A DNA stretch of 64,000 nucleotides from Bradyrhizobium sp. B097 (lineage in GTDB: Bacteria; Pseudomonadota; Alphaproteobacteria; Rhizobiales; Xanthobacteraceae): NCBI RefSeq assembly GCF_038957035.1, contig NZ_CP152412.1, positions 1,422,501 through 1,486,500 of the forward strand, in the 5' to 3' direction. Shown one piece after another: positions 1 through 64,000 of this stretch. The notes under the pieces were generated by a model. The model was given only the letters and a program-made list of their open reading frames with translations. It ran no database searches and was not told the DNA's origin. Within the stretch, counting starts at the first letter, position 1, and every line of letters starts with the position of its first letter. Position numbers and translations under genes: made by a program.

Positions 1-173
1 GCAGCGCGTTTCGAGCGAAACGAGCCGATTGCTATTGGAAGCACGGACGCGAGAAAGTCTTTGCTACATGATCGAACTTTACAGAGCGCGTGTTGTTTTG
101 TTCGACAACGGCTTGTCGGGAGCCGGGGTCCAACTAGGATATCGGGGACGGCAATCGAACGCGGGCACACCAG

Positions 174-389
174 GTGACAGAAGCCTTGAATTCAGCGCGG
201 ATCATTGATCTGGACGCCTATCGATCAATGCGGCGGAGGCAGCAGCCAGCGACAGCCGCCGGACAGTGGCAAAACGCCACCTTCAGTCCTTCCCTTGGCG
301 CGGTGCAGCTTTTCTGGCTCTGGCCGGCCTGGGTGTGGGTGCCGATGGCGGTACCGGCGACATCCGCTGCGCCCTGGGATGCTTTATGA
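174..389 (+). CDS. Small conserved-type hypothetical protein
   Basis: A 71-residue ORF starting at GTG. The N-terminal part carries an ARIIDLDAYRSMRRRQ stretch and the C-terminal part a Trp-rich hydrophobic segment (LFWLWPAWVWVPMAV). I recall short proteins with an IIDLDAYR-like start as common in Bradyrhizobium, but know no function for them. Its TGA overlaps the ATG of the next gene (ATGA at 386-389), which suggests translational coupling to the regulator. No clear Shine-Dalgarno lies before the GTG. It could be a chance ORF, but the overlap and non-random composition favour a real gene. Confidence 0.5.
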   Translation: MTEALNSARIIDLDAYRSMRRRQQPATAAGQWQNATFSPSLGAVQLFWLWPAWVWVPMAVPATSAAPWDAL

Positions 390-1009
390 GCGACGGTAAC
401 GTCGCTTCCTCGTTAGACGCCAACCCGCCACCCGGCGTGGAGCAGGATCTGCCCGCGGTCCTCGGACGCAATCTGCGACGGCTGCGAACGAGCCGCGGCC
501 ACTCGCTGGAGCGGTTGGCGAAGCAGTCCGGTGTCAGCCGTGCGATGCTTGGACAGATCGAGACCGGAAAGAGCGTTCCGACCATTGCGCTGCTGTGGAA
601 GGTCGCGAACGCACTGCACGTTCCGTTCGCTAATCTGTTGCAGGCGGATGTCGCGCGAGGCCCGGTCGTACTCCGCCAAAGTGACGCCAAGCTGCTCTCA
701 TCGAGCCAAGGGCAGTTCACCTCTCGCGCGTTGTTTCCGTTCGATGGCAGCCATCAGGTCGAATTCTACGAGCTCAGAATAGGTCCGCTGCATCGCGAGA
801 ACGCCGAAGCGCATGCGCCCGGCACCCGGGAAAACCTTTTCGTGGCGAAGGGCGTCGTGGAGATCGCTACCGGCTCCGACAAGCCGCAGACATTGACGGA
901 AGGCGACGCGATTGTCTTCGAGGCCGATGTTCCGCATGTCTACAAGAATCTGGTAGCCAGCGAGGCAGTGCTGTACCTCGTCATGACCTATGCAGACGAC
1001 GCGACCTGA
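386..1009 (+). CDS. XRE-family transcriptional regulator with C-terminal cupin domain
   Basis: A 207-residue protein. Residues about 28-85 form a helix-turn-helix of the Cro/C1 type (LAKQSGVSRAMLGQIETGK is the recognition region), and residues about 120-200 form a cupin_2 barrel ending in VYKNLVASEAVLYLVMTY. Proteins of this layout are cytoplasmic repressors or activators whose cupin domain senses a small ligand, often controlling amine or amino-acid catabolism. The reading frame stays open to 266, but I chose the ATG at 386 because it overlaps the stop of the preceding small ORF and starts where family members normally start. The target is unknown; the genes downstream are on the opposite strand or far away. 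Confidence 0.85.
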   Translation: MSDGNVASSLDANPPPGVEQDLPAVLGRNLRRLRTSRGHSLERLAKQSGVSRAMLGQIETGKSVPTIALLWKVANALHVPFANLLQADVARGPVVLRQSDAKLLSSSQGQFTSRALFPFDGSHQVEFYELRIGPLHRENAEAHAPGTRENLFVAKGVVEIATGSDKPQTLTEGDAIVFEADVPHVYKNLVASEAVLYLVMTYADDAT

Positions 1010-1040
1010 AACAAAAGGAGGGCCGGCAATGCCGGCCCTC
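1009..1040 (-). terminator. Rho-independent terminator of the Met-rich gene
   Basis: Perfect 10-bp stem (1018-1027 with 1031-1040) and a 3-nt loop. Read on the minus strand the stem is followed by CTTTTGTTT, so it fits the end of the methionine-rich gene at 1070. It may also stop transcripts of the XRE gene, though the plus-strand side has no T-run. Confidence 0.75.
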
Positions 1041-1069
1041 TGGGAAGGCAGCGCGAGCCGGTCGAGGTC

Positions 1070-1381
1070 CTAGGCCTTCATCGGCATGCACATCATCATC
1101 ATGCCGCCGCAGCCCATCATCATGGGCATGCCCATCTGCATCATGTTCATCATGCTCTCGCAGCACTTCATGAACATGTCCTTCATGGCCGGGTCCATTG
1201 GCATCATCTCGCAGGTCATGCCGGTGGGGGTCATGGTGCACTTCATCTGACAGGCCATCATCGGCATACCCATGCCCATCATGGGCATGTTCATCATCGG
1301 CATCATGCCGCCGGCCATCGAAGGGTTCATCATGCCGCCCATCATCATCGGCATGGGCATCATCTGCATCGCGGTGTTCAT
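1070..1381 (-). CDS. Extremely methionine-rich small protein, possible metal binder
   Basis: 103 residues, of which I count 46 Met and 7 Cys, plus many Gly and Pro. The sequence is mostly MPM, MMGG and MPMM units, with Cys in ACQMKC, MTC, KCC, GCGG and MCMPMKA. No signal peptide or membrane helix is visible. Met- and Cys-rich proteins often bind Cu(I), so metal binding is a reasonable inference, but no family was recognised. The frame is open to 1534; I chose the ATG at 1381 because GGAG sits 7 nt upstream and Met richness begins there. A strong terminator follows. The gene stands alone between the XRE regulator and the broken dehydrogenase. Confidence 0.7.
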   Translation of the reverse strand: MNTAMQMMPMPMMMGGMMNPSMAGGMMPMMNMPMMGMGMPMMACQMKCTMTPTGMTCEMMPMDPAMKDMFMKCCESMMNMMQMGMPMMMGCGGMMMMCMPMKA

Positions 1382-1875
1382 CGTCGTTCTCCACGGGTAG
1401 AGCAGGGCGTGCTCAATTTCGTCACTGTCGTAGATAGAGTGCGGTGCGATACTGGAGAATAGGGAAAGTTCCATCTCATTCGCTTTCGTCTGAGAAAATG
1501 GAAGCGGAGCGAGATGCTGCGGCGAGACGTCCAATATAACGGATTTTCATCCGACAAATTGGAGGTGCTCGGACTGAGCCGGTTGCCGCGACGCGCTTGA
1601 AGCCATCCACGCGGACAGTCTGATCCTGTCGAGAACGCGGTCGATTCGCCGCGAGGCTGCAGATGACGGCATGTGATGCTCTTTCTTGTCCCGGCGTGGT
1701 TCAGAGCAGACGCCATCCACGTTGTGTGCGACCGCGGACGAAACTCAGAGAGGCGATTTCGTTTGCATCGTCTCGACGCGTTACCCGGTTGTTGCAGAGC
1801 CTTAGGCATCTTTGAAAAGACTATCTTGCCGCCGGCGCCTAGCATGTCACGAGTTTGCAATCGTGAGTGCATGCC
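1382..1875. other. Intergenic region, no gene seen
   Basis: About 490 bp between the divergent Met-rich gene and the dehydrogenase pseudogene. Open frames here are short or shadows; no RNA gene or long repeat was recognised. Promoters for both neighbours are expected here. Confidence 0.5.
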
Positions 1876-2868
1876 ATGAACACGCCTCGTATCGATAGCG
1901 GTCGCGCCTCCACCGGCGTGCGTTCGCCGATCATCATCAACCAGCTTGGAACCGAAGTTCGCGCGTCGCTGATCGACCACTGGTCCCGCCCGCTGATTAT
2001 CGACCATCCCGCCGAGCGTCCGGCCTGGGACATCGCACCGGAAGCCGACGTGTTGCTGACTCGTCCGGCCGCAGGCTGGAGCAAGGCGCCGACGGGGAAG
2101 CCGAGGGGGTGGCCATACGGTCTGCGCTGGATCCAGACCGCGTCGACGGGCGTCGACTTCTTTCCGGAATGGCTGCTCGATGGCCCGGTGGTTACGGTCG
2201 GGCGCGGCATCTCGGCTAACGCGATCGCATAATATGTCTTGGCGGCAATCCTCGGTTTTGCCAAGCGGATTCATGACGTGCGTCCACGCAGTCGCGCGGA
2301 GTGGAAGATCACGCCGCTCGGTTCGCTTGCCGGCAAGACGGTTGGAATTGCGGGATTCGGCGCGATTGGACACGCTGTCGCCGAGCGTTTGAAGCCGTTC
2401 GGTGTTCAGATCAAGGTGTTGCGACGCTCATCGTGGCAATTTGCTGTTCCGGGTATCCTCCCGGTCGATAGTATCGAAGCGCTGGTTGCAGCCTCCGACC
2501 ATCTCGTGATCGCACTGCCGGCAACGCCGAAGACAGCGCATTTGATCAACGCTGAGGTCCTGGCGCATGCGAAGGAATCGTTGCACCTGATCAACGTGGC
2601 GCGCGGCCGGATCATCGATCAGCAAGCCCTGCTGCGTGCGCTCGACAACGGGCAACTGGCGGGCGCCACGCTCGATGTCACGGATCCAGAGCCGCCGCCG
2701 GAGGGGGATCCGATCTACCTTCACCCGAAGGTCGTTCTGACCCCGCACGTGTCCTGGACCGGCGCAGACGATATCAAGCGGCTGACCGACAAGACGCTGG
2801 TCAACCTCGACGCTTACGCGCATGGCGCGCCGTTGGCCGATGTTTTTGACAAGAAACTCGGATACTAA
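1876..2868 (+). pseudogene. D-isomer 2-hydroxyacid dehydrogenase broken by one in-frame stop
   Basis: Two segments in the same frame join into a complete NAD-dependent D-2-hydroxyacid dehydrogenase of about 330 codons. The only break is TAA at 2230-2232 in the context GISANAIA-stop-YVLAAIL, where family members normally have Glu (AEYVL), so a single G-to-T change of GAA would explain it. The C-terminal part keeps the NAD-binding GFGAIG motif, NVARGRIID and the active-site region LTPHVSW. There is no frameshift. The protein would reduce 2-keto acids or oxidise 2-hydroxy acids. It sits just before a class II aldolase, a common catabolic pairing. A downstream restart or readthrough cannot be excluded; neither can a base-call error. 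Confidence 0.85.
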
Positions 2869-2884
2869 GCAAGGAGCCCCGAGA

Positions 2885-3667
2885 ATGAACCAGATCGTCG
2901 AGAAGCCGAAGAAGTACTCCCTGGTCGAGCGTGTGCCGGCAGCTTCGTTCGAGGAGGAGAGGCTGCATCGCAAGCAGCGTCTCGCGGCAACCTTCCGGCT
3001 GTTTTCCCGCTATGGGTTCGACCAGGGTCTGGCCGGGCACGTCACCGTGCGTGACCCGGAGTTTCCGGATCGCTTCTGGATCAATCCGCTGTCGAAGCAT
3101 TTCGGTCAGATCAAGGTCTCTGACCTCCAACTGGTGGATCATGACGGTAACATTCTGATTGGCGACAAGCCGATCAACCAGGCGGGTTTCGTGATTCATT
3201 CGGCAATCCACGCCGCGCATCCAGAGGTCATCGCGGCCGCTCATACGCACTCGACTTACGGCAAGGCATGGTCGGCGCTCGGCCGGTTGCTCGATCCGCT
3301 TACCCAGGACTCCTGCGCGTTCTATCAAGATCACGCGCTGTTCGATCCGTTCTCCGGTGTCGTGCTTGAGGCGGAAGAAGGCCGGAAGATCGCTGAGGCG
3401 CTCGGATCGAACAAGGCCGTGATCCTGCAGAACCACGGTCTGTTGACGGTCGGCCCCACGATCGAAGCCACCGCTTGGTGGTACATTGCGATGGATAATG
3501 CCGCTCGCGCGCAATTGCTCGCCGAAGCGGCCGGCACGCCGAAGCCGATCCCCCATGAGGTAGCGAAGCTGACGGCCGGTCAGGTCGGCACGCATAAGGG
3601 AGGCTATTTCAGCTTCCAGCCGCTATGGGACTGGATCACTGAGGCCGAGCCGGATCTTTTCAACTAG
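2885..3667 (+). CDS. Class II aldolase/adducin family protein
   Basis: 260 residues. The class II aldolase fold is shown by GLAGHVTVRDPE near residue 42, the metal-binding AHTHSTYGKAWSALGR near residue 118, and the conserved ILQNHGLLTVGPTIEATAWW near residue 180. These zinc-dependent enzymes cleave or decarboxylate sugar-phosphate-like or hydroxyacid substrates; the precise substrate cannot be read from the sequence. The ATG at 2885 follows AAGGAG by 8 nt, so the upstream extension of the frame is ignored. It lies 16 bp after the broken dehydrogenase and was probably co-transcribed with it. The gene itself looks intact. Confidence 0.88.
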   Translation: MNQIVEKPKKYSLVERVPAASFEEERLHRKQRLAATFRLFSRYGFDQGLAGHVTVRDPEFPDRFWINPLSKHFGQIKVSDLQLVDHDGNILIGDKPINQAGFVIHSAIHAAHPEVIAAAHTHSTYGKAWSALGRLLDPLTQDSCAFYQDHALFDPFSGVVLEAEEGRKIAEALGSNKAVILQNHGLLTVGPTIEATAWWYIAMDNAARAQLLAEAAGTPKPIPHEVAKLTAGQVGTHKGGYFSFQPLWDWITEAEPDLFN

Positions 3668-3749
3668 GGGCACAATAATCCGTACCGCCGGCACTCGCGG
3701 CAAGCTCGTGTTTGCCGCCGATGTTGAAATACCGACGAAGGGAGGAACA

Positions 3750-3977
3750 GTGAGTACGCGACACGCTGCCGCCGCCAAAAAGCAATTCGGACCGACCTGC
3801 GATCGTCCTTGGACGGCTGCTGAAAAGCATAAGCTCAGGGGGTTGGCGAAGAGGAATAGCCCTGTCGAGAAGATCGCTCGAAGCCTGAATCGCAGCGTCC
3901 TTGCGACGATGACGACGGCAGCCAAACTAGGTGTCCTTTTGTGCGATGTGTCGCATCCGCCCGACCACCCCAGCTAG
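3750..3977 (+). CDS. Small HTH-like hypothetical protein
   Basis: 75 residues from a GTG preceded by GGGAGG. The middle (RPWTAAEKHKLRGLAKRNSP, then VEKIARSLNRS) reads like a SANT/Myb or GcrA-like tri-helical DNA-binding motif: tryptophan, charged helix, then IA-x-LNRS before a hydrophobic helix. I recall similar short proteins in rhizobia, without known function. Basic N-terminus, no membrane segment. It follows the aldolase gene but is separated from it by about 80 bp. The assignment as DNA-binding is inference. Confidence 0.55.
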   Translation: MSTRHAAAAKKQFGPTCDRPWTAAEKHKLRGLAKRNSPVEKIARSLNRSVLATMTTAAKLGVLLCDVSHPPDHPS

Positions 3978-4119
3978 TGGCTGCCCAGGACAGCTTGCGC
4001 GGTACAGTCGCGCTCGACGGTAACGCTAGCTGCTGAGCCCGGTATCATTGAGAACCGTTGCCAAATGTCTCAATCGACGTTCGCCACAGCAATGAAATGC
4101 GGCCCCTCCTTGCGCGCCT

Positions 4120-4944
4120 TCACGTTGAGGGCGGAATAGGAGTTCCACGCGCGCTCCGCGCACTGCCTCGCGACGCGATCAGCGCGTTAGCCATTTCAAC
4201 AAAGCCGGCGCCCCCTGGCCCCTCGGTGATCCAGGCAGGTGGCGTCCGAATGTCGGCGAGGTAGCGGACGATACTGCTTACACCGACGGTGTGACGAAAG
4301 TAGCCGAACATCGGCGCGTCATTGGTTGAGTCTCCGATATAGAGGATCTCGTCCTTTTGGCGGTCGAGGTCGACGCCATAAGCTTCGGTCATTACGCGGT
4401 GGGTCATCGCGAGCTTATCGTAGCCACCGAGCCAGCCGAGAATCCACAGATTGTTCACCGTAACGTCGGCTCCGGCGCGGCGCAGCGCAGCGGTAATCGC
4501 GTCTCGATCGCCTTGACCATTCGGTTGGCTGAACGCTACACTGGTGAGGCGAAATGGCTGATCCTCCGCTAGGCTCGCAGCAGGATGGGTGGCGCTGACC
4601 TCGGCACTGATTGCTGCAAGCCGACCCGCAACACGTTGCCTGTGTTCTGCGGGATGCCAAAAGTGCCGCTCGACGCAATCGCCGTTATCATGACGCCGGA
4701 AGAAGAAACCTCCGTTCTCGCCGATAACGCCGTCAACGGGCCACATCCGCGCCATTTGATCGCACCAGCCGGCGGGGGCCGCGGTGACCGGGATGACTGT
4801 CAGGCCGGCCTGTTGCAACCGTTCGAGGGCCTCGAAAGTTCGAGCCGCAAGACGACCCTGATAGGTGAGCGTCTCATCCATGTCGGTTAGAACGAAACGC
4901 ACGTTGCAAAATTCTGAACGATGCGCCTTTGAGATGGGTTGCAT
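4120..4944 (-). CDS. HAD-IIB family hydrolase (Cof or mannosyl-3-phosphoglycerate phosphatase type)
   Basis: 274 residues. HAD motif I is LTDMDETLT near residue 20, with both Asp of DxDxT; motif II is the VIPVTAAPAGW segment; motif IV is YIGDSTNDAPMF near residue 222 (GDxxND). The insertion between motifs II and IV is the C2 cap of the IIB subfamily, which acts on phosphorylated sugars or similar small molecules in the cytoplasm. I chose the ATG at 4944 rather than the frame opening at 5028 because homology to the family begins just before motif I; the Shine-Dalgarno is weak. Single gene, not in an obvious operon. Substrate unknown. Confidence 0.82.
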   Translation of the reverse strand: MQPISKAHRSEFCNVRFVLTDMDETLTYQGRLAARTFEALERLQQAGLTVIPVTAAPAGWCDQMARMWPVDGVIGENGGFFFRRHDNGDCVERHFWHPAEHRQRVAGRLAAISAEVSATHPAASLAEDQPFRLTSVAFSQPNGQGDRDAITAALRRAGADVTVNNLWILGWLGGYDKLAMTHRVMTEAYGVDLDRQKDEILYIGDSTNDAPMFGYFRHTVGVSSIVRYLADIRTPPAWITEGPGGAGFVEMANALIASRGSARSARGTPIPPST

Positions 4945-5297
4945 GTATGCTTCACAGGCGAGAGAGGAGGGCCGAGCATAGGCGGCATACCGGTTTCCCG
5001 CCTGGGCTGTCCAGAGCAAGGTCAGCACGGTAATCGGGGACGAGGGTATATCAGGTTTGTTTGTCGGGTTATGTGTCCGTCGTGACGCCGATGATCGCCA
5101 ATTGCGAGAGAACGGCGCGGTGGATATGGTTGGTGTCGACAGAGCGAGCTCATCTATCTCGCCAAGGAGGCCCGCGTTCTCGACACGAATTCATCGTGTT
5201 CGTGAGAACTTCGAAATTCCATTTCCTTGACGGGCGAGCCCCGCACTGATTCCATCTGGCAGGTGACCGTGCTTTCATAACCGAAGGATGTCGCGCC

Positions 5298-5891
5298 ATG
5301 TCGACGCCCAGCGCCACGCTCCAGGAAGTCATTTCGGCCAACGGCAAATATGCCGCCGCGTTCGGTGACAAGGAAAAGCTGGCGTTGCCGCCCGCGCGAC
5401 GGTTTGCGATTCTGACCTGCATGGATGCGCGGCTAGACCCGGCAAAGTATGCGGGACTTGCCGAAGGCGACGCTCACGTGATCCGAAATGCGGGAGGACG
5501 CGCATCCGATGACGCGATCCGCTCGCTCGTGATCTCGCACAAGCTGCTCGGAACGAATGAATGGTTCGTTATCCATCATAGCGATTGCGGGATGCAATTG
5601 TTCACCAACGAGGTCATCAGCGACCTCCTGGCGGATGATCTGGGCACCGCGCAGTTCGACGGTGGGAAGTGGTCGAATCCAAAACATGAAGGCGGCTCGG
5701 TCGCGGGCAAGTTCGTTCACTGGCATGCGTTCGAGGACAACGCCAAGAGTGTGCTCGAGGACGTGCAGCGGATCAGGAGCCATCCCCTGGTGCCGAAGCA
5801 AATTCCGATCTACGGGTTTATCTACGACGTGAAGACCGGCCGCCTGAACGAGGTCGTCGAGGCGACGGCAGCCGGTCGGCCTGCCGTTTAG
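5298..5891 (+). CDS. Beta-class carbonic anhydrase
   Basis: 197 residues. The zinc ligands appear as CMDAR (Cys 41 and Asp 43) and as HHSDCGM (His and Cys near residues 93-97), with the [16 protein letters not shown] stretch between them. This is the standard beta-carbonic anhydrase layout, which hydrates CO2 to bicarbonate in the cytoplasm. Length is near the lower normal limit. A GAAGGA lies about 11 nt before the ATG. Amidase and allophanate-type reactions encoded downstream release CO2, but a functional link is only speculative as this gene lies 1.7 kb away. Confidence 0.92.
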
Positions 5892-5912
5892 GCGCAGCGA
5901 ATATCTGGTGCA

Positions 5913-6227
5913 ATGCCTGTCACCAAACGCATGTCTGTACGCGGTTTGCCGCGCCATCTTGCGCCGGACCTCGGCGTGTTCGTCATCGAGACGGAGGGGG
6001 CGCGAAGGCTGGCATTCGAGGCGGTAAGCCGTGAGGACGCGGAAGCGATGACGAGGGCAAACTGGTTCGTCTTGGCGCTTGGCAGCTTTTGCTCACGGCG
6101 ACGTCATGCGGAGAGCGCCGAAAGCCGTTTGCGGGCCGCGACGGATCCGGAGATTGCGATCTTTCGGGAGTGGGCCACAGAGTTCGCCGGCGAGGCGGCC
6201 GACGTCTTCGTTGCCTGTCTTGATTGA
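5913..6227 (+). CDS. Hypothetical protein
   Basis: 104 residues, starting 21 bp after the carbonic anhydrase. No family recognised. It has an N-terminal basic part, an acidic and alanine-rich middle and no signal peptide. Codon use looks coding, and no longer competing frame exists on this strand. It could be co-transcribed with the carbonic anhydrase. The start is uncertain: ATG at 5913 or ATG at 5931. Confidence 0.45.
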   Translation: MPVTKRMSVRGLPRHLAPDLGVFVIETEGARRLAFEAVSREDAEAMTRANWFVLALGSFCSRRRHAESAESRLRAATDPEIAIFREWATEFAGEAADVFVACLD

Positions 6228-6437
6228 GAGCGGCGAGATTTCGCTTCGCGGGACGTCAAGCGCGCTCCGGCTGCAAAGAGAAGCAATTGCCCTCTGCGTG
6301 TTGAGTTTTGGTGCGTCACATGCGTGGACGGGAGATCTTTAGTGAATGGCGACGCTGACGTTCGTGCGCCAGGGCGATAGTATCGCAACCAGAAAGCTGT
6401 CGCGGTATCTCCCGCGAGCCAACGTGGAGTAGCGATC

Positions 6438-7250
6438 ATGGCGCTCGACGGACCCATCTCTTCTCGCAATCTCACTGCAAAGCTCCACTACCTCAAGCGT
6501 GGCCCCGAGAGGCCGACGTTTTACCGAATCGAGCCGCCTCCCGGCGTGCCGCAGTGGAACGGCATCGACGATGAGCGGGAGGTGGCGATCGAGGACGCGC
6601 GCGGACGCGAGTCCGAATTTTCGCTCGATCGTAACGGCTTCTCGCTGGTCAACGCACCAACCGCCGTTGCCAACTTTTACGACTCCGAAGAAATCAAGCG
6701 CGTTTATTACCCCGAAGTTGAGCAATTGCTGCGCGACGCTGTCGGCGCCAGCCGCGTATTCGTCTTCGACCACAACGTACGCAATGCGAGCGTTCCCGGT
6801 CTCGCTCCGCCATCCCGGCAGGTCCACAACGATCATACCGTCAACTCAGCGCCGCGGAGGGTCCGCGATCACCTCGGAGCTGAGGCGGACGAACTGCTGA
6901 AGCATCGATTTGGCATCGTCAATGTATGGCGGCCATTGCGCGGTCCTGTGCTGGATTCACCGCTGGCGCTGTGCGACGCACGGACATTTACGGATGATGA
7001 TCTGATTCCCAGCGATCTCGTCTACGCTCATGTTCGTGGCGAAACGTCTCGGGTGGAATACAAACCGAATCATCGGTGGTACTATTTTTCCGAGATGCAG
7101 ACCGACGAGGCGCTATTGATCCGGATTCATGACAGCGCCAATGATGGTCGTGCGCGGCTATCATTCCACACCTCGTTCGAAAATCCGCTCGCACCCGGCG
7201 CGCCGCCGCGTGAGAGCATTGAAGTCCGCGCTTTGGTCTTTTTTGGATAG
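6438..7250 (+). CDS. CmcJ/NvfI family oxidoreductase
   Basis: 270 residues. The pattern VHNDHT near residue 130, then VNVWRPLRGPVLDSPLALCD, HRWYYFSEMQTDEALLI near 215 and a C-terminal RESIEVRALVFFG matches the family named after CmcJ (part of cephamycin 7-alpha-methoxylation) and the fungal NvfI-like enzymes. The conserved His and Asp residues suggest a non-haem iron, 2-oxoglutarate-type oxygenase. Bacterial members outside antibiotic clusters have no known substrate, and no CmcI-like partner is seen here. No signal peptide. The next gene start lies 400 bp away, so it is probably monocistronic. Confidence 0.82.
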   Translation: MALDGPISSRNLTAKLHYLKRGPERPTFYRIEPPPGVPQWNGIDDEREVAIEDARGRESEFSLDRNGFSLVNAPTAVANFYDSEEIKRVYYPEVEQLLRDAVGASRVFVFDHNVRNASVPGLAPPSRQVHNDHTVNSAPRRVRDHLGAEADELLKHRFGIVNVWRPLRGPVLDSPLALCDARTFTDDDLIPSDLVYAHVRGETSRVEYKPNHRWYYFSEMQTDEALLIRIHDSANDGRARLSFHTSFENPLAPGAPPRESIEVRALVFFG

Positions 7251-7565
7251 CGGTTCGAAGAGGCAACTCGGCGGCGCAGGAAGCCGGCGTTTCCTTCAAA
7301 CGTAGGTTCGCGTCCGTGGCCGAAATCCGTTCGAGCAAAGGCGAGTGGGATACCGCCGGCATCGTACCTCCGATGCCCGACCTCTGCGGGAATCGGTATT
7401 GCGTCAATGTCATGAGAGCCCGATTTCGGACGGGCGCCGCCGAGGAGTCCTGCAACGACCGAAGGCAGACTTCATCGTAGGAGCTGCGATTCGGAGATTT
7501 TCATTCCGACGCAGGATCGGTGGACGTTTGAGATGTTGCGATCTTGTCGCGCTACTCACGGTTCT

Positions 7566-7577
7566 GCAATTAATTGC
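7566..7577. promoter_or_regulatory. Putative Crp/Fnr-type operator, copy 1
   Basis: GCAATTAATTGC, a perfect palindrome centred 83 bp before the first amidase ATG. Two further sites differing by one base each lie before the DUF971 and second ABC units. The shared pattern is GCAA-N4-TTGC. The match to the local Crp/Fnr protein is inference. Confidence 0.6.
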
Positions 7578-7606
7578 TGATGTTCGCGGACGCGAGCGCC
7601 TAGCCA

Positions 7607-7644
7607 TCATTCGTCCGGCAAATCATGCCCTGATGGACGAATGA
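7607..7644. promoter_or_regulatory. Leader inverted repeat before the amidase
   Basis: TCATTCGTCC (7607-7616) and GGACGAATGA (7635-7644) are exact reverse complements with an 18-nt spacer, 10 nt before the ATG at 7655. As RNA it could form a hairpin next to the ribosome-binding region; as DNA it could be an operator. Confidence 0.5.
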
Positions 7645-7654
7645 GGTCGCGCGC

Positions 7655-9088
7655 ATGTCCGCTCAAAATGCTCCCTTGCCAGCTTCGCGGCCGCGCGTGT
7701 CGGATGACATCGCCCTTCTTTCTGCAGCCGATCTGGTCGAGCACTATCGGGCAGGAACGCTCTCGCCGGTGGAAGCGACGCAGGCCGTACTCGATCGCGT
7801 CGAGCGTCTCGATCGCCATGTCAACGCCTTCGCGCTGCTGGATGCCGATGCCACCCGTGTGGCGGCGCGCCAATCCGAAATCCGCTGGCGACGTGGCGAG
7901 CCACTCGGTCCGGTCGATGGCGTGCCGGTCGCCCTCAAGGACCTCATTCTCGCCAAGGGCTGGCCGACGCTGCGGGGCAGCCGGGCGATCGATCCGGCGC
8001 AAGACTGGAACGAGGATTCGCCTGCCACGGCCCGGTTGCGGGAGCAGGGCGCGGTGCTGCTTGGCAAGACGACAACATCGGAATTCGGTTGGAAGGGGCT
8101 CGGCGACAGTCCGTTGACCGGCGTCACGCGCAATCCTTGGAACATCGCCCACACGCCGGGCGGCAGTAGCGGCGGATCCGCGGCCGGCGCGGCGCTGGGT
8201 TTCGGGCCGCTGCATGTTGCCACGGACGGCGGCGGTTCGACCCGGCTTCCGGCCGCACATAGCGGCGTGTTCGGGTTCAAGCCGACCTTTGGTCGCGTTC
8301 CCGTCTATCCGCCGTCGCAGAATGGATCGCTCTTCCACGTCACGCCGATGACACGCTCCGTGCGTGACGCGGCCTTGCTGCTCGACGTGATCGGGCAGCC
8401 GGACCTGCGCGACTGGACCGCGTTGCCGACAACCGAGATCTCCTGGACAGTTGGGCTCGATCAAGGTGTCCGAGGCCTGCGCATCGCATTCAGTCCGAAG
8501 CTCGGCTACGCACAGATCGACCCTCAGATTGAGAAGATCATCACCGAGGCGGCCAACACGCTTGCCGGGCTCGGGGCGATCGTCGAGCAGGTCGATCCCG
8601 GTATCGAAGATCCCATCGATCTCTTCCAGACCTTCTGGTTCGCGGGCGCAGCCAAGCTCCTGGCCTCGTTCGATCCGGCGCGTCGCGCCTTGGTCGAGCA
8701 GGGCCTGCAGGCTGTTGCCGAGAGGGGCCGAGCGATCGATGCCGTCACCTATCTGCAGGCAGTCGATCGCCGGGAGGCGCTCGGTCGACATTTCAATCGG
8801 TTCCATCAGGATTGGGATCTTCTGATCACACCCACCACGGCATATCCCGCTTCGGCGATCGACGCGTCGGAGGCCGATCTTGTGGTGCGGCCGATCCGCT
8901 CCCCCTTCACCTATCCATTCAACCTGACCCAGCAGCCGGCAGCCTCAGTGCCGGCGGGCCTTACCGAGGCGGGATTGCCGGTGGGTCTGCAGATCGTCGG
9001 AGCAAAATTCGCTGATACGACCGTTCTGCGCGCAGCACGCGCCTTCGAGCAGGCAAGGCCGTTCCCGCGCCCACAGGATCCGTCATGA
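7655..9088 (+). CDS. Amidase (amidase-signature family)
   Basis: 477 residues. The Ser-cisSer-Lys triad is visible: Lys in VALKDL near residue 96, the glycine-serine stretch PGGSSGGSAAG near 170, and the nucleophile in TDGGGSTRLPA near 194. The C-terminal ASVPAGLTEAGLPVGLQIVG is typical. The family hydrolyses amides to acid plus ammonia in the cytoplasm; the sequence does not reveal the substrate. It is the first gene of a tightly packed unit: its stop overlaps the next amidase by ATGA. The following genes encode a NitT/TauT-type importer, which suggests the amide or its precursor is imported by it. Confidence 0.93.
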   Translation: MSAQNAPLPASRPRVSDDIALLSAADLVEHYRAGTLSPVEATQAVLDRVERLDRHVNAFALLDADATRVAARQSEIRWRRGEPLGPVDGVPVALKDLILAKGWPTLRGSRAIDPAQDWNEDSPATARLREQGAVLLGKTTTSEFGWKGLGDSPLTGVTRNPWNIAHTPGGSSGGSAAGAALGFGPLHVATDGGGSTRLPAAHSGVFGFKPTFGRVPVYPPSQNGSLFHVTPMTRSVRDAALLLDVIGQPDLRDWTALPTTEISWTVGLDQGVRGLRIAFSPKLGYAQIDPQIEKIITEAANTLAGLGAIVEQVDPGIEDPIDLFQTFWFAGAAKLLASFDPARRALVEQGLQAVAERGRAIDAVTYLQAVDRREALGRHFNRFHQDWDLLITPTTAYPASAIDASEADLVVRPIRSPFTYPFNLTQQPAASVPAGLTEAGLPVGLQIVGAKFADTTVLRAARAFEQARPFPRPQDPS

Positions 9089-10524
9089 CCGAGCAGCCCC
9101 AAAGCCTTGACCTCGAACTGCCGCAACTGGCGATCGCCTACGCCAGCGGAACGTTAACGCCGTCGACCGTGGTCGAGCATATCCTGGACGACATCGCCCG
9201 CCGCGGCGCGGACGGCGTCTGGATCAGTGTCGTGGCGCGCGAGGACGCGCTGGCGCGAACCGCATATCTTGAGTCATTGCCGGGGCGGGAGCCGCAGGCA
9301 TTGCCGCTCTGGGGTGTTCCGTTCAGCGTGAAGGACTGTATCGACACGGTTGGCCTGCCGACCACGTCGGCCTGCCCGGAATTTTCCTATCAGCCGGCGA
9401 AGAATAATCCGGCAGTCGAGCGGCTGCTGGCGGCAGGAGCCATCCTGATTGGAAAGACCAATATGGACCAGTTCGCGACCGGGCTGGTCGGGGTACGCTC
9501 GCCCTATGGCGTTGCGCGCAATCCGTTCGATCCCGCCTACATTCCCGGTGGATCCAGCTCGGGCGCGGCAGTCTCGGTCTCCGCAGGACTGGTCAGCTTT
9601 GCGCTCGCGACTGATACCGGTGGATCGGGACGGGTGCCGGCGGCCTTCAACAATATCGTGGGACTGAAGCCGACGCGAGGATTGATCAGTGGTGTCGGAT
9701 CGGTCGCGGCCTGCCGCTCAATCGAGACACTCTCAATCTTCGCGCTGACGGTTGGGGATGCACAGGCGGCATTTGATGTCGCGCGGGGGTACGACGAGGA
9801 GGATCCGTTCTCGCGGACGGGATCGCCGGCGGCAGTTCGTGCGTTACCGGCTGAATTCCGCTTCGGTGTGCCCGCTTCGCCGTGGTTGGACTTCTTCGGC
9901 AATGCCGACGCGGCCGCGCTGTTCAGCGAGGCGGTCGCGCGACTGGAACGTCTCGGAGGCCGCAAGGTCGAGGTCGATTACGCTCCATTCGCGGAGATCA
10001 ACGATCTTCTGTTCAATGGACCGTGGCTGGCGGATCGCTACGGCGCTCTGCGCCAGTTCGTCGACAGACAGCCCGAAGCCCTGTTTCCCGTCACCCGCGA
10101 CATCCTGCTTGGAGGACGTGGCGTTTCCGGCGGAGAAGTCTTCGTTGCGCAGCAGCGGCTGAATATTCTGAAGCGCCAGATTGAGAAACTCTGGAACGAG
10201 ATCGACGTCATCGTCGTGCCGACCACCGGCACAATCTACCGCATCGATGAGGTCGCGGCCGATCCTGTCACGCTCAACGCCCGGCTCGGGACGTATACGA
10301 ACTTCGTCAATCTGGCCGATCTTTCGGCGGTTGCCGTTCCCTCGGGGTTTCTGCCCAACGGCTTACCACAAGGCATCACGGTGATCGCCCCGGCTTTCGC
10401 CGACCATCATGCCGCTGCTTTGGCGCAACGCTTTCACAACGCCGGCCTGCCGCTCGGTGCGCGCCACGTGCGCCCGGCCGCGAGTCCGGTTCATGCCCGC
10501 CGAGACAAGGAGACCATATCGTGA
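9085..10524 (+). CDS. Allophanate hydrolase-like amidase lacking the C-terminal domain
   Basis: 479 residues. It shows the amidase triad (Lys in FSVKDC; PGGSSSGAAV; TDTGGSGRVPA). The segments GKTNMDQFATGLVGVRSPYG and FNNIVGLKPTRGLISGVG, and the following ACRSIETLSIFALTV, are those I know from the amidase domain of allophanate hydrolase (AtzF/DUR2 type), which splits allophanate or N-carboxycarbamate to ammonia and CO2. Full-length allophanate hydrolases are about 600 residues and have an extra C-terminal domain that is absent here. No urea carboxylase gene is nearby. ATGA overlap with the upstream amidase and GTGA overlap with the downstream binding protein indicate one operon. Confidence 0.85.
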   Translation: MTEQPQSLDLELPQLAIAYASGTLTPSTVVEHILDDIARRGADGVWISVVAREDALARTAYLESLPGREPQALPLWGVPFSVKDCIDTVGLPTTSACPEFSYQPAKNNPAVERLLAAGAILIGKTNMDQFATGLVGVRSPYGVARNPFDPAYIPGGSSSGAAVSVSAGLVSFALATDTGGSGRVPAAFNNIVGLKPTRGLISGVGSVAACRSIETLSIFALTVGDAQAAFDVARGYDEEDPFSRTGSPAAVRALPAEFRFGVPASPWLDFFGNADAAALFSEAVARLERLGGRKVEVDYAPFAEINDLLFNGPWLADRYGALRQFVDRQPEALFPVTRDILLGGRGVSGGEVFVAQQRLNILKRQIEKLWNEIDVIVVPTTGTIYRIDEVAADPVTLNARLGTYTNFVNLADLSAVAVPSGFLPNGLPQGITVIAPAFADHHAAALAQRFHNAGLPLGARHVRPAASPVHARRDKETIS

Positions 10525-11507
10525 CGTCTATTGCCGCCTTATTTGCCGGATCGATCAGGCTCGCACGCGCCGCGGCCGTCGCGCTTGCGGCCGTGCTGTC
10601 GCTGGCGAGCGCGCCTTCACGCGCTCAGGACATCACGATTGGTGAAGGGATTGCGCTCGGCTGGGGCCAGTTCTTCGTCGCCGACCATGACAAGACCTGG
10701 CAGAAGCAGGGGCTGGCGCCGAAGGTTTCGACCTTTGCCAGCGGCCGCCTGGTGCTGGATGCGCTGGTCGGCGGCGGCGTCGTGATCGGCACCGCGGCGG
10801 AAACGCCCGTGGTGTTCGCTACCCTGAACGGGCTGCCGGTACGCATTATCGGCACGTTGAACCGGCATGAACCCTTCGATCTCGTCGCCATCAATGACAT
10901 CAAGACCACCAAGGACATCAAGGGGCGGCGTATCGGCTATTCGCAGGGGACGAACGCGCATTATTACCTGTCGAAGCTGCTCAAGCAGCAAAGTCTGGCG
11001 TGGTCGGACATCACGGCGGTCAGCCTAAATCCGGGCGATTTCGTCAGCAGCTTGGCAGGCGGTGCGATCGATGGGTTCATCTGGACGGAGCCGCATCTGT
11101 CGCAAGCGATCGCGCAAGGCCCCGACAAGTTCCACATCATTCGCTCGGAAGGGCTCTACAACACCTATTCAACAATCATCACGCTGCAATCGACCATCGA
11201 CAGCAAGCCGGACCTGCTCGTCAAGGCGGTGAAGGCGCTGCTCGAGGCCGACGACAATATCAGGAAGGACCCCGATGCCGCGGCCACGCTGACCGCCGAA
11301 CGCATCAAGCTCGATCCCGCGATCGCAAAGGCATTTTGGAAGCGGGCAAATTTCAAGCTCGAGCTTGACAAGGCGTCGCTGGTGTCCCTGATGGAGGAGC
11401 AAGCGAAGTGGGCCGTCGACAGCAAGTTGGTCCGACCTGATGCCAAAATTCCGGACTTCAACACGGTGGTGGTGACGTCCGTGCTGGATCGGGCGAGCCG
11501 GGAATAG
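10521..11507 (+). CDS. ABC transporter substrate-binding protein, NitT/TauT type
   Basis: 328 residues beginning with a signal peptide: basic residues, then AAAVALAAVLSLASA and cleavage near SRA-QD at residue 36. The mature part is an SsuA/TauA-like periplasmic binding protein (GWGQFFVADHDKTWQKQG; later VVIGTAAETPVVFATLNGLP and IGYSQGTNAHYYLSKLL). It would bind the substrate in the periplasm and hand it to the permease and ATPase encoded next. The GTG start overlaps the amidase stop (GTGA) and has AAGGAG 8 nt upstream. Family members bind sulfonates, taurine, nitrate, bicarbonate, pyrimidines or nitriles, so the ligand stays open. Confidence 0.9.
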   Translation: MTSIAALFAGSIRLARAAAVALAAVLSLASAPSRAQDITIGEGIALGWGQFFVADHDKTWQKQGLAPKVSTFASGRLVLDALVGGGVVIGTAAETPVVFATLNGLPVRIIGTLNRHEPFDLVAINDIKTTKDIKGRRIGYSQGTNAHYYLSKLLKQQSLAWSDITAVSLNPGDFVSSLAGGAIDGFIWTEPHLSQAIAQGPDKFHIIRSEGLYNTYSTIITLQSTIDSKPDLLVKAVKALLEADDNIRKDPDAAATLTAERIKLDPAIAKAFWKRANFKLELDKASLVSLMEEQAKWAVDSKLVRPDAKIPDFNTVVVTSVLDRASRE

Positions 11508-11521
11508 GGTGGTCAATCGGA

Positions 11522-12319
11522 ATGAATGCGAGGGTGGAGATCGCATCGCAGACCGCCGTCGGTGAGCCGCTGATCACCTGCATCGAGCTGGGGCATGTCT
11601 ACGATTCCGGCCGCGGCCGTACTACCGCGCTGGGCAGCATCTCGCTCACCGTCGATCGAGGCGAATTCGTTTGCGTTCTCGGGCCGAGCGGGTGCGGCAA
11701 GACCACGCTCCTCAACATCCTGGCCGGCTTTGTCATGCCTGCGGGGGGCGTCGTTCGCGTCGGTGGCCATGCGATCAAGGGGCCGAGTTCCGAACGCGGC
11801 GTCGTGTTTCAGGACTATTCCTTGTTCCCATGGCTGACGGCGCAGGCCAATGTCGAGTTCGGGCTCCGGATGGCGGGGCGCGCTGCGCGCGAGCGAGCGA
11901 AGATTGCGCACGATCTGCTTGGGCTCGTTGGCCTGCCCGATGCTGGTGCGAAGTATCCGTTCGAACTATCAGGCGGAATGAAACAGCGCATCGCCATCGC
12001 ACGCGCGCTTGCAACCCGTCCGTCGCTTCTACTGATGGACGAGCCATTCGCGGCGTTGGATGCGATGACGCGGAGCTCCCTGCAAGCCAAGCTGGTCGAG
12101 ATTCACCGGCAGGAACGGCCGACCATCCTGTTCGTCACCCACAACATCGCCGAAGCGCTCGTGCTTGCGAGCCGGCTGATCGTCATGTCGCCGAACCCGG
12201 GACGGATCGTGGAGGACATCAGAATTGATCTGCCGCGTCCACGCCGTCGTACGGCGCCGCGCTTCAATGAGCTTTACGAGCACGTCGCACGGGCAATCGG
12301 TCTAGAAACGGCGGAGTAA
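11522..12319 (+). CDS. ABC transporter ATP-binding protein, NitT/TauT type
   Basis: 265 residues. Walker A GPSGCGKTT near residue 58, Q-loop FQDYSLFPW, signature LSGGMKQR near 151, Walker B LLLMDEPF near 171 and switch His in FVTHNIAEAL. This is the cytoplasmic ATPase that powers the importer formed with the genes on either side. It starts 14 bp after the binding-protein stop and ends 4 bp before the permease start. Closest in style to SsuB/TauB/NrtD proteins. Confidence 0.94.
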   Translation: MNARVEIASQTAVGEPLITCIELGHVYDSGRGRTTALGSISLTVDRGEFVCVLGPSGCGKTTLLNILAGFVMPAGGVVRVGGHAIKGPSSERGVVFQDYSLFPWLTAQANVEFGLRMAGRAARERAKIAHDLLGLVGLPDAGAKYPFELSGGMKQRIAIARALATRPSLLLMDEPFAALDAMTRSSLQAKLVEIHRQERPTILFVTHNIAEALVLASRLIVMSPNPGRIVEDIRIDLPRPRRRTAPRFNELYEHVARAIGLETAE

Positions 12320-12323
12320 GAAC

Positions 12324-13145
12324 ATGGCTTTCGGCGTGAGCCGCCACAGCGTCGCTGGCATCATCGGTACGCTCGCCTTCCTTGGCGCGTGGGAGGCGCT
12401 CAGCCGAAGCGGCCTCGTCAACAATGTGATGCTGCCCGCGCCGACCACGATCGTCCAATCCGCATGGGAGTTGCTCGTGACGGGCGAATTGCCGCGCCAT
12501 TTCGGTGCCAGCTTGCTGCGGGCCGCGATCGGGTTCCTCGGCGGTTCAGTGCTTGGCGTGGCGCTTGGCGTCGCGATGGCGCAATCGCCGCTGTTACACG
12601 GTACGATTAATCCCCTCGTGCAGATGTTTCGCGCCGTTCCGTCGCTTGCCTTCGTTCCACTGGCGATTTTCTGGTTCGGCATTGGCGAGACTTCCAAGAT
12701 ATTCTTGATCGCCTGGGGCGTCTTTTTCCCGGTCTGGGTCAACACCTATATCGGCGTGCGCGACGTGAGCCCGCTGCTCGGACGGGCGGCAGCGAGTCTC
12801 GGCGCAGGTGGCTGGCGCAACTTCGCCTACGTCGTCATACCCGGCGCGCTGCCCTTCATCATCGCCGGGCTTCGCGTCAGCCTGTCGGTTGCGCTGGTCG
12901 TTCTGGTGGCCGCCGAATTGGCCGGAGCAGCGTTCGGGGTCGGCTATCTGATCCAGATGTCACAACAGGTATTTCGAGTCGATCAGATGTTCGTCGGGCT
13001 GATCGTGCTCGGCGGGATGGGATTTGCGGCCGATCTCCTGTTTGAACGCGCGGTCCACAGGTTGCTGCCCTGGTACGGCGCCGAGCAGGCAGGACAGAAG
13101 GGCTCGCAAATCGAGCGAGCCTCTGGTCGTCCGGTCACAAGATAG
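12324..13145 (+). CDS. ABC transporter permease, NitT/TauT type
   Basis: 273 residues with about six membrane helices. The EAA loop that contacts the ATPase is visible as RAAASLGAGGWRNFAYVVIP near residue 155. The MLPAPTTIVQSAWEL segment after the first helix is typical of SsuC/TauC permeases. It forms the inner-membrane channel of the first importer. It starts 4 bp after the ATPase gene. The gene ends 5 bp before a GCAA-N4-TTGC site, which probably marks a new promoter. Confidence 0.93.
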   Translation: MAFGVSRHSVAGIIGTLAFLGAWEALSRSGLVNNVMLPAPTTIVQSAWELLVTGELPRHFGASLLRAAIGFLGGSVLGVALGVAMAQSPLLHGTINPLVQMFRAVPSLAFVPLAIFWFGIGETSKIFLIAWGVFFPVWVNTYIGVRDVSPLLGRAAASLGAGGWRNFAYVVIPGALPFIIAGLRVSLSVALVVLVAAELAGAAFGVGYLIQMSQQVFRVDQMFVGLIVLGGMGFAADLLFERAVHRLLPWYGAEQAGQKGSQIERASGRPVTR

Positions 13146-13150
13146 CGAAA

Positions 13151-13162
13151 GCAATTTATTGC
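13151..13162. promoter_or_regulatory. Putative Crp/Fnr-type operator, copy 2
   Basis: GCAATTTATTGC, one base different from copy 1, centred 58 bp before the GTG of the DUF971 gene. It lies in the 69-bp gap after the permease and suggests an internal promoter for the flavoprotein unit. Confidence 0.55.
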
Positions 13163-13214
13163 GCGCCAGAGGCGACGGCCCGGCCTACAAGCCGTGGCAA
13201 GAAGGAGAGGCGAC

Positions 13215-13508
13215 GTGCAACCATCCCAAGTCGAGCTATGCGAAAACGCAACAGCATTAGTGCTGACCTGGCCGGATTGCGGGACCCGGCAGGTTGACGC
13301 GGCGGCCTTGCGCCGAGCCAGCCGTGCGGCCAGCGAAATCCGTCGGCAGATTGAGGGCATCGAACTGGCGCTCCCGCCGGATCTTCACATCGCGGCGATC
13401 GAACCAATCGGGAATTACGCGCTGCGGCTCCATTTTTCGGATGGCCATGACCGCGGAATCTACCCGTGGTCCTATTTGCGCGAGCTCGCCGGCCAGCAGC
13501 CAGCCTGA
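13215..13508 (+). CDS. DUF971 domain protein (gamma-butyrobetaine hydroxylase N-terminal-like)
   Basis: 97 residues. LVLTWPDCGTRQVDAAALRR near the start and NYALRLHFSDGHDRGIYPWS near residue 70 are the hallmarks of DUF971. Such proteins also occur as N-terminal domains of gamma-butyrobetaine hydroxylase, and as stand-alone proteins near iron-sulfur cluster carriers such as Mrp/ApbC. The canonical Cys-Pro-Cys region of many members is not seen here. I chose GTG at 13215 because AAGGAGAGG precedes it at good distance. It begins the unit that contains the flavoprotein and ferredoxin, so a role in their Fe-S or flavin maturation is a reasonable guess. Confidence 0.8.
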   Translation: MQPSQVELCENATALVLTWPDCGTRQVDAAALRRASRAASEIRRQIEGIELALPPDLHIAAIEPIGNYALRLHFSDGHDRGIYPWSYLRELAGQQPA

Positions 13509-13517
13509 GGGTACAAT

Positions 13518-15254
13518 ATGGATGAGATCAAAAGTGGCCTGACGGAGGTCGTCTGCGACATCCTGGTGATCGGCGGGGGGACCGCCGGACCGATGGCGGC
13601 CTACAAGGCAAAGCGCCATAGTCCGGGAGCGCGCGTCGTTCTGCTCGAGAAGGCCAACGTCAAGCGCTCTGGCGCGATCGCGATGGGTATGGACGGGCTG
13701 AATAACGCGGTCGTCCCGGGCTACGCGACGCCGGAGCAGTACACCAAGGAGATTACGATCGCCAATGACGGCATCTGCGATCAGGCGCCCGTGTACAAAT
13801 ATGCGTCACGCTGCTTTGAAATCATCCAGGAACTCGACGGCTTTGGCATCAAGTTCCAGAAGAACGAGAACGGTGATTTCGACGTCAAGAAGGTTCACCA
13901 TCTCGGCTCTTACGTACTGCCGATGCCGAACGGCGATACCGTCAAGAAGGCGCTTTATCGCCAATTGCGCCGCGAGAAGGTGCTGATTTCGAACCGCTAC
14001 ATGGCGACACGGCTGTTGACCGGACGCGACGGGCAGATCGCCGGTGCAATCGCCGTCAACACCCGCAGTGCCGAGTTTCTGGTGTTCCGTGCGAAGACCG
14101 TCATCCTGTGTGCCGGTGCCGCGGGCCGGTTGGGCTTGCCGCAATCGGGTTATCTCTGGGGCACTTACGAGAACGCCACCAATTCCGGCGACGGCTATGC
14201 CATGGCCTACCATGCCGGCGCCGCGCTCGCGAACCTTGAATGCTATCAGATCAATCCGTTGATCAAGGATTACAACGGTCCCGCCTGTGCATACGTGGCC
14301 GGTCCATTCGGAGCCTACACCACCAACAGCGAAGGCAACCGCTTCATCGAGTGCGACTACTGGTCGGGACAGATGATGCAGGAGTTCTATAACGAGCTGC
14401 AGTCCGGCAAGGGACCTGTATTCCTGAAACTCAATCATCTGCACAGCGATACGATCGGCAAGATCGAGGCGGTCCTGCATCAGGTCGAGCGACCGTCACG
14501 GGGACGGTTCCACGAGAATCGGGGGACAAATTACCGCGAACGCATGATCGAGATGCATATTTCCGAGATCGGCTTCTGCTCCGGGCACAGCGCTTCGGGC
14601 GTCTATGTCGACGAATTTGCGCGTACCACGGTGCCGGGTCTCTATGCGGCCGGCGACATGGCAAGCGTCCCGCACAATTACATGCTCGGCGCCTTCACCA
14701 ACGGGGCGGTGGCGGGCGAGCACGCTGCGGAAGTTGCAGCCAACATCGACCTCGCCGACTACAACGCCGCCGATGTCGTGCGCGAGCAGCAACGCGTGCT
14801 GGCCGCGACAAGACGAGAGGATGGCATTCCGCCTAACCAGCTTGAATACAAGACGCGACGCTTCGTGAATGACTATCTTCAGCCGCCGAAAGTGACCGCG
14901 AAAATGAAGCTGGGGCAGGCCCGTTTTGCCGAAATCCGCGAGGATATGGAGAGCGCGATGGTGGTGCGTGACGCGCATGAACTGATGCGTTCACTGGAAG
15001 CGGCGTCGATCCTGGATTGTGCCGAAATGGCGGCGTTTGCTTCGCTGTTTCGTACCGAGAGCCGTTGGGGGCTCTATCATCACCGCGTCGAATATCCCGA
15101 GAAGAATGATGACGAGTGGTTCTGCCACAGCATCCTGCGCAAACGGGACGGACAGATGACCGCGGAGAAGCGGCCGGTCGCGCCCTATATTGTGCCAATC
15201 GACGAATCCGAGCGCTCGGCCTACGACCGCCAGCGCATCCGGCAGCACGCCTAG
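13518..15254 (+). CDS. FAD-dependent oxidoreductase, AprA/fumarate reductase flavoprotein type
   Basis: 578 residues. The dinucleotide-binding start DILVIGGGTAGPMAAYKAK (residues about 14-33) is followed by LLEKANVKRSGAIAMGMDGL, a stretch typical of adenylylsulfate reductase alpha (AprA) relatives; the C-terminal FAD contact is VPGLYAAGDMASVPHNYMLG near residue 375. The length is close to AprA (about 620) and to the fumarate reductase/SdhA superfamily. Cytoplasmic, no Tat signal. The next gene encodes a small two-cluster ferredoxin, as AprB is to AprA, so the two probably form an electron-transfer complex. The substrate is unknown; true APS reductase function is not shown, and no sulfate-reduction genes lie nearby. 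Confidence 0.85.
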   Translation: MDEIKSGLTEVVCDILVIGGGTAGPMAAYKAKRHSPGARVVLLEKANVKRSGAIAMGMDGLNNAVVPGYATPEQYTKEITIANDGICDQAPVYKYASRCFEIIQELDGFGIKFQKNENGDFDVKKVHHLGSYVLPMPNGDTVKKALYRQLRREKVLISNRYMATRLLTGRDGQIAGAIAVNTRSAEFLVFRAKTVILCAGAAGRLGLPQSGYLWGTYENATNSGDGYAMAYHAGAALANLECYQINPLIKDYNGPACAYVAGPFGAYTTNSEGNRFIECDYWSGQMMQEFYNELQSGKGPVFLKLNHLHSDTIGKIEAVLHQVERPSRGRFHENRGTNYRERMIEMHISEIGFCSGHSASGVYVDEFARTTVPGLYAAGDMASVPHNYMLGAFTNGAVAGEHAAEVAANIDLADYNAADVVREQQRVLAATRREDGIPPNQLEYKTRRFVNDYLQPPKVTAKMKLGQARFAEIREDMESAMVVRDAHELMRSLEAASILDCAEMAAFASLFRTESRWGLYHHRVEYPEKNDDEWFCHSILRKRDGQMTAEKRPVAPYIVPIDESERSAYDRQRIRQHA

Positions 15255-15271
15255 AGAGAAGCGGACGTCTC

Positions 15272-15505
15272 ATGCCAATTGCTCATACGCCAACCGCTGT
15301 TCCAGTCGTCGTCGACGAGGCCAAATGCATTGCCGACAAGGGGTGCACGGTCTGCGTCGACGTCTGCCCGCTGGACGTGCTCCGGATCAGCGATCTCACC
15401 GGCAAGGCCTACATGAAATACGACGAGTGCTGGTACTGCATGCCCTGCGAGACCGATTGCCCGACCGGCGCCGTGACGGTCAACATTCCCTATCTGTTGC
15501 GCTGA
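15272..15505 (+). CDS. Two-cluster 4Fe-4S ferredoxin, AprB-like
   Basis: 77 residues. Two cysteine sets are visible: C-x5-C-x2-C-x3-CP near residues 19-33 (in KCIADKGCTVCVDVCP) and C-x2-C-x2-C-x3-CP near 52-63 (ECWYCMPCETDCP). Both fit 4Fe-4S clusters. The protein would carry electrons to or from the flavoprotein encoded 17 bp upstream. It is much shorter than full AprB, lacking its C-terminal tail. The start is the ATG at 15272; the open frame upstream is a shadow of the flavoprotein gene. The HEAT-repeat gene begins one base after its stop. Confidence 0.92.
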   Translation: MPIAHTPTAVPVVVDEAKCIADKGCTVCVDVCPLDVLRISDLTGKAYMKYDECWYCMPCETDCPTGAVTVNIPYLLR

Positions 15506-15506
15506 C

Positions 15507-16469
15507 ATGACCGGGTTCGAGCCATTTGAAACGTTCGGGGATCTCGGGGAGATTGCTGAACGGCTATCGAGTGAAGACCCATCGGTGCGCCGACTGGCGG
15601 TGCTGGACCTCGTGGAGACGTCGAGTGGCGAGGCGGTTCCGCTGCTGGCGGGTGCCATCCTCGACGCTGAACCGGTGGTCCGCCAGCAGGCCGCGCAAGC
15701 GCTTGGCGAGTTCGACGGCATCGACGTTGCCAAGGCTCTGATCTGCGCAGTACCCGACCCCGTGGTGGAGGTTGCCCGGGCGGCCGCTGACAGTCTTGCC
15801 GAACTCCGCGATCCCGGGGCGAGTGGCGTCCTCCTGCCGTTAGTGACCCATCCGGCCGCCTTTGTGCGCGCGGCGGTTTTTCGGGCACTGAAGGCACTCC
15901 AGGTCGATGCATCGCTCGGTCCTGCGATCACAGGGCTTGGTGACGACGATCCCGGCGTGCGTGTGCAGGCCGTGGGAGTCATCGGCTATCTCAAGAAGAC
16001 TGAAACGCTGCCATCCTTGATCAGCGCAACGCGGGACAAATCTGCGGATGTCCGGCTTGCGGCCGTCAACGCGCTGTCGTTCGCTCGGAACGAGGTCGCG
16101 GCTCAGGCCGCTGCCGCCGCGCTCTCGGATTCGGAGTGGCAGGTCCGGGCTGCTGCGGCCGAAGCGATTGGGCGGATCGGTCAGGCTTCAGCCGCTGGCG
16201 CGCTGATTGCGTCGCTTGCCGACGGCTACTGGCAAGTTCGTCAGAAGGCATTGCAAAATCTTGGCCGGTTGCGTGTTCGAGACGGGGTCGAAGCTATTGT
16301 TGCCTTCCTTGACGACGAGTTGCCTTCGTTGCGCAAGGATGCTGCCGCGGCGCTCGGTGATATCGCAGATCCACGCTCACGCGACGCCCTCACGCGGCAT
16401 ACTGGCGATGCGGATCCCGACGTTCGAAAGACGGTGATCTGGGCGCTTGGGCAGATTGGCGGCGGCTGA
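15507..16469 (+). CDS. HEAT-repeat protein
   Basis: 320 residues made of about nine to ten helical repeats of roughly 31 residues. The repeat core resembles DPSVRRLAVLDLVE and DDDPGVRVQAVGVIGYL, with SEWQVRAAAAEAIGRIGQ and GYWQVRQKALQNLGRL later. This is the PBS-lyase/HEAT type. Such repeats act as scaffolds or binding surfaces; a few are bilin lyases, but no bilin protein is present. It follows the ferredoxin directly, so I infer a role in assembling or regulating the flavoprotein-ferredoxin complex. No signal peptide. It ends tail to tail with the Crp/Fnr gene with no base between. Confidence 0.85.
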   Translation: MTGFEPFETFGDLGEIAERLSSEDPSVRRLAVLDLVETSSGEAVPLLAGAILDAEPVVRQQAAQALGEFDGIDVAKALICAVPDPVVEVARAAADSLAELRDPGASGVLLPLVTHPAAFVRAAVFRALKALQVDASLGPAITGLGDDDPGVRVQAVGVIGYLKKTETLPSLISATRDKSADVRLAAVNALSFARNEVAAQAAAAALSDSEWQVRAAAAEAIGRIGQASAAGALIASLADGYWQVRQKALQNLGRLRVRDGVEAIVAFLDDELPSLRKDAAAALGDIADPRSRDALTRHTGDADPDVRKTVIWALGQIGGG

Positions 16470-17309
16470 CTATTCCTTGAACAGGATGTCCTCGAGCAGA
16501 TCGAGCCGCCTGATCCTTATGACGCCGTCCTCGATCGCGATGATGCGCTTGGTCTGGAATCGCTTCAGCATCATGGTGATCCACTGACGGGTCGAGCCAA
16601 CCATCGCGGCGATCTGGTCATGTGTCAATTTTCGGTTGATGATGACTGTATCGCCGTCGGCGATTCCATAAAGCTCGGCGAGATTCAAAAGATACTGGGC
16701 GAGCCGCTCGATCACCGAGCGAGTTCCGAGCATCTGCGCCATCGACGAATAGCACTTGCCCTTGGCGATGAGTCCATCGATCAACGCCAGTGCGAAAGCC
16801 GGCACCTGGACCAGCAATCTTTCCAGCGCGGGGCTGGACAAGGCCAGGATCTCGCAGTCCTCCATTGCCACGCCGGACCACATGTGAGGTCCGCCGCCGG
16901 AGATCTCGGGACCGCCGATGAAGTGGCCTGGCGTCCAGTAGGCGAGGGTGATCTCCCGGCCGGATGGCGCAGTGTAGTAGACGCGGACCTGTCCTTTCCC
17001 GATGATGAAAATGCCGCTGTGGTGCTCCCCCTGGCTGAACACCATTTCCCCCTGGGCGGTGAAAACGGTACGTCCGGCGGCCAGGACCTGGGCCTTTTCT
17101 TCGGCGGACAAGCGATCCAGGAACTGCGCGCCGACGTTGAGGCCATCGATGCTCTCGCTCATGAAGAAAGCGGAGTCGCTGGCCATTGCGCGCGGTCCGC
17201 TGGAGACCGCAAGGCTATCCCTTGTTCGATAGCTACCGTCCGCGGAGATGCCTGTCTGCACCATCGGAGTGCGCGCGTAGCCTTCGGAAGCTTCCTTGAT
17301 TGTGGTCAT
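16470..17309 (-). CDS. Crp/Fnr family transcriptional regulator
   Basis: 279 residues. A cyclic-nucleotide-binding-like beta-barrel spans about 65-175 (GEMVFSQGEHHSGIFIIGKG), then a dimer helix and a winged helix-turn-helix near 225-270 (LTHDQIAAMVGSTRQWITMM). The recognition helix keeps the first Arg of CRP-type RETVGR but has Gln and Met where Glu and the second Arg usually lie. Only two Cys are present, so it is not an oxygen-sensing Fe-S FNR. Its effector is unknown. It is encoded between the two transporter operons and is the natural candidate for binding the three GCAA-N4-TTGC sites. The start is uncertain: the first ATG is used, but an internal ATG lies at about residue 42. Confidence 0.88.
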   Translation of the reverse strand: MTTIKEASEGYARTPMVQTGISADGSYRTRDSLAVSSGPRAMASDSAFFMSESIDGLNVGAQFLDRLSAEEKAQVLAAGRTVFTAQGEMVFSQGEHHSGIFIIGKGQVRVYYTAPSGREITLAYWTPGHFIGGPEISGGGPHMWSGVAMEDCEILALSSPALERLLVQVPAFALALIDGLIAKGKCYSSMAQMLGTRSVIERLAQYLLNLAELYGIADGDTVIINRKLTHDQIAAMVGSTRQWITMMLKRFQTKRIIAIEDGVIRIRRLDLLEDILFKE

Positions 17310-17342
17310 TGCGGCCCGGATGTCCTGCGCTGTCGTCCCCTA

Positions 17343-17400
17343 GCTAAGTGTGAGGAGATGGCGAAGTCCACTTCTTTGAATGTCCGTTGGCGCACTTAGC
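17343..17400. promoter_or_regulatory. Inverted repeat near the Crp/Fnr gene start
   Basis: GCTAAGTG (17343-17350) and CACTTAGC (17393-17400) are exact reverse complements, 42 nt apart, beginning 34 bp upstream of the regulator start. They could be an operator pair; chance cannot be excluded. Confidence 0.35.
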
Positions 17401-17531
17401 AAACCTGACGCGAGAACGACATTCCGCTGGAATGGATTTACTGCCGATCTGCCTGGCGTGAGAAAATCATTTGAAGCGTTTGCTGGATGCCGCGATTGGA
17501 ATCCCCCAGCGAATGACGTCTCCGACGCGAT

Positions 17532-17543
17532 GCAAGTAATTGC
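17532..17543. promoter_or_regulatory. Putative Crp/Fnr-type operator, copy 3
   Basis: GCAAGTAATTGC, one base from copy 1, centred 92 bp before the ATG of the second binding protein. Together with copies 1 and 2 it marks every plus-strand unit of the cluster. Confidence 0.55.
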
Positions 17544-17629
17544 TTCTGTTACCGTGGTGTCGGCTCGATAGTCCGGTCTTGCGTTTTGCGGTGGCTGCCG
17601 GCCGCCGATCGATCGTTGGAGATGGGCCG

Positions 17630-19051
17630 ATGCGTTCGCTTTCCTTTTTGAAGACAGCAGCCACCGCCGCGCTTGCCCTAATTGGCCTTGCCGCGATAGC
17701 GCAGGCCGAGACCATCCGGGTCGCGGTCGGGACGCAGGACACCACCATCAACTGCGCGACAGGCGGCCTATTGATTCGTGAGCTCAAGCTGCTGGAGAAA
17801 TTCCTGCCGCATGACGGCAAGTACAAGGATGTCACCTACGACATCCAATGGAAGAACTTCACCAGCGGCGCCCCGCTGACGAACGAAATGGTGGCCGGCA
17901 AGCTGGACTTTGGCGCGATGGCGGATTTTCCGGGTTCGCTCAACGGAGTGGCGTTCCAGAAGGCGGGCCGCCGGAGCCTCTTCATCAGTGTTCTGTCCGG
18001 CAGCACGAAGGGCAGCGGCAACGGCATCGTAGTGCCCTCGAACTCTCCGGTTCAGTCGATCAAGGATCTCAAGGGCAAGACGATTTCCGTACCCTTCGCG
18101 TCGACCTCGCACGGCATGTTGCTGCGCGCGATCGAAGCCGAGGGCTGGAACCCGGAGACGGATGTCAACATCATCACCCAGGCGCCTGAAGTCGCGGGTC
18201 CTGCGCTTCAGGCCAACAAGATCGAGGCGCACGCCGATTTCGTTCCGTTTGCCGAGTTGTTTCCCTGGCGTGGGTTTGCCCGGAAGATCTTTGATGGTTC
18301 GCAAGCCAATGCGCCGACGTTTCACGGGGCGTTGGTCGATGCCGATTACGCGGAAAAGTATCCGGAGATCGTCGTTGCCTACCTGCGCGCCGCGCTCGAG
18401 GCGGATCGCCTGATCGCGAACGAGCCGGAAAAATACAGCGATCTGATTGCCAAGGTGACCGGTATCGAGGCGGAGGTCGTCTATCTGTTCCATGGACCGC
18501 TCGGCCTGCAAACGCGCGACGTGACCTGGAAGCCCGAGTATCGTCAGGCAGTGGCCACCTCGATCAAGACACTGAAGCTGTTGAAGCGCGCCGATAGCGA
18601 CCTCGACATTAATCAGTTCGTGACCGACAAATACATCCGGGCGGCCGTTGCGGAAGCCGGCGGTGACTACGAAGCGCGGCTGAAGAGCTACGACCAGCTT
18701 GGGCTGAAGGTCCTGGATGCGACGACTGGCGCCAAGATCACGGATTTCGGCCGTGTCGCTCAGATTTGGATCAAGGACGAGCCGCTCGTTCAGCACTTCA
18801 GTTCACCGGAAGGCGCTTTGACGGCTCTTGCGGCCCTGGAAAAGCAAGGCAAGGCGATTCGCGTCATCTATGCCCAGGATCGCGAAACCGGAATCAAGCT
18901 GTTCGCAAGTCAGGCGTGGTTTGTGCGGTCGCCAAAGGGAGAGCTCAGTGCGTTCCTGCTCAAGGATGGGGCCGAAAGGTGGTCGACGGCGCATGGTGGC
19001 GTGGTGTTGGACTATGCCGGCGCACGGGAATCGCTTGTAGCGAGCCGTTGA
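17630..19051 (+). CDS. ABC transporter substrate-binding protein with NosL-like C-terminal extension
   Basis: 473 residues, against about 330 for most of the family. A signal peptide (AATAALALIGLAAIAQA, cleavage near residue 24) leads into a NitT/TauT-type binding fold (TIRVAVGTQDTTINCATGGL; later DFGAMADFPGSLNGVAFQ and HADFVPFAELFPWRGFARK). The last 120 or so residues add a separate domain: IRVIYAQDRETGIKLFASQA, then WFVRSPKGELSAFL and WSTAHGGVVLDYAGA. This order resembles NosL, a copper chaperone of nitrous oxide reductase, but its Cys is missing. I infer a fused accessory sensing or docking domain. The ATG at 17630 has GGAG 8 nt upstream. It is the first gene of the second ABC unit. Confidence 0.85.
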   Translation: MRSLSFLKTAATAALALIGLAAIAQAETIRVAVGTQDTTINCATGGLLIRELKLLEKFLPHDGKYKDVTYDIQWKNFTSGAPLTNEMVAGKLDFGAMADFPGSLNGVAFQKAGRRSLFISVLSGSTKGSGNGIVVPSNSPVQSIKDLKGKTISVPFASTSHGMLLRAIEAEGWNPETDVNIITQAPEVAGPALQANKIEAHADFVPFAELFPWRGFARKIFDGSQANAPTFHGALVDADYAEKYPEIVVAYLRAALEADRLIANEPEKYSDLIAKVTGIEAEVVYLFHGPLGLQTRDVTWKPEYRQAVATSIKTLKLLKRADSDLDINQFVTDKYIRAAVAEAGGDYEARLKSYDQLGLKVLDATTGAKITDFGRVAQIWIKDEPLVQHFSSPEGALTALAALEKQGKAIRVIYAQDRETGIKLFASQAWFVRSPKGELSAFLLKDGAERWSTAHGGVVLDYAGARESLVASR

Positions 19052-19054
19052 GCA

Positions 19055-19858
19055 ATGACGACCACTCGCACCGCTGTCCAGGTGCCGTGGGCGCGCTGGC
19101 TCGTTCGGGGTTTCTCGATAGTCGCTTGCATCGTGCTGTGGCAACTCGCCTCAGTTCTGCACCTGAGCCTGGGTTTCGTCACATTCCGCAATGTGCCGCC
19201 GCCGACCGAAGTTCTGCAATCCGCAATCATACTGCTCAAGTCGCCCAAGTTACTGGCTCATGTCGGCAGCAGCCTGTGGAGGGTATTTGCGGGGTACGGC
19301 GCAGCGGTCTTGTTGGGAATTGGCTTTGGCTTTGCGATCGGCCGCTCGCGCGCCGCGAGCGACCTGTTGCTGCCACCGCTCGAGCTGTTGCGGCCGATCC
19401 CGGCGGTGGCCTGGATACCTCTCTCGATCCTGATCTTTCCATCGTCGGAAGTTTCGATGATCTTCATCACTTTCATCGGCGCTTTGTTTCCTATCATTCT
19501 CAACACCGTGCATGGTGTTGCGAATATCGACCGCCGGCTGGTTGCCTCCGCGCGCAGTCTCGGCGGCACGCCTGCCGCCATTCTGCGTGAGATCGTACTG
19601 CCGGGGGCCGCGCCGAGCATCGTTACCGGGCTCGCCATCGGCATGGGCACATCGTGGTTCTGCCTCGTGACCGCGGAGATGATTTCCGGCCAGTTCGGCA
19701 TTGGCTACTACACGTGGGAGGCTTACACGCTGCAGAATTATGCCGATATCATCGTCGGCATGCTCATCATCGGCCTGCTTGGCATGGGCAGTAGCTGGCT
19801 CTTGACGACATTGGGGCATTATCTGATGCCATGGCGGCAGCCAGCGGTCGCACGATGA
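19055..19858 (+). CDS. ABC transporter permease, NitT/TauT type (second system)
   Basis: 267 residues with about six membrane helices. After helix 1 the segment NVPPPTEVLQSAIILLKSPK is typical of SsuC/TauC permeases, and the ATPase-contact EAA loop reads SARSLGGTPAAILREIVLPG near residue 170. It starts 3 bp after the binding-protein gene and overlaps the ATPase gene by ATGA. It would form the inner-membrane channel of the second importer. Confidence 0.93.
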   Translation: MTTTRTAVQVPWARWLVRGFSIVACIVLWQLASVLHLSLGFVTFRNVPPPTEVLQSAIILLKSPKLLAHVGSSLWRVFAGYGAAVLLGIGFGFAIGRSRAASDLLLPPLELLRPIPAVAWIPLSILIFPSSEVSMIFITFIGALFPIILNTVHGVANIDRRLVASARSLGGTPAAILREIVLPGAAPSIVTGLAIGMGTSWFCLVTAEMISGQFGIGYYTWEAYTLQNYADIIVGMLIIGLLGMGSSWLLTTLGHYLMPWRQPAVAR

Positions 19859-20691
19859 ATATTCGGATATCTGATGTTTCGACGAGATCCGTCGGACGTA
19901 TCGGCATCGAGCGCATATCGATCTCGCTTGGGGGTGGCGCTGACGCCTTTGAGGCTGTCCGTGATCTCGATTTCGCAATCGCGCCGGGTGAACTGGTTTG
20001 CGTGCTCGGCCCATCCGGTTGCGGCAAATCCACCTTGCTCGGTGCTTTGGCAGGCCACCTGCCGGTAACACGAGGGCGCTTGACCGTGGATGACCAGGCG
20101 GTTCTTGGCCCGAGTCCGGATCGGGGAATCGTATTTCAGCAACATACGCTGTTTCCGTGGAAGCGTGTTCGCGACAATGTCGGCTTCGGCCCGAAGATGC
20201 GCGGCGTGGGCAGGAGCGAGCGATATCAGGCCGCTGACGAGATTCTGCGGTTGGTCGGCCTTGAGGGCTTCGAGCGCTTCTATCCTTCGCAACTCTCAGG
20301 CGGGATGCAGCAGCGTGTCGAGATCGCGCGTGTTCTGATCAACCGGCCACGTGTGCTGTTGATGGACGAACCGTTCGGCGCACTGGATGCGCAGACTCGC
20401 AGCATGATGCAGGAGGTTCTGCTCGACATCTGGACGAGAATCCCGACAACGACCATCTTCGTGACGCATGATATCGAGGAAGCGCTGTTTCTTGCGGACC
20501 GCGTCATTGTCATGAGCGCCAGACCGGGGCGGGTCATCGAGGACATCCGCCTCCCGTTCGGCCGGCCGCGCCGGGCTGAGCTTGTCACCGAGCCGGATTT
20601 TGTGCGTCTGAAGCGCCGGATTCTCGATCTCCTCAGACAGCCGGATAGCCCGGAGCCGCTTGCGCGTTTGAGTCCGCTCGGGATCAGGTAG
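19855..20691 (+). CDS. ABC transporter ATP-binding protein, NitT/TauT type (second system)
   Basis: 278 residues. Walker A GPSGCGKST near residue 53, Q-loop QQHTLFPW, signature LSGGMQQR near 148, Walker B LLMDEPFGALD near 167 and the switch in FVTHDIEEALFLADR. Start is the ATG at 19855, overlapping the permease stop; the frame extends upstream but there is no reason to use it. It completes the second importer. The two ATPases of the cluster are clearly different sequences, so the transporters are not a recent duplication. Confidence 0.94.
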   Translation: MNIRISDVSTRSVGRIGIERISISLGGGADAFEAVRDLDFAIAPGELVCVLGPSGCGKSTLLGALAGHLPVTRGRLTVDDQAVLGPSPDRGIVFQQHTLFPWKRVRDNVGFGPKMRGVGRSERYQAADEILRLVGLEGFERFYPSQLSGGMQQRVEIARVLINRPRVLLMDEPFGALDAQTRSMMQEVLLDIWTRIPTTTIFVTHDIEEALFLADRVIVMSARPGRVIEDIRLPFGRPRRAELVTEPDFVRLKRRILDLLRQPDSPEPLARLSPLGIR

Positions 20692-20765
20692 GGATGCGTG
20701 AGAGATTCCGTTAGCGTCGCTACCTGGCTCGCGTGGCCGCCATTCACTCTGACGGGCGCCAGCAG

Positions 20766-22157
20766 CTAAGGTCGGACCCGCGCCAGCTCTGCTCGACGAG
20801 AGCCGGTCGGCTCGGTGAGCCTGGCGGCGAGAGCGGCACACTGGTTGCGGATATCGGGAATCGCGATGATCTCCCAGAACGCTGCCCGCGTCAGCGGGCC
20901 CACAGCAAAGAGCCGTTGCGAGACTTCGCCATCGCGGCCGATGATGGCACAGTTGCGATCTGTCTCAATACCGATGCAGAGCGGGTCGACGCGCGCCAGG
21001 CCGCGTTCGAACAGGCCGCGTATTGCCGGGTTTGGCGTGGCGCGCGGATCCTTGACGATGCCGGTGCAATCGACGACGGCGCCCACTTGCATGTTGAGGA
21101 TCCTGGTATCACCGCGCCGGCGATAGTGGATGCGGGCTCCGTCGTCGGTCGGCGCGACGCTGATGACCTTGGCCGCTAACAGGCTGAGCTGCCCCGCATA
21201 GATTGCTTGAGACACGCGGGCCTCGACTTCCGGCGCCATCCGGTGCCGATACACATCCCACCAGGCGCGAGCGTGTTCGAGGAAGCGGTGTTTGGACGCC
21301 TGCGGAAGCTCGTGCCACAGCCGCTGGGTGTAGGGCCGCAGGCCGTCGATCACGCCACGCCAGTCACCCCCCTCGGCCGCATTCCGCGCGATACGGCTGC
21401 GGAGCCAGTGAAGCAGCTTGCTGATGCTGGCGCCAAACGGCACATCGGCTTCGTCAATGCGCTGGGCATTGACACGCCGATGTGGCTTTGCCAGCAGGCC
21501 GCGCCGCGACATCGCGATGATCGGCCCTCGATGGCCGTCGCGCAACAGCGACAGCACGTAGTCGATCATCGTCAGTCCCGTGCCAAGGAGCAGGACTGCC
21601 GCATCGGCATCAACCGGCGCGGTCGACGGCGGCGCCCACGGATCCGCATAACCCGCGCGGCTGGCGCGCATGTCATGTCCGGTCGCAAGAACGGCGGCAT
21701 CGCCGGCCAGCGATTGACCATCGTCGAGCGTGACCGTCACCCCTGCTTGGCCTTCGTTGATATCGACACAAGTCCCACGAACGATGGAAAGACGCTCCAC
21801 GTCTGCCGGATCGGACGTGTGCTGTTCGAGCAAGCTCGCGATGTAGTCGCCATAGATGCGTCGCGGCACGAAACAATAGGGATCCGGACAGAGGGGAACA
21901 TCGAGCTCGCGCGAGCTAAGCCAGCCCCAGAAATGATCAGGCTGGTCCGGCAGCGCGCTCATATTCGCGACGCGCACATTGAGCAGGTGATCGGGATTGC
22001 CGGTGTGATAGGCGATGCCACGGCCGATATCCGGGCGCTGCTCGATCAGCGTGATGCGGAGATCGCGGGCAGGTTGATGTAACAGCTGATAAGCTAGCAG
22101 CACGCCGCTGGCGCCACCACCGATGATGATCACGTGCCGCCTACGGAGGCCCATCAT
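20766..22157 (-). CDS. FAD/NAD(P)-binding protein (YdhS-like)
   Basis: 463 residues. An N-terminal FAD-binding motif HVIIIGGGASGVLLAYQLL is followed by ITLIEQRPDIGRGIAYHTGN and the LLNVRVANMSALPD region of the FAD-NAD(P)-binding family that includes E. coli YdhS. A second dinucleotide motif is LLLGTGLTMIDYVLSLL near residue 185. These proteins are presumed flavin oxidoreductases of unknown reaction. I chose the ATG at 22157 because GGAG lies 7 nt before it; a second ATG follows at once. It is convergent with the second ABC unit across a 74-bp gap, so it may or may not belong to the same system. Confidence 0.82.
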   Translation of the reverse strand: MMGLRRRHVIIIGGGASGVLLAYQLLHQPARDLRITLIEQRPDIGRGIAYHTGNPDHLLNVRVANMSALPDQPDHFWGWLSSRELDVPLCPDPYCFVPRRIYGDYIASLLEQHTSDPADVERLSIVRGTCVDINEGQAGVTVTLDDGQSLAGDAAVLATGHDMRASRAGYADPWAPPSTAPVDADAAVLLLGTGLTMIDYVLSLLRDGHRGPIIAMSRRGLLAKPHRRVNAQRIDEADVPFGASISKLLHWLRSRIARNAAEGGDWRGVIDGLRPYTQRLWHELPQASKHRFLEHARAWWDVYRHRMAPEVEARVSQAIYAGQLSLLAAKVISVAPTDDGARIHYRRRGDTRILNMQVGAVVDCTGIVKDPRATPNPAIRGLFERGLARVDPLCIGIETDRNCAIIGRDGEVSQRLFAVGPLTRAAFWEIIAIPDIRNQCAALAARLTEPTGSRRAELARVRP

Positions 22158-22845
22158 GCTGCCACTCCATTGATCGGCCGGCCGCACCAGGCGTGCGACG
22201 CCGGCAATTCATGCCTTTGACTGCAAGTCGATACGCGACGTCAGAGGCAGGGATGGAGTGCTGACGCCCAAGCCTCAGGAAAGCCGTCCGCTTTACTCAG
22301 CGGGGTCGATACGGGGAGAAAGTCACTAGACGTGAGGGCCAAAAAAGAAGAACTCGTACGGGTCTTCGCGCCCGTCGGTTCGGTCAGGTCGTGCAAGCTT
22401 GCGACATTTTGCCTGGAACCGTTGAACCGTTCCACTGAAGGAATGAAGCCAGGAAGATATCCGACGCATAGACCCTCCTTCGCACCAGGAATTCGTTTCT
22501 AACGATATCATGTCTTCGCGCCGCTCGCGTTTGAATGTCGACGGTGAGTGTAAGTTCGAAAACGATGCGCTGTTCTGCGGCTCTTCTGAGGAGAGTAATT
22601 GTCTTGATGAGGTCGCGGTTGAAATCTCATTCCCCGTGCATGGACCGCAATCACCGTGAACTCGAGGCTCCTCTGCTTCGCGGCGGTGAAGCGTTGGCTA
22701 TTGGCTCTGGCAGCCTCCGAGCTGCATGCGCTCACGGCAAGATGACCAAGCGGTCGATTGCCGGGTCGTGTCACGCTGATATGGTCAGCGCGGGCGGGCG
22801 GATCGCTATGCTTCGCCGCAACTCGTTGTCCGCAGGAGCCGGTTC
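22158..22845. other. Long intergenic region without a recognised gene
   Basis: About 690 bp. All open frames are short and unconvincing. It contains an exact tandem 8-bp repeat (GAACCGTT twice at 22416-22431). No tRNA, transposase fragment or palindromic element was seen. This may be island debris or an untranslated leader. Confidence 0.4.
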
Positions 22846-23820
22846 ATGACTTATGCCTTTCGCTTCAATCAGCCCGGTGGCCCCGAAGTTCTGAAATGGG
22901 AGGAGATCAAGCTCGGCAAGCCCGGCCCTGGCGAGGCGCGGATCCGTCACACCGCCGTTGGCCTCAACTTCGTCGATATTTATAATCGCGCTGGTGTCTA
23001 CAATGTGCCGCTTCCCAGTGGTCTTGGGAGCGAGGGAGCCGGGATCGTCGAGGAGGTCGGCCCGGGAGTCACGAATTTGAAGTCAGGTGATCGCGTCGCC
23101 TATGGCAGTTCACCGCTGGGTGCCTATGCCGAAGAGCGCCTGATACCCGCGGATCGCTTGCTCAAGCTCCCGGACGGCATCGACGACAAGACTGCGGCGG
23201 CCATGATGCTCAAGGGCCTCACCGTGCAGTATCTCATCCGGCAGACATACCGCGTCAAGAGCGGCGACACTATTCTACTGCATGCGGCGGCCGGCGGAGT
23301 TGGTCTGATCCTGGGCCAATGGGCGAAGCATCTTGGTGCGACCGTGATCGGCACCGTCAGCACCGACGAGAAAGCTACGCTCGCCAAGCAACACGGGACC
23401 ACACACGCTATTGTCTATTCCCGCGAAGATTTCGTCGCGCGCGTCAAGGAACTCACCGCGGGCCAGCTGGTGCCGGTGGTTTACGACTCGGTGGGCAAGG
23501 ATACGTTCCTGAAATCGCTGGATTGCCTCGCGCCGCTCGGCTTTGCGGTGCTGTTCGGGCAATCCTCGGGAGCCATTGACCCACTCAATCTCGGTCTCCT
23601 GGCGCAGAAGGGCTCGCTCTATGTGACCCGACCGACACTCAATACCTATGGGGCAAAGCGCGAGAATTTGGTCGCCATGGCGAACGAATTGTTTGAGGTC
23701 GTAAGGTCGGGCGCAGTCAAGATCGAGATCAATCAGACCTATCCGCTCAAGGACGCAGCCAAGGCTCATGCCGATCTCGCCGCGCGCAAAACGACGGGAT
23801 CGACGGTGCTTCTCGTTTAG
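22846..23820 (+). CDS. NADPH:quinone oxidoreductase, zinc-independent MDR family
   Basis: 324 residues, the usual length of QorA-type proteins. YAFRFNQPGGPEVLKWEEI opens the GroES-like domain, VGLNFVDIYNRAGVY is the quinone-reductase signature near residue 40, and LLHAAAGGVGLILGQWAK near 145 is the NADPH-binding loop. No catalytic zinc ligands are visible, as expected for the subfamily. It would reduce quinones by one electron with NADPH in the cytoplasm. Start ATG at 22846 with GGAGCC about 9 nt upstream. The Lrp/AsnC gene lies convergently downstream. Confidence 0.92.
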   Translation: MTYAFRFNQPGGPEVLKWEEIKLGKPGPGEARIRHTAVGLNFVDIYNRAGVYNVPLPSGLGSEGAGIVEEVGPGVTNLKSGDRVAYGSSPLGAYAEERLIPADRLLKLPDGIDDKTAAAMMLKGLTVQYLIRQTYRVKSGDTILLHAAAGGVGLILGQWAKHLGATVIGTVSTDEKATLAKQHGTTHAIVYSREDFVARVKELTAGQLVPVVYDSVGKDTFLKSLDCLAPLGFAVLFGQSSGAIDPLNLGLLAQKGSLYVTRPTLNTYGAKRENLVAMANELFEVVRSGAVKIEINQTYPLKDAAKAHADLAARKTTGSTVLLV

Positions 23821-23849
23821 TCGATTTTGGCACTAGGCTCGATTGCCCG

Positions 23850-24404
23850 CTAAACTCTCGTTTCAGCGGGAGATCGAGCTGGGAGGGCGTGCGGCTTCGG
23901 AAGCTCAAGTGGTGGTACGGGCAGGGCCGTAACGGACTTGATCTTCTCCATTGCGAACCGTGAGGTCACGTTCTTCAGCGCGATCGCGCCGATCAACTTC
24001 TTGTAGAACAGATCGTAGCTTTGCATATCGGCGACGACGACGCGCAGCACGTAGTCGACATCACCTGCCATGCGATAGAATTCGAGGACTTCAGGCATCG
24101 CGCTGACGACAGTCGCGAATTGTCTCAGCCACGCGTCCGAGTGATCGTCGCTCTCGACCGAAACGAATACCGACAGACCCAAGCCAATCTTGTTCTGGTC
24201 GACGATCGCCACCTTGCCGGTGATGATGCCCTCGGTCTCCAGGCGTTGAACGCGTTTCCAGCAAGGCGTTGACGACAGCCCGACACGTTCGCCGATCTCG
24301 GCGACCGACAATGATGCGTCCTCCTGGAGCACCCTCAAGATCTTGCGATCGATGGCATCGAGGCGACGGGACGGCGCTGCCGAAGGCGTTTGGATGTCGG
24401 TCAT
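23850..24404 (-). CDS. Lrp/AsnC family transcriptional regulator
   Basis: 184 residues. Residues about 14-70 form the AsnC-type winged helix-turn-helix (LDAIDRKILRVLQEDASLSV, then VGLSSTPCWKRVQRLE). Residues 80-160 form the RAM ligand-binding, oligomerising domain (AGDVDYVLRVVVADMQSYD). A Pro-rich tail follows, about 20 residues longer than normal. It probably senses an amino acid. Convergent with the quinone reductase gene; the gene it controls is not evident, as nothing starts divergently within 450 bp. Confidence 0.9.
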   Translation of the reverse strand: MTDIQTPSAAPSRRLDAIDRKILRVLQEDASLSVAEIGERVGLSSTPCWKRVQRLETEGIITGKVAIVDQNKIGLGLSVFVSVESDDHSDAWLRQFATVVSAMPEVLEFYRMAGDVDYVLRVVVADMQSYDLFYKKLIGAIALKNVTSRFAMEKIKSVTALPVPPLELPKPHALPARSPAETRV

Positions 24405-24868
24405 GTGCAGAAATTTCTTCCAAATGAGCTGTTGCAGACAATGTTAATTGAAAGGTTATTCTCCGCAAGCCGATGATATTTTGAAAAAGGCGATTGCCGG
24501 GGCAATGCTTTCTACAATCGTGGCCCCGCGTAGTGCATCGGTCCGCTCAACGAAAAAGAAGTCCCGTCGAGTAAAGCGCTGCTGTTGCGCAGGCATGGTC
24601 GACAACACGCACGGGTCGCGCGAAACGACCTCAGGACGAGAAGGATCAATACCTTGGGACATGCGCGGGCTAGGTGGCGGGCGGGGGATCAAATCGCAAC
24701 CCGAACTGAATGTCGGTATCGGCGGTGCGCCTCCCTGATTCAAACCCGCCGTTCGACAGAGTCGGCGGCTCTCCCCGATAGCCTGCAAGCCAGTTCCTTA
24801 ATCTGGAGACGGACCCCGAGTGTCCTTTGGCGCCTGGATTAGAGGAGCCGAGGCACGCTCAGGGAATG
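24405..24868. other. Intergenic region between regulator and integrase
   Basis: About 460 bp with no gene recognised; short frames are antisense shadows. An ATTGCC/GGCAAT inverted repeat lies at 24493-24506. The promoter of the Lrp/AsnC gene should be near its left end. Confidence 0.4.
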
Positions 24869-26158
24869 TCACCCTGTAGGCTCTTGCCGGTTGGTCGCGA
24901 CCCTTGCTTGCGTTGGCAAGTTCGGTCCGGTTGGTCCGCGAAGTCGGTCGGCCTTGGGCTTCTGGCCTGGCAGGGTCGCAACGTGGTCTGCCCAGCGTTC
25001 GAGCGCCTCGCGCATCTCGCATGCATACCGAGCACGGTTGTACACGCCGGCAACGCCAGCCCGATGTCCGCTGACGTGGTTTAGGATCGCCTCCACGATG
25101 TGTGGCAACACGCTAAGCCGGTCGGCCATCACCGTGGATGCTGATCTCCGAAGATCGTGAATTGTCCAATGGGGCAGGGGTTCGCCCAAGGCTTCCGCGA
25201 TCCGTAAATCAAGCGCCGCTTTCGATTTTGACCAGCCCGAGAACCCACGATGCGGGTCATCACTGCGTCGGGGCCCATCACCAAAGAGGAAGTTTCGGCC
25301 ATTTCGGCGGGGCGGGAGCAGGGCCAAGGCGGCGGGAACCAATGGTAGCAAGTGCTCGCGTTGATTCTTGGTCCGGGCGCCTGGCAGCGTCCAGAGCCCC
25401 GAAACGGTATCGAGTTCGGCCCATCGCATGCTGCCCACCTCATCACGGCGTTGGGCTGTGAGGAGCAACAGACGCACAATGCGTCCGTAATCGTCATCGC
25501 CACAGGCCCGCCAGATGGCTGACAGCTCCGTCTCGGTCAGGACCCGTTCGCGGCTTCCCGGCTGCGCCGGTCGGTTGGTGCCGAGAACCGGGTTGGCGGG
25601 AATGTCGAGGCCTTCCCGAATTGCCCAGTTGAACATCGAGGACAGGGCGGTACGGGCGCGGGCCGCTGAGACCTTTCCATGACCTGATGCGATGTCAGCG
25701 ACACGAGCCGAGATATGGCGGCGGGTGATCTGGAAGACCGAAACCGGATGCAGGGGTTTCCAACTGACCAACAAGTAGCGTTCGATTTCGGAATATGTCC
25801 GGGGCTTCAGCCTTTGTTTGGCGTTCCGCAGATATTGATTGGTGATCACCAGGAGCGTGTCAGCCGCCTGCAGGCGTGCCTTGGCTTTCTCGTCCGCCGG
25901 GTCTTTGCCATCGGCAACCAGGCCCAAAAGCCGCTTAGCCTCCCTGCGTGCGAGTTCGGGGGTCCATGGGGCGCCATGAGGACCGATGGTGACGAAGCGC
26001 TGCCGGCCGAACACGCGGTACTTGAGGACATAGGTCGCCTGGTCGCGTTGACGCCGAACGCCAAAGCCCCGCACCGCTTCGCGGTGGTCTGCGTCCCAAA
26101 TAGTCTCGCCCGGCTTGAGTGCTTGCACTGCTCGGATCGTAATACTCGAGACCGCCAT
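24869..26158 (-). CDS. Tyrosine-type site-specific integrase
   Basis: 429 residues. The N-terminal 90 residues are the DUF4102 arm-binding domain (VRGFGVRRQRDQATYVLKYR). A core-binding SAM-like domain follows, then the catalytic domain with Arg in LLLTAQRRDEVGSMRW near 236, His-x-x-Arg in TIHDLRRSAST near 334, His in ILNHVSGH near 358, and the nucleophile Tyr in GVYNRARY near 370. All key residues appear present, so the enzyme may be active. It belongs to the P4-like group that inserts islands at tRNA 3' ends. Its start lies 148 bp from a tRNA-His 3' fragment, the expected target site. A Pro- and Lys-rich tail of about 40 residues follows the catalytic core. Confidence 0.95.
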   Translation of the reverse strand: MAVSSITIRAVQALKPGETIWDADHREAVRGFGVRRQRDQATYVLKYRVFGRQRFVTIGPHGAPWTPELARREAKRLLGLVADGKDPADEKAKARLQAADTLLVITNQYLRNAKQRLKPRTYSEIERYLLVSWKPLHPVSVFQITRRHISARVADIASGHGKVSAARARTALSSMFNWAIREGLDIPANPVLGTNRPAQPGSRERVLTETELSAIWRACGDDDYGRIVRLLLLTAQRRDEVGSMRWAELDTVSGLWTLPGARTKNQREHLLPLVPAALALLPPRRNGRNFLFGDGPRRSDDPHRGFSGWSKSKAALDLRIAEALGEPLPHWTIHDLRRSASTVMADRLSVLPHIVEAILNHVSGHRAGVAGVYNRARYACEMREALERWADHVATLPGQKPKADRLRGPTGPNLPTQARVATNRQEPTG

Positions 26159-26169
26159 TGATTGCCTCT

Positions 26170-26189
26170 GTAGCTACCACGTAGCTACC
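26170..26189. promoter_or_regulatory. Direct repeats before the integrase gene
   Basis: GTAGCTACC occurs at 26170-26178 and 26181-26189, 11 bp apart, 12 bp upstream of the integrase start. Each unit contains the palindrome GTAGCTAC. They could be arm-type sites of the integrase, excisionase sites or an operator. Confidence 0.45.
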
Positions 26190-26305
26190 AGAATAGCGCC
26201 AATTGCAGCGTAGGTAAGGCGAGACACGACGGTATTATTATTTGATAATGCTGCAGTTTTCGTGGAAACGGCGGAAATAGCGTAGACCCGGCGGAGCCCT
26301 TACTG

Positions 26306-26353
26306 TGTCTGTGGAACAGGAGGTCGGTGGTTCGAGCCCACCCAACTGTACCA
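26306..26353 (+). tRNA. 3' fragment of tRNA-His(GTG), island attachment-site scar
   Basis: 48 nt that match the 3' part of a tRNA: anticodon loop CTGTGGA (GTG, His), 3' anticodon strand ACAGG, variable AGGTC, T-arm GGTGG-TTCGAGC-CCACC, acceptor strand CAACTGT, A73 and CCA. The upstream 30 nt do not form the D-arm or the 5' acceptor strand, so it is not a working gene. U72 and A73 are the unusual features of alphaproteobacterial tRNA-His. I read it as the direct repeat left at the right end of the island; the intact gene should lie at the other end. Confidence 0.75.
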
Positions 26354-26522
26354 TCCACACCACCCAACGCGACGTCGCAAGCTCGGGCCATCGCAAGATC
26401 GCTTGCCGTGCCTTTGATCGCCGTTGGCGTGTCATCTCGCCCGCTTGCACTTCCTCGTGCCATCACCCACACTCCCCGAAACGACGCCTTAACGACGCCT
26501 AGTGACACCTTTGGGGGGATGC

Positions 26523-26843
26523 ATGGGGACCGCCGGTTCAAGGAGATTTTCGTTTGCGTTGGTGCTCTCGATCGTCCTTGCAGCGCTGCTGCTGCCGGGC
26601 CGGGGTGAGGCTTACACGCCCGACCAGCAGCAGGCCTGTACGCCGGATGCGTTCCGGCTTTGTGGTCCCGAGATTCCCGATGTCGATCGCATCACGGCCT
26701 GCATGATCAGGAACAGGGCGCAGCTGTCACCGGCCTGCCGCGTGTTCTTCCGCGCAGATCCCGAGCCGCGCGAGGCGAGCGAGCGGCGGCCTGCGAAGCG
26801 GAAGCTCTCCAACTCGCACAAGGCGAAGAAGTCCACCCACTGA
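26523..26843 (+). CDS. Small secreted cysteine-containing hypothetical protein
   Basis: 106 residues. A signal peptide (FALVLSIVLAALLLPGRGEA, cleavage near residue 30) precedes a short domain with four Cys: CTPDAFRLCGPEIPDV, then ITACMIRN and SPACRVFF. The tail is basic and Lys-rich. Short periplasmic proteins with this CTPDxxRxCxxxIPxxxxIxxCL pattern are, from memory, common in Bradyrhizobium, without known function. I used the ATG at 26523 after GGGGGA; a GTG at 26502 is an alternative. First gene on the core side of the attachment scar. Confidence 0.7.
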   Translation: MGTAGSRRFSFALVLSIVLAALLLPGRGEAYTPDQQQACTPDAFRLCGPEIPDVDRITACMIRNRAQLSPACRVFFRADPEPREASERRPAKRKLSNSHKAKKSTH

Positions 26844-27072
26844 CGTCCGCCCCTGAGCTGGTTCCCATCACGCGCACGCGAGAGCCGCCAGCCTCGGCGC
26901 GTTGTCCTGACGCGAACCGTTGTGCATTCGCGCGTGCTGATGGCTCGGCGGCAATTTCAAGACCGTCATGCGCGACAGACTGACGCCTTGTGACGCTGTC
27001 ACGCAGCATCATCTCTGGAGCTTGTGTGGTTTGCCAAATCCGTTTCGCGACGGAACGGATGGAGTGAGGCGC

Positions 27073-27390
27073 GTGAGCGAATACGACAAGCAAGAGATCG
27101 ATCGGCACTTCGCCTGGTTCGAAGCCAAGCTTCCGGAAAGGCCGGCGCGCTTCGTCGCGTGGCTGCGCAAGCCGTCATCGCGCTACGTGCGGATTCCGCT
27201 CGCGATCCTCCTGATGATCGGCGGCATCTTCAGCTTCCTGCCGGTGCTCGGACTCTGGATGTTGCCGCTCGGACTCCTTTTGTTCGCGCAGGATGTGCCG
27301 TTGTTGCAGAAACCGACGGCGCAATTGCTCGGCTGGATCGAGCGCAAGTGGATCGCGCGCCAGCGCGCCAAAACTGCCGAAAAGCGCTAG
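27073..27390 (+). CDS. Small membrane protein
   Basis: 105 residues. The N-terminal 45 residues are hydrophilic; a segment IPLAILLMIGGIFSFLPVLG and the following LWMLPLGLLLFAQD give one long or two short membrane helices near residues 45-80; the C-terminus is basic. I recognise no defined function. The GTG at 27073 has GGAG 8 nt upstream, which makes it a better start than the longer open frame from 26968. Confidence 0.65.
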   Translation: MSEYDKQEIDRHFAWFEAKLPERPARFVAWLRKPSSRYVRIPLAILLMIGGIFSFLPVLGLWMLPLGLLLFAQDVPLLQKPTAQLLGWIERKWIARQRAKTAEKR

Positions 27391-27517
27391 GCGTGAGTCT
27401 TATCAAACGCTTAGCGCTTCCATTTTCGGTTGTGTCATAAGTTGAGTGTGACTCAAAAAGCAGACTGCGCCGGTAATCTTGGCCACTTTGCGGATTGCAA
27501 GAAGTTTCTTCTTTCGC

Positions 27518-27535
27518 GAATCAGCGTGCTGATTC
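27518..27535. promoter_or_regulatory. Dyad with two GANTC sites before the ParA gene
   Basis: GAATCAGC-GT-GCTGATTC, perfect 8-bp arms, 36 bp before the ParA start. Both arms contain GANTC (GAATC and GATTC), the sequence methylated by CcrM in alphaproteobacteria. Candidate operator. Confidence 0.5.
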
Positions 27536-27571
27536 ATTTTCGCCTCCTGGGGTCAATCTGGAGGCCAACGT

Positions 27572-28252
27572 ATGAACGTGATTGTTTTCGCTTCGCGTAA
27601 AGGGGGCTCGGGGAAAAGTACCCTGGCTGCTCACCTCGCCGCGCAAGTGCACAAGGCAACGAAGCCCTGTCTGCTGATCGACGCCGATCCGCAGGGCTCG
27701 CTGACGCTCTGGCATAAATTGCGCGGCACCAACGAGCCGGCGATCAAGACGGCGGTGAACTCGGTCAGCGGGATCATTGCTCAAGCGAAGCGCGACGGCA
27801 TCGAGTGGGTGTTCATCGACACGCCGCCGAATTTGTCGGCCGTGGTCGACGACTCCATCAAGAACGCCACGATGGTGATCATTCCGGCGCGGCCCGGCGT
27901 GTTCGACGTCAACGCGGTGCAGGAAACGATTCAGACCTGCCGCTCGATGCGCAAGCCCTACGCCGTCGTGATCAACGGCGCGCCTGCGCAGCGTGACGGC
28001 GCCGAAAGCCGCATCGTCGCGATCGCGCGTGAGGCGCTGGCGAAATTCCGCGCACCGGTGTGGAGCGGCCAGATCACCAACCGCGCCGACCTTCTGATGG
28101 CGCTCGGCCAGGGTGAAGGCGCGCGCGAATATTATGCGGAAGGCCGCGCTGCCGCCGAGATCAATCGGTTGTGGGCCGCGATCGAACGCTCGATCAAGGC
28201 GATCCGCGGCACGGCGTCGGCTTCCGGCGCGATGCACAAGCAGGCGGCGTAA
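27572..28252 (+). CDS. ParA family ATPase (orphan)
   Basis: 226 residues. Deviant Walker A FASRKGGSGKSTLAAHLA at residues 6-23, Walker A' LLIDADPQGSL near 37, and Walker B VFIDTPPN near 82. These mark a ParA/MinD-type P-loop ATPase that works by ATP-dependent dimerisation. No parB or parS-like gene lies beside it, so it is more likely a positioning ATPase for a protein complex, or an orphan, than a replicon partition protein. GGAGG lies 9 nt before the ATG. A GANTC-containing dyad precedes it and a clear terminator follows. Confidence 0.9.
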   Translation: MNVIVFASRKGGSGKSTLAAHLAAQVHKATKPCLLIDADPQGSLTLWHKLRGTNEPAIKTAVNSVSGIIAQAKRDGIEWVFIDTPPNLSAVVDDSIKNATMVIIPARPGVFDVNAVQETIQTCRSMRKPYAVVINGAPAQRDGAESRIVAIAREALAKFRAPVWSGQITNRADLLMALGQGEGAREYYAEGRAAAEINRLWAAIERSIKAIRGTASASGAMHKQAA

Positions 28253-28282
28253 CAACGCCGCTTTGGTTCGAACTGGAAAGAA

Positions 28283-28306
28283 ACGCGCGGCACTCGCGCG
28301 TTTTTT
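28283..28306 (+). terminator. Rho-independent terminator of the ParA gene
   Basis: Stem ACGCGCG (28283-28289) with CGCGCGT (28295-28301), 5-nt loop, followed by a run of T to 28306. Confidence 0.8.
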
Positions 28307-28322
28307 GCGTGGTGCTTATTCG

Positions 28323-28439
28323 GTGAGATGTCATTCCGGGATGGTGCGTAAGCACCAGACCCGGAATCTCGAGATTCCCCGATGCGCAATTGCGCATCTG
28401 AGGTTCATGCTTCGCATGCCCCGGAATGACAGGTCTCAC
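28323..28439. repeat. Bradyrhizobium-type palindromic repeat
   Basis: Imperfect inverted repeat of about 115 bp. Outer arms are TCATTCCGGG (28331) and CCCGGAATGA (28420), with inner dyads such as GATGCGCAATTGCGCATC. Similar long palindromes occur between genes in Bradyrhizobium. It overlaps the last codon or so of the small gene at 28436. Confidence 0.7.
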
Positions 28440-28579
28440 GCCACCATCAGCAGATAGAACGCGATCACCGGCGCCAGGGTCAGGATCACCGACCAGATGC
28501 CGACAGCCCACAGAATATCCTCGGTCGTAAAGCCCGGCTCACCCGGCCTCACGGCAATAAAACCATTCCTCGAATTCAC
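28436..28579 (-). CDS. Tiny single-helix membrane protein
   Basis: 47 residues from GTG. After RPGEPGFTTEDILWAVG comes one hydrophobic segment (IWSVILTLAPVIAFYLL), giving one membrane helix near the C-terminus. No function known. The Shine-Dalgarno is weak. The coding look (charged head, clean helix, no rare composition) favours a real gene. Confidence 0.5.
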   Translation of the reverse strand: MNSRNGFIAVRPGEPGFTTEDILWAVGIWSVILTLAPVIAFYLLMVA

Positions 28580-28734
28580 GACGCCCCCGCGTTGGTCTTC
28601 AGCGCAATGCGGAGACTGATACGCGAGCGGTTTTAAGATCCCGCTCGGAATTTTGCTGGCATTTGCGCGCGGGTGCTACTTCGGATTAACCACAGCCCGG
28701 GCGGCAGGCCGCGTCCGGCGGGAGCGCGAAAGCC

Positions 28735-29034
28735 TCAGTGCATGCCCCCGTCGCGATCGCGGATCGCGCCGAGATGCTCGTTGATCCGGAACACGATCAG
28801 GATGAACTCGGCGGCGATGCGCGACAACACGATGCCGACGAAGATGCTGGCGATCGACGCGAGCAACTGGATGAAGCCCACGAACGGGCTGATCGCCATC
28901 GCGGTGAGGCTCCACAGGATGCCGGAGATCCCGAACAGCACGATGACCGCGATCACCAGCCAGTAGAACGTCTTGATGATCGTGGGCGTGATGAAGCGGT
29001 CCCACTGAAACAGATCCTGGAAATCGAACATCAT
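28735..29034 (-). CDS. DUF4282 domain membrane protein
   Basis: 99 residues. FDFQDLFQWDRFITPTIIKT at the N-terminus, then two membrane helices (FYWLVIAVIVLFGISGILW and FIQLLASIASIFVGIVLSR), then the conserved RIAAEFILIVFRINEHL end. This is the DUF4282 pattern; function unknown, inner membrane. GGGAG lies 5 nt before the first of two adjacent ATGs; the frame upstream of them is not used. Confidence 0.8.
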   Translation of the reverse strand: MMFDFQDLFQWDRFITPTIIKTFYWLVIAVIVLFGISGILWSLTAMAISPFVGFIQLLASIASIFVGIVLSRIAAEFILIVFRINEHLGAIRDRDGGMH

Positions 29035-29352
29035 GGTTCTCCCGGCCAGCCGAAATATGATTCGCGTCTCGTTCATCCTACTGCGTCACCCCCGGCGTGA
29101 TCACTTCGTCCCGGCAGCCTGCGCAGCAGGCGTCGGTCAGGACGAGGCGTTTCGCCGGGCCAATGGCTCGGGCCGGCGCCAAAGCGCCTCCGCACCCAAA
29201 GGGATCGCTGCCGCAGAAGCCCAATCAGTCTCGCCAAAGCCAGGCCCGGGACCGGGCGCCGGCAGTCCAGGGGCGAGCTATGCGAGTGGGCTGGTTGTGA
29301 TTGCTGCAAATAACGGCCACAATCGGGCTTCCCTCCAGCATATCCTCACCCA

Positions 29353-29811
29353 ATGACCACGCTGACCTTCGAAGACTTCAAGCCCGGCCGTTTCGGCACG
29401 TTCGGCCCGCGCCACGTTTCGCGCGAGGAGATCCTCGCCTTTGCCGCCGAATTCGACCCGCAGCCGATGCATCTCGACGAGGAGGCGGCGAAGAAATCCA
29501 TGCTCCGCGGCCTGTCGGGCTCGGGCTGGCATCTCGGCTCGCTGATGATGCGGATGATGTTCGACGGCTTCATCGGCCGCACCGCCTCGCTGGGCGCGCC
29601 CGGGGTCAACGAGATGCGCTGGGTGGCGCCGCTGCGTCCGGGCGACGATTTGACGCTGGATGTCGATGTCATTGAAGCGCGGGTCTCGAAGAGCCGCCTC
29701 GAGACCGGCATCGTCACCTTCAAGAGCACGATCCGCAACGCGCGCGGCGAGATGCTGTGCGAGATGGAGGCGCCGATCATGATCAGCCGCCGTGACGCTG
29801 CGAGCGCATAG
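29353..29811 (+). CDS. MaoC family dehydratase
   Basis: 152 residues with the hot-dog fold signature of MaoC: FAAEFDPQPMHLDEEAAKKS near residue 35, holding the catalytic Asp and His, and GLSGSGWHLGSLMMRMM after it. Such enzymes hydrate enoyl-CoA or enoyl thioesters to R-3-hydroxyacyl forms. A second, similar gene follows 8 bp downstream, and the two may act as a heterodimer or on different substrates. No signal peptide. Confidence 0.88.
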   Translation: MTTLTFEDFKPGRFGTFGPRHVSREEILAFAAEFDPQPMHLDEEAAKKSMLRGLSGSGWHLGSLMMRMMFDGFIGRTASLGAPGVNEMRWVAPLRPGDDLTLDVDVIEARVSKSRLETGIVTFKSTIRNARGEMLCEMEAPIMISRRDAASA

Positions 29812-29819
29812 GAGACATC

Positions 29820-30302
29820 ATGCGCTTTTTTGAAGACATCGAGATCGGCGCACGGCGCGAGTTCGGCTCATTCACCTTTACCGCCGAGGACATCAAGCGG
29901 TTTGCCGCGCAGTTCGATCCGCAGCGCTTCCATCTCGACGAGGAGGAGGGGCGCAAGTCGCTGTTCGGCGGGCTCGCCGCATCGGGCTGGCACGTCGCCA
30001 GCGTCTGCATGAAGCTGCTCGTCGCCGACGGCAAGCGGCTCGCCGCGGAAGCCGCCGCCCGCGGCGAGACGGTCGCGGTCTGGGGACCGTCGCCGGGCTT
30101 CCGTGAGCTGCGCTGGATCCGCCCGGTGCTATCAGGCGACACCATCAGCTTCACCAACCAGATCGAGACCAAACGCACGTCCGAGAAGCGGCCGGAATGG
30201 GGCATCCTTCAGGCGCGCAACACCGGCGTCAATCAGCGCAATGAGGTGGTGTTCTCGTTCCTCGCGACCGCCTTCGTACCGCGCCGGAATCCGGGTTCCT
30301 GA
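29820..30302 (+). CDS. MaoC family dehydratase, second copy
   Basis: 160 residues. It shares the layout of its upstream neighbour: FAAQFDPQRFHLDEEEGRKS near residue 30 with the Asp/His pair, and LAASGWHVASVCMKLL. AGGAG precedes the ATG by 6 nt. The tandem arrangement suggests an old duplication, since the two proteins differ at many positions. Likely co-transcribed hydratases in fatty acid or polyhydroxyalkanoate metabolism (inference). Confidence 0.88.
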   Translation: MRFFEDIEIGARREFGSFTFTAEDIKRFAAQFDPQRFHLDEEEGRKSLFGGLAASGWHVASVCMKLLVADGKRLAAEAAARGETVAVWGPSPGFRELRWIRPVLSGDTISFTNQIETKRTSEKRPEWGILQARNTGVNQRNEVVFSFLATAFVPRRNPGS

Positions 30303-30497
30303 TGTTGCCCCAGCGCCTCTGATGTTGCACGGACGCCATGGTTGGCAGCTACTTCTGCTGCCGACGTAGTTGTGCGTTGCGTGGAACTCATTTTTTGCTA
30401 ACGCATTTTGAACCTTTGTCCCTGCCTTATGGCCGGGGGCACGAGCACTTGGGCGAACACTTGGCCTGGCAATTGGGCCGAACACCTGGGGACGACT

Positions 30498-30641
30498 ATG
30501 GCAGATCGCAGCGCGCTGAAACTCGTCGGCATTATCTTTGCGACGGTCACAGTTGTCGTGATGGTGGCCACCGGAATGGTCGTGAAGGGCTTTGCGGACG
30601 GCAATTATTCCTTCGAGACCACCGCGAGCATCGACCGCTGA
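30498..30641 (+). CDS. Tiny single-helix membrane protein
   Basis: 47 residues. MADRSALKLVG leads into one hydrophobic segment (IIFATVTVVVMVATGMVV), then a short polar tail. GGGG lies 6 nt before the ATG. Function unknown. A hairpin follows its stop. The convergent minus-strand gene at 30749 is of the same size class. Confidence 0.6.
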   Translation: MADRSALKLVGIIFATVTVVVMVATGMVVKGFADGNYSFETTASIDR

Positions 30642-30659
30642 TCGACCGTCTGTAACCCT

Positions 30660-30699
30660 CGGCGCTCGAGCGAGCGCCGTGGCGCGCATTCGCGTTTTT
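30660..30699 (+). terminator. Possible terminator
   Basis: Stem CGGCGCT (30660-30666) with AGCGCCG (30673-30679), followed within 20 bp by a smaller CGCG hairpin and TTTTT. It lies just after the small gene at 30498. Confidence 0.45.
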
Positions 30700-30748
30700 C
30701 AATGTGACCCGTCGGCAGGCTGCGTCACACTTCTCCCGATCCCGATAC

Positions 30749-30889
30749 TTAACGATTCCAGATCAGCACCATCACGACGGTCGCGGCTGCCAGGATGGCG
30801 AGGAACCGGATCATGATCGTGCCGATGCCCTGCTGCGGCTGGCGCAGCGGTATAGGATCGGCGGCGTTATCCGGCCGGACGCTCTGCAT
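30749..30889 (-). CDS. Tiny single-helix membrane protein
   Basis: 46 residues. The N-terminal half is Pro- and Gln-rich (DPIPLRQPQQGIG), the C-terminal half one helix (FLAILAAATVVMVLIW). GGAGAG lies 6 nt before the ATG, a strong ribosome-binding site. Function unknown. Confidence 0.6.
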   Translation of the reverse strand: MQSVRPDNAADPIPLRQPQQGIGTIMIRFLAILAAATVVMVLIWNR

Positions 30890-31054
30890 GAATTCTCTCC
30901 AAATGGACGTCCCGCCAAGGCGCGGTCCGGACGCGAATTCCGGATTGGACGCGGGCTCGGCATCTCAAGTTCAAATCGGCTTCTGCAAGAATTGATGCCG
31001 CGGAGTTTACACCGCGCTGAATAACGAATCGTTCTGCGCTGAATCGGCCCGCGC

Positions 31055-31092
31055 AAAACGAAGCCGCCGCCCCCTGTTCGGGAGGCGGCGGC
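31055..31092 (-). terminator. Rho-independent terminator (minus strand)
   Basis: GCCGCCGCC (31063-31071) pairs with GGCGGCGGC (31084-31092), with CCC/GGG inside; on the minus strand it is followed by TTCGTTTTG. It ends the gene at 31116. Confidence 0.65.
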
Positions 31093-31115
31093 CATCAGTC
31101 TGGAACTGATCGGGA

Positions 31116-31535
31116 TCAGCTGTTGCGCAGGCCGTCGGCGGCGCGCTTCCACTGCGAGACGTTGTCGGCGATCATGCGCGTCGACTTCATCGCGGCCTGG
31201 CTGAGCTGGGCATAGCCGGAGATCTCGCGCTGGACGCGCTGGCCCTCGGCATGCAGCAGGTCGCGCAGGCTCTCGAGCTCGCCGATCAGCTTCTCGATCT
31301 CGGCGAGCGAGGTGCCGGCGACGCGCTGGATCAGCGAGTTGACGTTGCTGACGGTGGCATCGGTATTGGTGTCGGTCGGCGCGGTCTCCGGGCTCGCCAC
31401 CGGCCGGCGCAGATAGGCGATGTCGTTGCGCACGAAGTCGCGGATGCCGGCTTCGACTTCCGAGACCGCAGCAAGGTTGGAATCGACCTCGGAAGTCGTT
31501 TCAGCGGCTTCCTCGGTACGGTTGGTGGCGTTCAT
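31116..31535 (-). CDS. Hypothetical coiled-coil-like protein
   Basis: 139 residues, acidic N-terminus, no signal peptide. The second half (AEIEKLIGELESLRDLLHAE and on to the C-terminus) is a helical, heptad-like region. No family recognised. I chose ATG at 31535 because GGGGAAA precedes it and the upstream part of the frame is basic and unlike the rest. A strong terminator follows. Confidence 0.6.
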   Translation of the reverse strand: MNATNRTEEAAETTSEVDSNLAAVSEVEAGIRDFVRNDIAYLRRPVASPETAPTDTNTDATVSNVNSLIQRVAGTSLAEIEKLIGELESLRDLLHAEGQRVQREISGYAQLSQAAMKSTRMIADNVSQWKRAADGLRNS

Positions 31536-31689
31536 CGGCTTTCCCCTGGTTCGCAATAGCGAAGCGCGGCTTGTCCCCCGCACGACGAATTGATGAAGTT
31601 ACGGACCTATCAGTGCCGCCGAATTTGACCGCATCTGGGCCAAGTTGGGGCAATGCCTGATCATTAGCGCGACAGGGCTAACAGATCGT

Positions 31690-32655
31690 TCACCATGAGC
31701 GCTTGTAGCCGGCGCCGATGCTCTTGTTGATCGTGCCCTGGGCGGTCTCGCCGACCGAGCCGGAGACGGTGACGCCGTCGAACAACTTCTGCTCGGCGCC
31801 GACCCGGCGCAGCCATCTGTCCTCGGCGGTCGACAGGGTCTGGCCGGCGGTGATGCTGGTGCCGGTGTCGGTAACGGACAGGCGTGCCGACTGATCGGTG
31901 TCGTAGCTGCGCGACGGGTGGCTGTCGACGCCGGGCACCGGCACCACGCCCTGCTGGATCAAATTGTAGCCGCTCTGCAAGGTCAGCGAATACTGCTCCG
32001 ACAGCGGCACCGATTTGCTGAGCGAGGTGCCGACCTTGCTCTGGTCGGCGCCCGGATCGACCCGCGCCTCGACCGAGGTCTTGTCCCAGATCGAAGCCAC
32101 GCCTGGTGCCGACACCGAAGCCCAGGCCGAGCCGCCGGATTGCGGGAGGCTGCCGCCATTGGCGAGCCGCTCCGACAATTGCTCCGACGTCGTCATCGTG
32201 CCCTGTTTGGCGACCGTCATGTCGGCGCCGATGCGGGTGTCGAGGAACGGCGAGACCGACTGCTTGACCGACACCGCCGACGAGCCGTTGGCGTTGTTGT
32301 TGGTGGACCAGGACGGATCGTTGCCGGCGATGCTGCTGGGTTTGGCCGCTCTCTTCGGCGCCAGCGTGGGCAGGCTGGTGGAGTCGGTGTCGAGCTGGCT
32401 CCAGTCGAGCTTGCTCTGGTCGATGTCCTTCAGGATGTCGGCGTCATTGGCGTCGGCCGCCGGCGGCGCCTCATCGGCCGCAGCCTCGGCATCGTCAGCG
32501 GGGGTGCCTTTCGCGGTGCCTTTCGCGGTGTCTTGGGCGGCGGGAGCGATCGCCCATGGTGAGGTCTGCGCCGCGGCCGAAAGCGCGATCGCCACGCTGA
32601 AGCCGGCCGCCAGCACCGGCAGCCTTGTCCAGCCAAATCGTGATGTAGAAGTCAT
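31690..32655 (-). CDS. Putative outer-membrane beta-barrel protein
   Basis: 321 residues. Signal peptide LPVLAAGFSVAIALSAAAQ (cleavage near residue 30), then a disordered, Ala- and Asp-rich region to about 90, then alternating polar/hydrophobic strands ending in SIGAGYKRSW. The terminal Trp and alternating pattern of the last strand resemble the BAM-recognised end of outer-membrane proteins. Function unknown. ATG at 32655 is used because the signal peptide follows it directly. Confidence 0.6.
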   Translation of the reverse strand: MTSTSRFGWTRLPVLAAGFSVAIALSAAAQTSPWAIAPAAQDTAKGTAKGTPADDAEAAADEAPPAADANDADILKDIDQSKLDWSQLDTDSTSLPTLAPKRAAKPSSIAGNDPSWSTNNNANGSSAVSVKQSVSPFLDTRIGADMTVAKQGTMTTSEQLSERLANGGSLPQSGGSAWASVSAPGVASIWDKTSVEARVDPGADQSKVGTSLSKSVPLSEQYSLTLQSGYNLIQQGVVPVPGVDSHPSRSYDTDQSARLSVTDTGTSITAGQTLSTAEDRWLRRVGAEQKLFDGVTVSGSVGETAQGTINKSIGAGYKRSW

Positions 32656-32748
32656 TCCCAGCCCGCAAATTCCAGCGCCGCAACATGCGGTTTTCTTGGC
32701 GCAAAATTGTGGCAACGGCGCTGCCAAGGCAACTGATCAACGCGTGAT

Positions 32749-32876
32749 CGTCATGTCCGGGACAAACGCTAGGCGCGTTGGCGCATCGCGCCGCCCGGGT
32801 GCGGCCGTTCGGGGCTGGCAAAACAGGCCGCTTCTGCCGGGGCGCCTTAACGCGAAGGCGCGGCCCGGACATGACG
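32749..32876. repeat. Bradyrhizobium-type palindromic repeat
   Basis: About 128 bp bounded by CGTCATGTCCGGG and CCCGGACATGACG, exact reverse complements. Middle region is GC-rich with smaller dyads. No gene inside. Confidence 0.65.
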
Positions 32877-32898
32877 AAGGCGTGAAATCGTGGCGCGG

Positions 32899-33333
32899 TC
32901 AGACCGCGATGCGCGGCAGATGGATCGGGTAACCGACGGTCTGCTCGACCAGGTCGAAACTGTCGACCAGCACGCGGAAGCTCGTGAGCTTGCCGGCCTT
33001 GAACTGCGCGAAATGCGCGATCCTGAGCGAGATCGGCTTGTTGGAGTCCAATGCCGTCAGCGAATAGCGCAGCATCGAGGCTGCGGAATCCGCACCCAGC
33101 ATGATCGACTCCCGATCGAAGCGGTGAACCCGCAGGTTCTCGCCGATCTGCCTGATCACCTCGAGCACGGCGGCCTTGCCGCGGCGCGAGCCGAAAAAGG
33201 AAAACAGGTCGATCGGCCCGTAGATGGCCCATTCGACCTCGTCATCGAGCAGCGGCTCGATGTCTGCAAGCTGGCGTTCGTTGATCGCGCGATGCAATGC
33301 GCGCGAAAAACGCCAGAGGCTGTGCTCTGTCAT
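32899..33333 (-). CDS. Nuclear transport factor 2-like (SnoaL-type) protein
   Basis: 144 residues forming an NTF2-like cone fold: LLDDEVEWAIYGPIDLFSFF near 35, RRGKAAVLEVIRQIGENLRV near 60, and the end KLTSFRVLVDSFDLVEQTVG. Members include isomerases, hydrolases and ligand-binding proteins; nothing here fixes the role. It resembles the gene at 34113, which shares the DxFDLVxQ end. ATG at 33333 is chosen because family similarity starts there. Confidence 0.75.
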   Translation of the reverse strand: MTEHSLWRFSRALHRAINERQLADIEPLLDDEVEWAIYGPIDLFSFFGSRRGKAAVLEVIRQIGENLRVHRFDRESIMLGADSAASMLRYSLTALDSNKPISLRIAHFAQFKAGKLTSFRVLVDSFDLVEQTVGYPIHLPRIAV

Positions 33334-33518
33334 TTTGGTCTCGTCCTGAAACTGGATTTTCAAAGCAAACGAATGGCAGGCGGTCAGCGTCGACGCCCTG
33401 CCAGGTTGCTGCACGTCACTATTACCGCCTCAAATAGGGCGGAATGGCCAAAACGCAAATGACTTTTTTGCAATGCACAATTGCGCCGGTTTTGACCGGA
33501 ATGTGACCGTCCGTCTAC

Positions 33519-33553
33519 AGAACCCCGTTCCAATGGAATCGGAACGGGGTTCT
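33519..33553. repeat. Strong hairpin of 13 bp
   Basis: AGAACCCCGTTCC (33519-33531) and GGAACGGGGTTCT (33541-33553) are exact reverse complements around a 9-nt loop. No T-run follows on either strand. It lies just left of the 54-bp repeat. Confidence 0.6.
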
Positions 33554-33561
33554 GGATTCCA

Positions 33562-33615
33562 GTTTTGACGCGTTTTCTTCACGCGAACCGGCATCCACTT
33601 CGCTCGAAAACGCTC
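33562..33615 (+). repeat. 54-bp repeat, copy A
   Basis: Begins GTTTTGACGCGTTTTCTTCA and ends CGCTCGAAAACGCTC. An inverted copy lies at 34013-34066 with two adjacent mismatches (CA against TG). The pair brackets one small gene. Confidence 0.7.
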
Positions 33616-33621
33616 CGTAAT

Positions 33622-33882
33622 TCAGCGGTCGCGCTGCCGCAGCGGCTGCCGTTCGATCACGATCTCGGCGTCGCGGATCGCCACCACCGCGAACAGCAGC
33701 GCGCCGCCGATGCCGCCGATCGCGGCGCCGAGCGGCATGAAGGTGAAAAACACCAGCGTTCCGCTGTCGAGACCTGAGGTTTTGGCCAGTCCGATCCAGG
33801 TCAGCCCGGCTCCGATGCCGAGAGCGGCGCCGCCAAGGGCGCCCAGTGCAAGGCCAAGCACAGCGAGCAATGCGACTTTCAT
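33622..33882 (-). CDS. Small glycine-rich membrane protein
   Basis: 86 residues. Two hydrophobic segments rich in Gly and Ala (LLAVLGLALGALGGAALGIG and MPLGAAIGGIGGALLFAVVA) suggest two membrane helices that pack closely; the tail is polar (IERQPLRQRDR). Function unknown. It sits between inverted copies of a 54-bp repeat, which probably reflects repeat insertion in both flanks. Confidence 0.65.
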   Translation of the reverse strand: MKVALLAVLGLALGALGGAALGIGAGLTWIGLAKTSGLDSGTLVFFTFMPLGAAIGGIGGALLFAVVAIRDAEIVIERQPLRQRDR

Positions 33883-34012
33883 GGTGATTTCAGCCCCGAC
33901 CGCAACAAGCCCAGTGATAGGTCAGCGTCGGGCCTTCAAGGTTCAACGCTGGCGGGGACGAATTTGCGCGGCGGGGGGCGCCGGCGTGGGTTGCCCCGTG
34001 TTCCGGGAGCTA

Positions 34013-34066
34013 GAGCGTTTTCGAGCGAAGTGGACACCGGTTCGCGTGAAGAAAACGCGTCAAAAC
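34013..34066 (-). repeat. 54-bp repeat, copy B (inverted)
   Basis: Reverse complement of 33562-33615 with two adjacent mismatches. A degenerate third piece is at 43459-43486. Confidence 0.7.
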
Positions 34067-34072
34067 AAGAAT

Positions 34073-34116
34073 CTAGAGCTTCGGTTCGGATTCAATCAGA
34101 ACCGAAAATGCTCTAG
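34073..34116. repeat. Palindrome containing a stop codon
   Basis: CTAGAGC (34073-34079) pairs with GCTCTAG (34110-34116), and CGGTTC (34082) with GAACCG (34099). The right arm contains the TAG of the gene ending at 34113. Confidence 0.6.
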
Positions 34117-34556
34117 CCCGCGTTTTGCCCGATCAGCGCCGCTGCGACATCACGCTCCAGCACCTGCTGGACGAGGTCGAACGTGTCGATGATCTCGCGG
34201 ATCTCGGTGATCTTGCCGTCGCGCAGCGTGTAGAACACCGCGACGTCGAACTGCACCACGCGGGCGTTGTTGCGCTTGCGGAAGAACACCCGCAGCTGCG
34301 CCGCGACCTGGTCGCCTTCGGCCACCACCATCGGCGCCTCGTAGCGCATGTCGGAATAGCGCTCGTGGATCGTGGTCCACATCTGGCGCAGCGCGGCCTT
34401 GCCGCGGTGCTGGCCCATATGCGGAAGAATGTCGATCGGGGCGTTGGCGAGAAACGCGACGTCGTCGCTGCAGCGATCAAGCGCGCCCTCGATGCCGCCG
34501 GCATAATAGACGTCGAGGAAGTTCAAGACGCGCTGCCGGTTCAAATCCTCGCCCAT
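34113..34556 (-). CDS. Nuclear transport factor 2-like (SnoaL-type) protein
   Basis: 147 residues. VLNFLDVYYAGGIEGALDRC opens the fold; AFLANAPIDILPHMGQHRGK and VVQFDVAVFYTLRDGKITEI follow, and the end is DTFDLVQQVLERDV. This resembles ketosteroid-isomerase-like proteins of unknown substrate. It is a paralogue of the gene at 32899. The stop codon lies in a palindromic repeat, so the repeat serves as its 3' end. Confidence 0.78.
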   Translation of the reverse strand: MGEDLNRQRVLNFLDVYYAGGIEGALDRCSDDVAFLANAPIDILPHMGQHRGKAALRQMWTTIHERYSDMRYEAPMVVAEGDQVAAQLRVFFRKRNNARVVQFDVAVFYTLRDGKITEIREIIDTFDLVQQVLERDVAAALIGQNAG

Positions 34557-34912
34557 ATTCGACTCCGCCGGTTCGGTCCGACTCGCCTTTGACTGGCCCT
34601 GGCCCGCATTGTGAACCGAAGCGTTCCACTCTCAAACATATGTTTTGACGCACGAGACGCGATTAGGTTCGGCAACCGGAACGTGCATTGCGGCACAACA
34701 TGGATGCGGTTGCGCCGGGGTGCCATCCCGACATGGCAAGAAACTGAACTGATGAAACTGGACTGATCGCGTTGCGAAGACGTGACGCGCGCGGGGGCAG
34801 GTGGCCGCGAATTCGTGAGAACTCCCCGGACGTCTCACGTCGGCCCGGAAGCGGCGGGAACCGGCGGGGCGGCCTGGCCGTTGATGCATTAGAATTCCAT
34901 TGGAGCCGTATC
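34557..34912. other. Divergent intergenic region
   Basis: About 356 bp between the NTF2-like gene (minus) and the small secreted gene (plus). Frames here are short shadows; promoters for both genes are expected. Nothing else recognised. Confidence 0.45.
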
Positions 34913-35152
34913 ATGAAATCGATTCTTCTCGCGTCCGCCATTGCCGTCAGTGCGCTTGCCGCCACCTCGCCCGCCGACGCCAAGGGCTGCATCAAGGGCG
35001 CGGTCGTCGGCGGCGTCGCCGGTCATTATGCCGGCCATCACGGCGTGCTCGGCGCCGCCGCCGGATGTCTCTACGGCCGCCATCACGCCAAGGAGCAGGA
35101 ACGTCAGCGCCAACAGCAACAGGCGCAGCCCTCGCAGCAGGAGAAGCTGTAA
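34913..35152 (+). CDS. Small secreted glycine-zipper-like protein
   Basis: 79 residues. Signal peptide (ILLASAIAVSALAATSPADA, cleavage near residue 23), then GCIKGAVVGGVAGHYAGHHG and VLGAAAGCLYGRHHAK, with Gly every few residues as in glycine-zipper envelope proteins, two Cys, several His, then a Gln-rich tail. Function unknown; periplasm or outer membrane likely. ATG chosen at the start of the signal peptide. Confidence 0.7.
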   Translation: MKSILLASAIAVSALAATSPADAKGCIKGAVVGGVAGHYAGHHGVLGAAAGCLYGRHHAKEQERQRQQQQAQPSQQEKL

Positions 35153-35230
35153 GCCCGACCAGTTTGAAGTCTCATTTCCGGAACGCCGCCCGCGCGGGCG
35201 GCGTTGTCTCCTTGCGTAACGGAGACGATG

Positions 35231-35422
35231 ATGACGAAACCAAAGACAAAGACCATCCAGCCCGTTCCCGACGACAACAGAAGCCATAAGGGCCCCGGCA
35301 GCTCCCCCGGCGTTCCCCTCGACACCACCAAGGGCCATCGCGACGACGAGAAGCACAACATCCGCGAGCAGGCCGCGCACGGCAATCTGATCCAGAACAC
35401 CAGCAACAAGCGGTCGGGGTAG
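35231..35422 (+). CDS. Small hydrophilic hypothetical protein
   Basis: 63 residues, very polar: TKPKTKTIQPVPDDNRSHKG, then DTTKGHRDDEKHNIREQAAH and a tail NTSNKRSG. No helix or signal. GGAG lies 6 nt before the second of two ATGs. It is likely disordered. Proteins of this type are known to me only as hypothetical in Bradyrhizobium. Confidence 0.5.
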   Translation: MTKPKTKTIQPVPDDNRSHKGPGSSPGVPLDTTKGHRDDEKHNIREQAAHGNLIQNTSNKRSG

Positions 35423-35446
35423 GATTATCGCTCGGCAAACTCCGTT

Positions 35447-35578
35447 GTCGTTCCGGCGAAAGCAGGGACCCATAACCACAGGGTTGTGTTGGAGAGGTAA
35501 GCTGGGGCCACAGCGTCGGACAACAATTCCTCCCCGTGGTTATGGGTCCCGGGTCGCGCTGCGCTTGCCCGGGACGAC
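35447..35578. repeat. Bradyrhizobium-type palindromic repeat
   Basis: Starts GTCGTTCCGGCGAAAGCAGG, continues ACCCATAACCAC, and ends with GTGGTTATGGGTCCCGGG and GGGACGAC. Imperfect inverted repeat of the family also seen at 35700 and 54723. Confidence 0.7.
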
Positions 35579-35622
35579 GTGGGTGAAATTCCGATTCACA
35601 TGTCAAACAGCGCGCTCGGTGT

Positions 35623-35645
35623 CATCACCCGCGCATGCGGGTGAT
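35623..35645. repeat. Short palindromic element
   Basis: ATCACCCGC-GCAT-GCGGGTGAT, arms of 9 bp, adjacent to the next repeat; a common companion element in these genomes (from memory). Confidence 0.5.
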
Positions 35646-35699
35646 CCAGTATTCCAGAGACGCCAGAGCTTGAGCCGGGAGGGCGCGGCTTCTCCCGGC

Positions 35700-35821
35700 G
35701 TCGTCCCTGCGAAAGCAGGGACCCATACTCCGCGGCGGGTCTTATGAACGGGACTCGTCGTTCCGGTATCGCCCATCAACAACCAATCGTGGTTATGGGT
35801 CCCTGCTTTCGCAGGGACGAC
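35700..35821. repeat. Bradyrhizobium-type palindromic repeat
   Basis: GTCGTCCCTGCGAAAGCAGG at the left pairs with CCTGCTTTCGCAGGGACGAC at the right, exactly. Inner part holds ACCCATA and the matching TATGGGT. Confidence 0.75.
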
Positions 35822-35944
35822 ATCGAGATTGTTGGCGCGGCGAAGTTGCGCGGCGAGCGCCGTGACCTCCATCACGCCGCAGGCAAGCGCACCCGGCTAG
35901 CGTGGCGGCATCGAATCACCCGATTGCCCGAAGGGATCGCCGCC

Positions 35945-36331
35945 ATGAATGCCATCGCTGCACCGAAATCATCCGCGCAGAACCGGCTCGAAGGCTTTGC
36001 GCTCACCGCCATCCTCCAGGGCCTGCCGACCTTCGCCGCCGCCGTGCTGGTGCTGAAAATGTTCGGCGCCCCGGAAATCGTCGGCGAACGCTATGGCGCC
36101 GCGATCTACGTCGTGCTCGCCTCGCTGGTCTATGCCGCGATCACGCCTTGGCTCGCCGCCAAATTCCCGCAACGCTTCGTGCACATCCATGCGCCGATGT
36201 TCTTCGACGCGAGTCTCGCGTTCTCCGAGAAGATCGCACAATGGCGGAGCCAGCCCGGCGTCTCGCTGCAACTCATGACGACGATGATCATGATGTCGCT
36301 GCTGGCCGTCGCGGTCGTCAGCGTCGGCTGA
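35945..36331 (+). CDS. Small membrane protein, hypothetical
   Basis: 128 residues. Three hydrophobic segments: ILQGLPTFAAAVLVLKMFG, AAIYVVLASLVYAAITPWLA and the C-terminal LMTTMIMMSLLAVAVVSVG. The middle loop (HIHAPMFFDASLAFSEKIAQ) is hydrophilic. No family recognised. ATG at 35945 follows GAAGGGA and suits the first helix. Confidence 0.65.
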   Translation: MNAIAAPKSSAQNRLEGFALTAILQGLPTFAAAVLVLKMFGAPEIVGERYGAAIYVVLASLVYAAITPWLAAKFPQRFVHIHAPMFFDASLAFSEKIAQWRSQPGVSLQLMTTMIMMSLLAVAVVSVG

Positions 36332-36368
36332 GCTTGCGCTTCGCCGCCGATCGGCCTTATTTGAGGTC

Positions 36369-36869
36369 ATGCAGATCAGAGACGAACGCGATGAAGACGT
36401 CGCCGCGATCAGCCGCATCACGACGGCCGCCTTCGCGGCAGCGCCGCACAGCAGCGGCACCGAAGCCCGCATCGTCGAGGCGCTGCGCAAGGCCGGCGCG
36501 CTGACCGTCTCGCTGGTGGCGACCTCGGACGACGGACGCATCGTCGGCCACGTCGCCTTCTCGCCAGTGCAGATCGACGGCGTCGCTGGACGCTGGTACG
36601 GCCTCGGCCCGGTCTCGGTCGCACCGGAGATGCAACGCCAGGGCATCGGCGGCGCGCTGATCCGCGAGGGACTTGCGCGCCTCGCGGCACAGAATGCCGA
36701 CGGCTGCGTCCTGCTCGGCGATCCCGCGTATTACAGCCGCTTCGGCTTCGTCGGCGATCCCGCGCTGACCTATGGCGGCAAGCCGAGCCCGTATTTTCAG
36801 CGGCTGGTGCTGAAGGGGAAAGCGCCGAAGGGGGATGTGAAATACCATGCGGCGTTCGATGTCGCGTGA
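36369..36869 (+). CDS. GNAT family N-acetyltransferase
   Basis: 166 residues. IRDERDEDVAAISRITTAAF opens the GNAT fold; the acetyl-CoA pyrophosphate loop is APEMQRQGIGGALIREGLAR near residue 80 (Q/R-x-x-G-x-G/A), and VLLGDPAYYSRFGF with its Tyr is typical of the YhbS-like subgroup. The acceptor is unknown. Short distance from the membrane gene upstream, so possibly co-transcribed. Confidence 0.9.
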   Translation: MQIRDERDEDVAAISRITTAAFAAAPHSSGTEARIVEALRKAGALTVSLVATSDDGRIVGHVAFSPVQIDGVAGRWYGLGPVSVAPEMQRQGIGGALIREGLARLAAQNADGCVLLGDPAYYSRFGFVGDPALTYGGKPSPYFQRLVLKGKAPKGDVKYHAAFDVA

Positions 36870-36922
36870 TCCAAGGACGGGTGTGCTTGGAGGCCATCGC
36901 CAATACGGCTCACGTGCTGAGA

Positions 36923-37198
36923 TCATCCGTCCGCGGAGAGGAATTCCAACGCCTTCTCGCGTGATGGGAAGCGGCCGAGTTCACGGTAGTCGGGATCGTG
37001 CTCGGCCGTTTCAGGCGACCAGAGCACCACATACTCGCTGCCTTCTTCCTCGACCAGCGTGGTGAGGTCCTCGCTGTCGTAGGGAGTCATATTCCGCGCG
37101 CCGCAGTGAGGGCATTCGTCGTCGCACATGCACGACCACTCGTCAGCCCAGCGACGTCTGCAACGGTCGCATTTGTAGAGGTTCAGAAACCACGCCAT
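36923..37198 (-). CDS. Small zinc-ribbon protein beside the DpnI-like gene
   Basis: 91 residues. CDRCRRRW near residue 10 and CMCDDECPHCGARN near 23 give two to three CxxC knuckles, consistent with one zinc site. The rest holds DSEDLTTLVEEEGSEYVVLW and ETAEHDPDYRELGRFPSREK. I recall it as a stand-alone conserved hypothetical type without known function. It starts 8 bp after the DpnI-like gene ends, so it is probably in the same transcript. GAGGG lies 5 nt before the ATG at 37198; the longer start at 37210 would overlap the upstream stop. Confidence 0.7.
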   Translation of the reverse strand: MAWFLNLYKCDRCRRRWADEWSCMCDDECPHCGARNMTPYDSEDLTTLVEEEGSEYVVLWSPETAEHDPDYRELGRFPSREKALEFLSADG

Positions 37199-37206
37199 GG
37201 CTGCCC

Positions 37207-37974
37207 TCACGACTTCAGTCGGTAGTTGCCCCGCGACAGGAATTCGATAAATCCGCGATCACGCAAATACTGGAGTTGTTGACGTATCTTCGGCCGGACA
37301 TTCTGGTTGCCCGGATACAGATCGCCAAGATGGCGCTCGAAAGCATAGACTTCTTCGAGGGTGAAGTCGCGTTTGCCCAGCGACTCCACGCACTTCATGA
37401 CGTCGAGAAGCCAGCCACGCGATTCCAGCGACTCGCTTCGAAGAAACAGTGTCTTCTGCCACTCCGCGAGGACCAACTCCTTGTCTCGAATGACACCGTT
37501 CTGGACAATGTGGATTTTTCCAGACTCCGGGACCTTCCCGAGCAGGATATTGGAGCCGATCCAGCCGGCGCGCCGAGCGGCCGCCGCCAGTGGCTTCCGC
37601 TCCTCTATGATGTCCCGAACGAAGAAATGCTTCGGAACGATCAGCAGATTGACGACCGCAAGCGTCTTGAGGTCGTAGTTCATCAGTAAAAGATTGGGAT
37701 TATTGCTTGCGGCAAGACGTTCGCATTTCGTCTTGAAAGCGCCGTCGGCAACCTTGGGGCCGAACTTTCCCTTTTGGCTCTTAAGCTCGAACTCCTCGCT
37801 GCACGATCCACACAGGAAGTCGGCCACAGGGCTGTTGTTTGGAAACTGCGACATCCTCGCACTACCGCAATGCGGGCAATAGGCCCAGGCCTTGACCCAG
37901 GCCTCCGTCCAGGCGCGGGCGCTCTGCGAGCCGCTGGTGTAGGAGGTTTGCGATTCTTCGAAAGCGAGTTTCAT
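37207..37974 (-). CDS. DpnI-like methyl-directed restriction endonuclease
   Basis: 255 residues, matching R.DpnI (254) in length and order. Zinc ligands C33, C36, C55 and C58 sit in YCPHCG and FLCGSCSEEF; the PD-(D/E)xK site reads D52, E63, K65, each one off the D53, E64, K66 I remember for DpnI. PLAAAARRAGWIGSNILL includes Trp138, the methyl-base contact in DpnI. The C-terminus is a winged helix (RGWLLDVMKCVES; QQLQYLRDRGFIEFLSRGNY). DpnI cuts Gm6ATC, so this enzyme should cut Dam-methylated foreign DNA. No Dam methylase lies near. The start is ATG at 37974, as homology begins there. The upstream genes run in the same direction. Confidence 0.92.
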   Translation of the reverse strand: MKLAFEESQTSYTSGSQSARAWTEAWVKAWAYCPHCGSARMSQFPNNSPVADFLCGSCSEEFELKSQKGKFGPKVADGAFKTKCERLAASNNPNLLLMNYDLKTLAVVNLLIVPKHFFVRDIIEERKPLAAAARRAGWIGSNILLGKVPESGKIHIVQNGVIRDKELVLAEWQKTLFLRSESLESRGWLLDVMKCVESLGKRDFTLEEVYAFERHLGDLYPGNQNVRPKIRQQLQYLRDRGFIEFLSRGNYRLKS

Positions 37975-38011
37975 GAGGCCAGCGTAGCGAAACGGAAGCA
38001 AATATCTAGCG

Positions 38012-38428
38012 CTACTCCAGTTCGCTCTCCTCAACCAGCGCCGGCACCGCGCCAAAATCGCTGAACCTCACCCAGCCCGGCCTCACGCGGACATAGCCGA
38101 TGTTCGGCCACGCCTCACGATCCGGACCGTCGGGCCACGCCGCGAAATAGACCTGCTTGCAGGCGGCGAGCTCCGCACCGGTTGGAAAGTCGGCGACGCC
38201 CTCGAGCTGCGCAGTCTGCTCGGCGTCCCAGCCGATCACCAGCGCGGCACGGGGATCGGCGCGGAGGTTCTGGTATTTGCGCGACGTGGTCAGCGTATCG
38301 AAGATGATCTCGAGCTCGTCGCTGACCGCGATGCCGACGACGGCGGCTTGCGGCGCGCCGTCGTGGACCGTGCTGACCACTGCAAGCCGATGCATCCGCA
38401 GGAAGGCGAGAAGCTCGGCACGCGTCAT
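38012..38428 (-). CDS. Pyridoxamine 5'-phosphate oxidase-like flavin-binding protein
   Basis: 138 residues with the split-barrel fold: RMHRLAVVSTVHDGAPQAAV near 11, then FDTLTTSRKYQNLRADPRAA and the GYVRVRPGWVRFSDFG end. Such proteins bind FMN or F420 or haem-like cofactors; the exact cofactor is not readable. Only 3 bp separate it from the uvrB stop, so it is probably read from the uvrB transcript. The DpnI-like gene follows after 37 bp. Confidence 0.85.
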   Translation of the reverse strand: MTRAELLAFLRMHRLAVVSTVHDGAPQAAVVGIAVSDELEIIFDTLTTSRKYQNLRADPRAALVIGWDAEQTAQLEGVADFPTGAELAACKQVYFAAWPDGPDREAWPNIGYVRVRPGWVRFSDFGAVPALVEESELE

Positions 38429-38431
38429 GGT

Positions 38432-41344
38432 CTACCGCTTCTTCCACCCGCCCCGCTTGCCCGGCGCTCCCCCGCTCGAGCGCGGCGCTGGCCCGAACTC
38501 CGGCCCTGATTGTCGCGAGTCGTTCGGCTGGATGATGCGGCTTGTGGTGCCGAACGGTTTGGCCAGCAGTGCGCCGCTCGGGCGGAAGGGCAGCGATTCC
38601 GGGCCGTGCATCTCGTCGAGGTCGGGCTTGTGCACCCGCGATCCGGACTTGCCGCCGCGGCTCGCCTTGAGCGAGGTCTGTGCGATCTTGTTCTTCAGCG
38701 CGGCGACCGGCAGGTTGGCGGCATCGCCGTATTTCCGGGTGCCGGCATAGGCACCGGCCTGCTTCTGCACGTTACGCTGCTTGGCAGTGGGATCGTCGAC
38801 CACGGCCATCTCGGTGGCGCGCAGGCGCTTGACCTCGTCGCGCAGGCGGGCGGCTTCCTCGAAGTTCAGATCGGCCGCGGCTTCGCGCATCCGCGTTTCG
38901 AGGTCGCCCAGCACGGCTTCGAAATTGTGCCCGATCGAGATCACGTCGTCGGCCATGCCGCCGTCGCCGATCTCGACCAGCACGTGGTCGCGCTCGTAGA
39001 CGGAGCTGAGGATGTCGCCGATCGACTTCTTCACGCTCTCCGGCGTGATGCCGTTGGCCTCGTTGTACTCGACCTGCTTCTCGCGGCGGCGGTTGGTCTC
39101 GGCGATGGCGCGCTCCATCGAGCCGGTCATCTGATCGGCATAGAGGATCACCTTACCGTCGACGTTGCGCGCGGCACGGCCGATGGTCTGGATCAAGGAC
39201 GTTTCGCTGCGCAAAAAGCCTTCCTTGTCGGCGTCAAGGATCGCGACCAGCGCGCATTCGGGAATATCGAGGCCCTCGCGCAGCAAATTGATGCCGACCA
39301 GCGCGTCGAACGCGCCGAGGCGGAGATCGCGGATGATCTCGATGCGCTCGATGGTGTCGATGTCAGAGTGCATGTAGCGGACGCGGATGCCCTGCTCATG
39401 CAGATATTCGGTGAGGTCCTCCGCCATGCGCTTGGTCAGCACCGTGATCAGCGAGCGGTAGCCGGCCTGCGCGGTGGCGCGCACTTCGCCGACGAGGTCG
39501 TCGACCTGGGTGCGGGCGGGGCGAATATTGACGGGAGGATCAATCAGCCCGGTCGGGCGGATCACCTGCTCGACGAACACGCCGCCGCTTTCGTTGATCT
39601 CCCAGCCGCTCGGCGTCGCCGACACTGCCACCGTCTGCGGCCGCATCATGTCCCATTCCTCGAAGCGGAGCGGGCGGTTGTCCATGCAGGAGGGCAGGCG
39701 GAAGCCGTATTCGGCCAAGGTCGCCTTGCGGCGGAAGTCGCCGCGGAACATGCCGCCGATCTGCGGGACGGTGACGTGGCTTTCGTCGGCGAACACCAGC
39801 GCGTTGTCGGGGACGTATTCGAACAGCGTCGGCGGCGGCTCGCCGGGGCGGCGCCCGGTGAGGTAGCGCGAATAGTTCTCGATGCCGGCGCAGCTTCCGG
39901 TCGCCTCCATCATCTCGAGATCGAAGGTGGTGCGCTGCTCCAGCCGCTGCGCCTCCAGCAGCCGGCCCTGGTCGTTGAGCTGGTCGAGCCGCATCTTCAG
40001 CTCGCTCTTGATCGATTTGATCGCCTGCACCAAGGTCGGGCGCGGCGTCACATAGTGCGAATTGGCGTACATCTTGATGAATTCGAGCTCGTCCTGCTTG
40101 TGGCCGGTGAGCGGGTCGAACTCCTCGATGGTCTCGATGGTGTCGCCGAACAGGTTCACGCGCCAGGCGCGGTCCTCATAGTGCGCCGGGAAGATGTCGA
40201 TGACGTCGCCGCGGACCCGGAAGGTGCCGCGGGTAAAGTCGGCCTGGGTGCGCTTGTATTGCAGCGCGACCAGGTCGGCGATCAGCTGCCGCTGGTCGAT
40301 GCGCTCGCCCTTCTTCAGCGCGAAGGTCATCGCGGTGTAGGTCTCGACCGAGCCGATACCGTAGATGCAGGACACCGAGGCAACGATGATGACGTCGTCG
40401 CGCTCGAGCAGCGCGCGCGTCGCCGAATGGCGCATGCGGTCGATCTGCTCGTTGATCGAGGAATCCTTCTCGATGTAGGTGTCGGTGCGCGGAACGTAGG
40501 CTTCCGGCTGGTAGTAGTCGTAATAGCTGACGAAATACTCGACCGCGTTGTCGGGGAAGAAGCTCTTGAACTCGCCATAGAGCTGCGCGGCCAGCGTCTT
40601 GTTCGGCGCCAGGATCAGTGCAGGGCGCTGCGTCGCCTCGATCACCTTGGCCATGGTGTAGGTCTTGCCCGAGCCAGTGACGCCGAGCAGCACCTGGGTG
40701 CGGTCGTTGCGCCCGATGCCCTCGACCAGCTCCGCGATCGCGGTCGGCTGGTCGCCTTTCGGCTCGTAGGACGACTTGATCTCGAACCGCACGCCGCCTT
40801 CGGATTTCTCCGGGCGCGGCGGCCGGTGCGGGGTCCACACCCGCATCGAGCCGTCGTCCCTGCGGAATTCCGGACGGCCGTCGCGGATCAGGTTCTCCAG
40901 CGCGTCGGCGGTCGCCTTGACGCCGAGCGCCTCCATCTTGCTGCGCGGCGGACGGGCGAGCGCCTCGTCATCGTCCTCGGCGGTCGGCAGGCCGAGCTGC
41001 CGTGCCAGTTCCGGATCGAGCGTCGGGATGGTGGCCGAGGTGCCGTAATTGGCCTGCGGGGCTTCCTCGAGGCCGGACGCGTCGCGCCTGGCGACGTCCT
41101 CGCTGGTCTCGCGCGTCGACGCCCGCGCGCGATGCGCCGCGGCCTCGCCGCCGGCGCGGCGGTCCCAGGAATTGTCCGGCGGCGGCTGCAGGCCGGTGCC
41201 CGAACCCATGCCGGCATCGCCGCGATTGATCGCCGGATTGAGCAGCTCAGCCAGCGCCGGTCCGATCGGTTGGACTTCGGGCCGGTGCGCTTTCGATTTG
41301 GGGGATCTGCCGGGCTTTTTCGGAGTGCCTGATGTCTTCGCCAT
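38432..41344 (-). CDS. uvrB: Excinuclease ABC subunit B
   Basis: 970 residues, longer than the usual 670 because of an N-terminal, Pro- and Arg-rich extension of about 180 residues and a basic C-terminal tail after the UVR motif. Helicase motif I is [14 protein letters not shown] near 220; the DNA-inserting beta-hairpin is [20 protein letters not shown] near 272; motif II is VFADESH near 519; the UvrC-binding UVR motif is [17 protein letters not shown] near 840. It works with UvrA and UvrC in nucleotide excision repair. Extensions of this kind are, from memory, normal for alphaproteobacterial UvrB. No SOS box was searched for. Confidence 0.97.
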
Positions 41345-41636
41345 GGCCGGAATATGGGACGAGTCCGGCAGCGAGAAAAGGGCAATCGACGGCTGGATTG
41401 GCGCACAGGCGAGGCTGCTGACAGCAGGGTGTCAGCAGCCCGGGTGGCAGGCCCGGAGGAGACGACCCGCACCTGAAACGCAGCGGCGGGAGCGCGACTG
41501 ACGGAACCGAAGGTTGTGGAAAATCCGGAGGTAGTTGCGGCATTCCTCCGCAACCCTCTCGCGAATCGAGCCGGCGCATGACGTGATCCGCGCGCTGGTT
41601 TGATTTTTTTTTCATGACGCTTTTCCGGGGGCCAAG

Positions 41637-42851
41637 ATGTTTTTGAAGGCCGCAAGCCGCCTTGTCGCGGCTGCCGTCGCGATATCGATGCTGATCGGCT
41701 GCGCTGAAATTGATCGCAGGGGTGGGACCGTCGCTGAAATGGAGGACTACGTCCTCTTCGCAGCCCACACCAAGAGTCACCGCCTGTTCCGGTCATATCT
41801 GCTGATTGGCGTTCTCCTGGCGGCGGCCAGACAAGGCGGTCACAACGAGGCAGATGTGGCGGCGATCGAAGGCAATTTGAAGTCCGCGCTCGCCGTGGCG
41901 TTTGAAGCCTACGATTGCCTCTATCAGGACGCCGCCGGCGCTCCTTCTGGCTGGATCAAGATCGCGACCCAGGTCAACAACGCCAACAGCCCAATCGGCA
42001 CGTTTGAAGCGGTCAATTTTGTCTCTCCCGCCATTTGCCAGTTCTTTGACGAGAAGATGGCGCGGCTTGACTACGCGCTGTACCGCCTGGCGCTGAGCTC
42101 GCTCTTCAACGAGAAAACCAGTGTGCAACTCGCGTCCATTCGTGACAAGCTGGTTGGTGAAGTGCCGGTCCTGTCTGCGTCGGCGAAGGCAGCCATCTTC
42201 GGGGCGAGGGCGGTCAATCAAGCGACGACGATCGTCGACGATCTGCTGAACCTCAGCTTTTCAAGCCTGGGACCGGTGCTCACGCTGCTGCCGCTCTATC
42301 GCGACTCCCTTGAAATGAACATGTGGGTCATCGTCGACACGTTGACGCGATCTTGCGCGGATCCCAAGCCGTTGCTGAAGGACATCGTCCTGCTCGAGGA
42401 TGGAACGCCCGCACCAAGTTTCGCTCTGGATTGTCAAACCAAGGCATACGCGTCCTACATCCTGAACTACGGCAACGGTGACCTGCGCACCTGGCGCAAC
42501 TTCGTGTTTCACATGAACTACGTCGGAATGGGGATCGAGGCCTATGCACCGCACTTTGTGCTGGTTTCGCGGTTGATCTGGCGGTCTTGCAACAATCTTC
42601 TCAAGCAGTCGGATTGTACCGATGTGTTGACCAAGGCTGTCGCGCAGGCCGCCGGAGAAGCGATACTCGTGAAGGTCAATGAGGGAAATCGCATCTACAG
42701 TGCATCGGTGCGCATTCCGTCGCGGCTTGTACGACGGGCGCCCGCTGCGCCGACCGAGACGTCCGGAGCTCCGAAGGTGATCGCTGCTCCGCCCCGCGAG
42801 CCGGAATCGACTGGTTCGGTTGGTCAGCCGAATGCCGCACCCGCTCGCTGA
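41637..42851 (+). CDS. Hypothetical lipoprotein
   Basis: 404 residues. AAVAISMLIGC gives a lipobox (LIGC, Cys near residue 22), so the protein should be lipid-anchored after cleavage. The rest is mostly helical, with VEMEDY-like and NAN-rich stretches and about nine Cys, and a Pro/Ala-rich tail beginning at RRAPAAPTETSG. No family recognised. GGGGG lies 8 nt before the ATG. It runs divergent from uvrB and shows no operon partner. Confidence 0.72.
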   Translation: MFLKAASRLVAAAVAISMLIGCAEIDRRGGTVAEMEDYVLFAAHTKSHRLFRSYLLIGVLLAAARQGGHNEADVAAIEGNLKSALAVAFEAYDCLYQDAAGAPSGWIKIATQVNNANSPIGTFEAVNFVSPAICQFFDEKMARLDYALYRLALSSLFNEKTSVQLASIRDKLVGEVPVLSASAKAAIFGARAVNQATTIVDDLLNLSFSSLGPVLTLLPLYRDSLEMNMWVIVDTLTRSCADPKPLLKDIVLLEDGTPAPSFALDCQTKAYASYILNYGNGDLRTWRNFVFHMNYVGMGIEAYAPHFVLVSRLIWRSCNNLLKQSDCTDVLTKAVAQAAGEAILVKVNEGNRIYSASVRIPSRLVRRAPAAPTETSGAPKVIAAPPREPESTGSVGQPNAAPAR

Positions 42852-42917
42852 TATCACGGTCGGACGGCTGGCTTGGCCCGGATCGCTCGGCAAAGCGATA
42901 TGCAGCAACCCGGCGCG

Positions 42918-43124
42918 TCAGGCGCGCGGCAGGTCGACGATATCGAGATGGATCCCGCCGCAGCCGTCGCAGCGCATGGTCCAGTATTCGGCGGCGCGGC
43001 CGGGAATGACGCGCAGCAGCGAGAGCCGGGCGGCGCATTCCGGGCAACTGGTTCTGACCTGCTCCGGCCAGACCGGATCCGGCTCGCATTGCGGGACGAC
43101 GGCGACCACGACGTTGCCGGTCAC
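42918..43124 (-). CDS. Small zinc-ribbon protein
   Basis: 68 residues. SCPECAARL near 27 and MRCDGCGGIHLDIV near 50 give a four-Cys zinc ribbon. GTG start overlaps the stop of the gene at 43121 (GTGA), which decides the start over the longer open frame to 43295. Function unknown; likely translated with its upstream partner. Confidence 0.6.
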   Translation of the reverse strand: MTGNVVVAVVPQCEPDPVWPEQVRTSCPECAARLSLLRVIPGRAAEYWTMRCDGCGGIHLDIVDLPRA

Positions 43125-43345
43125 GCCGACGGCATTGTCATGCCATACCGTTGTGGGAACCGGTCGATGGTCCGCTTCGCGTCGTCGATCGCCGCATCCG
43201 GATCGGACCACGCAAAGCCGATGTCGAGCATCGGAAACGGCATGCCATCGATGACGACCGGCCTTTGATCGACCCGTTGAATCCTGGCGTGCCATTGCCC
43301 CTTCCCCACCTCGAACGACTTGATCTCAAAACCGCTGTAAATCAT
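43121..43345 (-). CDS. Conserved-type hypothetical protein
   Basis: 74 residues. MIYSGFEIKSFEVGKGQWHA and VVIDGMPFPMLDIGFAWSDP are patterns I recall from small rhizobial proteins of unknown function. It is hydrophilic with a beta-rich look. Its TGA overlaps the next gene by GTGA. Confidence 0.65.
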   Translation of the reverse strand: MIYSGFEIKSFEVGKGQWHARIQRVDQRPVVIDGMPFPMLDIGFAWSDPDAAIDDAKRTIDRFPQRYGMTMPSA

Positions 43346-43458
43346 CGCGACCTCGGATGCCCCTTCTCATAGGAAGCACGGGCGCGCGGCGCCCAATGTG
43401 AACCAGATCACAAGTCGCGCGGTTTATTTCCGACGGGGCAAAGGAGTTCCATCATTTT

Positions 43459-43486
43459 GTTTTGACGCGGTTTCTTCCGGCGAACC
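43459..43486 (+). repeat. Degenerate copy of the 54-bp repeat
   Basis: GTTTTGACGCGGTTTCTTCC followed by GGCGAACC matches the first half of 33562-33615 with a few differences. Confidence 0.45.
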
Positions 43487-43497
43487 GCACCAACGCG

Positions 43498-44718
43498 CTA
43501 GCTGCGGGCCGCGATGTGATCGGCGAGCACGGCCGCGTCGTCGCCGACGCCTGACAGGAACGAGGATTTCATCTTCGACAGCCATTGCAGGCCGAGAAAA
43601 TACAGGCCCGGCACGTCGGAGACGCCGTGGCGGTGTCTGGGTGCTCCATCGGCGTCCAGCACCGGTATGTCGATCCAGTTCAGATCGAGCCCATAGCCGG
43701 TGGCCCAGATCACGCTGCTGATCCGCTCGGTGCGCAGGTCGATCATCCGCAGCGGTGCAGTGAGGGCCGGCGGATCGGGCAGGCGGACGCGCGCCAGGGG
43801 ATCGTCGGGATGCGCGAGGCCGCGTGCCGCGACGAAGTCGTCGACGATCCCGAGGAATGTCGCGTAGTAGGCGTCGCCATTGGCGATGTTGGTGGCGAGA
43901 TCGGGCGCGATCTCGAGCACGCCGTCGCGCGCCGCCGTCACGCGGCCGAGCAGCGTCACGCCGTCAGCGGCGAAGCGGCGGAAATCGATGGTGTGGCCGC
44001 CATGGGCGCCCGTAATCACCGGCAGCAGGCGGGACGGGCCGCGCTGCTCGACCGGAGTCTCGTCGACGCCCATCTCGGCCAACCACCAGATCAGGTCGCG
44101 GCCGCGATAGCGGCGCGGCAGGCGGTTGTGACGCCCGATCGAGAGGAAGACGCGGCGGCCGGCGCGCACCAGCTCGTCGGTGATCTGCGCGCCCGAGGCG
44201 CCGGCACCGATCACCAGCACCGCGCCGTCAGGCAATTGCGCGGGATTTTTGTAATCGCTGGCGTGAACCTGAAGCAGGCCGGAGTGCTCGCGCAACAGTT
44301 CGGGCCGCAGCGGCCGCTGATAGGGGCCGGTGGCGATGACGACGTTGCGGGCGGCGATGCTGCCGCCGGCGATCTCGGCGAAGAAGCCGCCGGCGTCGCG
44401 GCGCAGCCTGGTGACCTCGACGCCGCAGCGGATCGGCGGCGCGACGAAGGCGGCGTAGTCCTCGATGAAGGTGATGACGGAGGCGGTGTCCGAGAAGCCG
44501 TCGGGATCGCTGTGCGGAAACGTAAACTCCGGCAGCCGCACCGACCAGTTCGGAAACTGGAACATCAGGCCGTCCCAGCGTTCGCTGCGCCAGCGCTCGG
44601 CGATCCGCCGCCGCTCCAGCACCAGATGGGCGATGGCGCGCTGCTTCAGCCGGTGGCTCATGGTGAGCCCGGCCTGGCCGCCGCCGATCACCAGCGTGTC
44701 GATGCTCTCGTCAGGCAT
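43498..44718 (-). CDS. Flavin-containing monooxygenase-like oxidoreductase
   Basis: 406 residues. FAD site TLVIGGGQAGLTMSHRLKQ near 8 and NADPH site VLVIGAGASGAQITDELVRA near 168. Between them lies FPNWSVRLPEFTFPHSDPDG. This is the FMO/CzcO-like type that oxygenates N, S or ketones; substrate unknown. The ATG at 44718 is chosen because the FAD motif follows at once; it overlaps the LysR stop by 8 bp, so the two genes form one transcript. The frame upstream is antisense or shadow in look. Confidence 0.87.
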   Translation of the reverse strand: MPDESIDTLVIGGGQAGLTMSHRLKQRAIAHLVLERRRIAERWRSERWDGLMFQFPNWSVRLPEFTFPHSDPDGFSDTASVITFIEDYAAFVAPPIRCGVEVTRLRRDAGGFFAEIAGGSIAARNVVIATGPYQRPLRPELLREHSGLLQVHASDYKNPAQLPDGAVLVIGAGASGAQITDELVRAGRRVFLSIGRHNRLPRRYRGRDLIWWLAEMGVDETPVEQRGPSRLLPVITGAHGGHTIDFRRFAADGVTLLGRVTAARDGVLEIAPDLATNIANGDAYYATFLGIVDDFVAARGLAHPDDPLARVRLPDPPALTAPLRMIDLRTERISSVIWATGYGLDLNWIDIPVLDADGAPRHRHGVSDVPGLYFLGLQWLSKMKSSFLSGVGDDAAVLADHIAARS

Positions 44719-45613
44719 TGCGCGCTCCCTTGCGGCGGGCGGCGGGTTCCGCGGCGGCGCGGATGATCCAGCGCCGGAACGCGGCGAAATCGCGCTGCTC
44801 GGTGTGGAAGCCGCGATAGACGAGATACCAGCGCATGCCCTTCGGCACGCTGAGCGCAAACGGCGCCACCAGCCGGCCGGCGGCGAGATCGTCATCGATA
44901 TAGGGCCGGATCCCCATCGCGATCCCGAGCCCGTCGCTAGCTGCCTGCAGCGCCTGGCCGTAGAACTGGAATTCCGGCCCGCGCGCGGTGATCCGCGGCA
45001 CGCCAGCGGCCTTCAGCCAGGACGGCCAGTCGTCGGGCGAATGCGCGACGCGGATCAGGCTCGGTCCCTTGAGGTCGGCGGGACGCTTCAACGTGTTGGC
45101 GAGCCGCGCCGTGCACACCGGCATCAGGTCGGCGGCGAACAGCGGCTCGGCAACGAGGCCCGGCCACTGGCCGTCGCCGAGCTGGATGCCGCAGCTCCAG
45201 TCGTCGGCGAACGGCACCGCCATGCCGCCGGTCGTGATCCGCACCTCGATGTCGGGCTCCACTTTGCGGAACTCGGCGAGGTGCGGGATCATCCATTTCA
45301 GCGCAAAGGTCGGGCCGACGCCGACAGTCAGCACGCGCGCGCTCGCGGATGCGGTGACCTGCGCGGTGAGGCTCGCCAGCGCGTCGAAGATCGGGGTCAG
45401 GCCGCCCTGATAGGCGCGGCCCGCCTGGGTGGTGACCAGGCGGTTCGCCTTGCGCTCGAACAGCGCGACGCCGAGCCGCTCTTCCAGGAGATGCACCATC
45501 CGGCTGATTGCGGCGGCCGAGACGTTGAGCTCGTGGCCTGCGGCCGCGAAGCTGCCGGTCCGCGCCGCGGCCTCGAATGCCTTGATGCCGTTGAGAAAGA
45601 GCAGTCGCCGCAT
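44711..45613 (-). CDS. LysR family transcriptional regulator (GcvA-like)
   Basis: 300 residues. Winged HTH LNGIKAFEAAARTGSFAAAG, then LNVSAAAISRMVHLLEERLG near 28, and a periplasmic-binding-like effector domain from residue 90. ATG is followed by RRLLFLNG, typical of the GcvA/DsdC group. It overlaps the FMO gene downstream by 8 bp and is read in the same direction, unlike most LysR genes that lie divergent from their target; it may regulate the operon it is in. Confidence 0.9.
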   Translation of the reverse strand: MRRLLFLNGIKAFEAAARTGSFAAAGHELNVSAAAISRMVHLLEERLGVALFERKANRLVTTQAGRAYQGGLTPIFDALASLTAQVTASASARVLTVGVGPTFALKWMIPHLAEFRKVEPDIEVRITTGGMAVPFADDWSCGIQLGDGQWPGLVAEPLFAADLMPVCTARLANTLKRPADLKGPSLIRVAHSPDDWPSWLKAAGVPRITARGPEFQFYGQALQAASDGLGIAMGIRPYIDDDLAAGRLVAPFALSVPKGMRWYLVYRGFHTEQRDFAAFRRWIIRAAAEPAARRKGARNA

Positions 45614-45728
45614 GAACCCTCAGGAAAACTGATGCAAGGGCAAGATAACTCAGTTTGCCGGCAGAGGCCAAGCAGCGCAGAAATACCGGAGACGATTTTG
45701 AATCCCTGCTGACCCCGGCGAGGACCAA

Positions 45729-45962
45729 ATGACTGAGACCACGGACGCCCTGGTGCTCGATCTCGTGGAATGGGTCGCGCGCGAGCCGCGGCCCTATGCC
45801 GAGGTGCTCGAGGTCTGGCGCACCTCATGCCCGCGGCTGACGATCTGGGAGGACGCCGTCGACCGCGGCTATGTCGCGCGCCGTCCCTCGGTCGAGGGCA
45901 TGCGGGTGATGGTGACTGAGAGCGGCGAGACCTTTTTGCGCGCGCACGGGCGGATGCATTGA
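45729..45962 (+). CDS. Hypothetical protein
   Basis: 77 residues. LVLDLVEWVAREPRPYAEVL, then EVWRTSCPRLTIWEDAVDRG and YVARRPSVEGMRVMVTESG look like a winged-helix protein of the MarR/PadR-like size, but no named family fits with confidence. ATG overlaps no neighbour; GGCGAGGA lies before it. Divergent from the LysR gene. Confidence 0.6.
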   Translation: MTETTDALVLDLVEWVAREPRPYAEVLEVWRTSCPRLTIWEDAVDRGYVARRPSVEGMRVMVTESGETFLRAHGRMH

Positions 45963-45993
45963 AGTTGTCGTCCTATCCGCGAATTCGCTTTCA

Positions 45994-46113
45994 CCTCTCC
46001 CGCTTGCAGGGGAGGTCGGATTGCATCGCAAATGCAATCCGGGTGGGGGCTCTCTCCACGAAGCGACTCGCGGCGGCACCCCCACCCCGACCCTCCCCCG
46101 CAAGCGGGAGAGG
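45994..46113. repeat. Palindromic repeat
   Basis: CCTCTCCCGCTTGC at the left pairs with GCAAGCGGGAGAGG at the right, exactly. Inside is another dyad, CGGATTGCA and TGCAATCCG. About 120 bp, between converging genes. Confidence 0.7.
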
Positions 46114-46134
46114 GAGGGCAGTCCCTTTGCGGCG

Positions 46135-46788
46135 CTAGCGCGCCGGCTCGGCGAGCCGCGGCCGGATGATCTCGACCATGCGGTCGGCCGATGTGCCCGG
46201 CGGGAAGAAGCCGAGATAATTGCCGTCGCGGTCCATCAGATAGATATAGGCGGTGTGATCGACGGTGTAGTCGCCGTCCTTTAACGGTACCCTGGCGTAG
46301 TAAACCTTGTAGGCATCGGCGACCTTGCGGATCGCATCAAAGCTGCCGGTCAGGCCGATCAGCCGCGGGTGAAACAGCGGCACATACTCCGCGAGATGCG
46401 CAGCGGTGTCGCGCTCGGGATCGACCGTGATGAAGATCGGTTGCACCTGGTCGCCGTCAGCGCCGAGCTTGTCGAGCGCCAGTCCGATTGCTTGCAGATC
46501 GGTCGGGCAGACGTCGGGGCAAGTGGTGAAGCCGAAATAGACCAGCATCAGCCTGCCGCGGAACTCCTTGTCGGTGCGCGCATGGCCGGCCTGATCGGTC
46601 AGCGCGAACGGGCCGCCGACCGGCTCCCTGTTCCACATCAGGATGTCCATGATCTCGGCGGCCGAGCGCGCCGATTGCGCCGGTGCATCGCCGGCCGGCG
46701 CGGGCGTTAGCGCCAGCCAGAGGCCGGCGCCGGCGCAAGCCAGGCCGGCGCCAGCGCATGCGATAATGCGCAGGATCGGCCGGGTCAT
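46135..46788 (-). CDS. SCO1/SenC family protein
   Basis: 217 residues. N-terminal membrane anchor (IIACAGAGLACAGAGLWLAL), then a thioredoxin-like domain with the copper-binding CxxxC of FGFTTCPDVCPTDLQAIG near 90 and the ITVDPERDT motif; the conserved His appears in YTVDHTAYIYLMD near 180. SCO proteins deliver copper to cytochrome oxidase subunit II, or act as thiol reductases in the periplasm. Its ATG overlaps the stop of the MBL gene (ATGA), so it is in the same operon. The longer frame upstream is a shadow. Confidence 0.92.
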   Translation of the reverse strand: MTRPILRIIACAGAGLACAGAGLWLALTPAPAGDAPAQSARSAAEIMDILMWNREPVGGPFALTDQAGHARTDKEFRGRLMLVYFGFTTCPDVCPTDLQAIGLALDKLGADGDQVQPIFITVDPERDTAAHLAEYVPLFHPRLIGLTGSFDAIRKVADAYKVYYARVPLKDGDYTVDHTAYIYLMDRDGNYLGFFPPGTSADRMVEIIRPRLAEPAR

Positions 46789-47903
46789 ATGCCGAAGGAG
46801 AGGCGGCTGCCGGTTGTCGTGACCAGCACCTTGTCGCCCATCTGCGCGGTCGCCTCCTGCACGAAGTTGAGCCCGGAGCAATGCATCGGGATCAGCACGT
46901 CGGGGTCGAGCTTCTTGATCTCGGCGACCACCTCGGTGAGGTAGTCCTTCGGCGCCGGTCCGAGATGGAAGCCGCCGACGATCGCGTGCACCTTCTGGAT
47001 GCCGGAGACCTCCTGCGCCTGCTTGACCGAATTGACGATGCCGACATGGCCGCAGGACGAGATCACGACCAGGCCGAAGTCCCGCACGTTGAAGCAGGTC
47101 GCGTGCTCGTGGATGTGCTCGTCGGGCACGATCTTGCCGTCCAGCTCGGCCGGCAGATAATGGCTGGCATTGCAGCCGAGCCCGTCCTTCATGCTGAACT
47201 CGACCCAGGTGTTGGGCAGCACGCGCTCGATGCTGCGGCGGTTGATCTTGCCGGTGGTGAAGGCGTGACCGGCGATCACGGTCGGGGTCTCGCACAGCAC
47301 GGTGGTGACGCGCTGCGCCGCGAGCTGGCGGCGGTCGAGCGTGCCGAAATCGGTGAACTGGCCTTTGGTGGGCGTTGCGCTGACCCGGTGGCAGAAATTG
47401 TCCTCGCCGCCGGCATAGAGCTTCACGTCGGCCGGCAGTCTGTCGCGGAATTTGTCGAGGAAGCCGTTGAGGCCGCCGAAATGGTCGTAATGCCCGTGGC
47501 TCACGATCAGCGCGTCGAGCTTCGCCGGATCGACGCCGACCAGCGCCATGTTGTTGAGCAGCACCTCGGGCGTGTAGCCATAGTCGAGCATCAACGTGCG
47601 CTGCGCGCCCTTGGCCTCCGACTCCAGCCACAGCGACAGGCCCCATTCATTGTGCAGCGACTTCTGGTAGTCGGCGGTGCGCGGCGGCGGCGCGATCGTG
47701 ACGCCGCCCGCCTGCTTCGGCTTGAAGAATAAATCGTAGCTGGAATCGACCAGCACGCGGATCGAGAGCTTGTCGACGGTCGGCACCTCGATCGGTGCCG
47801 CGCTCGCGATCTCGACGCAGGAGAATGCGCCCGCGGCGGCGGCGCCGGCGATCGCCGCCGAGCCCTTCAGGAAATCACGTCGTGCCAAATCCCGTGTCAT
47901 CAT
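46785..47903 (-). CDS. Tat-exported MBL-fold metallohydrolase
   Basis: 372 residues. A Tat signal (ARRDFLKGSAAIAGAAAAGA) precedes a metallo-beta-lactamase domain: metal-binding VSHGHYDHFGGLNGF near 134 (HxHxDH), later CGHVGIV and the C-terminal MHCSGLNF. Members of this group include AHPT/7,8-dihydropterin synthase-like hydrolases with periplasmic forms. Folded export by Tat fits a metal cofactor inserted in the cytoplasm. It overlaps the SCO gene by ATGA. The substrate is unknown; two adjacent start Met codons are possible. Confidence 0.9.
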   Translation of the reverse strand: MMTRDLARRDFLKGSAAIAGAAAAGAFSCVEIASAAPIEVPTVDKLSIRVLVDSSYDLFFKPKQAGGVTIAPPPRTADYQKSLHNEWGLSLWLESEAKGAQRTLMLDYGYTPEVLLNNMALVGVDPAKLDALIVSHGHYDHFGGLNGFLDKFRDRLPADVKLYAGGEDNFCHRVSATPTKGQFTDFGTLDRRQLAAQRVTTVLCETPTVIAGHAFTTGKINRRSIERVLPNTWVEFSMKDGLGCNASHYLPAELDGKIVPDEHIHEHATCFNVRDFGLVVISSCGHVGIVNSVKQAQEVSGIQKVHAIVGGFHLGPAPKDYLTEVVAEIKKLDPDVLIPMHCSGLNFVQEATAQMGDKVLVTTTGSRLSFGI

Positions 47904-48121
47904 AATCCCCTATGTTCTGAAAATTCTTCAATACAAACCACGCGGAGCCTAGGTTCAATCGGGGCGCAGCTCAATCGGGCACTTGCGTCGTTTGCAGATC
48001 ACATTCGCGCGCGGTGCAATGCGCGCGCCATTGACTTGGGTGCGGTTATGCGCGCAACTTCATGCATTCGCATCTTTCTCGCCGATGCGTCAGCAATCCC
48101 CGGAAATGCAGGATCACGCCC

Positions 48122-48829
48122 ATGATCGATCTCCACTACTGGTCCACGCCGAACGGCCACAAGATCACGATGTTCCTCGAAGAGACCGGACTGGAATACA
48201 AGGTTTTCCCGGTGAACATCGGCAAGGGCGATCAGTTCAAGCCGGATTTCCTGCAGGTCGCGCCGAACAACCGGATTCCGGCGATCGTCGATCACGCGCC
48301 GAAGGGCGGCGGCAAGCCGATCTCTCTCTTCGAATCTGGCGCGATCCTGCTCTATCTCGCCGAGAAGACCGGAAAGTTCCTGCCTGCGGATCTCTACGGC
48401 CGCTATGACGCGATCCAGTGGACGTTCTGGCAGATGGGCGGGCTCGGGCCGATGGCCGGGCAGAACCATCACTTCCGCAACTACGCGGTCGAGAAGCTGC
48501 CTTACGCGATCGATCGCTATGTCAACGAGACCAACCGGCTCTACGGTGTCCTCAACAAGCGGCTCGCCGACCGCGAATTCATCGCCGGCGACTATTCGAT
48601 CGCCGACATGGCGAGCTATCCCTGGGTCGTGCCCTACAAGAACCAGGGCCAGGAGATTGACGACTTCCCGCATCTGAAGCGCTGGCTGGAGACGATCGGC
48701 AAGCGCCCGGCGACCGAGCGCGCCTATGCCAAGGCGAAGGAGGTCAACCCGAATTTCGGCCAGCCCGCGATCCGCACCGAGGAAGAGCGCAAGCTGCTGT
48801 TCGGACAGACCGCGGCGGTGGTGCGGTAG
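48122..48829 (+). CDS. Glutathione S-transferase family protein (YfcG/Nu type)
   Basis: 235 residues. MIDLHYWSTPNGHKITMFLE opens the thioredoxin-like domain, with TPNGHK being the Nu-class loop that binds glutathione; NNRIPAIVDH and LFESGAILLYLAE are the substrate contacts; WQMGGLGPMAGQNHHF near 104 is the typical helical-domain motif of YfcG/YghU. These enzymes are disulfide-bond oxidoreductases on glutathione conjugates. ATG at 48122 follows directly after a leader with AGGATC. No operon partner. Confidence 0.92.
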   Translation: MIDLHYWSTPNGHKITMFLEETGLEYKVFPVNIGKGDQFKPDFLQVAPNNRIPAIVDHAPKGGGKPISLFESGAILLYLAEKTGKFLPADLYGRYDAIQWTFWQMGGLGPMAGQNHHFRNYAVEKLPYAIDRYVNETNRLYGVLNKRLADREFIAGDYSIADMASYPWVVPYKNQGQEIDDFPHLKRWLETIGKRPATERAYAKAKEVNPNFGQPAIRTEEERKLLFGQTAAVVR

Positions 48830-48844
48830 GGCGCGACTCTATTC

Positions 48845-48933
48845 CCCGTCATTGCGAGCGAAGCGAAGCAATCCATATCACGGCATCGTAGATAGATGGA
48901 TTGCTTCGTCGCTTCGCTCCTCGCAATGACGGG
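48845..48933. repeat. Palindromic repeat
   Basis: CCCGTCATTGCGAG pairs with CTCGCAATGACGGG; inner GCGAAGCGAAGCAATCCAT pairs with ATGGATTGCTTCG and GCTTCGC. About 89 bp of the type often seen in Bradyrhizobium. Confidence 0.75.
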
Positions 48934-48950
48934 TGTGGGACGAGCGGAGC

Positions 48951-49742
48951 TCACGCCCCCACATACTTCGCCGGCCGCCGTTCCTTCCACGCCGCGAGCC
49001 CCTCGGCGAGATCGCGGCTCGGCACCAGCGCGGCGAACTGCTCGCTCTCGACCAGCAGGCCTTCCGCAATCGGCATGTTGAGCCCACGCGTCACCGCGGT
49101 GATGGTGCCGGCGACGGCATCGGGCGAATGCCTGGTGATGCGGCCGGCGAGCTCACGCGCGGCGGTCAGCAATTGATCGTGTGGCACGATCTGGTTGATC
49201 AGCCCGATCTCGCGTGCGTGCTCGGGCGGGAACGGATCGCCTGTCAGCAGCAGCTCGAGGGCGCGCTTGCGTCCCGCCAGCCGCGGCAGCCGCTGCGTGC
49301 CGCCGAAGGTCGGGGGCATGCCGAGCTTGATCTCGGGTTTTGCAAACAGCGCGCGGTCGCTGGCGATGGCAAGATGCACCGCCTCAGTGATCTCGCAGCC
49401 GCCGCCGAAGGCGAGCCCGTTGACCGCGGCGATGACCGGCTTCTTGAACGCTTCGAGCCGCGCGGTCATGGCCTGGCCGCGGCGGACGAAGTCGCGCACC
49501 GCGACGGCCGCCCCCTGTTTGACGCTCTCGGAAAATCCCTTGATGTCGGCGCCCGCCGAGAACGCGCGTTCGCCGGCGCCGGTCAGGATCACGGCGCGCA
49601 CTGTAGCGTCGCCCTCGATGCGGTCGAGCGCCGCCATCAGCTGATCGATCAGCTGGTAATTGAGCGCGTTGAGCTGCGCGGGGCGGTTCAGGGTGATCAG
49701 GGCGATCCCGTCGTCGATGGCGAGCAGGATGGGGTCGGGCAT
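48951..49742 (-). CDS. Enoyl-CoA hydratase/isomerase family protein
   Basis: 263 residues, the normal crotonase length. Oxyanion-hole residues sit in FSAGADIKGFSE near 62 and LAFGGGCEITEA near 115; the two catalytic Glu appear in GGGCEIT and KPEIKLGMP. This fits hydration of trans-2-enoyl-CoA in fatty-acid or aromatic-acid breakdown. Divergent from the TetR gene at 49832; the dyad between them suggests TetR control. Confidence 0.92.
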   Translation of the reverse strand: MPDPILLAIDDGIALITLNRPAQLNALNYQLIDQLMAALDRIEGDATVRAVILTGAGERAFSAGADIKGFSESVKQGAAVAVRDFVRRGQAMTARLEAFKKPVIAAVNGLAFGGGCEITEAVHLAIASDRALFAKPEIKLGMPPTFGGTQRLPRLAGRKRALELLLTGDPFPPEHAREIGLINQIVPHDQLLTAARELAGRITRHSPDAVAGTITAVTRGLNMPIAEGLLVESEQFAALVPSRDLAEGLAAWKERRPAKYVGA

Positions 49743-49799
49743 GGCGCAGTCTCCGGCATGGGTGTTCGTGGGGCCGAACCTAAAGGCTCCCGGAATTTG

Positions 49800-49823
49800 T
49801 GTATATTCACTGGTCAGTATACA
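49800..49823. promoter_or_regulatory. Putative TetR operator
   Basis: TGTATA-N12-TATACA, with an inner ACTG-GT-CAGT dyad, 8 bp before the TetR ATG and 58 bp before the divergent enoyl-CoA hydratase gene. Confidence 0.6.
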
Positions 49824-49831
49824 TACGACGG

Positions 49832-50428
49832 ATGCCCAGACCCTCCGAACCCACCCGCGAGCGCATCGTCCAGGCGGCGAATTCGCTGTTCTACAGTGAA
49901 GGCATCCGCCGCGTTAGTGTCGACGAGGTCGCCGCCAAGGCCGGCCTCACCAAGCGCACGCTGTATTATCACTTCAAGAGCAAGGACGATCTGGTCGCCG
50001 CCTATCTCGCCGCGCGCGACCAGCCCAACCTCGCGCTGTTCCGCAAATGGTTCGCGGAGGCCGAGGGCGGCGTGCCGGCGAAGGTCGAGGCGATCTTCCG
50101 GAATCTCGCGCGCTCGGCGCGGCATCCGAAATGGAAAGGCTGCGGTTTCCTGCGCACCTCGGCCGAGCTTGCCAACATGCCCGGCCATCCCGCGATCCGG
50201 ATCGGCGCCGCGCACAAGAAGAAGTTCGAGGACTGGCTGCGCGCGACCTTTGCGGAGCAGGGCATTGCCGATCCGCTAAAACTCGCGCGGCAGATCCTGC
50301 TGCTGCTGGATGGATCATTCGCCGTGGTGCTGCTGCATCGCGACGCCAGCTACATGGAGACCGCCGGCGAGGCCGCGCGCACGCTGATCGAGACGGCGTT
50401 GCCGAAGCCGGGGCGTAAACGGGGCTAG
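49832..50428 (+). CDS. TetR family transcriptional regulator
   Basis: 198 residues. RERIVQAANSLFYSEGIRRV and AKAGLTKRTLYYHFKSKDDL give the TetR DNA-binding domain in residues 10-58; the helical ligand domain follows. The longer frame from 49799 includes the operator region, so I used the ATG at 49832. As usual for TetR, it is expected to repress itself and the divergent crotonase gene until an acyl-CoA-like ligand binds. Confidence 0.93.
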   Translation: MPRPSEPTRERIVQAANSLFYSEGIRRVSVDEVAAKAGLTKRTLYYHFKSKDDLVAAYLAARDQPNLALFRKWFAEAEGGVPAKVEAIFRNLARSARHPKWKGCGFLRTSAELANMPGHPAIRIGAAHKKKFEDWLRATFAEQGIADPLKLARQILLLLDGSFAVVLLHRDASYMETAGEAARTLIETALPKPGRKRG

Positions 50429-50526
50429 GGTCGCGTTCGCTGCGGTCGCAAAAGAGGCGACAAGGAATCCGATCTGATGTGTTGCCGTCTTTGGGTCAGC
50501 AACAGTCTTCCGCTTTCGCGAGTGTG

Positions 50527-50880
50527 TCATCCTCCTCGCCGAAGGGTCTTCCAAGCCAGAAGGGCAGCGGCAAGAATCGAGATGGCACAAAAGACGCTGG
50601 TCCCCAACATACGGACCCCGGGACGCGGTTCGTTGATCCACACGAGGGCGGCCAGACACAGAAACGCCGGGACTGCACAAGCTTGTGTAGCGATGTATTG
50701 CTTCCGCAATGCCGCCGGCGCACGGGGACTCCAGATGAATTCCTCGACCTCAAATCTGCGAGAAAAGGTGTCTATCGGCTCCTGGGGATACGACTTTGCG
50801 AGCTCCGCCATCACGGACATGAATCCCCATCCGGCAATGCCGATGAGCGTGATGGCAAGCAAGGCCAAGAGGAGCGACAT
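50527..50880 (-). CDS. Small membrane protein, hypothetical
   Basis: 117 residues. Three hydrophobic segments: LLLALLAITLIGIAGWGFM at the start, ACAVPAFLCLAALVWI near 70 and FCAISILAAALLAW near the end. The loop SRRFEVEEFIWSPRAPAALR is polar. No family recognised. Confidence 0.65.
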   Translation of the reverse strand: MSLLLALLAITLIGIAGWGFMSVMAELAKSYPQEPIDTFSRRFEVEEFIWSPRAPAALRKQYIATQACAVPAFLCLAALVWINEPRPGVRMLGTSVFCAISILAAALLAWKTLRRGG

Positions 50881-50921
50881 CTCTCATCCATACCATCTGC
50901 GATATGAGCCTGAATAGCCGG

Positions 50922-51596
50922 CTAAAGCGCGCCGCGCTCTTGCAGCAGCGCCAGCACCGCATTGAGGTCCGGCAGCACGGCTGCGCATTTCGCGCGCGTC
51001 TCGTCGGTCGGCGGCGCCATGTCGGGCACCATCAGCGTGATGGCGCCGGCGGCGTGGGCGGCCGCGACGCCGTGGTTGGAGTCTTCCACCGCGATGCAGG
51101 CCACCGGCGTTACGTCGAGCCGCGCGGCTGCCTTCAGATAGAGTTCCGGGTCCGGTTTGCCGTGGGTCACGTCATCGAGCGTCAGCAGCGTGTCGAAACG
51201 GTCGCGGATTCCCGCGAGCGTGAGATGGCGCTCGGCCGTGCGGCGGGATGACGAGGTCACGATCGCCTTTCTGCAGTCGGCGGCGGCAAGGCCGTCGAGC
51301 AGCGCGAGCGTGCCGGGCTTGAGCGGCAGGCCGGCGTCGAACATGCGATCGCGGGTGACGATGAAGGCGCGATTGACCTCGGCGAGCGGAAACGCCGCGC
51401 CGTAATGATCGCGCAGCATCGCTTCGCAGACCGGGCCGGGCAGCCCGACCATCGAATGGCACAGCGCGCCGACGCCGTCGCTGTAGCCGCATGCATTCAG
51501 CGCCGCGACCAGGCTGTCGAAGTAGACCTTCTCGGTGTCTAGCAGCGTGCCGTCCATGTCGAGCAGGACGGCGTCGACGGTCCAGGGCGCGTTCAC
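50922..51596 (-). CDS. HAD family hydrolase (beta-phosphoglucomutase/phosphatase type)
   Basis: 224 residues. Motif I VLLDMDGTLLDTEK near 10, motif II IVTSSSRRTAE near 105, motif III HGKPDPELYLKAA near 146 and motif IV CIAVEDSNHGVAAAHAAG near 170. This is a class IA HAD with a helical cap. Likely a phosphatase of a small sugar phosphate. The GTG start overlaps the stop of the CWC gene by GTGA, and the longer frame is a shadow of that gene. Confidence 0.88.
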   Translation of the reverse strand: MNAPWTVDAVLLDMDGTLLDTEKVYFDSLVAALNACGYSDGVGALCHSMVGLPGPVCEAMLRDHYGAAFPLAEVNRAFIVTRDRMFDAGLPLKPGTLALLDGLAAADCRKAIVTSSSRRTAERHLTLAGIRDRFDTLLTLDDVTHGKPDPELYLKAAARLDVTPVACIAVEDSNHGVAAAHAAGAITLMVPDMAPPTDETRAKCAAVLPDLNAVLALLQERGAL

Positions 51597-51808
51597 TTGG
51601 CGCTCACGGCGGCTTGCTGTTCCGCCAGTTTCCGCAGGCATGCCGGGCAGAGGCAGTCACTGCTGTCGGCCGGCATCGGCAAACGAAAGCTCTCGTCGGA
51701 ACACCAGCACGATCCCGTGAGCGAGCAGGAGAATTCGCTGCCGCATGCCGTGCACGCTAGCCGGCGCGGTGATGCTGGTTCGGAACGATCGTGTGACGTG
51801 AGGTCCAT
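51593..51808 (-). CDS. Cysteine-rich CWC family protein
   Basis: 71 residues with seven Cys: CTACGSEFSCSL, then GSCWCSDESF and DCLCPACLRKLAEQ. The CWC pattern (Cys-Trp-Cys) names the family. It probably binds a metal; role unknown. It overlaps the HAD gene by GTGA and should be co-translated with it. Confidence 0.85.
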   Translation of the reverse strand: MDLTSHDRSEPASPRRLACTACGSEFSCSLTGSCWCSDESFRLPMPADSSDCLCPACLRKLAEQQAAVSAK

Positions 51809-51911
51809 TCTAACCGCGATTTAATGCGCGAATTAATCTCGGGTTCATCCCGGACCGCGCTATGATGCCGGGCAACTGATATAGCCGGAATAGGCCGTTA
51901 AGGGAATTCTG

Positions 51912-53477
51912 ATGGCCCGTGATTCGCAAGCCGCGCTGATTGCCCTCAACCGGTTTGGATTTGGCGCCCGCGGCGGGGCGGCCGGCGACCTCATCAACGC
52001 GGCCTCCGATCCGCGCGGTTTCGTGCTGGCGGAACTGGCGCGTCCGAACGGCGCGCTGCTCGAAGTGCCGGGCCTGCTCTCGACGCCGGAGCTCGGCAAG
52101 CAGGTGTTCGACTATCAGTTCGAGATCCAGCAGGCGCGCAATGCCGCGAAAGCCGCGCAGCAAGGCGCGAGCGAGACGCCGCCGCAGGGGCCGGACGCGA
52201 AGCCGCAGCAGCGGCGCAATCTGTCGCTGTCGACTGCCGCGAAGGAGATCGCAGGCAAGGATCCGGCGATGCAGCCCCAGCCCGCCGACAACGCCAATGC
52301 GGCGATGACGCCGTCGACGATGCAGGCGGTGGCCGGTCCGGCCAAGCCGCCGGCGCAGCCGCTCAACATCATCCAGAAGACGTTTCGCGCCGAGGCGCTG
52401 GCGCGGCTGCAACGTGGCGTGGTCGCCGATTGCGGTTTCGTCGAGCGGCTCGTCGTGTTCTGGTCCAACCACTTCTGCATCTCCGCCAACAAGGGCGCGC
52501 TGGCGCGGATGTGGGCCGGCTCGTTCGAGCGCGAGGCGATCCGCCCGCATGTGCTTGGCCGCTTCGGCGACATGCTGAAGGCCGTCGAGCAGCATCCGGC
52601 GATGCTGTTCTTCCTCGACAACCAGCAATCGCTGGGGCCGGAGTCGCGCGCCGGCATCAACCGCAACCGCGGCCTCAACGAAAACCTCGCCCGCGAGATC
52701 ATGGAGCTGCATACGCTCGGCGTCGGCGGCGGCTACACCCAGGACGACGTCACTTCGCTGGCGCGCGTCATCACCGGCTGGACCTTTGCCGGCCGGCAGG
52801 GCCAGCTCGGCACGCCCGGCAGTTTTGTCTTCAATGCCAATGCGCACCAGCCCGGTCCGCAGCAGGTGCTGGGCAAGACCTATGCGCAGGCGGGCGTCGC
52901 GCAGGGCGATGCGGTGCTGTCCGACATCGCGCGGCATCCCTCGACCGCAAAATTCATCGCGACCAAGTTCGCCCGCCATTTCGTCACGGATGATCCGCCG
53001 CCGGCGCTGGTGGCGAAGCTGCAGGATACGTTCAGCAAGACCGACGGCGATCTCAGAGCGCTCGCCACCGCGCTCGTTCAGTCGAATGAAGCTTGGCAGG
53101 CGCCGCTGACGAAAATGCGCTCGCCTTACGAATTCCTGCTCGCCTCCGGCCGCCTGCTGGCGCGCAATCCGGAGGATCCGGGCCGCTACCTCAACGGCCT
53201 CAACGTGCTCGGCCAGCCGCTGTGGTCGCCGGCCGGCCCGAACGGTTTCCCGGATACAGCTGCGGCCTGGGCGGCGCCTGAGGGCATCAAGCTCAGGCTC
53301 GACATCTCGGCGCAGCTTGGCTCCCAGCTCGCCGACCGGTTCGACCCGCGCGACCTGCTCGAGTTGATTGCGGCGGATGCCGCTTCGGTCGAGACGCGGC
53401 GCACCATCGAGCGTGCGGAATCGCGGCAGCAGGCGCTGGCGCTGCTGCTGATGTCGCCGGAATTCCAGAGGAGATGA
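51912..53477 (+). CDS. DUF1800 domain protein
   Basis: 521 residues. LIALNRFGFGARGGAAGDLI at the start, RLVVFWSNHFCIS near 180 and RGLNENLAREIMELHTLGVG with the following YTQDDVTSLARVITGW are the DUF1800 hallmarks. An Ala/Gln-rich insert lies near 75-140. It overlaps the DUF1501 gene by ATGA. The pair is common in proteobacteria and suspected to act in cell-envelope export or in alcohol or polymer degradation; the function is unproven. Confidence 0.92.
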   Translation: MARDSQAALIALNRFGFGARGGAAGDLINAASDPRGFVLAELARPNGALLEVPGLLSTPELGKQVFDYQFEIQQARNAAKAAQQGASETPPQGPDAKPQQRRNLSLSTAAKEIAGKDPAMQPQPADNANAAMTPSTMQAVAGPAKPPAQPLNIIQKTFRAEALARLQRGVVADCGFVERLVVFWSNHFCISANKGALARMWAGSFEREAIRPHVLGRFGDMLKAVEQHPAMLFFLDNQQSLGPESRAGINRNRGLNENLAREIMELHTLGVGGGYTQDDVTSLARVITGWTFAGRQGQLGTPGSFVFNANAHQPGPQQVLGKTYAQAGVAQGDAVLSDIARHPSTAKFIATKFARHFVTDDPPPALVAKLQDTFSKTDGDLRALATALVQSNEAWQAPLTKMRSPYEFLLASGRLLARNPEDPGRYLNGLNVLGQPLWSPAGPNGFPDTAAAWAAPEGIKLRLDISAQLGSQLADRFDPRDLLELIAADAASVETRRTIERAESRQQALALLLMSPEFQRR

Positions 53478-54703
53478 TCATGGATTGCTCCGAGAGCCTG
53501 ATGCTGCAGGCGACATCGCGGCGCGCGCTGCTGCTCGGCGGCGCCTCCTTTGCCGCCTGGGCCTATTTGCCGAAATTCGCGCGCGCGGCCGATGGCCGCG
53601 ATCCGCGCTTCGTCACCATCATCCTGCGCGGTGCGCTCGATGGTCTTGCCACCGTAGCCCCGATCGGTGACCCCGATTATGCCGGCCTGCACGGCGCGAT
53701 CGCGCTGAAAGCCGATGGACCGAACGCGGCGGTGATGCTGGATCCGTTCTTCGGCCTGCATCCGGCGATGCCGGAATTCGCGCGGATGTATCGGGCCAAG
53801 CAGGCCGCGGTGGTCCATGCGGTTGCGACCTCCTATCGCGATCGCTCGCATTTCGATGGCCAGGACGTGCTGGAGAGCGGCTTCCCCGGTCCCGGTCGGG
53901 TGCAGTCCGGCTGGCTCAACCGCGCGCTCGAAGCATTGCCGAAGGGCGAGCGGGTGACGCGCGCGCTCGCGGTCGGCCCGACCACGCCGCTGGTGCTGCG
54001 CGGCGCAGCGCCGACCGTCGGCTGGGCGCCGACCGCGCTGCCGCAGGCCGCCGACGACACCGCGATGCGGCTGCTCGATCTCTACCAGCACCGCGATCCG
54101 ACGCTGGCGAGCGCGCTGACGCAGGGCTTGCAGCTCGAGAAACAGGCGCAGGGCAACGAGATGAAGCCGCAGCCCGGCGGCGGCGGCGTCGCGGCGATGC
54201 GGCTGGTGGCGCGCGGCGCCGCCAAGCTGATGGCGGCGGATGACGGACCGCGGATCGGTGCACTCGCCTTCGACGGCTGGGATACCCATGCCAATGAAGG
54301 CGGGCCGGTCGGCCGGCTCGCGCAGCTGCTCGGCGGGCTCGACGGCGCACTGGCGGAATTTCAGAGCGGCTTAGGTGCGCGCTGGCGCGACACCGTGATC
54401 GTGGTCGCCACCGAGTTCGGGCGCACCGCGCGCATCAACGGCACCGAGGGCACCGACCACGGCACCGGCACCATCGCGCTGCTCGTCGGCGGCGCGGTGA
54501 ACGGCGGTCGGATGATCACCGACTGGCCGGGCCTCAAGCCCGCCAATCTCTACCAGGCCCGCGACCTCGCCCCGACCACCGACCTGCGCGCCGTGATCAA
54601 GGGCGTGCTGCACGACCAGTTCGGCCTCGGCGAGCGTGTGCTGGCCGATGCCGTGTTTCCGGACAGCGCGCCGGTAAAGCCGATGAAGGGATTGGTGGCG
54701 TAG
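53474..54703 (+). CDS. DUF1501 domain protein, Tat-exported
   Basis: 409 residues. A Tat signal (TSRRALLLGGASFAAWAYLP) precedes a sulfatase-like alkaline-phosphatase-fold domain: FVTIILRGALDGLATVAPIG near 47, SYRDRSHFDGQDVLESGFPG near 117, and EFGRTARINGTEGTDHGTGT near 315. It is always paired with DUF1800 proteins. Periplasmic. Two possible starts (53474 and 53480); the first overlaps the DUF1800 stop. Confidence 0.92.
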   Translation: MIMDCSESLMLQATSRRALLLGGASFAAWAYLPKFARAADGRDPRFVTIILRGALDGLATVAPIGDPDYAGLHGAIALKADGPNAAVMLDPFFGLHPAMPEFARMYRAKQAAVVHAVATSYRDRSHFDGQDVLESGFPGPGRVQSGWLNRALEALPKGERVTRALAVGPTTPLVLRGAAPTVGWAPTALPQAADDTAMRLLDLYQHRDPTLASALTQGLQLEKQAQGNEMKPQPGGGGVAAMRLVARGAAKLMAADDGPRIGALAFDGWDTHANEGGPVGRLAQLLGGLDGALAEFQSGLGARWRDTVIVVATEFGRTARINGTEGTDHGTGTIALLVGGAVNGGRMITDWPGLKPANLYQARDLAPTTDLRAVIKGVLHDQFGLGERVLADAVFPDSAPVKPMKGLVA

Positions 54704-54722
54704 CACTCGCCACAACCACGGT

Positions 54723-54843
54723 GTCGTCCCGGCGAAAGCCGGGACCCATTACCACCGAACTCGATTGTTGGAAACGCTGGAGCCACAGCACGCCATGACC
54801 ACGCGCATTTGTGGTTATGGGTCCCGGCCTTCGCCGGGACGAC
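54723..54843. repeat. Bradyrhizobium-type palindromic repeat
   Basis: GTCGTCCCGGCGAAAGCCGG at the left pairs with the right end GGCCTTCGCCGGGACGAC; inner ACCCATTACCAC pairs with GTGGTTATGGGT. Same family as 35447 and 35700. Confidence 0.75.
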
Positions 54844-54851
54844 GCAAGTAA

Positions 54852-55793
54852 TTACCCCTTCGTCATCCCGTCGATCTCCGCCATCTCCTCCGCACTCAGC
54901 TTCCAGCTGATCGCTTTCACGTTCTGCTCGATCTGCTCGGGACGCGTCGCGCCGGCGATGACGCTTGCGACTTGCGGGCGGGCGGCGAGCCAGGAGAAGG
55001 CGAGCTCGAGCATGGTGTGGCCGCGCGCCTGTGCGAAGGCCTGCAGCTGCTCGACGATGTCCTCGTTGCGCGGCGTGACGTAGCGGTCCTTCAAGGCCGG
55101 CGCCTTGGCGAAGCGGGTGTCGGCGGGCGCAGCAGTGCCGCGCTGATACTTGCCGGTTAGAAGACCGCTCGCGAGCGGGAAGAACGGCAGCAGGCCGAGA
55201 TTGTATTGCTGCGCGGCGGGCAAGAGGTCCTTCTCGATGCCGCGCACCACGAGGCTGTATTCGTCCTGGCAGGACACGAAGCGGTTCACGTTCAGCTCGC
55301 GCGCGACGTATTCCGCCTCCGCGATCCGCCATGCCGGGAAATTGGAGTTGCCGATGTAGCGCACCTTGCCCTGGCGCACGAGATCGTCGAGCGCGCGCAG
55401 CGTCTCGTCGATCGGGGTCAAGGGATCGTAATCGTGCTGCTGATAGAGATCGATGTAGTCGGTCTTCAGGCGGGTGAGGCTCGCTTCGACCGCGGACATG
55501 ATGTAGCGCCGCGAGGCGCCCTGTTTGGTGCCGTCGGTCGCCATCGGCTTGGAGAATTTCGTGGCGAGCACGATGTCCTTGCGGCGATCGCCCAGCACGG
55601 TGCCGAGCACGGTCTCCGAGCCGCCCATGCCGGCATAGATGTCGGCGGTGTCGAACAGGGTGATGCCGAGATCGATCGCCTTGTGGATCACCTTGCGCGA
55701 GGTTTCCAGGTCGGTGCGCTGGCCGAAATTGTTGCAGCCGATGCCGACCGCGGACACGCGCAGGCCGGAGCCGCCGAGATTACGAATTTCCAT
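54852..55793 (-). CDS. Aldo/keto reductase
   Basis: 313 residues. The catalytic tetrad is seen in LFDTADIYAGMGGSETVLG (Asp, Tyr), VLATKFSKPM (Lys) and DLYQQHDYDPLTPIDETL (His region). The NADPH-binding C-terminal SVIAGATRPEQIEQNVKAIS is typical. It reduces aldehydes or ketones in the cytoplasm. Length is normal. Convergent with the DUF1501 gene over a palindromic repeat. Confidence 0.94.
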   Translation of the reverse strand: MEIRNLGGSGLRVSAVGIGCNNFGQRTDLETSRKVIHKAIDLGITLFDTADIYAGMGGSETVLGTVLGDRRKDIVLATKFSKPMATDGTKQGASRRYIMSAVEASLTRLKTDYIDLYQQHDYDPLTPIDETLRALDDLVRQGKVRYIGNSNFPAWRIAEAEYVARELNVNRFVSCQDEYSLVVRGIEKDLLPAAQQYNLGLLPFFPLASGLLTGKYQRGTAAPADTRFAKAPALKDRYVTPRNEDIVEQLQAFAQARGHTMLELAFSWLAARPQVASVIAGATRPEQIEQNVKAISWKLSAEEMAEIDGMTKG

Positions 55794-56067
55794 GAGACAA
55801 TCCTGTGGGATAGGCGAGGGATGCGGCGCATTGTGACAATCGCGCCGCGGCGCGGCAAGGTGCCGCCCTACCGCCGATCACGCATGGCACCTATCACGCT
55901 CAGCAATGTCGAAAAAAAGCGGTCCCGGTCAGACGCGGCGACTGACGGGGACCGCTCGGGGCGAAGATCTGAGACGGGGGGCCTGATCTTACGCAAGCGG
56001 AAGCCTAGCCGGGCTTTGTAACGCGCCGGTGACATCTCCATTCCATCCACAGCCCGCGCAGGCGCGC

Positions 56068-56529
56068 TCAGATGATCTTGCGATAGATGACGAAGCCGGG
56101 CTTGTCCGCGACCTTGTCATATAGCTGCATCGCGGTGTGGTTGGTCTCATGCGTTTGCCAGTAGACGCGCGGCGATCCGACGAGTTTCGCCTGCGCGTAG
56201 ACGCCGTTGATCAAGGCGCGGCCGACGCCCTTGCCGCGCGCGGCCTGGCTGGTGAAGAGATCTTGCAGATAGCAGGTGGGCGCGATCGCCGTGGTCGAGC
56301 GGTGAAACAGATAGTGCGTCAGCCCGAGCAGCGCGCCGCCGGCGTCGGCGACCAGTGCATGCACCGGCTCGTAGGCATCGAAGAAGCGCTGCCACGTCAT
56401 CGCGGTGATCTCGGGCGCGAGCGCGGTCGGTCCTGACCGTTCATAGAAGGCGTTGTAGCCGTCCCACAGAGGAAGCCACTGGGCGTAATCGTCGCGCGTG
56501 ACGAAGCGGATGGTGACGTCGTCGGACAT
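56068..56529 (-). CDS. GNAT family N-acetyltransferase
   Basis: 153 residues. IRFVTRDDYAQWLPLWDGYN opens the fold; the acetyl-CoA loop is FTSQAARGKGVGRALINGVY near 95; TNHTAMQLYDKVADKPGFVI ends it. ATG at 56529 is used since the fold starts there. Acceptor unknown. Confidence 0.9.
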   Translation of the reverse strand: MSDDVTIRFVTRDDYAQWLPLWDGYNAFYERSGPTALAPEITAMTWQRFFDAYEPVHALVADAGGALLGLTHYLFHRSTTAIAPTCYLQDLFTSQAARGKGVGRALINGVYAQAKLVGSPRVYWQTHETNHTAMQLYDKVADKPGFVIYRKII

Positions 56530-56631
56530 GAGCGAACCTTGGATGATCCCGCGTTGCACGATGTCTGCGCATCGCTCGCGAAGGTTCTACCGTCGCGATC
56601 GCGCGGGATCAATTGCCGACGAAGTCGCGCC

Positions 56632-57447
56632 TCATTCGGCGGCGCGCAGCAGCCGCGCCAGATGGCGTTCGCGCCCGGCGCGCTGCGCGCGATATTCGTC
56701 GGCCCTGGCCGGATCGTCGGTGTGCCGCACAAGGTCGGTCACCGGCGTATAGCTCAGCATGCGACCGCCGTCGGGCAACGCGGTGCAGCTGAAGCGCAGC
56801 ACCTGGCCGTCGGCGAGATTGAGGTTGATCGGCGTGGAATCGCCCGATCGCATCATCGCGATGCGCTCGGCGATGAACGCGCTCAGCTCGTCTTCCGGCA
56901 ATTCGTAGGCGCCGGTGTCGCGGCCATGATACATCAGCGCGACGAACGGCGGCTTGCTGTCGGCCTGCGCGTCGGAGAGCGCGAAATATTCGCGGAAGGC
57001 GCGGTTGATGAATTCGGCGCGGGTGTCGGCGTCGAGCAGCACGATGCCGATGTCGACCTGGTCGAGCGCGGCGGCGAGCCGCGCCGAGGTGGCGTGATGC
57101 TGCTGGTCCGCGGCAAAGGCGTCGATCCATTTCTGCCGCAGCATTCCCGTGATCAGGGCGGTGCCGGCCGCGGTCGCGGCCAGCATCAGCATCCGCGCGA
57201 CGTCGGCGGTGTCGTAGCCGGGCAGCGCGCGATGATCGAGGAAGAACAGCGCCGAGGCGGCCACCGCGATCGCCGCGGAGATCAGCCCGGAGCTGATGCC
57301 GCTGATCGAGCTGGCGAGCGCCACGATGCAGACGAACAGCGGCGCGGGATTGGGGACCGGGATAAGGAGACGGTCGATCAGGAAGGCGGCGAGCGCCGTG
57401 ATCGCCGTCAGGGCCGGACCTGAAATTGCACGCCAATCAAGCCGCAT
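56632..57447 (-). CDS. Membrane-bound PAS domain protein without output domain
   Basis: 271 residues. DUF4118-like N-terminal membrane region of about four helices (ITALAAFLIDRLLIPVPNPA; VCIVALASSISGISSGLISA; AAIAVAASALFFLDHRALPG), then a PAS domain starting at LAAALDQVDIGIVLLDADTR near 118, with FINRAFREYFALSD. There is no histidine kinase, GGDEF or EAL part, so it may pair with other proteins. The PAS could sense a small ligand or redox state. Confidence 0.75.
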   Translation of the reverse strand: MRLDWRAISGPALTAITALAAFLIDRLLIPVPNPAPLFVCIVALASSISGISSGLISAAIAVAASALFFLDHRALPGYDTADVARMLMLAATAAGTALITGMLRQKWIDAFAADQQHHATSARLAAALDQVDIGIVLLDADTRAEFINRAFREYFALSDAQADSKPPFVALMYHGRDTGAYELPEDELSAFIAERIAMMRSGDSTPINLNLADGQVLRFSCTALPDGGRMLSYTPVTDLVRHTDDPARADEYRAQRAGRERHLARLLRAAE

Positions 57448-57658
57448 GCGCGTTCTCGCTATCTGTCAAACGAACGATAAAGCGGTAGTTTGACGACAGC
57501 TCCGCAACGGCGCCGGGATTTTCGCCCCGACCGTTAAGCCGGCCTTGCAGGGGCCGAACCAGCTTTCGCTGCTTTCAAATCAAATGATATGCAGATCGGC
57601 ATGGAACCCGGTTCCGGGCCTGCGGGTTACCGCGTGCTTTGCTTGAAAGAGGACATCG

Positions 57659-58012
57659 ATGCCCGCCATTTCGCCTTCGCTGCTGCCGATCCTGATGCTG
57701 TTTGCCTCGAACGTCTTCATGACCTTCGCCTGGTACGGCCATCTCAAGTTCAAGGATCATTCGCTCCCCCTTGTCATCATGGTGAGCTGGGGCATCGCCT
57801 TCTTCGAATACTGGCTGGCGGTGCCGGCCAATCGCTGGGGCAGCGCGGTCTATAGCGCCGCGCAGCTCAAGACCATGCAGGAGGTGATCACGCTGGTCGT
57901 GTTCGCCGGCTTCTCGGTGTTGTATCTGAAGGAGCCGCTGGGCTGGAATCACGCGCTCGGTTTTGCCTTCATCGCCGCCGGCGCGTTCTTCATCTTCCAC
58001 AAATGGAGCTAG
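57659..58012 (+). CDS. DMT family protein (DUF486)
   Basis: 117 residues, four helices: ILMLFASNVFMTFAWYGHLK, LPLVIMVSWGIAFFEYWLAV, EVITLVVFAGFSVLYLKEPL, and ALGFAFIAAGAFFIFHKWS. DUF486 proteins are small inner-membrane proteins related to the drug/metabolite transporter superfamily; substrate unknown. AGAGGAC lies just before the ATG. Confidence 0.92.
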   Translation: MPAISPSLLPILMLFASNVFMTFAWYGHLKFKDHSLPLVIMVSWGIAFFEYWLAVPANRWGSAVYSAAQLKTMQEVITLVVFAGFSVLYLKEPLGWNHALGFAFIAAGAFFIFHKWS

Positions 58013-58022
58013 CGCGTTCGCG

Positions 58023-58178
58023 CTAGCGGTGCGGAGCCGGCTTGGCGGCAGGCGTCGTGACATGCGCGGGGTGCGCGCGGTCTTCGCCCTGCGTGCCGGT
58101 CACGATCAGGAGCGAGGCCGCAAGCAGGATCGCCGCCGACAGCGTCACGGTCACAAGTCCGACGGGGGTCTTCATCAT
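58023..58178 (-). CDS. Tiny membrane protein
   Basis: 51 residues: MMKTPVGLVTVTLSAAILLA then ASLLIVTGTQGEDRAHPAH and a Pro/Ala-rich tail. One helix, perhaps a signal anchor. No close Shine-Dalgarno was found, so it is uncertain. Confidence 0.4.
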   Translation of the reverse strand: MMKTPVGLVTVTLSAAILLAASLLIVTGTQGEDRAHPAHVTTPAAKPAPHR

Positions 58179-58238
58179 GTCGCGCCGCTGTCTCTCCCGC
58201 GCCTCGCCGCGGATCAGGTGCCAAATGGAATTGCCGGA

Positions 58239-58415
58239 TTACGCCGGGATCGATGTCGCCATGCTGATGTTGCTCGCCAGCAGCGTCACGGCGACGACCA
58301 GACACAGCGTCAGTGCGCCAAGCGCGAGCAACGCGGCGATCGCGTTGGTCAGGCGGGATGATGCCACTGGGGCATGGCGGCCATGGAAGCCTGCCGTGCC
58401 GGACCACCGTTTCAT
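58239..58415 (-). CDS. Tiny membrane protein
   Basis: 58 residues: polar N-terminus with RHAPVASSRLT, then one hydrophobic segment (AIAALLALGALTLCLVVAVT), ending SMATSIPA. A GAGGG lies about 11 nt before the ATG. It lies upstream of the tiny gene at 58023, both in the same direction, possibly as an operon. Confidence 0.4.
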   Translation of the reverse strand: MKRWSGTAGFHGRHAPVASSRLTNAIAALLALGALTLCLVVAVTLLASNISMATSIPA

Positions 58416-58594
58416 GGTGTAAATCCCTCAGGCCGCGAGCGAATCACTCGCGACATCCGAGCGAATCTGCCCAGCGTCACCGGCAACATTGCGGCGGCGT
58501 GGCCCCTCGAAAACGGCGAAAATGCGGCCTTGGCCAGGGTTTTGCCCGTTATTTGGGCTGTTTCCCCGCTATTCCCGGAATTCAGGCTGGTTGT

Positions 58595-59248
58595 TCAAAC
58601 GCCTGCGACAAGGCGGGCCTGGGGCTCGGCCCCGGCACCAGGCTGCCAATCCATCGAGACAAATCCGGGGGTCTGCTCGACCCGTTTCAGCCAGGCGCGG
58701 ATCGACGGGAAGGTCGCAAGGTCGAAGTCGCAGCGGTCGGCGACGTGGGTGTAGCCGTAGAGGGCGATGTCGGCGACCGTGAATTGCTCGGCCGCGAAAA
58801 AGGCGTGCCCCTTGAGGTGATTTTCCATCACCTGCAGCGCCGCATAGCCGCGCTCCATCCAGTCCTCCAGCGCGTGCGTCTGCAGGTCGCGCCCGCCCTT
58901 GACCAGCGACAGCCAGAAATAGGCGGCGCCGATATTCGGCTCCAGCGCGTGCTGCTCGAAGAACATCCATTGCAGCGCCTCGGCGCGCTCGATCCGCGAC
59001 TCCGGCGCCAGCGGCGTGCCGATCGCGACGTACCAGAGGATGGCGTTGGACTCGGCGAGATGGCGGCCCTCGGCGACCTCGAGCAACGGCACCTGGCCGC
59101 TCGGATTCTTGGCCAGGAAGTCCGGAGTGCGGCTCTCGCCGCGCAGGATGTCGATCTCGATCGCCTGATATGGCGTGTTCAACACCGCAAGCGCCAGCCG
59201 GACCTTGTAGCTGTTGCCGGAGCGCTGCATCGAATAGAGCTTGTACAT
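58595..59248 (-). CDS. Glutathione S-transferase family protein
   Basis: 217 residues. MYKLYSMQRSGNSYKVRLAL is the N-terminal glutathione site with Ser; NPSGQVPLLEVAEG and LAESNAILWYVA follow; a helical C-terminal domain includes FTVADIALYGYTHVADRCDF near 155. Bacterial GSTs detoxify electrophiles or act in catabolic steps; the substrate is unknown. I chose ATG at 59248 since the fold begins there, although the frame is open to 59323. Confidence 0.9.
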   Translation of the reverse strand: MYKLYSMQRSGNSYKVRLALAVLNTPYQAIEIDILRGESRTPDFLAKNPSGQVPLLEVAEGRHLAESNAILWYVAIGTPLAPESRIERAEALQWMFFEQHALEPNIGAAYFWLSLVKGGRDLQTHALEDWMERGYAALQVMENHLKGHAFFAAEQFTVADIALYGYTHVADRCDFDLATFPSIRAWLKRVEQTPGFVSMDWQPGAGAEPQARLVAGV

Positions 59249-61098
<1,850 letters not shown>

Positions 61099-61120
61099 TC
61101 GATTCCGAACCTGTAAACCA

Positions 61121-61165
61121 AGAAGCGCTCCCGCACTTCGTGTGGGAGCGCTTCTGTTTGTGTTT
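61121..61165 (+). terminator. Rho-independent terminator of the aminotransferase
   Basis: AGAAGCGCTCCC (61121) pairs exactly with GGGAGCGCTTCT (61144-61155), with further pairs inside, followed by GTTTGTGTTT. Confidence 0.9.
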
Positions 61166-61376
61166 GCGTACTCGTCGATCGGGGCAGCGACATCGCGCGC
61201 CGGTAAAATCGGTGAGTCAAATCACATCACGCCCATCTCACGCGTGTGTGTACGAACATCGATGCCACACGCGGGAAGTTTTTACGGCGTCTTTGCGAAC
61301 TGCCTTGTTTTGGACACGACCCTTGCATTCTGTCCGCCGCACAAATTCAGTTCAGTTCACCTTGCGGAGACAGATA

Positions 61377-61901
61377 ATGCGACTTTCGACTCTCACCCTT
61401 GCAGCGCTTGCGTTGCTGGCGCCGTTCGCCACCGCCAACGCGGCACCCCAGCAGGTTCAGGCCGGGGTTCTGCAATGCCAGGGCGGCGAGAACGTCGGCT
61501 TCGTCGTCGGCTCTGTTGCCCGCCTCGAGTGCGTGTTCCAGAGCGGCGGCCGCCGTCCTGAGCCCTATGTTGCGACCGTGAAGCGGATCGGCGTCGACCT
61601 CGGCGTCACCGCGACGACCCAGCTCGCCTGGGCCGTAAGCGCGCCGACCACGCAGCTTCCGCGCGGTGCGCTTGCCGGCAGCTACGGCGGCGTCGGCGTC
61701 AACGCGTCGGTCGGCCTCGGTGCCGGCGGCAACTTCCTGTTCGGCGGCCCGAACAACGCCTACGCGCTGCAGCCGATCAGCGTGCAGGGCCAGACCGGCC
61801 TCAACGTTGCGGCCGGCATCGCCGGGATCGATCTCGAGCCGGTCCGCACCGCTGGTCCGCGCCGGCATCATCGTCACCACCGTCATCATCACCACCACTA
61901 A
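61377..61901 (+). CDS. DUF992 protein with His-rich C-terminus
   Basis: 174 residues. Signal peptide (LTLAALALLAPFATANAAP, cleavage near 23), then the DUF992 domain: VQAGVLQCQGGENVGFVVGS and LECVFQSGGR, and ATTQLAWAVSAPTTQ near 80. The two Cys in Q-C-Q and L-E-C are typical. The tail is HHRHHRHHHHH, eight His or more, absent from its neighbour; it may bind metal. Secreted. Terminator follows. Confidence 0.9.
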   Translation: MRLSTLTLAALALLAPFATANAAPQQVQAGVLQCQGGENVGFVVGSVARLECVFQSGGRRPEPYVATVKRIGVDLGVTATTQLAWAVSAPTTQLPRGALAGSYGGVGVNASVGLGAGGNFLFGGPNNAYALQPISVQGQTGLNVAAGIAGIDLEPVRTAGPRRHHRHHRHHHHH

Positions 61902-61919
61902 GCTGGTCGGTGTTCGATC

Positions 61920-61951
61920 AAAGAGGCCCGCGAAAGCGGGCCTCTTTTTTT
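61920..61951 (+). terminator. Rho-independent terminator of the first DUF992 gene
   Basis: AAGAGGCCCGC (61921) pairs with GCGGGCCTCTT (61936-61946) around GAAA, followed by a T-run to 61951. Confidence 0.93.
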
Positions 61952-62175
61952 GTGGTCCGTTTTTGCCGTGCGTTGCTTGTTGTCTGTTGCATGACAGGGT
62001 CAGCAGGGCGCGCGGGGCATAGCAACACCGCCACATCACGTAACAATCGGTGGCCGAGCACCGCAAATTCTGGCTGCACAATCGATGTTATGGCATAGGA
62101 TGCGCAAGGCGCCGCAGATGCGGCGCCGTTCCGTTCTCTGCTCGCGTCATGCCTCTCAGCCGGAGACTCTCCAAC

Positions 62176-62658
62176 ATGCGTCGCTTCACTCTCCTTGTCG
62201 GTGCCGCCATCGCCACGCTGACCGCAATCGTTGGCGCCGACGCCCAACAGCCGAGCCAGCGCGTTCAGGTCGGCGTCCTGGAATGCCGCGGTGGCGCGAG
62301 TGTCGGCTTCATCGTCGGTTCAGTGACCCATCTCGGTTGCGTGCTGCGCGCCAACGGCCTGCCTGAGGATCGCTACATCGCGACCATCCAGAAGGTCGGC
62401 ATCGATCTCGGCATCACCCAGGAATCGGCGCTGGCCTGGGGCGTCTACGCACCGGTAGAGCGGCTCGGGCCGGGTGCGCTCTCCGGCAATTACGCCGGCG
62501 CGCAGGGCAGTGCGACGCTCGGCGTCGGCGTCGGCGGCAATGTGCTGGTCGGCGGCTCCGACAACACGATCGCCCTGCAGCCGCTCAGCGTGCAGGGCCA
62601 GGTCGGCGTCAACATCGCCGCCGGCCTCGAGAGCCTGGAGCTCCGTCCGGGCCGCTAA
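62176..62658 (+). CDS. DUF992 protein, second copy
   Basis: 160 residues. Signal peptide (LLVGAAIATLTAIVGADAQ), then VQVGVLECRGGASVGFIVGS and LGCVLRANGLPED, in the same order as the neighbour. It lacks the His tail. The ATG is at 62176 after CGGAGA. Its stop overlaps that of the hydrolase gene on the other strand by 4 bp. A tandem duplication with later divergence is likely. Confidence 0.9.
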   Translation: MRRFTLLVGAAIATLTAIVGADAQQPSQRVQVGVLECRGGASVGFIVGSVTHLGCVLRANGLPEDRYIATIQKVGIDLGITQESALAWGVYAPVERLGPGALSGNYAGAQGSATLGVGVGGNVLVGGSDNTIALQPLSVQGQVGVNIAAGLESLELRPGR

Positions 62659-63587
62659 CGCGCGCGCGCACCGTTCTGCATTCCGCCGAAGAAGCCGCGG
62701 GCTTCTTCGGCAACGATCCCGGGCGCTTCGGCGTGAACATAGTGCCCGGTGTCGACGAAGCTGATCGAAGGTTCGCTCCAATAGTCCCCCAGCCGGTCCG
62801 ACCATTCCGGCGAGATCAGCGGATCACGGCGGCCCCAGAGAAAGCGCGAAGGGATTTCGATGCGCGGCTGCAGCGGCAGTCTGCCTTCCAGCCAGAGCCG
62901 GCGATTGGGCGCGGACGAGAGATACCAGTCGAAGCCGCCCTGGATGTTGCCCGGCTTCATGAAGTTATCGACATAGGCTTCGAGCAGGTCGCCGAATACG
63001 GCGGGATCGTCGGCCGACCAATGCTCGAGGAAATGGCGGAAGTAGAGCCGGCATGACTCGCGCGAGCTTCCGACCAGTTGCGCAGCCCATGGCAGCTGCT
63101 GGAAGTATTGATACCAGACCTCGATCAGGTGGCCGGGCTCGCCGTAGCGTTGGCCGAGGCCCGGATAGGGCGTGCAGAGATAGAGCGTCCCTCGCAGCCG
63201 CCGCGGCTGACGATGCGACATCGCCTGCATGACATAGGCGCCGAGATCGCCGCCGATCACGCCGAAGCGGTCATGACCGAGCGCGTCCATGACCGCGAAC
63301 ATGTCCAGCGCGTGGCGCTCCGCCGTGGCGGACGCGTCAGGTCCCGGCACCGGCTTGCCGGTGTCGCCGCAGCCGCGCAGGTCCGGCGCGATCAGCTCGA
63401 AACTGTCGCCGAGCCGCAGCATCAGTGGGCGCCACACCAGCCAGAACTCCGGCCAGCCGTGGAGCAGGAGCAGCGGCGGCCCCTTGCCGAAACGCGCGAC
63501 GTTGACGAACAGGCCGCCGATATCGATCTTCTGTTGCGTGATGCCTGCCGCGGCCGCGTCCGCGAAGGCTTTTTCCAGTGCCGTCAT
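62655..63587 (-). CDS. Alpha/beta hydrolase (epoxide hydrolase-like)
   Basis: 310 residues. Oxyanion-hole motif LLLHGWPEFWLVWRPLM near 38, nucleophile Asp in GVIGGDLGAYVMQAMS near 112 (in place of the G-x-S/D-x-G form), a cap domain, then the catalytic Asp and His: LWGRRDPLISPEW near 250 and VDTGHYVHAEAPG near 280. Epoxide hydrolases and haloalkane dehalogenases share this. Cytoplasmic. Divergent from the LysR gene. Confidence 0.9.
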   Translation of the reverse strand: MTALEKAFADAAAAGITQQKIDIGGLFVNVARFGKGPPLLLLHGWPEFWLVWRPLMLRLGDSFELIAPDLRGCGDTGKPVPGPDASATAERHALDMFAVMDALGHDRFGVIGGDLGAYVMQAMSHRQPRRLRGTLYLCTPYPGLGQRYGEPGHLIEVWYQYFQQLPWAAQLVGSSRESCRLYFRHFLEHWSADDPAVFGDLLEAYVDNFMKPGNIQGGFDWYLSSAPNRRLWLEGRLPLQPRIEIPSRFLWGRRDPLISPEWSDRLGDYWSEPSISFVDTGHYVHAEAPGIVAEEARGFFGGMQNGARAR

Positions 63588-63650
63588 GGCGACCTCCTGT
63601 GGTTTGCCGCAGGCTGTCCGCGTTCGCGCGTCCGGTCCAATACCCGTTCG

Positions 63651-63675
63651 ATACGGTAGCAGAGCTATTGCGTAT
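63651..63675. promoter_or_regulatory. Possible LysR operator
   Basis: ATACG-N15-CGTAT dyad with inner TAGC/GCTA, 37 bp before the LysR ATG and 64 bp before the hydrolase gene. Its position between divergent genes fits a LysR box, but the spacing differs slightly from the classic T-N11-A. Confidence 0.35.
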
Positions 63676-63711
63676 GGCTGCCGGCGCCGGCCGCCGTGCT
63701 ATATCGCCGGC

Positions 63712-64000
63712 ATGGAATTGCGACACCTCAGATATTTCGTGGCGCTCGGCGAGGAATTAAATTTCACCCGCGCGGCCGAGCGGCTGCGCATCGCGCAGCC
63801 GCCGCTGAGCCAGCAGATCCGCCAGCTCGAGGACGAGCTCGGCGTGACGCTGCTGCAGCGGAATAGCCGTCCTGTCAGGCTCACCGAGGCCGGCGAGCTG
63901 TTTCTGGCGCGCGCACGCGCGCTGCTCGCAAGTTTCGAGAGTGCGGTGGCCGATACCCGGCGCGTCGGCCGCGGCCAGGCCGGCAAGCTCGCAATCGGAT
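63712..64000 (+). CDS. LysR family transcriptional regulator, cut by the window end
   Basis: The first 96 residues are present. Winged HTH LRYFVALGEELNFTRAAERL, then LRIAQPPLSQQIRQLEDELG near 25, like BenM/CatM-type LysR proteins, then TEAGELFLARARALLASFES. The effector domain lies beyond the window. It is divergent from the epoxide hydrolase-like gene, which it may control. Confidence 0.92.
   Translation, partial: MELRHLRYFVALGEELNFTRAAERLRIAQPPLSQQIRQLEDELGVTLLQRNSRPVRLTEAGELFLARARALLASFESAVADTRRVGRGQAGKLAIG

What the first reader, a model, noticed from the sequence alone, without database searches (positions are those of the whole stretch)
7655..20691. Candidate undescribed uptake and breakdown system: two amidases, two NitT/TauT importers, DUF971, AprA-like flavoprotein, ferredoxin, HEAT protein
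The genes are packed with ATGA or GTGA overlaps and short gaps in three units with shared motifs and a dedicated regulator. Two amidases, one resembling allophanate hydrolase, point to an amide-nitrogen substrate. The flavoprotein plus ferredoxin suggests a redox step on the product or a linked sulfur or nitrogen oxide. I cannot name a characterised pathway with this set. No urea carboxylase, nitrile hydratase or sulfonate monooxygenase is present.
Basis: partly seen in the sequence, partly recalled or inferred. Interest (0 to 1): 0.8.

Follow-up and report, generated by a model that had tools for sequence, protein, structure and literature searches.

The report
Unassigned sulfur-type uptake and reductase system
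A soil bacterium carries a jointly controlled set of genes for two importers, two amide-cutting enzymes and an unusual iron-sulfur flavoprotein; the flavoprotein core recurs in many bacteria, has no function that I could find described, and may strip sulfur from imported organic molecules.

Summary
Two amidases, two NitT/TauT-type importers, DUF971, an AprA-like flavoprotein, a ferredoxin and a HEAT protein lie at 7655-20691 in three units. Each unit has one palindrome GCAATTAATTGC upstream (3 in 64 kb, 0.06 expected). The genome's only other perfect copy lies 254 bp before a ferredoxin-NADP reductase gene, a family already linked to the flavoprotein by neighbourhoods.

The conserved core is flavoprotein, ferredoxin, HEAT and DUF971; importer 2 follows it in genome content (55 of 57 genomes). 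Relatives reach cyanobacteria and actinobacteria. The amidases and importer 1 are a lineage-limited add-on; the AtzF-like amidase was beside the core in 6 of 6 genomes having it.

The ferredoxin keeps the AprB Trp; the flavoprotein lacks AprA's substrate Arg and Trp in 30 of 30 sequences, so it is not APS reductase. Sulfur genes cluster with relatives on plasmids; in the unbiased sample only YeiH does.

Best reading: NADPH-fed, AprAB-like reductive release of sulfite from an imported organosulfur compound. Core and shared operator are well supported; sulfur, direction and substrate are inferred. Nine literature searches listed no description.

The parts
7566..7577 (.). Operator-like palindrome GCAATTAATTGC (perfect) upstream of the amidase/importer-1 unit
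   Evidence: one of two perfect copies in the genome; same place in L032, L033, L120, L155, L160, L170
7655..9088 (+). Amidase 1 (AmiA), amidase-signature family, PRK06169
   Evidence: Pfam PF01425 304.8 bits; NCBIfam NF004815 651 bits, cut-off 506
9085..10524 (+). Amidase 2 (AtzF-like), short allophanate-hydrolase relative lacking the C-terminal domain
   Evidence: TIGR02713 554.5 bits, cut-off 511, profile positions 2-427 of 563 only; closest PDB 4cp8
10521..11507 (+). Importer 1 substrate-binding protein (NMT1/SsuA-like)
   Evidence: PF09084 74.7 bits; TIGR01728 119.9 bits, below cut-off 163.5
11522..12319 (+). Importer 1 ATPase (TauB/NtrCD-like)
   Evidence: PF00005 113.8 bits
12324..13145 (+). 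Importer 1 permease (TauC/SsuC-like)
   Evidence: PF00528 70.4 bits
13151..13162 (.). Operator-like palindrome GCAATTTATTGC upstream of the DUF971 unit
   Evidence: same place upstream of DUF971 in L031-L034, L036, L120, L153, L155, L160, L170
13194..13508 (+). DUF971 / GBBH-like_N protein; probable Fe-S insertion factor (inferred)
   Evidence: PF06155 66 bits; an Mrp/NBP35 Fe-S carrier sits next to HEAT in the four cyanobacterial records read (one of them tested by Pfam)
13518..15254 (+). AprA-like FAD flavoprotein (PRK08275 family), proposed catalytic subunit
   Evidence: NF006131 1061.6 bits, cut-off 587; closest PDB 8a8o PAPS reductase alpha, E 3.2e-54; residue test
15272..15505 (+). AprB-like 2x[4Fe-4S] ferredoxin with CWYC Trp
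   Evidence: Fer4 hits for a slightly longer frame; AprB 3gyx_B E 1e-7, after polyferredoxin chains; Trp54 in 187 of 188 loci
15507..16469 (+). HEAT-repeat protein; relatives fused to the flavoprotein
   Evidence: PF13646 163.9 bits; NF010374 fusion model; 893-aa fusion in Tsukamurella L140
16470..17309 (-). Crp/Fnr-family regulator, probable reader of the palindrome (inferred)
   Evidence: PF00027, PF13545; no NCBIfam model above cut-off; near the core in 40 of 52 and 3 of 13 loci
17532..17543 (.). Operator-like palindrome GCAAGTAATTGC upstream of the importer-2 unit
   Evidence: same place upstream of the importer-2 binding protein in L030-L034, L120, L160, L170, L271
17630..19051 (+). Importer 2 substrate-binding protein, long (473 aa) NitT/TauT type
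   Evidence: TIGR01728 118.7 bits, below cut-off 163.5 (frame from 17540); genome-content match with the flavoprotein, 55 of 57
19055..19858 (+). Importer 2 permease
   Evidence: PF00528 77.1 bits
19831..20691 (+). Importer 2 ATPase (probable start 19855)
   Evidence: PF00005 110.5 bits; start from sequence

Best explanation
This is a co-regulated nutrient-scavenging regulon built round a two-subunit, AprAB-like redox enzyme. Importer 2, with its long binding protein, brings in an oxidised organosulfur compound. In this lineage importer 1 and two amidases add amide-bearing precursors, which are trimmed by hydrolysis. NADPH electrons pass through a ferredoxin-NADP reductase (and, in relatives, FdxA) to the small ferredoxin and on to the FAD protein. 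The FAD protein then reductively releases sulfite, probably through a flavin-sulfite adduct as proposed for APS reductase. HEAT is a dedicated scaffold or assembly partner and DUF971 an iron-sulfur insertion factor. The Crp-family protein controls the three units, and probably the reductase gene, through GCAATTAATTGC. Sulfite is used, or exported by YeiH/TauE-type carriers where these are present. Shown by sequence: gene set, the shared palindrome, its second perfect copy in front of fpr, the conserved core, the genome-content link to importer 2, the AprB-type Trp and cysteines. Inferred: electron direction, sulfur as the target element, sulfite as the product, roles of HEAT and DUF971, and which protein binds the palindrome. 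Unknown: the exact substrate.
For: Operator: 3 sites in the window against 0.06 expected. Only 2 perfect sites in 9.25 Mb, the second 254 bp upstream of an fpr homologue. In G289, G459, G555 and G660 the single perfect site of the genome is upstream of the amidase unit; in G634 it is about 140 bp upstream of an fdxA homologue. In the family sample 34 of 52 loci have a looser site within 400 bp upstream of a system gene (48 of the 52 sites found), against 3 sites in 35 control regions. Core: flavoprotein, ferredoxin and HEAT in 52/52 and 13/13 loci, 0/35 controls; importer-2 binding protein 40/52 and 11/13, 0/35; Fpr 31/52 and 3/13, 0/35; YeiH 10/52 and 0/13, 0/35. Flavoprotein and importer-2 binding protein co-occur in 55 of 296 genomes (57 and 59 alone; Fisher p 2e-52, not corrected for relatedness). 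In seven genomes where they lie apart, the binding-protein locus reads CRP-SBP2-permease-ATPase-FdxA-Fpr-YeiH (7 of 7), with a LysR gene beside YeiH that is YeiE-like in the one tested. Sulfur: by strict annotation names, sulfite or sulfate exporters, ssuD, sulfate or sulfonate binding proteins, or metX/OAH sulfhydrylase lie near the core in 7 of 14 annotated plasmid loci (8 with a TSUP transporter), 0 of 8 control stretches (p 0.02; the list of names was drawn up after seeing the loci). AprB-type Trp and 8 Cys. AtzF-like in 6 of 296 genomes, 6 of 6 about 4.4 kb from the flavoprotein.
Against: In the unbiased sample the sulfur link rests on YeiH alone: TauE/TSUP queries 0/52 and 0/13, DmoA-like monooxygenase 0/52 and 0/13 (1/35 controls), TauD-like 0/52 and 2/13 (1/35), SsuE-like 2/52 and 0/13 (1/35). 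AprA's substrate-side Arg and Trp are replaced in 30 of 30 sequences, so the catalytic analogy is incomplete. The window has no sulfite exporter or other sulfur gene beside it; YeiH and fpr are elsewhere in the genome. The perfect site before fpr lies in a divergent promoter region and is nearer (about 33 bases) to a 311-aa gene on the other strand, so fpr may not be its target. Ten fpr copies away from the flavoprotein in seven relatives have no GCAA-N4-TTGC within about 600 bp; one copy beside it has. Three of eight relatives have no perfect site. Genome-wide the 9 sites with at most 1 mismatch are about what chance gives (0.06 x 145 = 8.7). YeiH/TauE names are annotations, and 'sulfonate' names for NitT/TauT binding proteins are generic. 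In eight loci of one genus the redox genes have no importer beside them, and the three read gene by gene lie among unrelated genes. The regulator's best NCBIfam hit is the nitrogen regulator NtcA, far below cut-off (59.7 of 245 bits). The AlphaFold model was too poor to use.
Confidence: 0.46

Rival explanations
1. Nitrogen scavenging: the importers bring in an amide, ureide or N-heterocycle; amidases release ammonia and the flavoprotein carries out a ring or N-oxide reduction.
For: Two amidases in one operon. Short AtzF-like enzyme beside the core in 6 of 6 genomes having it. Amidases or M20 peptidases near relatives in M. radiotolerans, Methylocystis, Nostoc and L098. The regulator's best NCBIfam hit is NtcA, below cut-off. 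Sulfonate oxygenases are not enriched in the unbiased sample.
Against: Amidases are near the core in only 5/52 and 8/52 loci, whereas importer 2 is in 55 of 57 flavoprotein genomes. Sulfur genes recur beside the core in several lineages.
Confidence: 0.25
2. Sulfite handling in the other direction: the AprAB-like enzyme oxidises sulfite produced from sulfonates and passes electrons to ferredoxin/NADP.
For: Same fold family and partner as APS reductase; exporters named for sulfite nearby on plasmids and, in Rhodobacteraceae-type loci, cytochrome c and copper chaperones.
Against: AprA Arg (R or K in 15 of 15 AprA) and Trp (15 of 15) are absent in 30 of 30, so AMP/sulfite binding as in AprA is unlikely. 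An importer that tracks the enzyme in genome content suggests that the substrate is imported.
Confidence: 0.1
3. Reductase or dehydrogenase of a sulfur-free organic acid (fumarate reductase/SDH-like), with the sulfur genes being bystanders.
For: Family is named fumarate reductase/SDH flavoprotein; it keeps an SDH-like Asp225 (27 of 30) and Gln244 (30 of 30).
Against: Closest structures are PAPS/APS reductases, not SDH (E 3e-54 and 2e-37 against 6e-24), and the AprB-type CWxC Trp is kept.
Confidence: 0.14
4. Two unrelated operons (amide uptake, redox enzyme) that happen to be neighbours in this lineage.
For: Most relatives lack the amidase unit.
Against: Same palindrome before all three units and at the same places in relatives; AtzF-like gene not found away from the flavoprotein in the 6 of 296 genomes that have it.
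Confidence: 0.05

Closest known systems
Dissimilatory APS reductase AprAB
   Same: FAD subunit of the same family with a small 2x[4Fe-4S] ferredoxin, eight cluster Cys, CWxC Trp, conserved Asn62 and His357 equivalents
   Different: Substrate-side Arg and Trp replaced in 30 of 30; own invariant Cys242, Cys257, Cys354; linked to importer, HEAT and DUF971
Assimilatory FAD-type PAPS reductase of Methanothermococcus thermolithotrophicus (PDB 8a8o; PMC10322725, passages read)
   Same: Closest solved structure by sequence; assimilatory use of an AprAB-type enzyme
   Different: In the pairwise alignment 8a8o has Arg where the window protein has Tyr243; bacterial gene set with importer
SsuABC/SsuDE and TauABCD sulfonate systems
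   Same: NitT/TauT-type importer; in S. americanum ssuD, flavin reductase and a TauD-family gene lie in the same 26-kb stretch
   Different: Known systems use an O2-dependent oxygenase (recalled); none is among the proteins at 7655-20691
Acesulfame cluster 1 of Bosea (PMC10413263, passages read)
   Same: ABC importer plus amidase-signature enzyme plus TauE-like protein on one cluster; the pathway passes through an amide N-sulfonate
   Different: Has a metallo-beta-lactamase-type sulfatase; no AprA-like enzyme in the passages read; the amidase shown to cleave the N-sulfonate is the one of cluster 2
AtzF / allophanate hydrolase
   Same: Amidase domain as in 4cp8, GGSSSG and the Arg318 position kept
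   Different: No C-terminal domain; Phe310 where AtzF has a substrate Tyr (residue roles recalled)

Membership tests
APS reductase AprA (TIGR02061) | Score above curated cut-off | tested here: not met
   147.8 bits against cut-off 641.75
APS reductase AprA (TIGR02061) | Substrate-side Arg265 and Trp234 (A. fulgidus numbering, roles recalled) | tested here: not met
   FLAV family F20/Y10 and Y30; AprA R12/K3 and W15
APS reductase AprA (TIGR02061) | Asn74 and His398 equivalents (roles recalled) | tested here: met
   N62 and H357 in 30 of 30; 15 of 15 in AprA
AprB-type ferredoxin | Eight cluster Cys and the CWxC Trp electron relay | tested here: met
   Cys in 187-188 and Trp54 in 187 of 188 loci (some genomes are in twice); MtPAPSR Trp42 (PMC10322725 passages)
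PRK08275 (NF006131) | Score above curated cut-off | tested here: met
   1061.6 bits against 587
Allophanate hydrolase (TIGR02713) | Score above cut-off through the amidase domain | tested here: met
   554.5 bits against 511
Allophanate hydrolase (TIGR02713) | C-terminal domain (profile 428-563) | tested here: not met
   Match ends at profile position 427; Pfam reports the Amidase domain only, while longer relatives carry PF21986
SsuD/TauD oxygenolytic desulfonation | Monooxygenase or 2-oxoglutarate dioxygenase in the operons | tested here: not met
   None among proteins at 7655-20691
Functional desulfonating enzyme | Sulfite released from an organosulfur substrate | not testable with these tools
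   Needs enzyme assay

The most novel reading that the evidence does not exclude
A widespread, oxygen-independent desulfonation route in aerobic bacteria and cyanobacteria: an AprAB-type flavoprotein fed by NADPH-ferredoxin cleaves S-O, N-S or C-S bonds of imported sulfonated compounds. In the Bradyrhizobium lineage, amidases first open amide N-sulfonates or N-acyl sulfonates, all under one Crp-family regulon.
Probability: 0.28. Interest if true: 0.85.

Novelty: new variant of a known kind. Interest (0 to 1): 0.62.

Why it matters
APS reductase-type enzymes are known from sulfate respiration and sulfur oxidation (recalled) and from assimilation in a methanogen (PMC10322725). Here a separate clade, found in 57 of 296 genomes of the window's family and 21 of 398 of its phylum sample, travels with a dedicated importer and electron supply. 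If it frees sulfite from organic sulfur without oxygen, it would be a new way by which soil, plant-associated and photosynthetic bacteria obtain sulfur. It would also give a function to a large family now named only 'fumarate reductase/succinate dehydrogenase flavoprotein subunit'. The predicted operator makes the regulon directly testable.

Tried and rejected
Rejected: APS reductase membership. Two earlier runs of that test used AprA sequences in wrong frames and are superseded. First gene calls in high-GC loci contained antisense ORFs; the tallies rest on tblastn. In one search one helper query (LLM_SSUD) was out of frame with a stop and its row is dropped (it had shown 1/52, 0/13, 0/35). 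The AlphaFold job gave pLDDT 51.6 from 24 close sequences and was not searched further. DUF971 reaches 23/52 and 8/13, at E 1e-10 for a 104-aa query; at E 1e-6 it is in 95 of the 100 loci L030-L129. Acesulfame lead: analogous, but the passages read mention no AprA-like enzyme. Genome-wide operator sites with one mismatch are near chance number; the one at 1358528 (L290) is only noted. Literature searches without a description: (open-licence PMC papers; papers listed there were not opened); one search was the acesulfame search.


Full report
WHAT IS THERE. The window lies in a 9.25-Mb single-contig genome whose closest named protein relatives are from Bradyrhizobium. The plus strand from 7655 to 20691 carries amidase 1, an AtzF-like amidase 2, importer 1 (binding protein, ATPase, permease), DUF971, an AprA-like flavoprotein, a ferredoxin, a HEAT-repeat protein and importer 2 (binding protein, permease, ATPase). 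A Crp/Fnr-family gene runs the other way between HEAT and importer 2. No RNA family reached its gathering score in the window.

A SHARED OPERATOR. The palindrome GCAATTAATTGC, with at most one mismatch, occurs three times in 64 kb: 77 bases before amidase 1, 31 before DUF971 and 86 before the importer-2 binding protein. Expectation from shuffles is 0.06, and none of 100 shuffles reached three. In the whole genome there are nine sites with at most one mismatch, about chance number (0.06 x 145 = 8.7), but only two perfect ones: the amidase site and 8686243. The latter lies 254 bp upstream of a 257-aa ferredoxin-NADP reductase gene. Comparative neighbourhoods had tied that family to the flavoprotein before the operator was known (31 of 52 and 3 of 13 loci against 0 of 35 controls). 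Caveat: the same site is only about 33 bases before a divergent 311-aa gene, so which gene it serves is open. Eight relatives were searched for perfect sites: five have one each, three none. In G289, G459, G555 and G660 it is the site before the amidase unit (for L120, L160, L170, L155). In G634 it is about 140 bp before an FdxA-type ferredoxin gene, 73% identical to an annotated FdxA. In the family sample 34 of 52 loci have a looser site (GCAA-N3-ATTGC or its complement) within 400 bp upstream of a system gene; 48 of the 52 sites found are so placed, most often before Fpr (22 loci) and DUF971 (16 loci). In the 13 loci of other families 3 have one, and 35 control regions hold 3 sites in all. 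Ten fpr copies that lie away from the flavoprotein in seven relatives have no GCAA-N4-TTGC within about 600 bp; one copy beside the flavoprotein has it.

THE CONSERVED CORE. Of 57 family genomes with the flavoprotein among 296 searched, 52 loci were examined; the window itself and four contig-edge or fragmentary cases (G624, G490, G630, G401) were not. Thirteen loci came from the rest of the phylum sample (21 of 398 genomes positive; the other eight are the window and family members). Flavoprotein, ferredoxin and HEAT: 52/52 and 13/13; importer-2 binding protein 40/52 and 11/13; Crp 40/52 and 3/13; Fpr 31/52 and 3/13; FdxA 7/52 and 4/13; YeiH 10/52 and 0/13; AtzF-like 8/52 and 0/13; amidase 1 5/52 and 0/13. 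The 35 control regions from the same genomes scored zero for these (the importer ATPases 2/35 and 1/35). At E 1e-6 DUF971 is in 95 of 100 loci and the four-gene core in 93. In eight loci of one genus no importer is beside the core; three of them read gene by gene lie among unrelated genes. Even so the importer-2 binding protein is elsewhere in seven of these eight genomes: over the 296 genomes the flavoprotein is in 57, the binding protein in 59, both in 55. At those seven separate places the order is CRP-SBP2-permease-ATPase-FdxA-Fpr-YeiH; YeiH is matched there at 30-33% identity. A LysR gene beside YeiH was tested in one locus and is YeiE-like (NF040889 204 bits, below its cut-off of 480).

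BREADTH AND FUSION. Annotated plasmid records show the flavoprotein with ferredoxin and HEAT in cyanobacteria (Leptolyngbya, Pseudanabaena, Nostoc), an actinobacterium (Tsukamurella), Acinetobacter, Paraburkholderia, Cupriavidus, Aquabacterium, Acidithiobacillus, Methylobacterium, Methylocystis and rhizobia. In Tsukamurella flavoprotein and HEAT form one 893-aa chain, as in the NCBIfam model NF010374 to which both window proteins align in turn. In the four cyanobacterial records an Mrp/NBP35-type Fe-S carrier stands next to HEAT (one tested by Pfam), which supports a maturation role for DUF971 by position only.

WHAT THE ENZYME IS. The flavoprotein's nearest solved relatives are the PAPS reductase alpha subunit of Methanothermococcus (E 3.2e-54) and AprA (1.5e-37), then SDH (5.6e-24). 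In an alignment of 30 family members, 15 AprA and 6 outgroup sequences, 64 columns are near-invariant and the same in family and AprA, and 58 are near-invariant but different. The Asn74 and His398 equivalents are kept, while Trp234 is Tyr in 30/30 and Arg265 is Phe or Tyr in 30/30 (residue roles recalled). It is therefore a separate clade, not APS reductase. The ferredoxin matches AprB (E 1e-7), though polyferredoxin chains score higher, and keeps the cluster cysteines and the CWxC Trp in 187 of 188 loci. In the methanogen enzyme the corresponding Trp42 is proposed to take part in electron transfer (PMC10322725, passages read).

FOR AND AGAINST SULFUR. By strict annotation names, sulfite or sulfate exporters, sulfonate or sulfate transporters, ssuD or sulfur amino-acid genes lie near the core in 7 of 14 annotated plasmid loci (8 with a TSUP transporter in Acinetobacter), and in none of 8 control stretches from eight of the same plasmids (p 0.02; names chosen after seeing the loci; the unannotated L142 is left out). 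YeiH is near in 10 of 52 sampled loci. Against: in that sample TauE/TSUP queries hit 0/52 and 0/13, DmoA-like monooxygenase 0/52 (controls 1/35), TauD-like 0/52 and 2/13 (controls 1/35) and SsuE-like 2/52 (controls 1/35), so outside YeiH the sulfur link is not seen there. One further operator-like site of the own genome (one mismatch, so weak) lies between a taurine-type binding protein and MetQ/SsuA genes. The electron suppliers Fpr and FdxA point to reduction rather than oxidation; the gene tables of the four cyanobacterial records list neither, which fits a photosynthetic ferredoxin supply (inference; PLSDB tables are incomplete).

THE AMIDASES. The short AtzF-like enzyme (E at most 1e-160) is in 6 of 296 family genomes and in all six about 4.4 kb before the flavoprotein. 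It matches the amidase domain of AtzF with the serine-rich and Arg regions kept, but Phe in place of a substrate Tyr (residue roles recalled) and no C-terminal domain. Operator and position tie it to the same regulon. A partial analogue is acesulfame cluster 1 of Bosea: ABC importer, amidase-signature enzyme and TauE-like protein, in a pathway through an amide N-sulfonate (PMC10413263, passages read); there the amidase shown to act on the N-sulfonate is encoded in cluster 2.

VERDICT. A real, co-regulated and widespread system whose core function I did not find described in the searches made. A reductive, sulfite-releasing AprAB-like enzyme with its own importer is the best-supported reading (0.46). 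A nitrogen-directed reading is the main rival (0.25).

Noticed in passing
window 6438-7250 (+): CmcJ/NvfI-family oxidoreductase (NF041278, 317 bits, cut-off 80) just upstream of the amidase operon; no Pfam hit.
   Followed up: no
window 20766-22187 (-): FAD/NAD-binding protein (PF13454) with no NCBIfam model above cut-off; 88% identical neighbour in B. uaiense L030, not found near the core in the 52, 13 and 35 regions.
   Followed up: partly
window 24869-26158 (-): Tyrosine recombinase close to the system; possible island boundary.
   Followed up: no
L053:17269-17982, L044, L045, L107: In several Alphaproteobacterial loci the cluster also has SCO1, a PCuAC copper chaperone, a c-type cytochrome and a 237-aa membrane protein with a CC motif and no Pfam hit.
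   Followed up: partly
L134 (Acidithiobacillus caldus pTcM1) 10574-14035: FLAV-FDX-HEAT-fdxA followed by an 1153-aa FAD-dependent oxidoreductase with only a partial Pfam match.
   Followed up: no
hits H89, H90, H91, H92, H93, H94: Partial or broken flavoprotein matches on Mesorhizobium, Caballeronia, Rhizobium and A. caldus plasmids.
   Followed up: no
L290 (own genome 1354500-1362800), site at 4029: One-mismatch operator site between a taurine-type importer and MetQ/SsuA genes; near chance level genome-wide but suggestive.
   Followed up: partly
L288:3788-4723 (own genome): 311-aa gene divergent from fpr, about 33 bases from the perfect operator copy; not identified by any search.
   Followed up: no
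L139 (Nostoc pNe_5): Run of genes mixing the core with HAD, methyltransferase, GNAT, amidase and a FosA-like VOC gene, next to metX and OAH sulfhydrylase.
   Followed up: no
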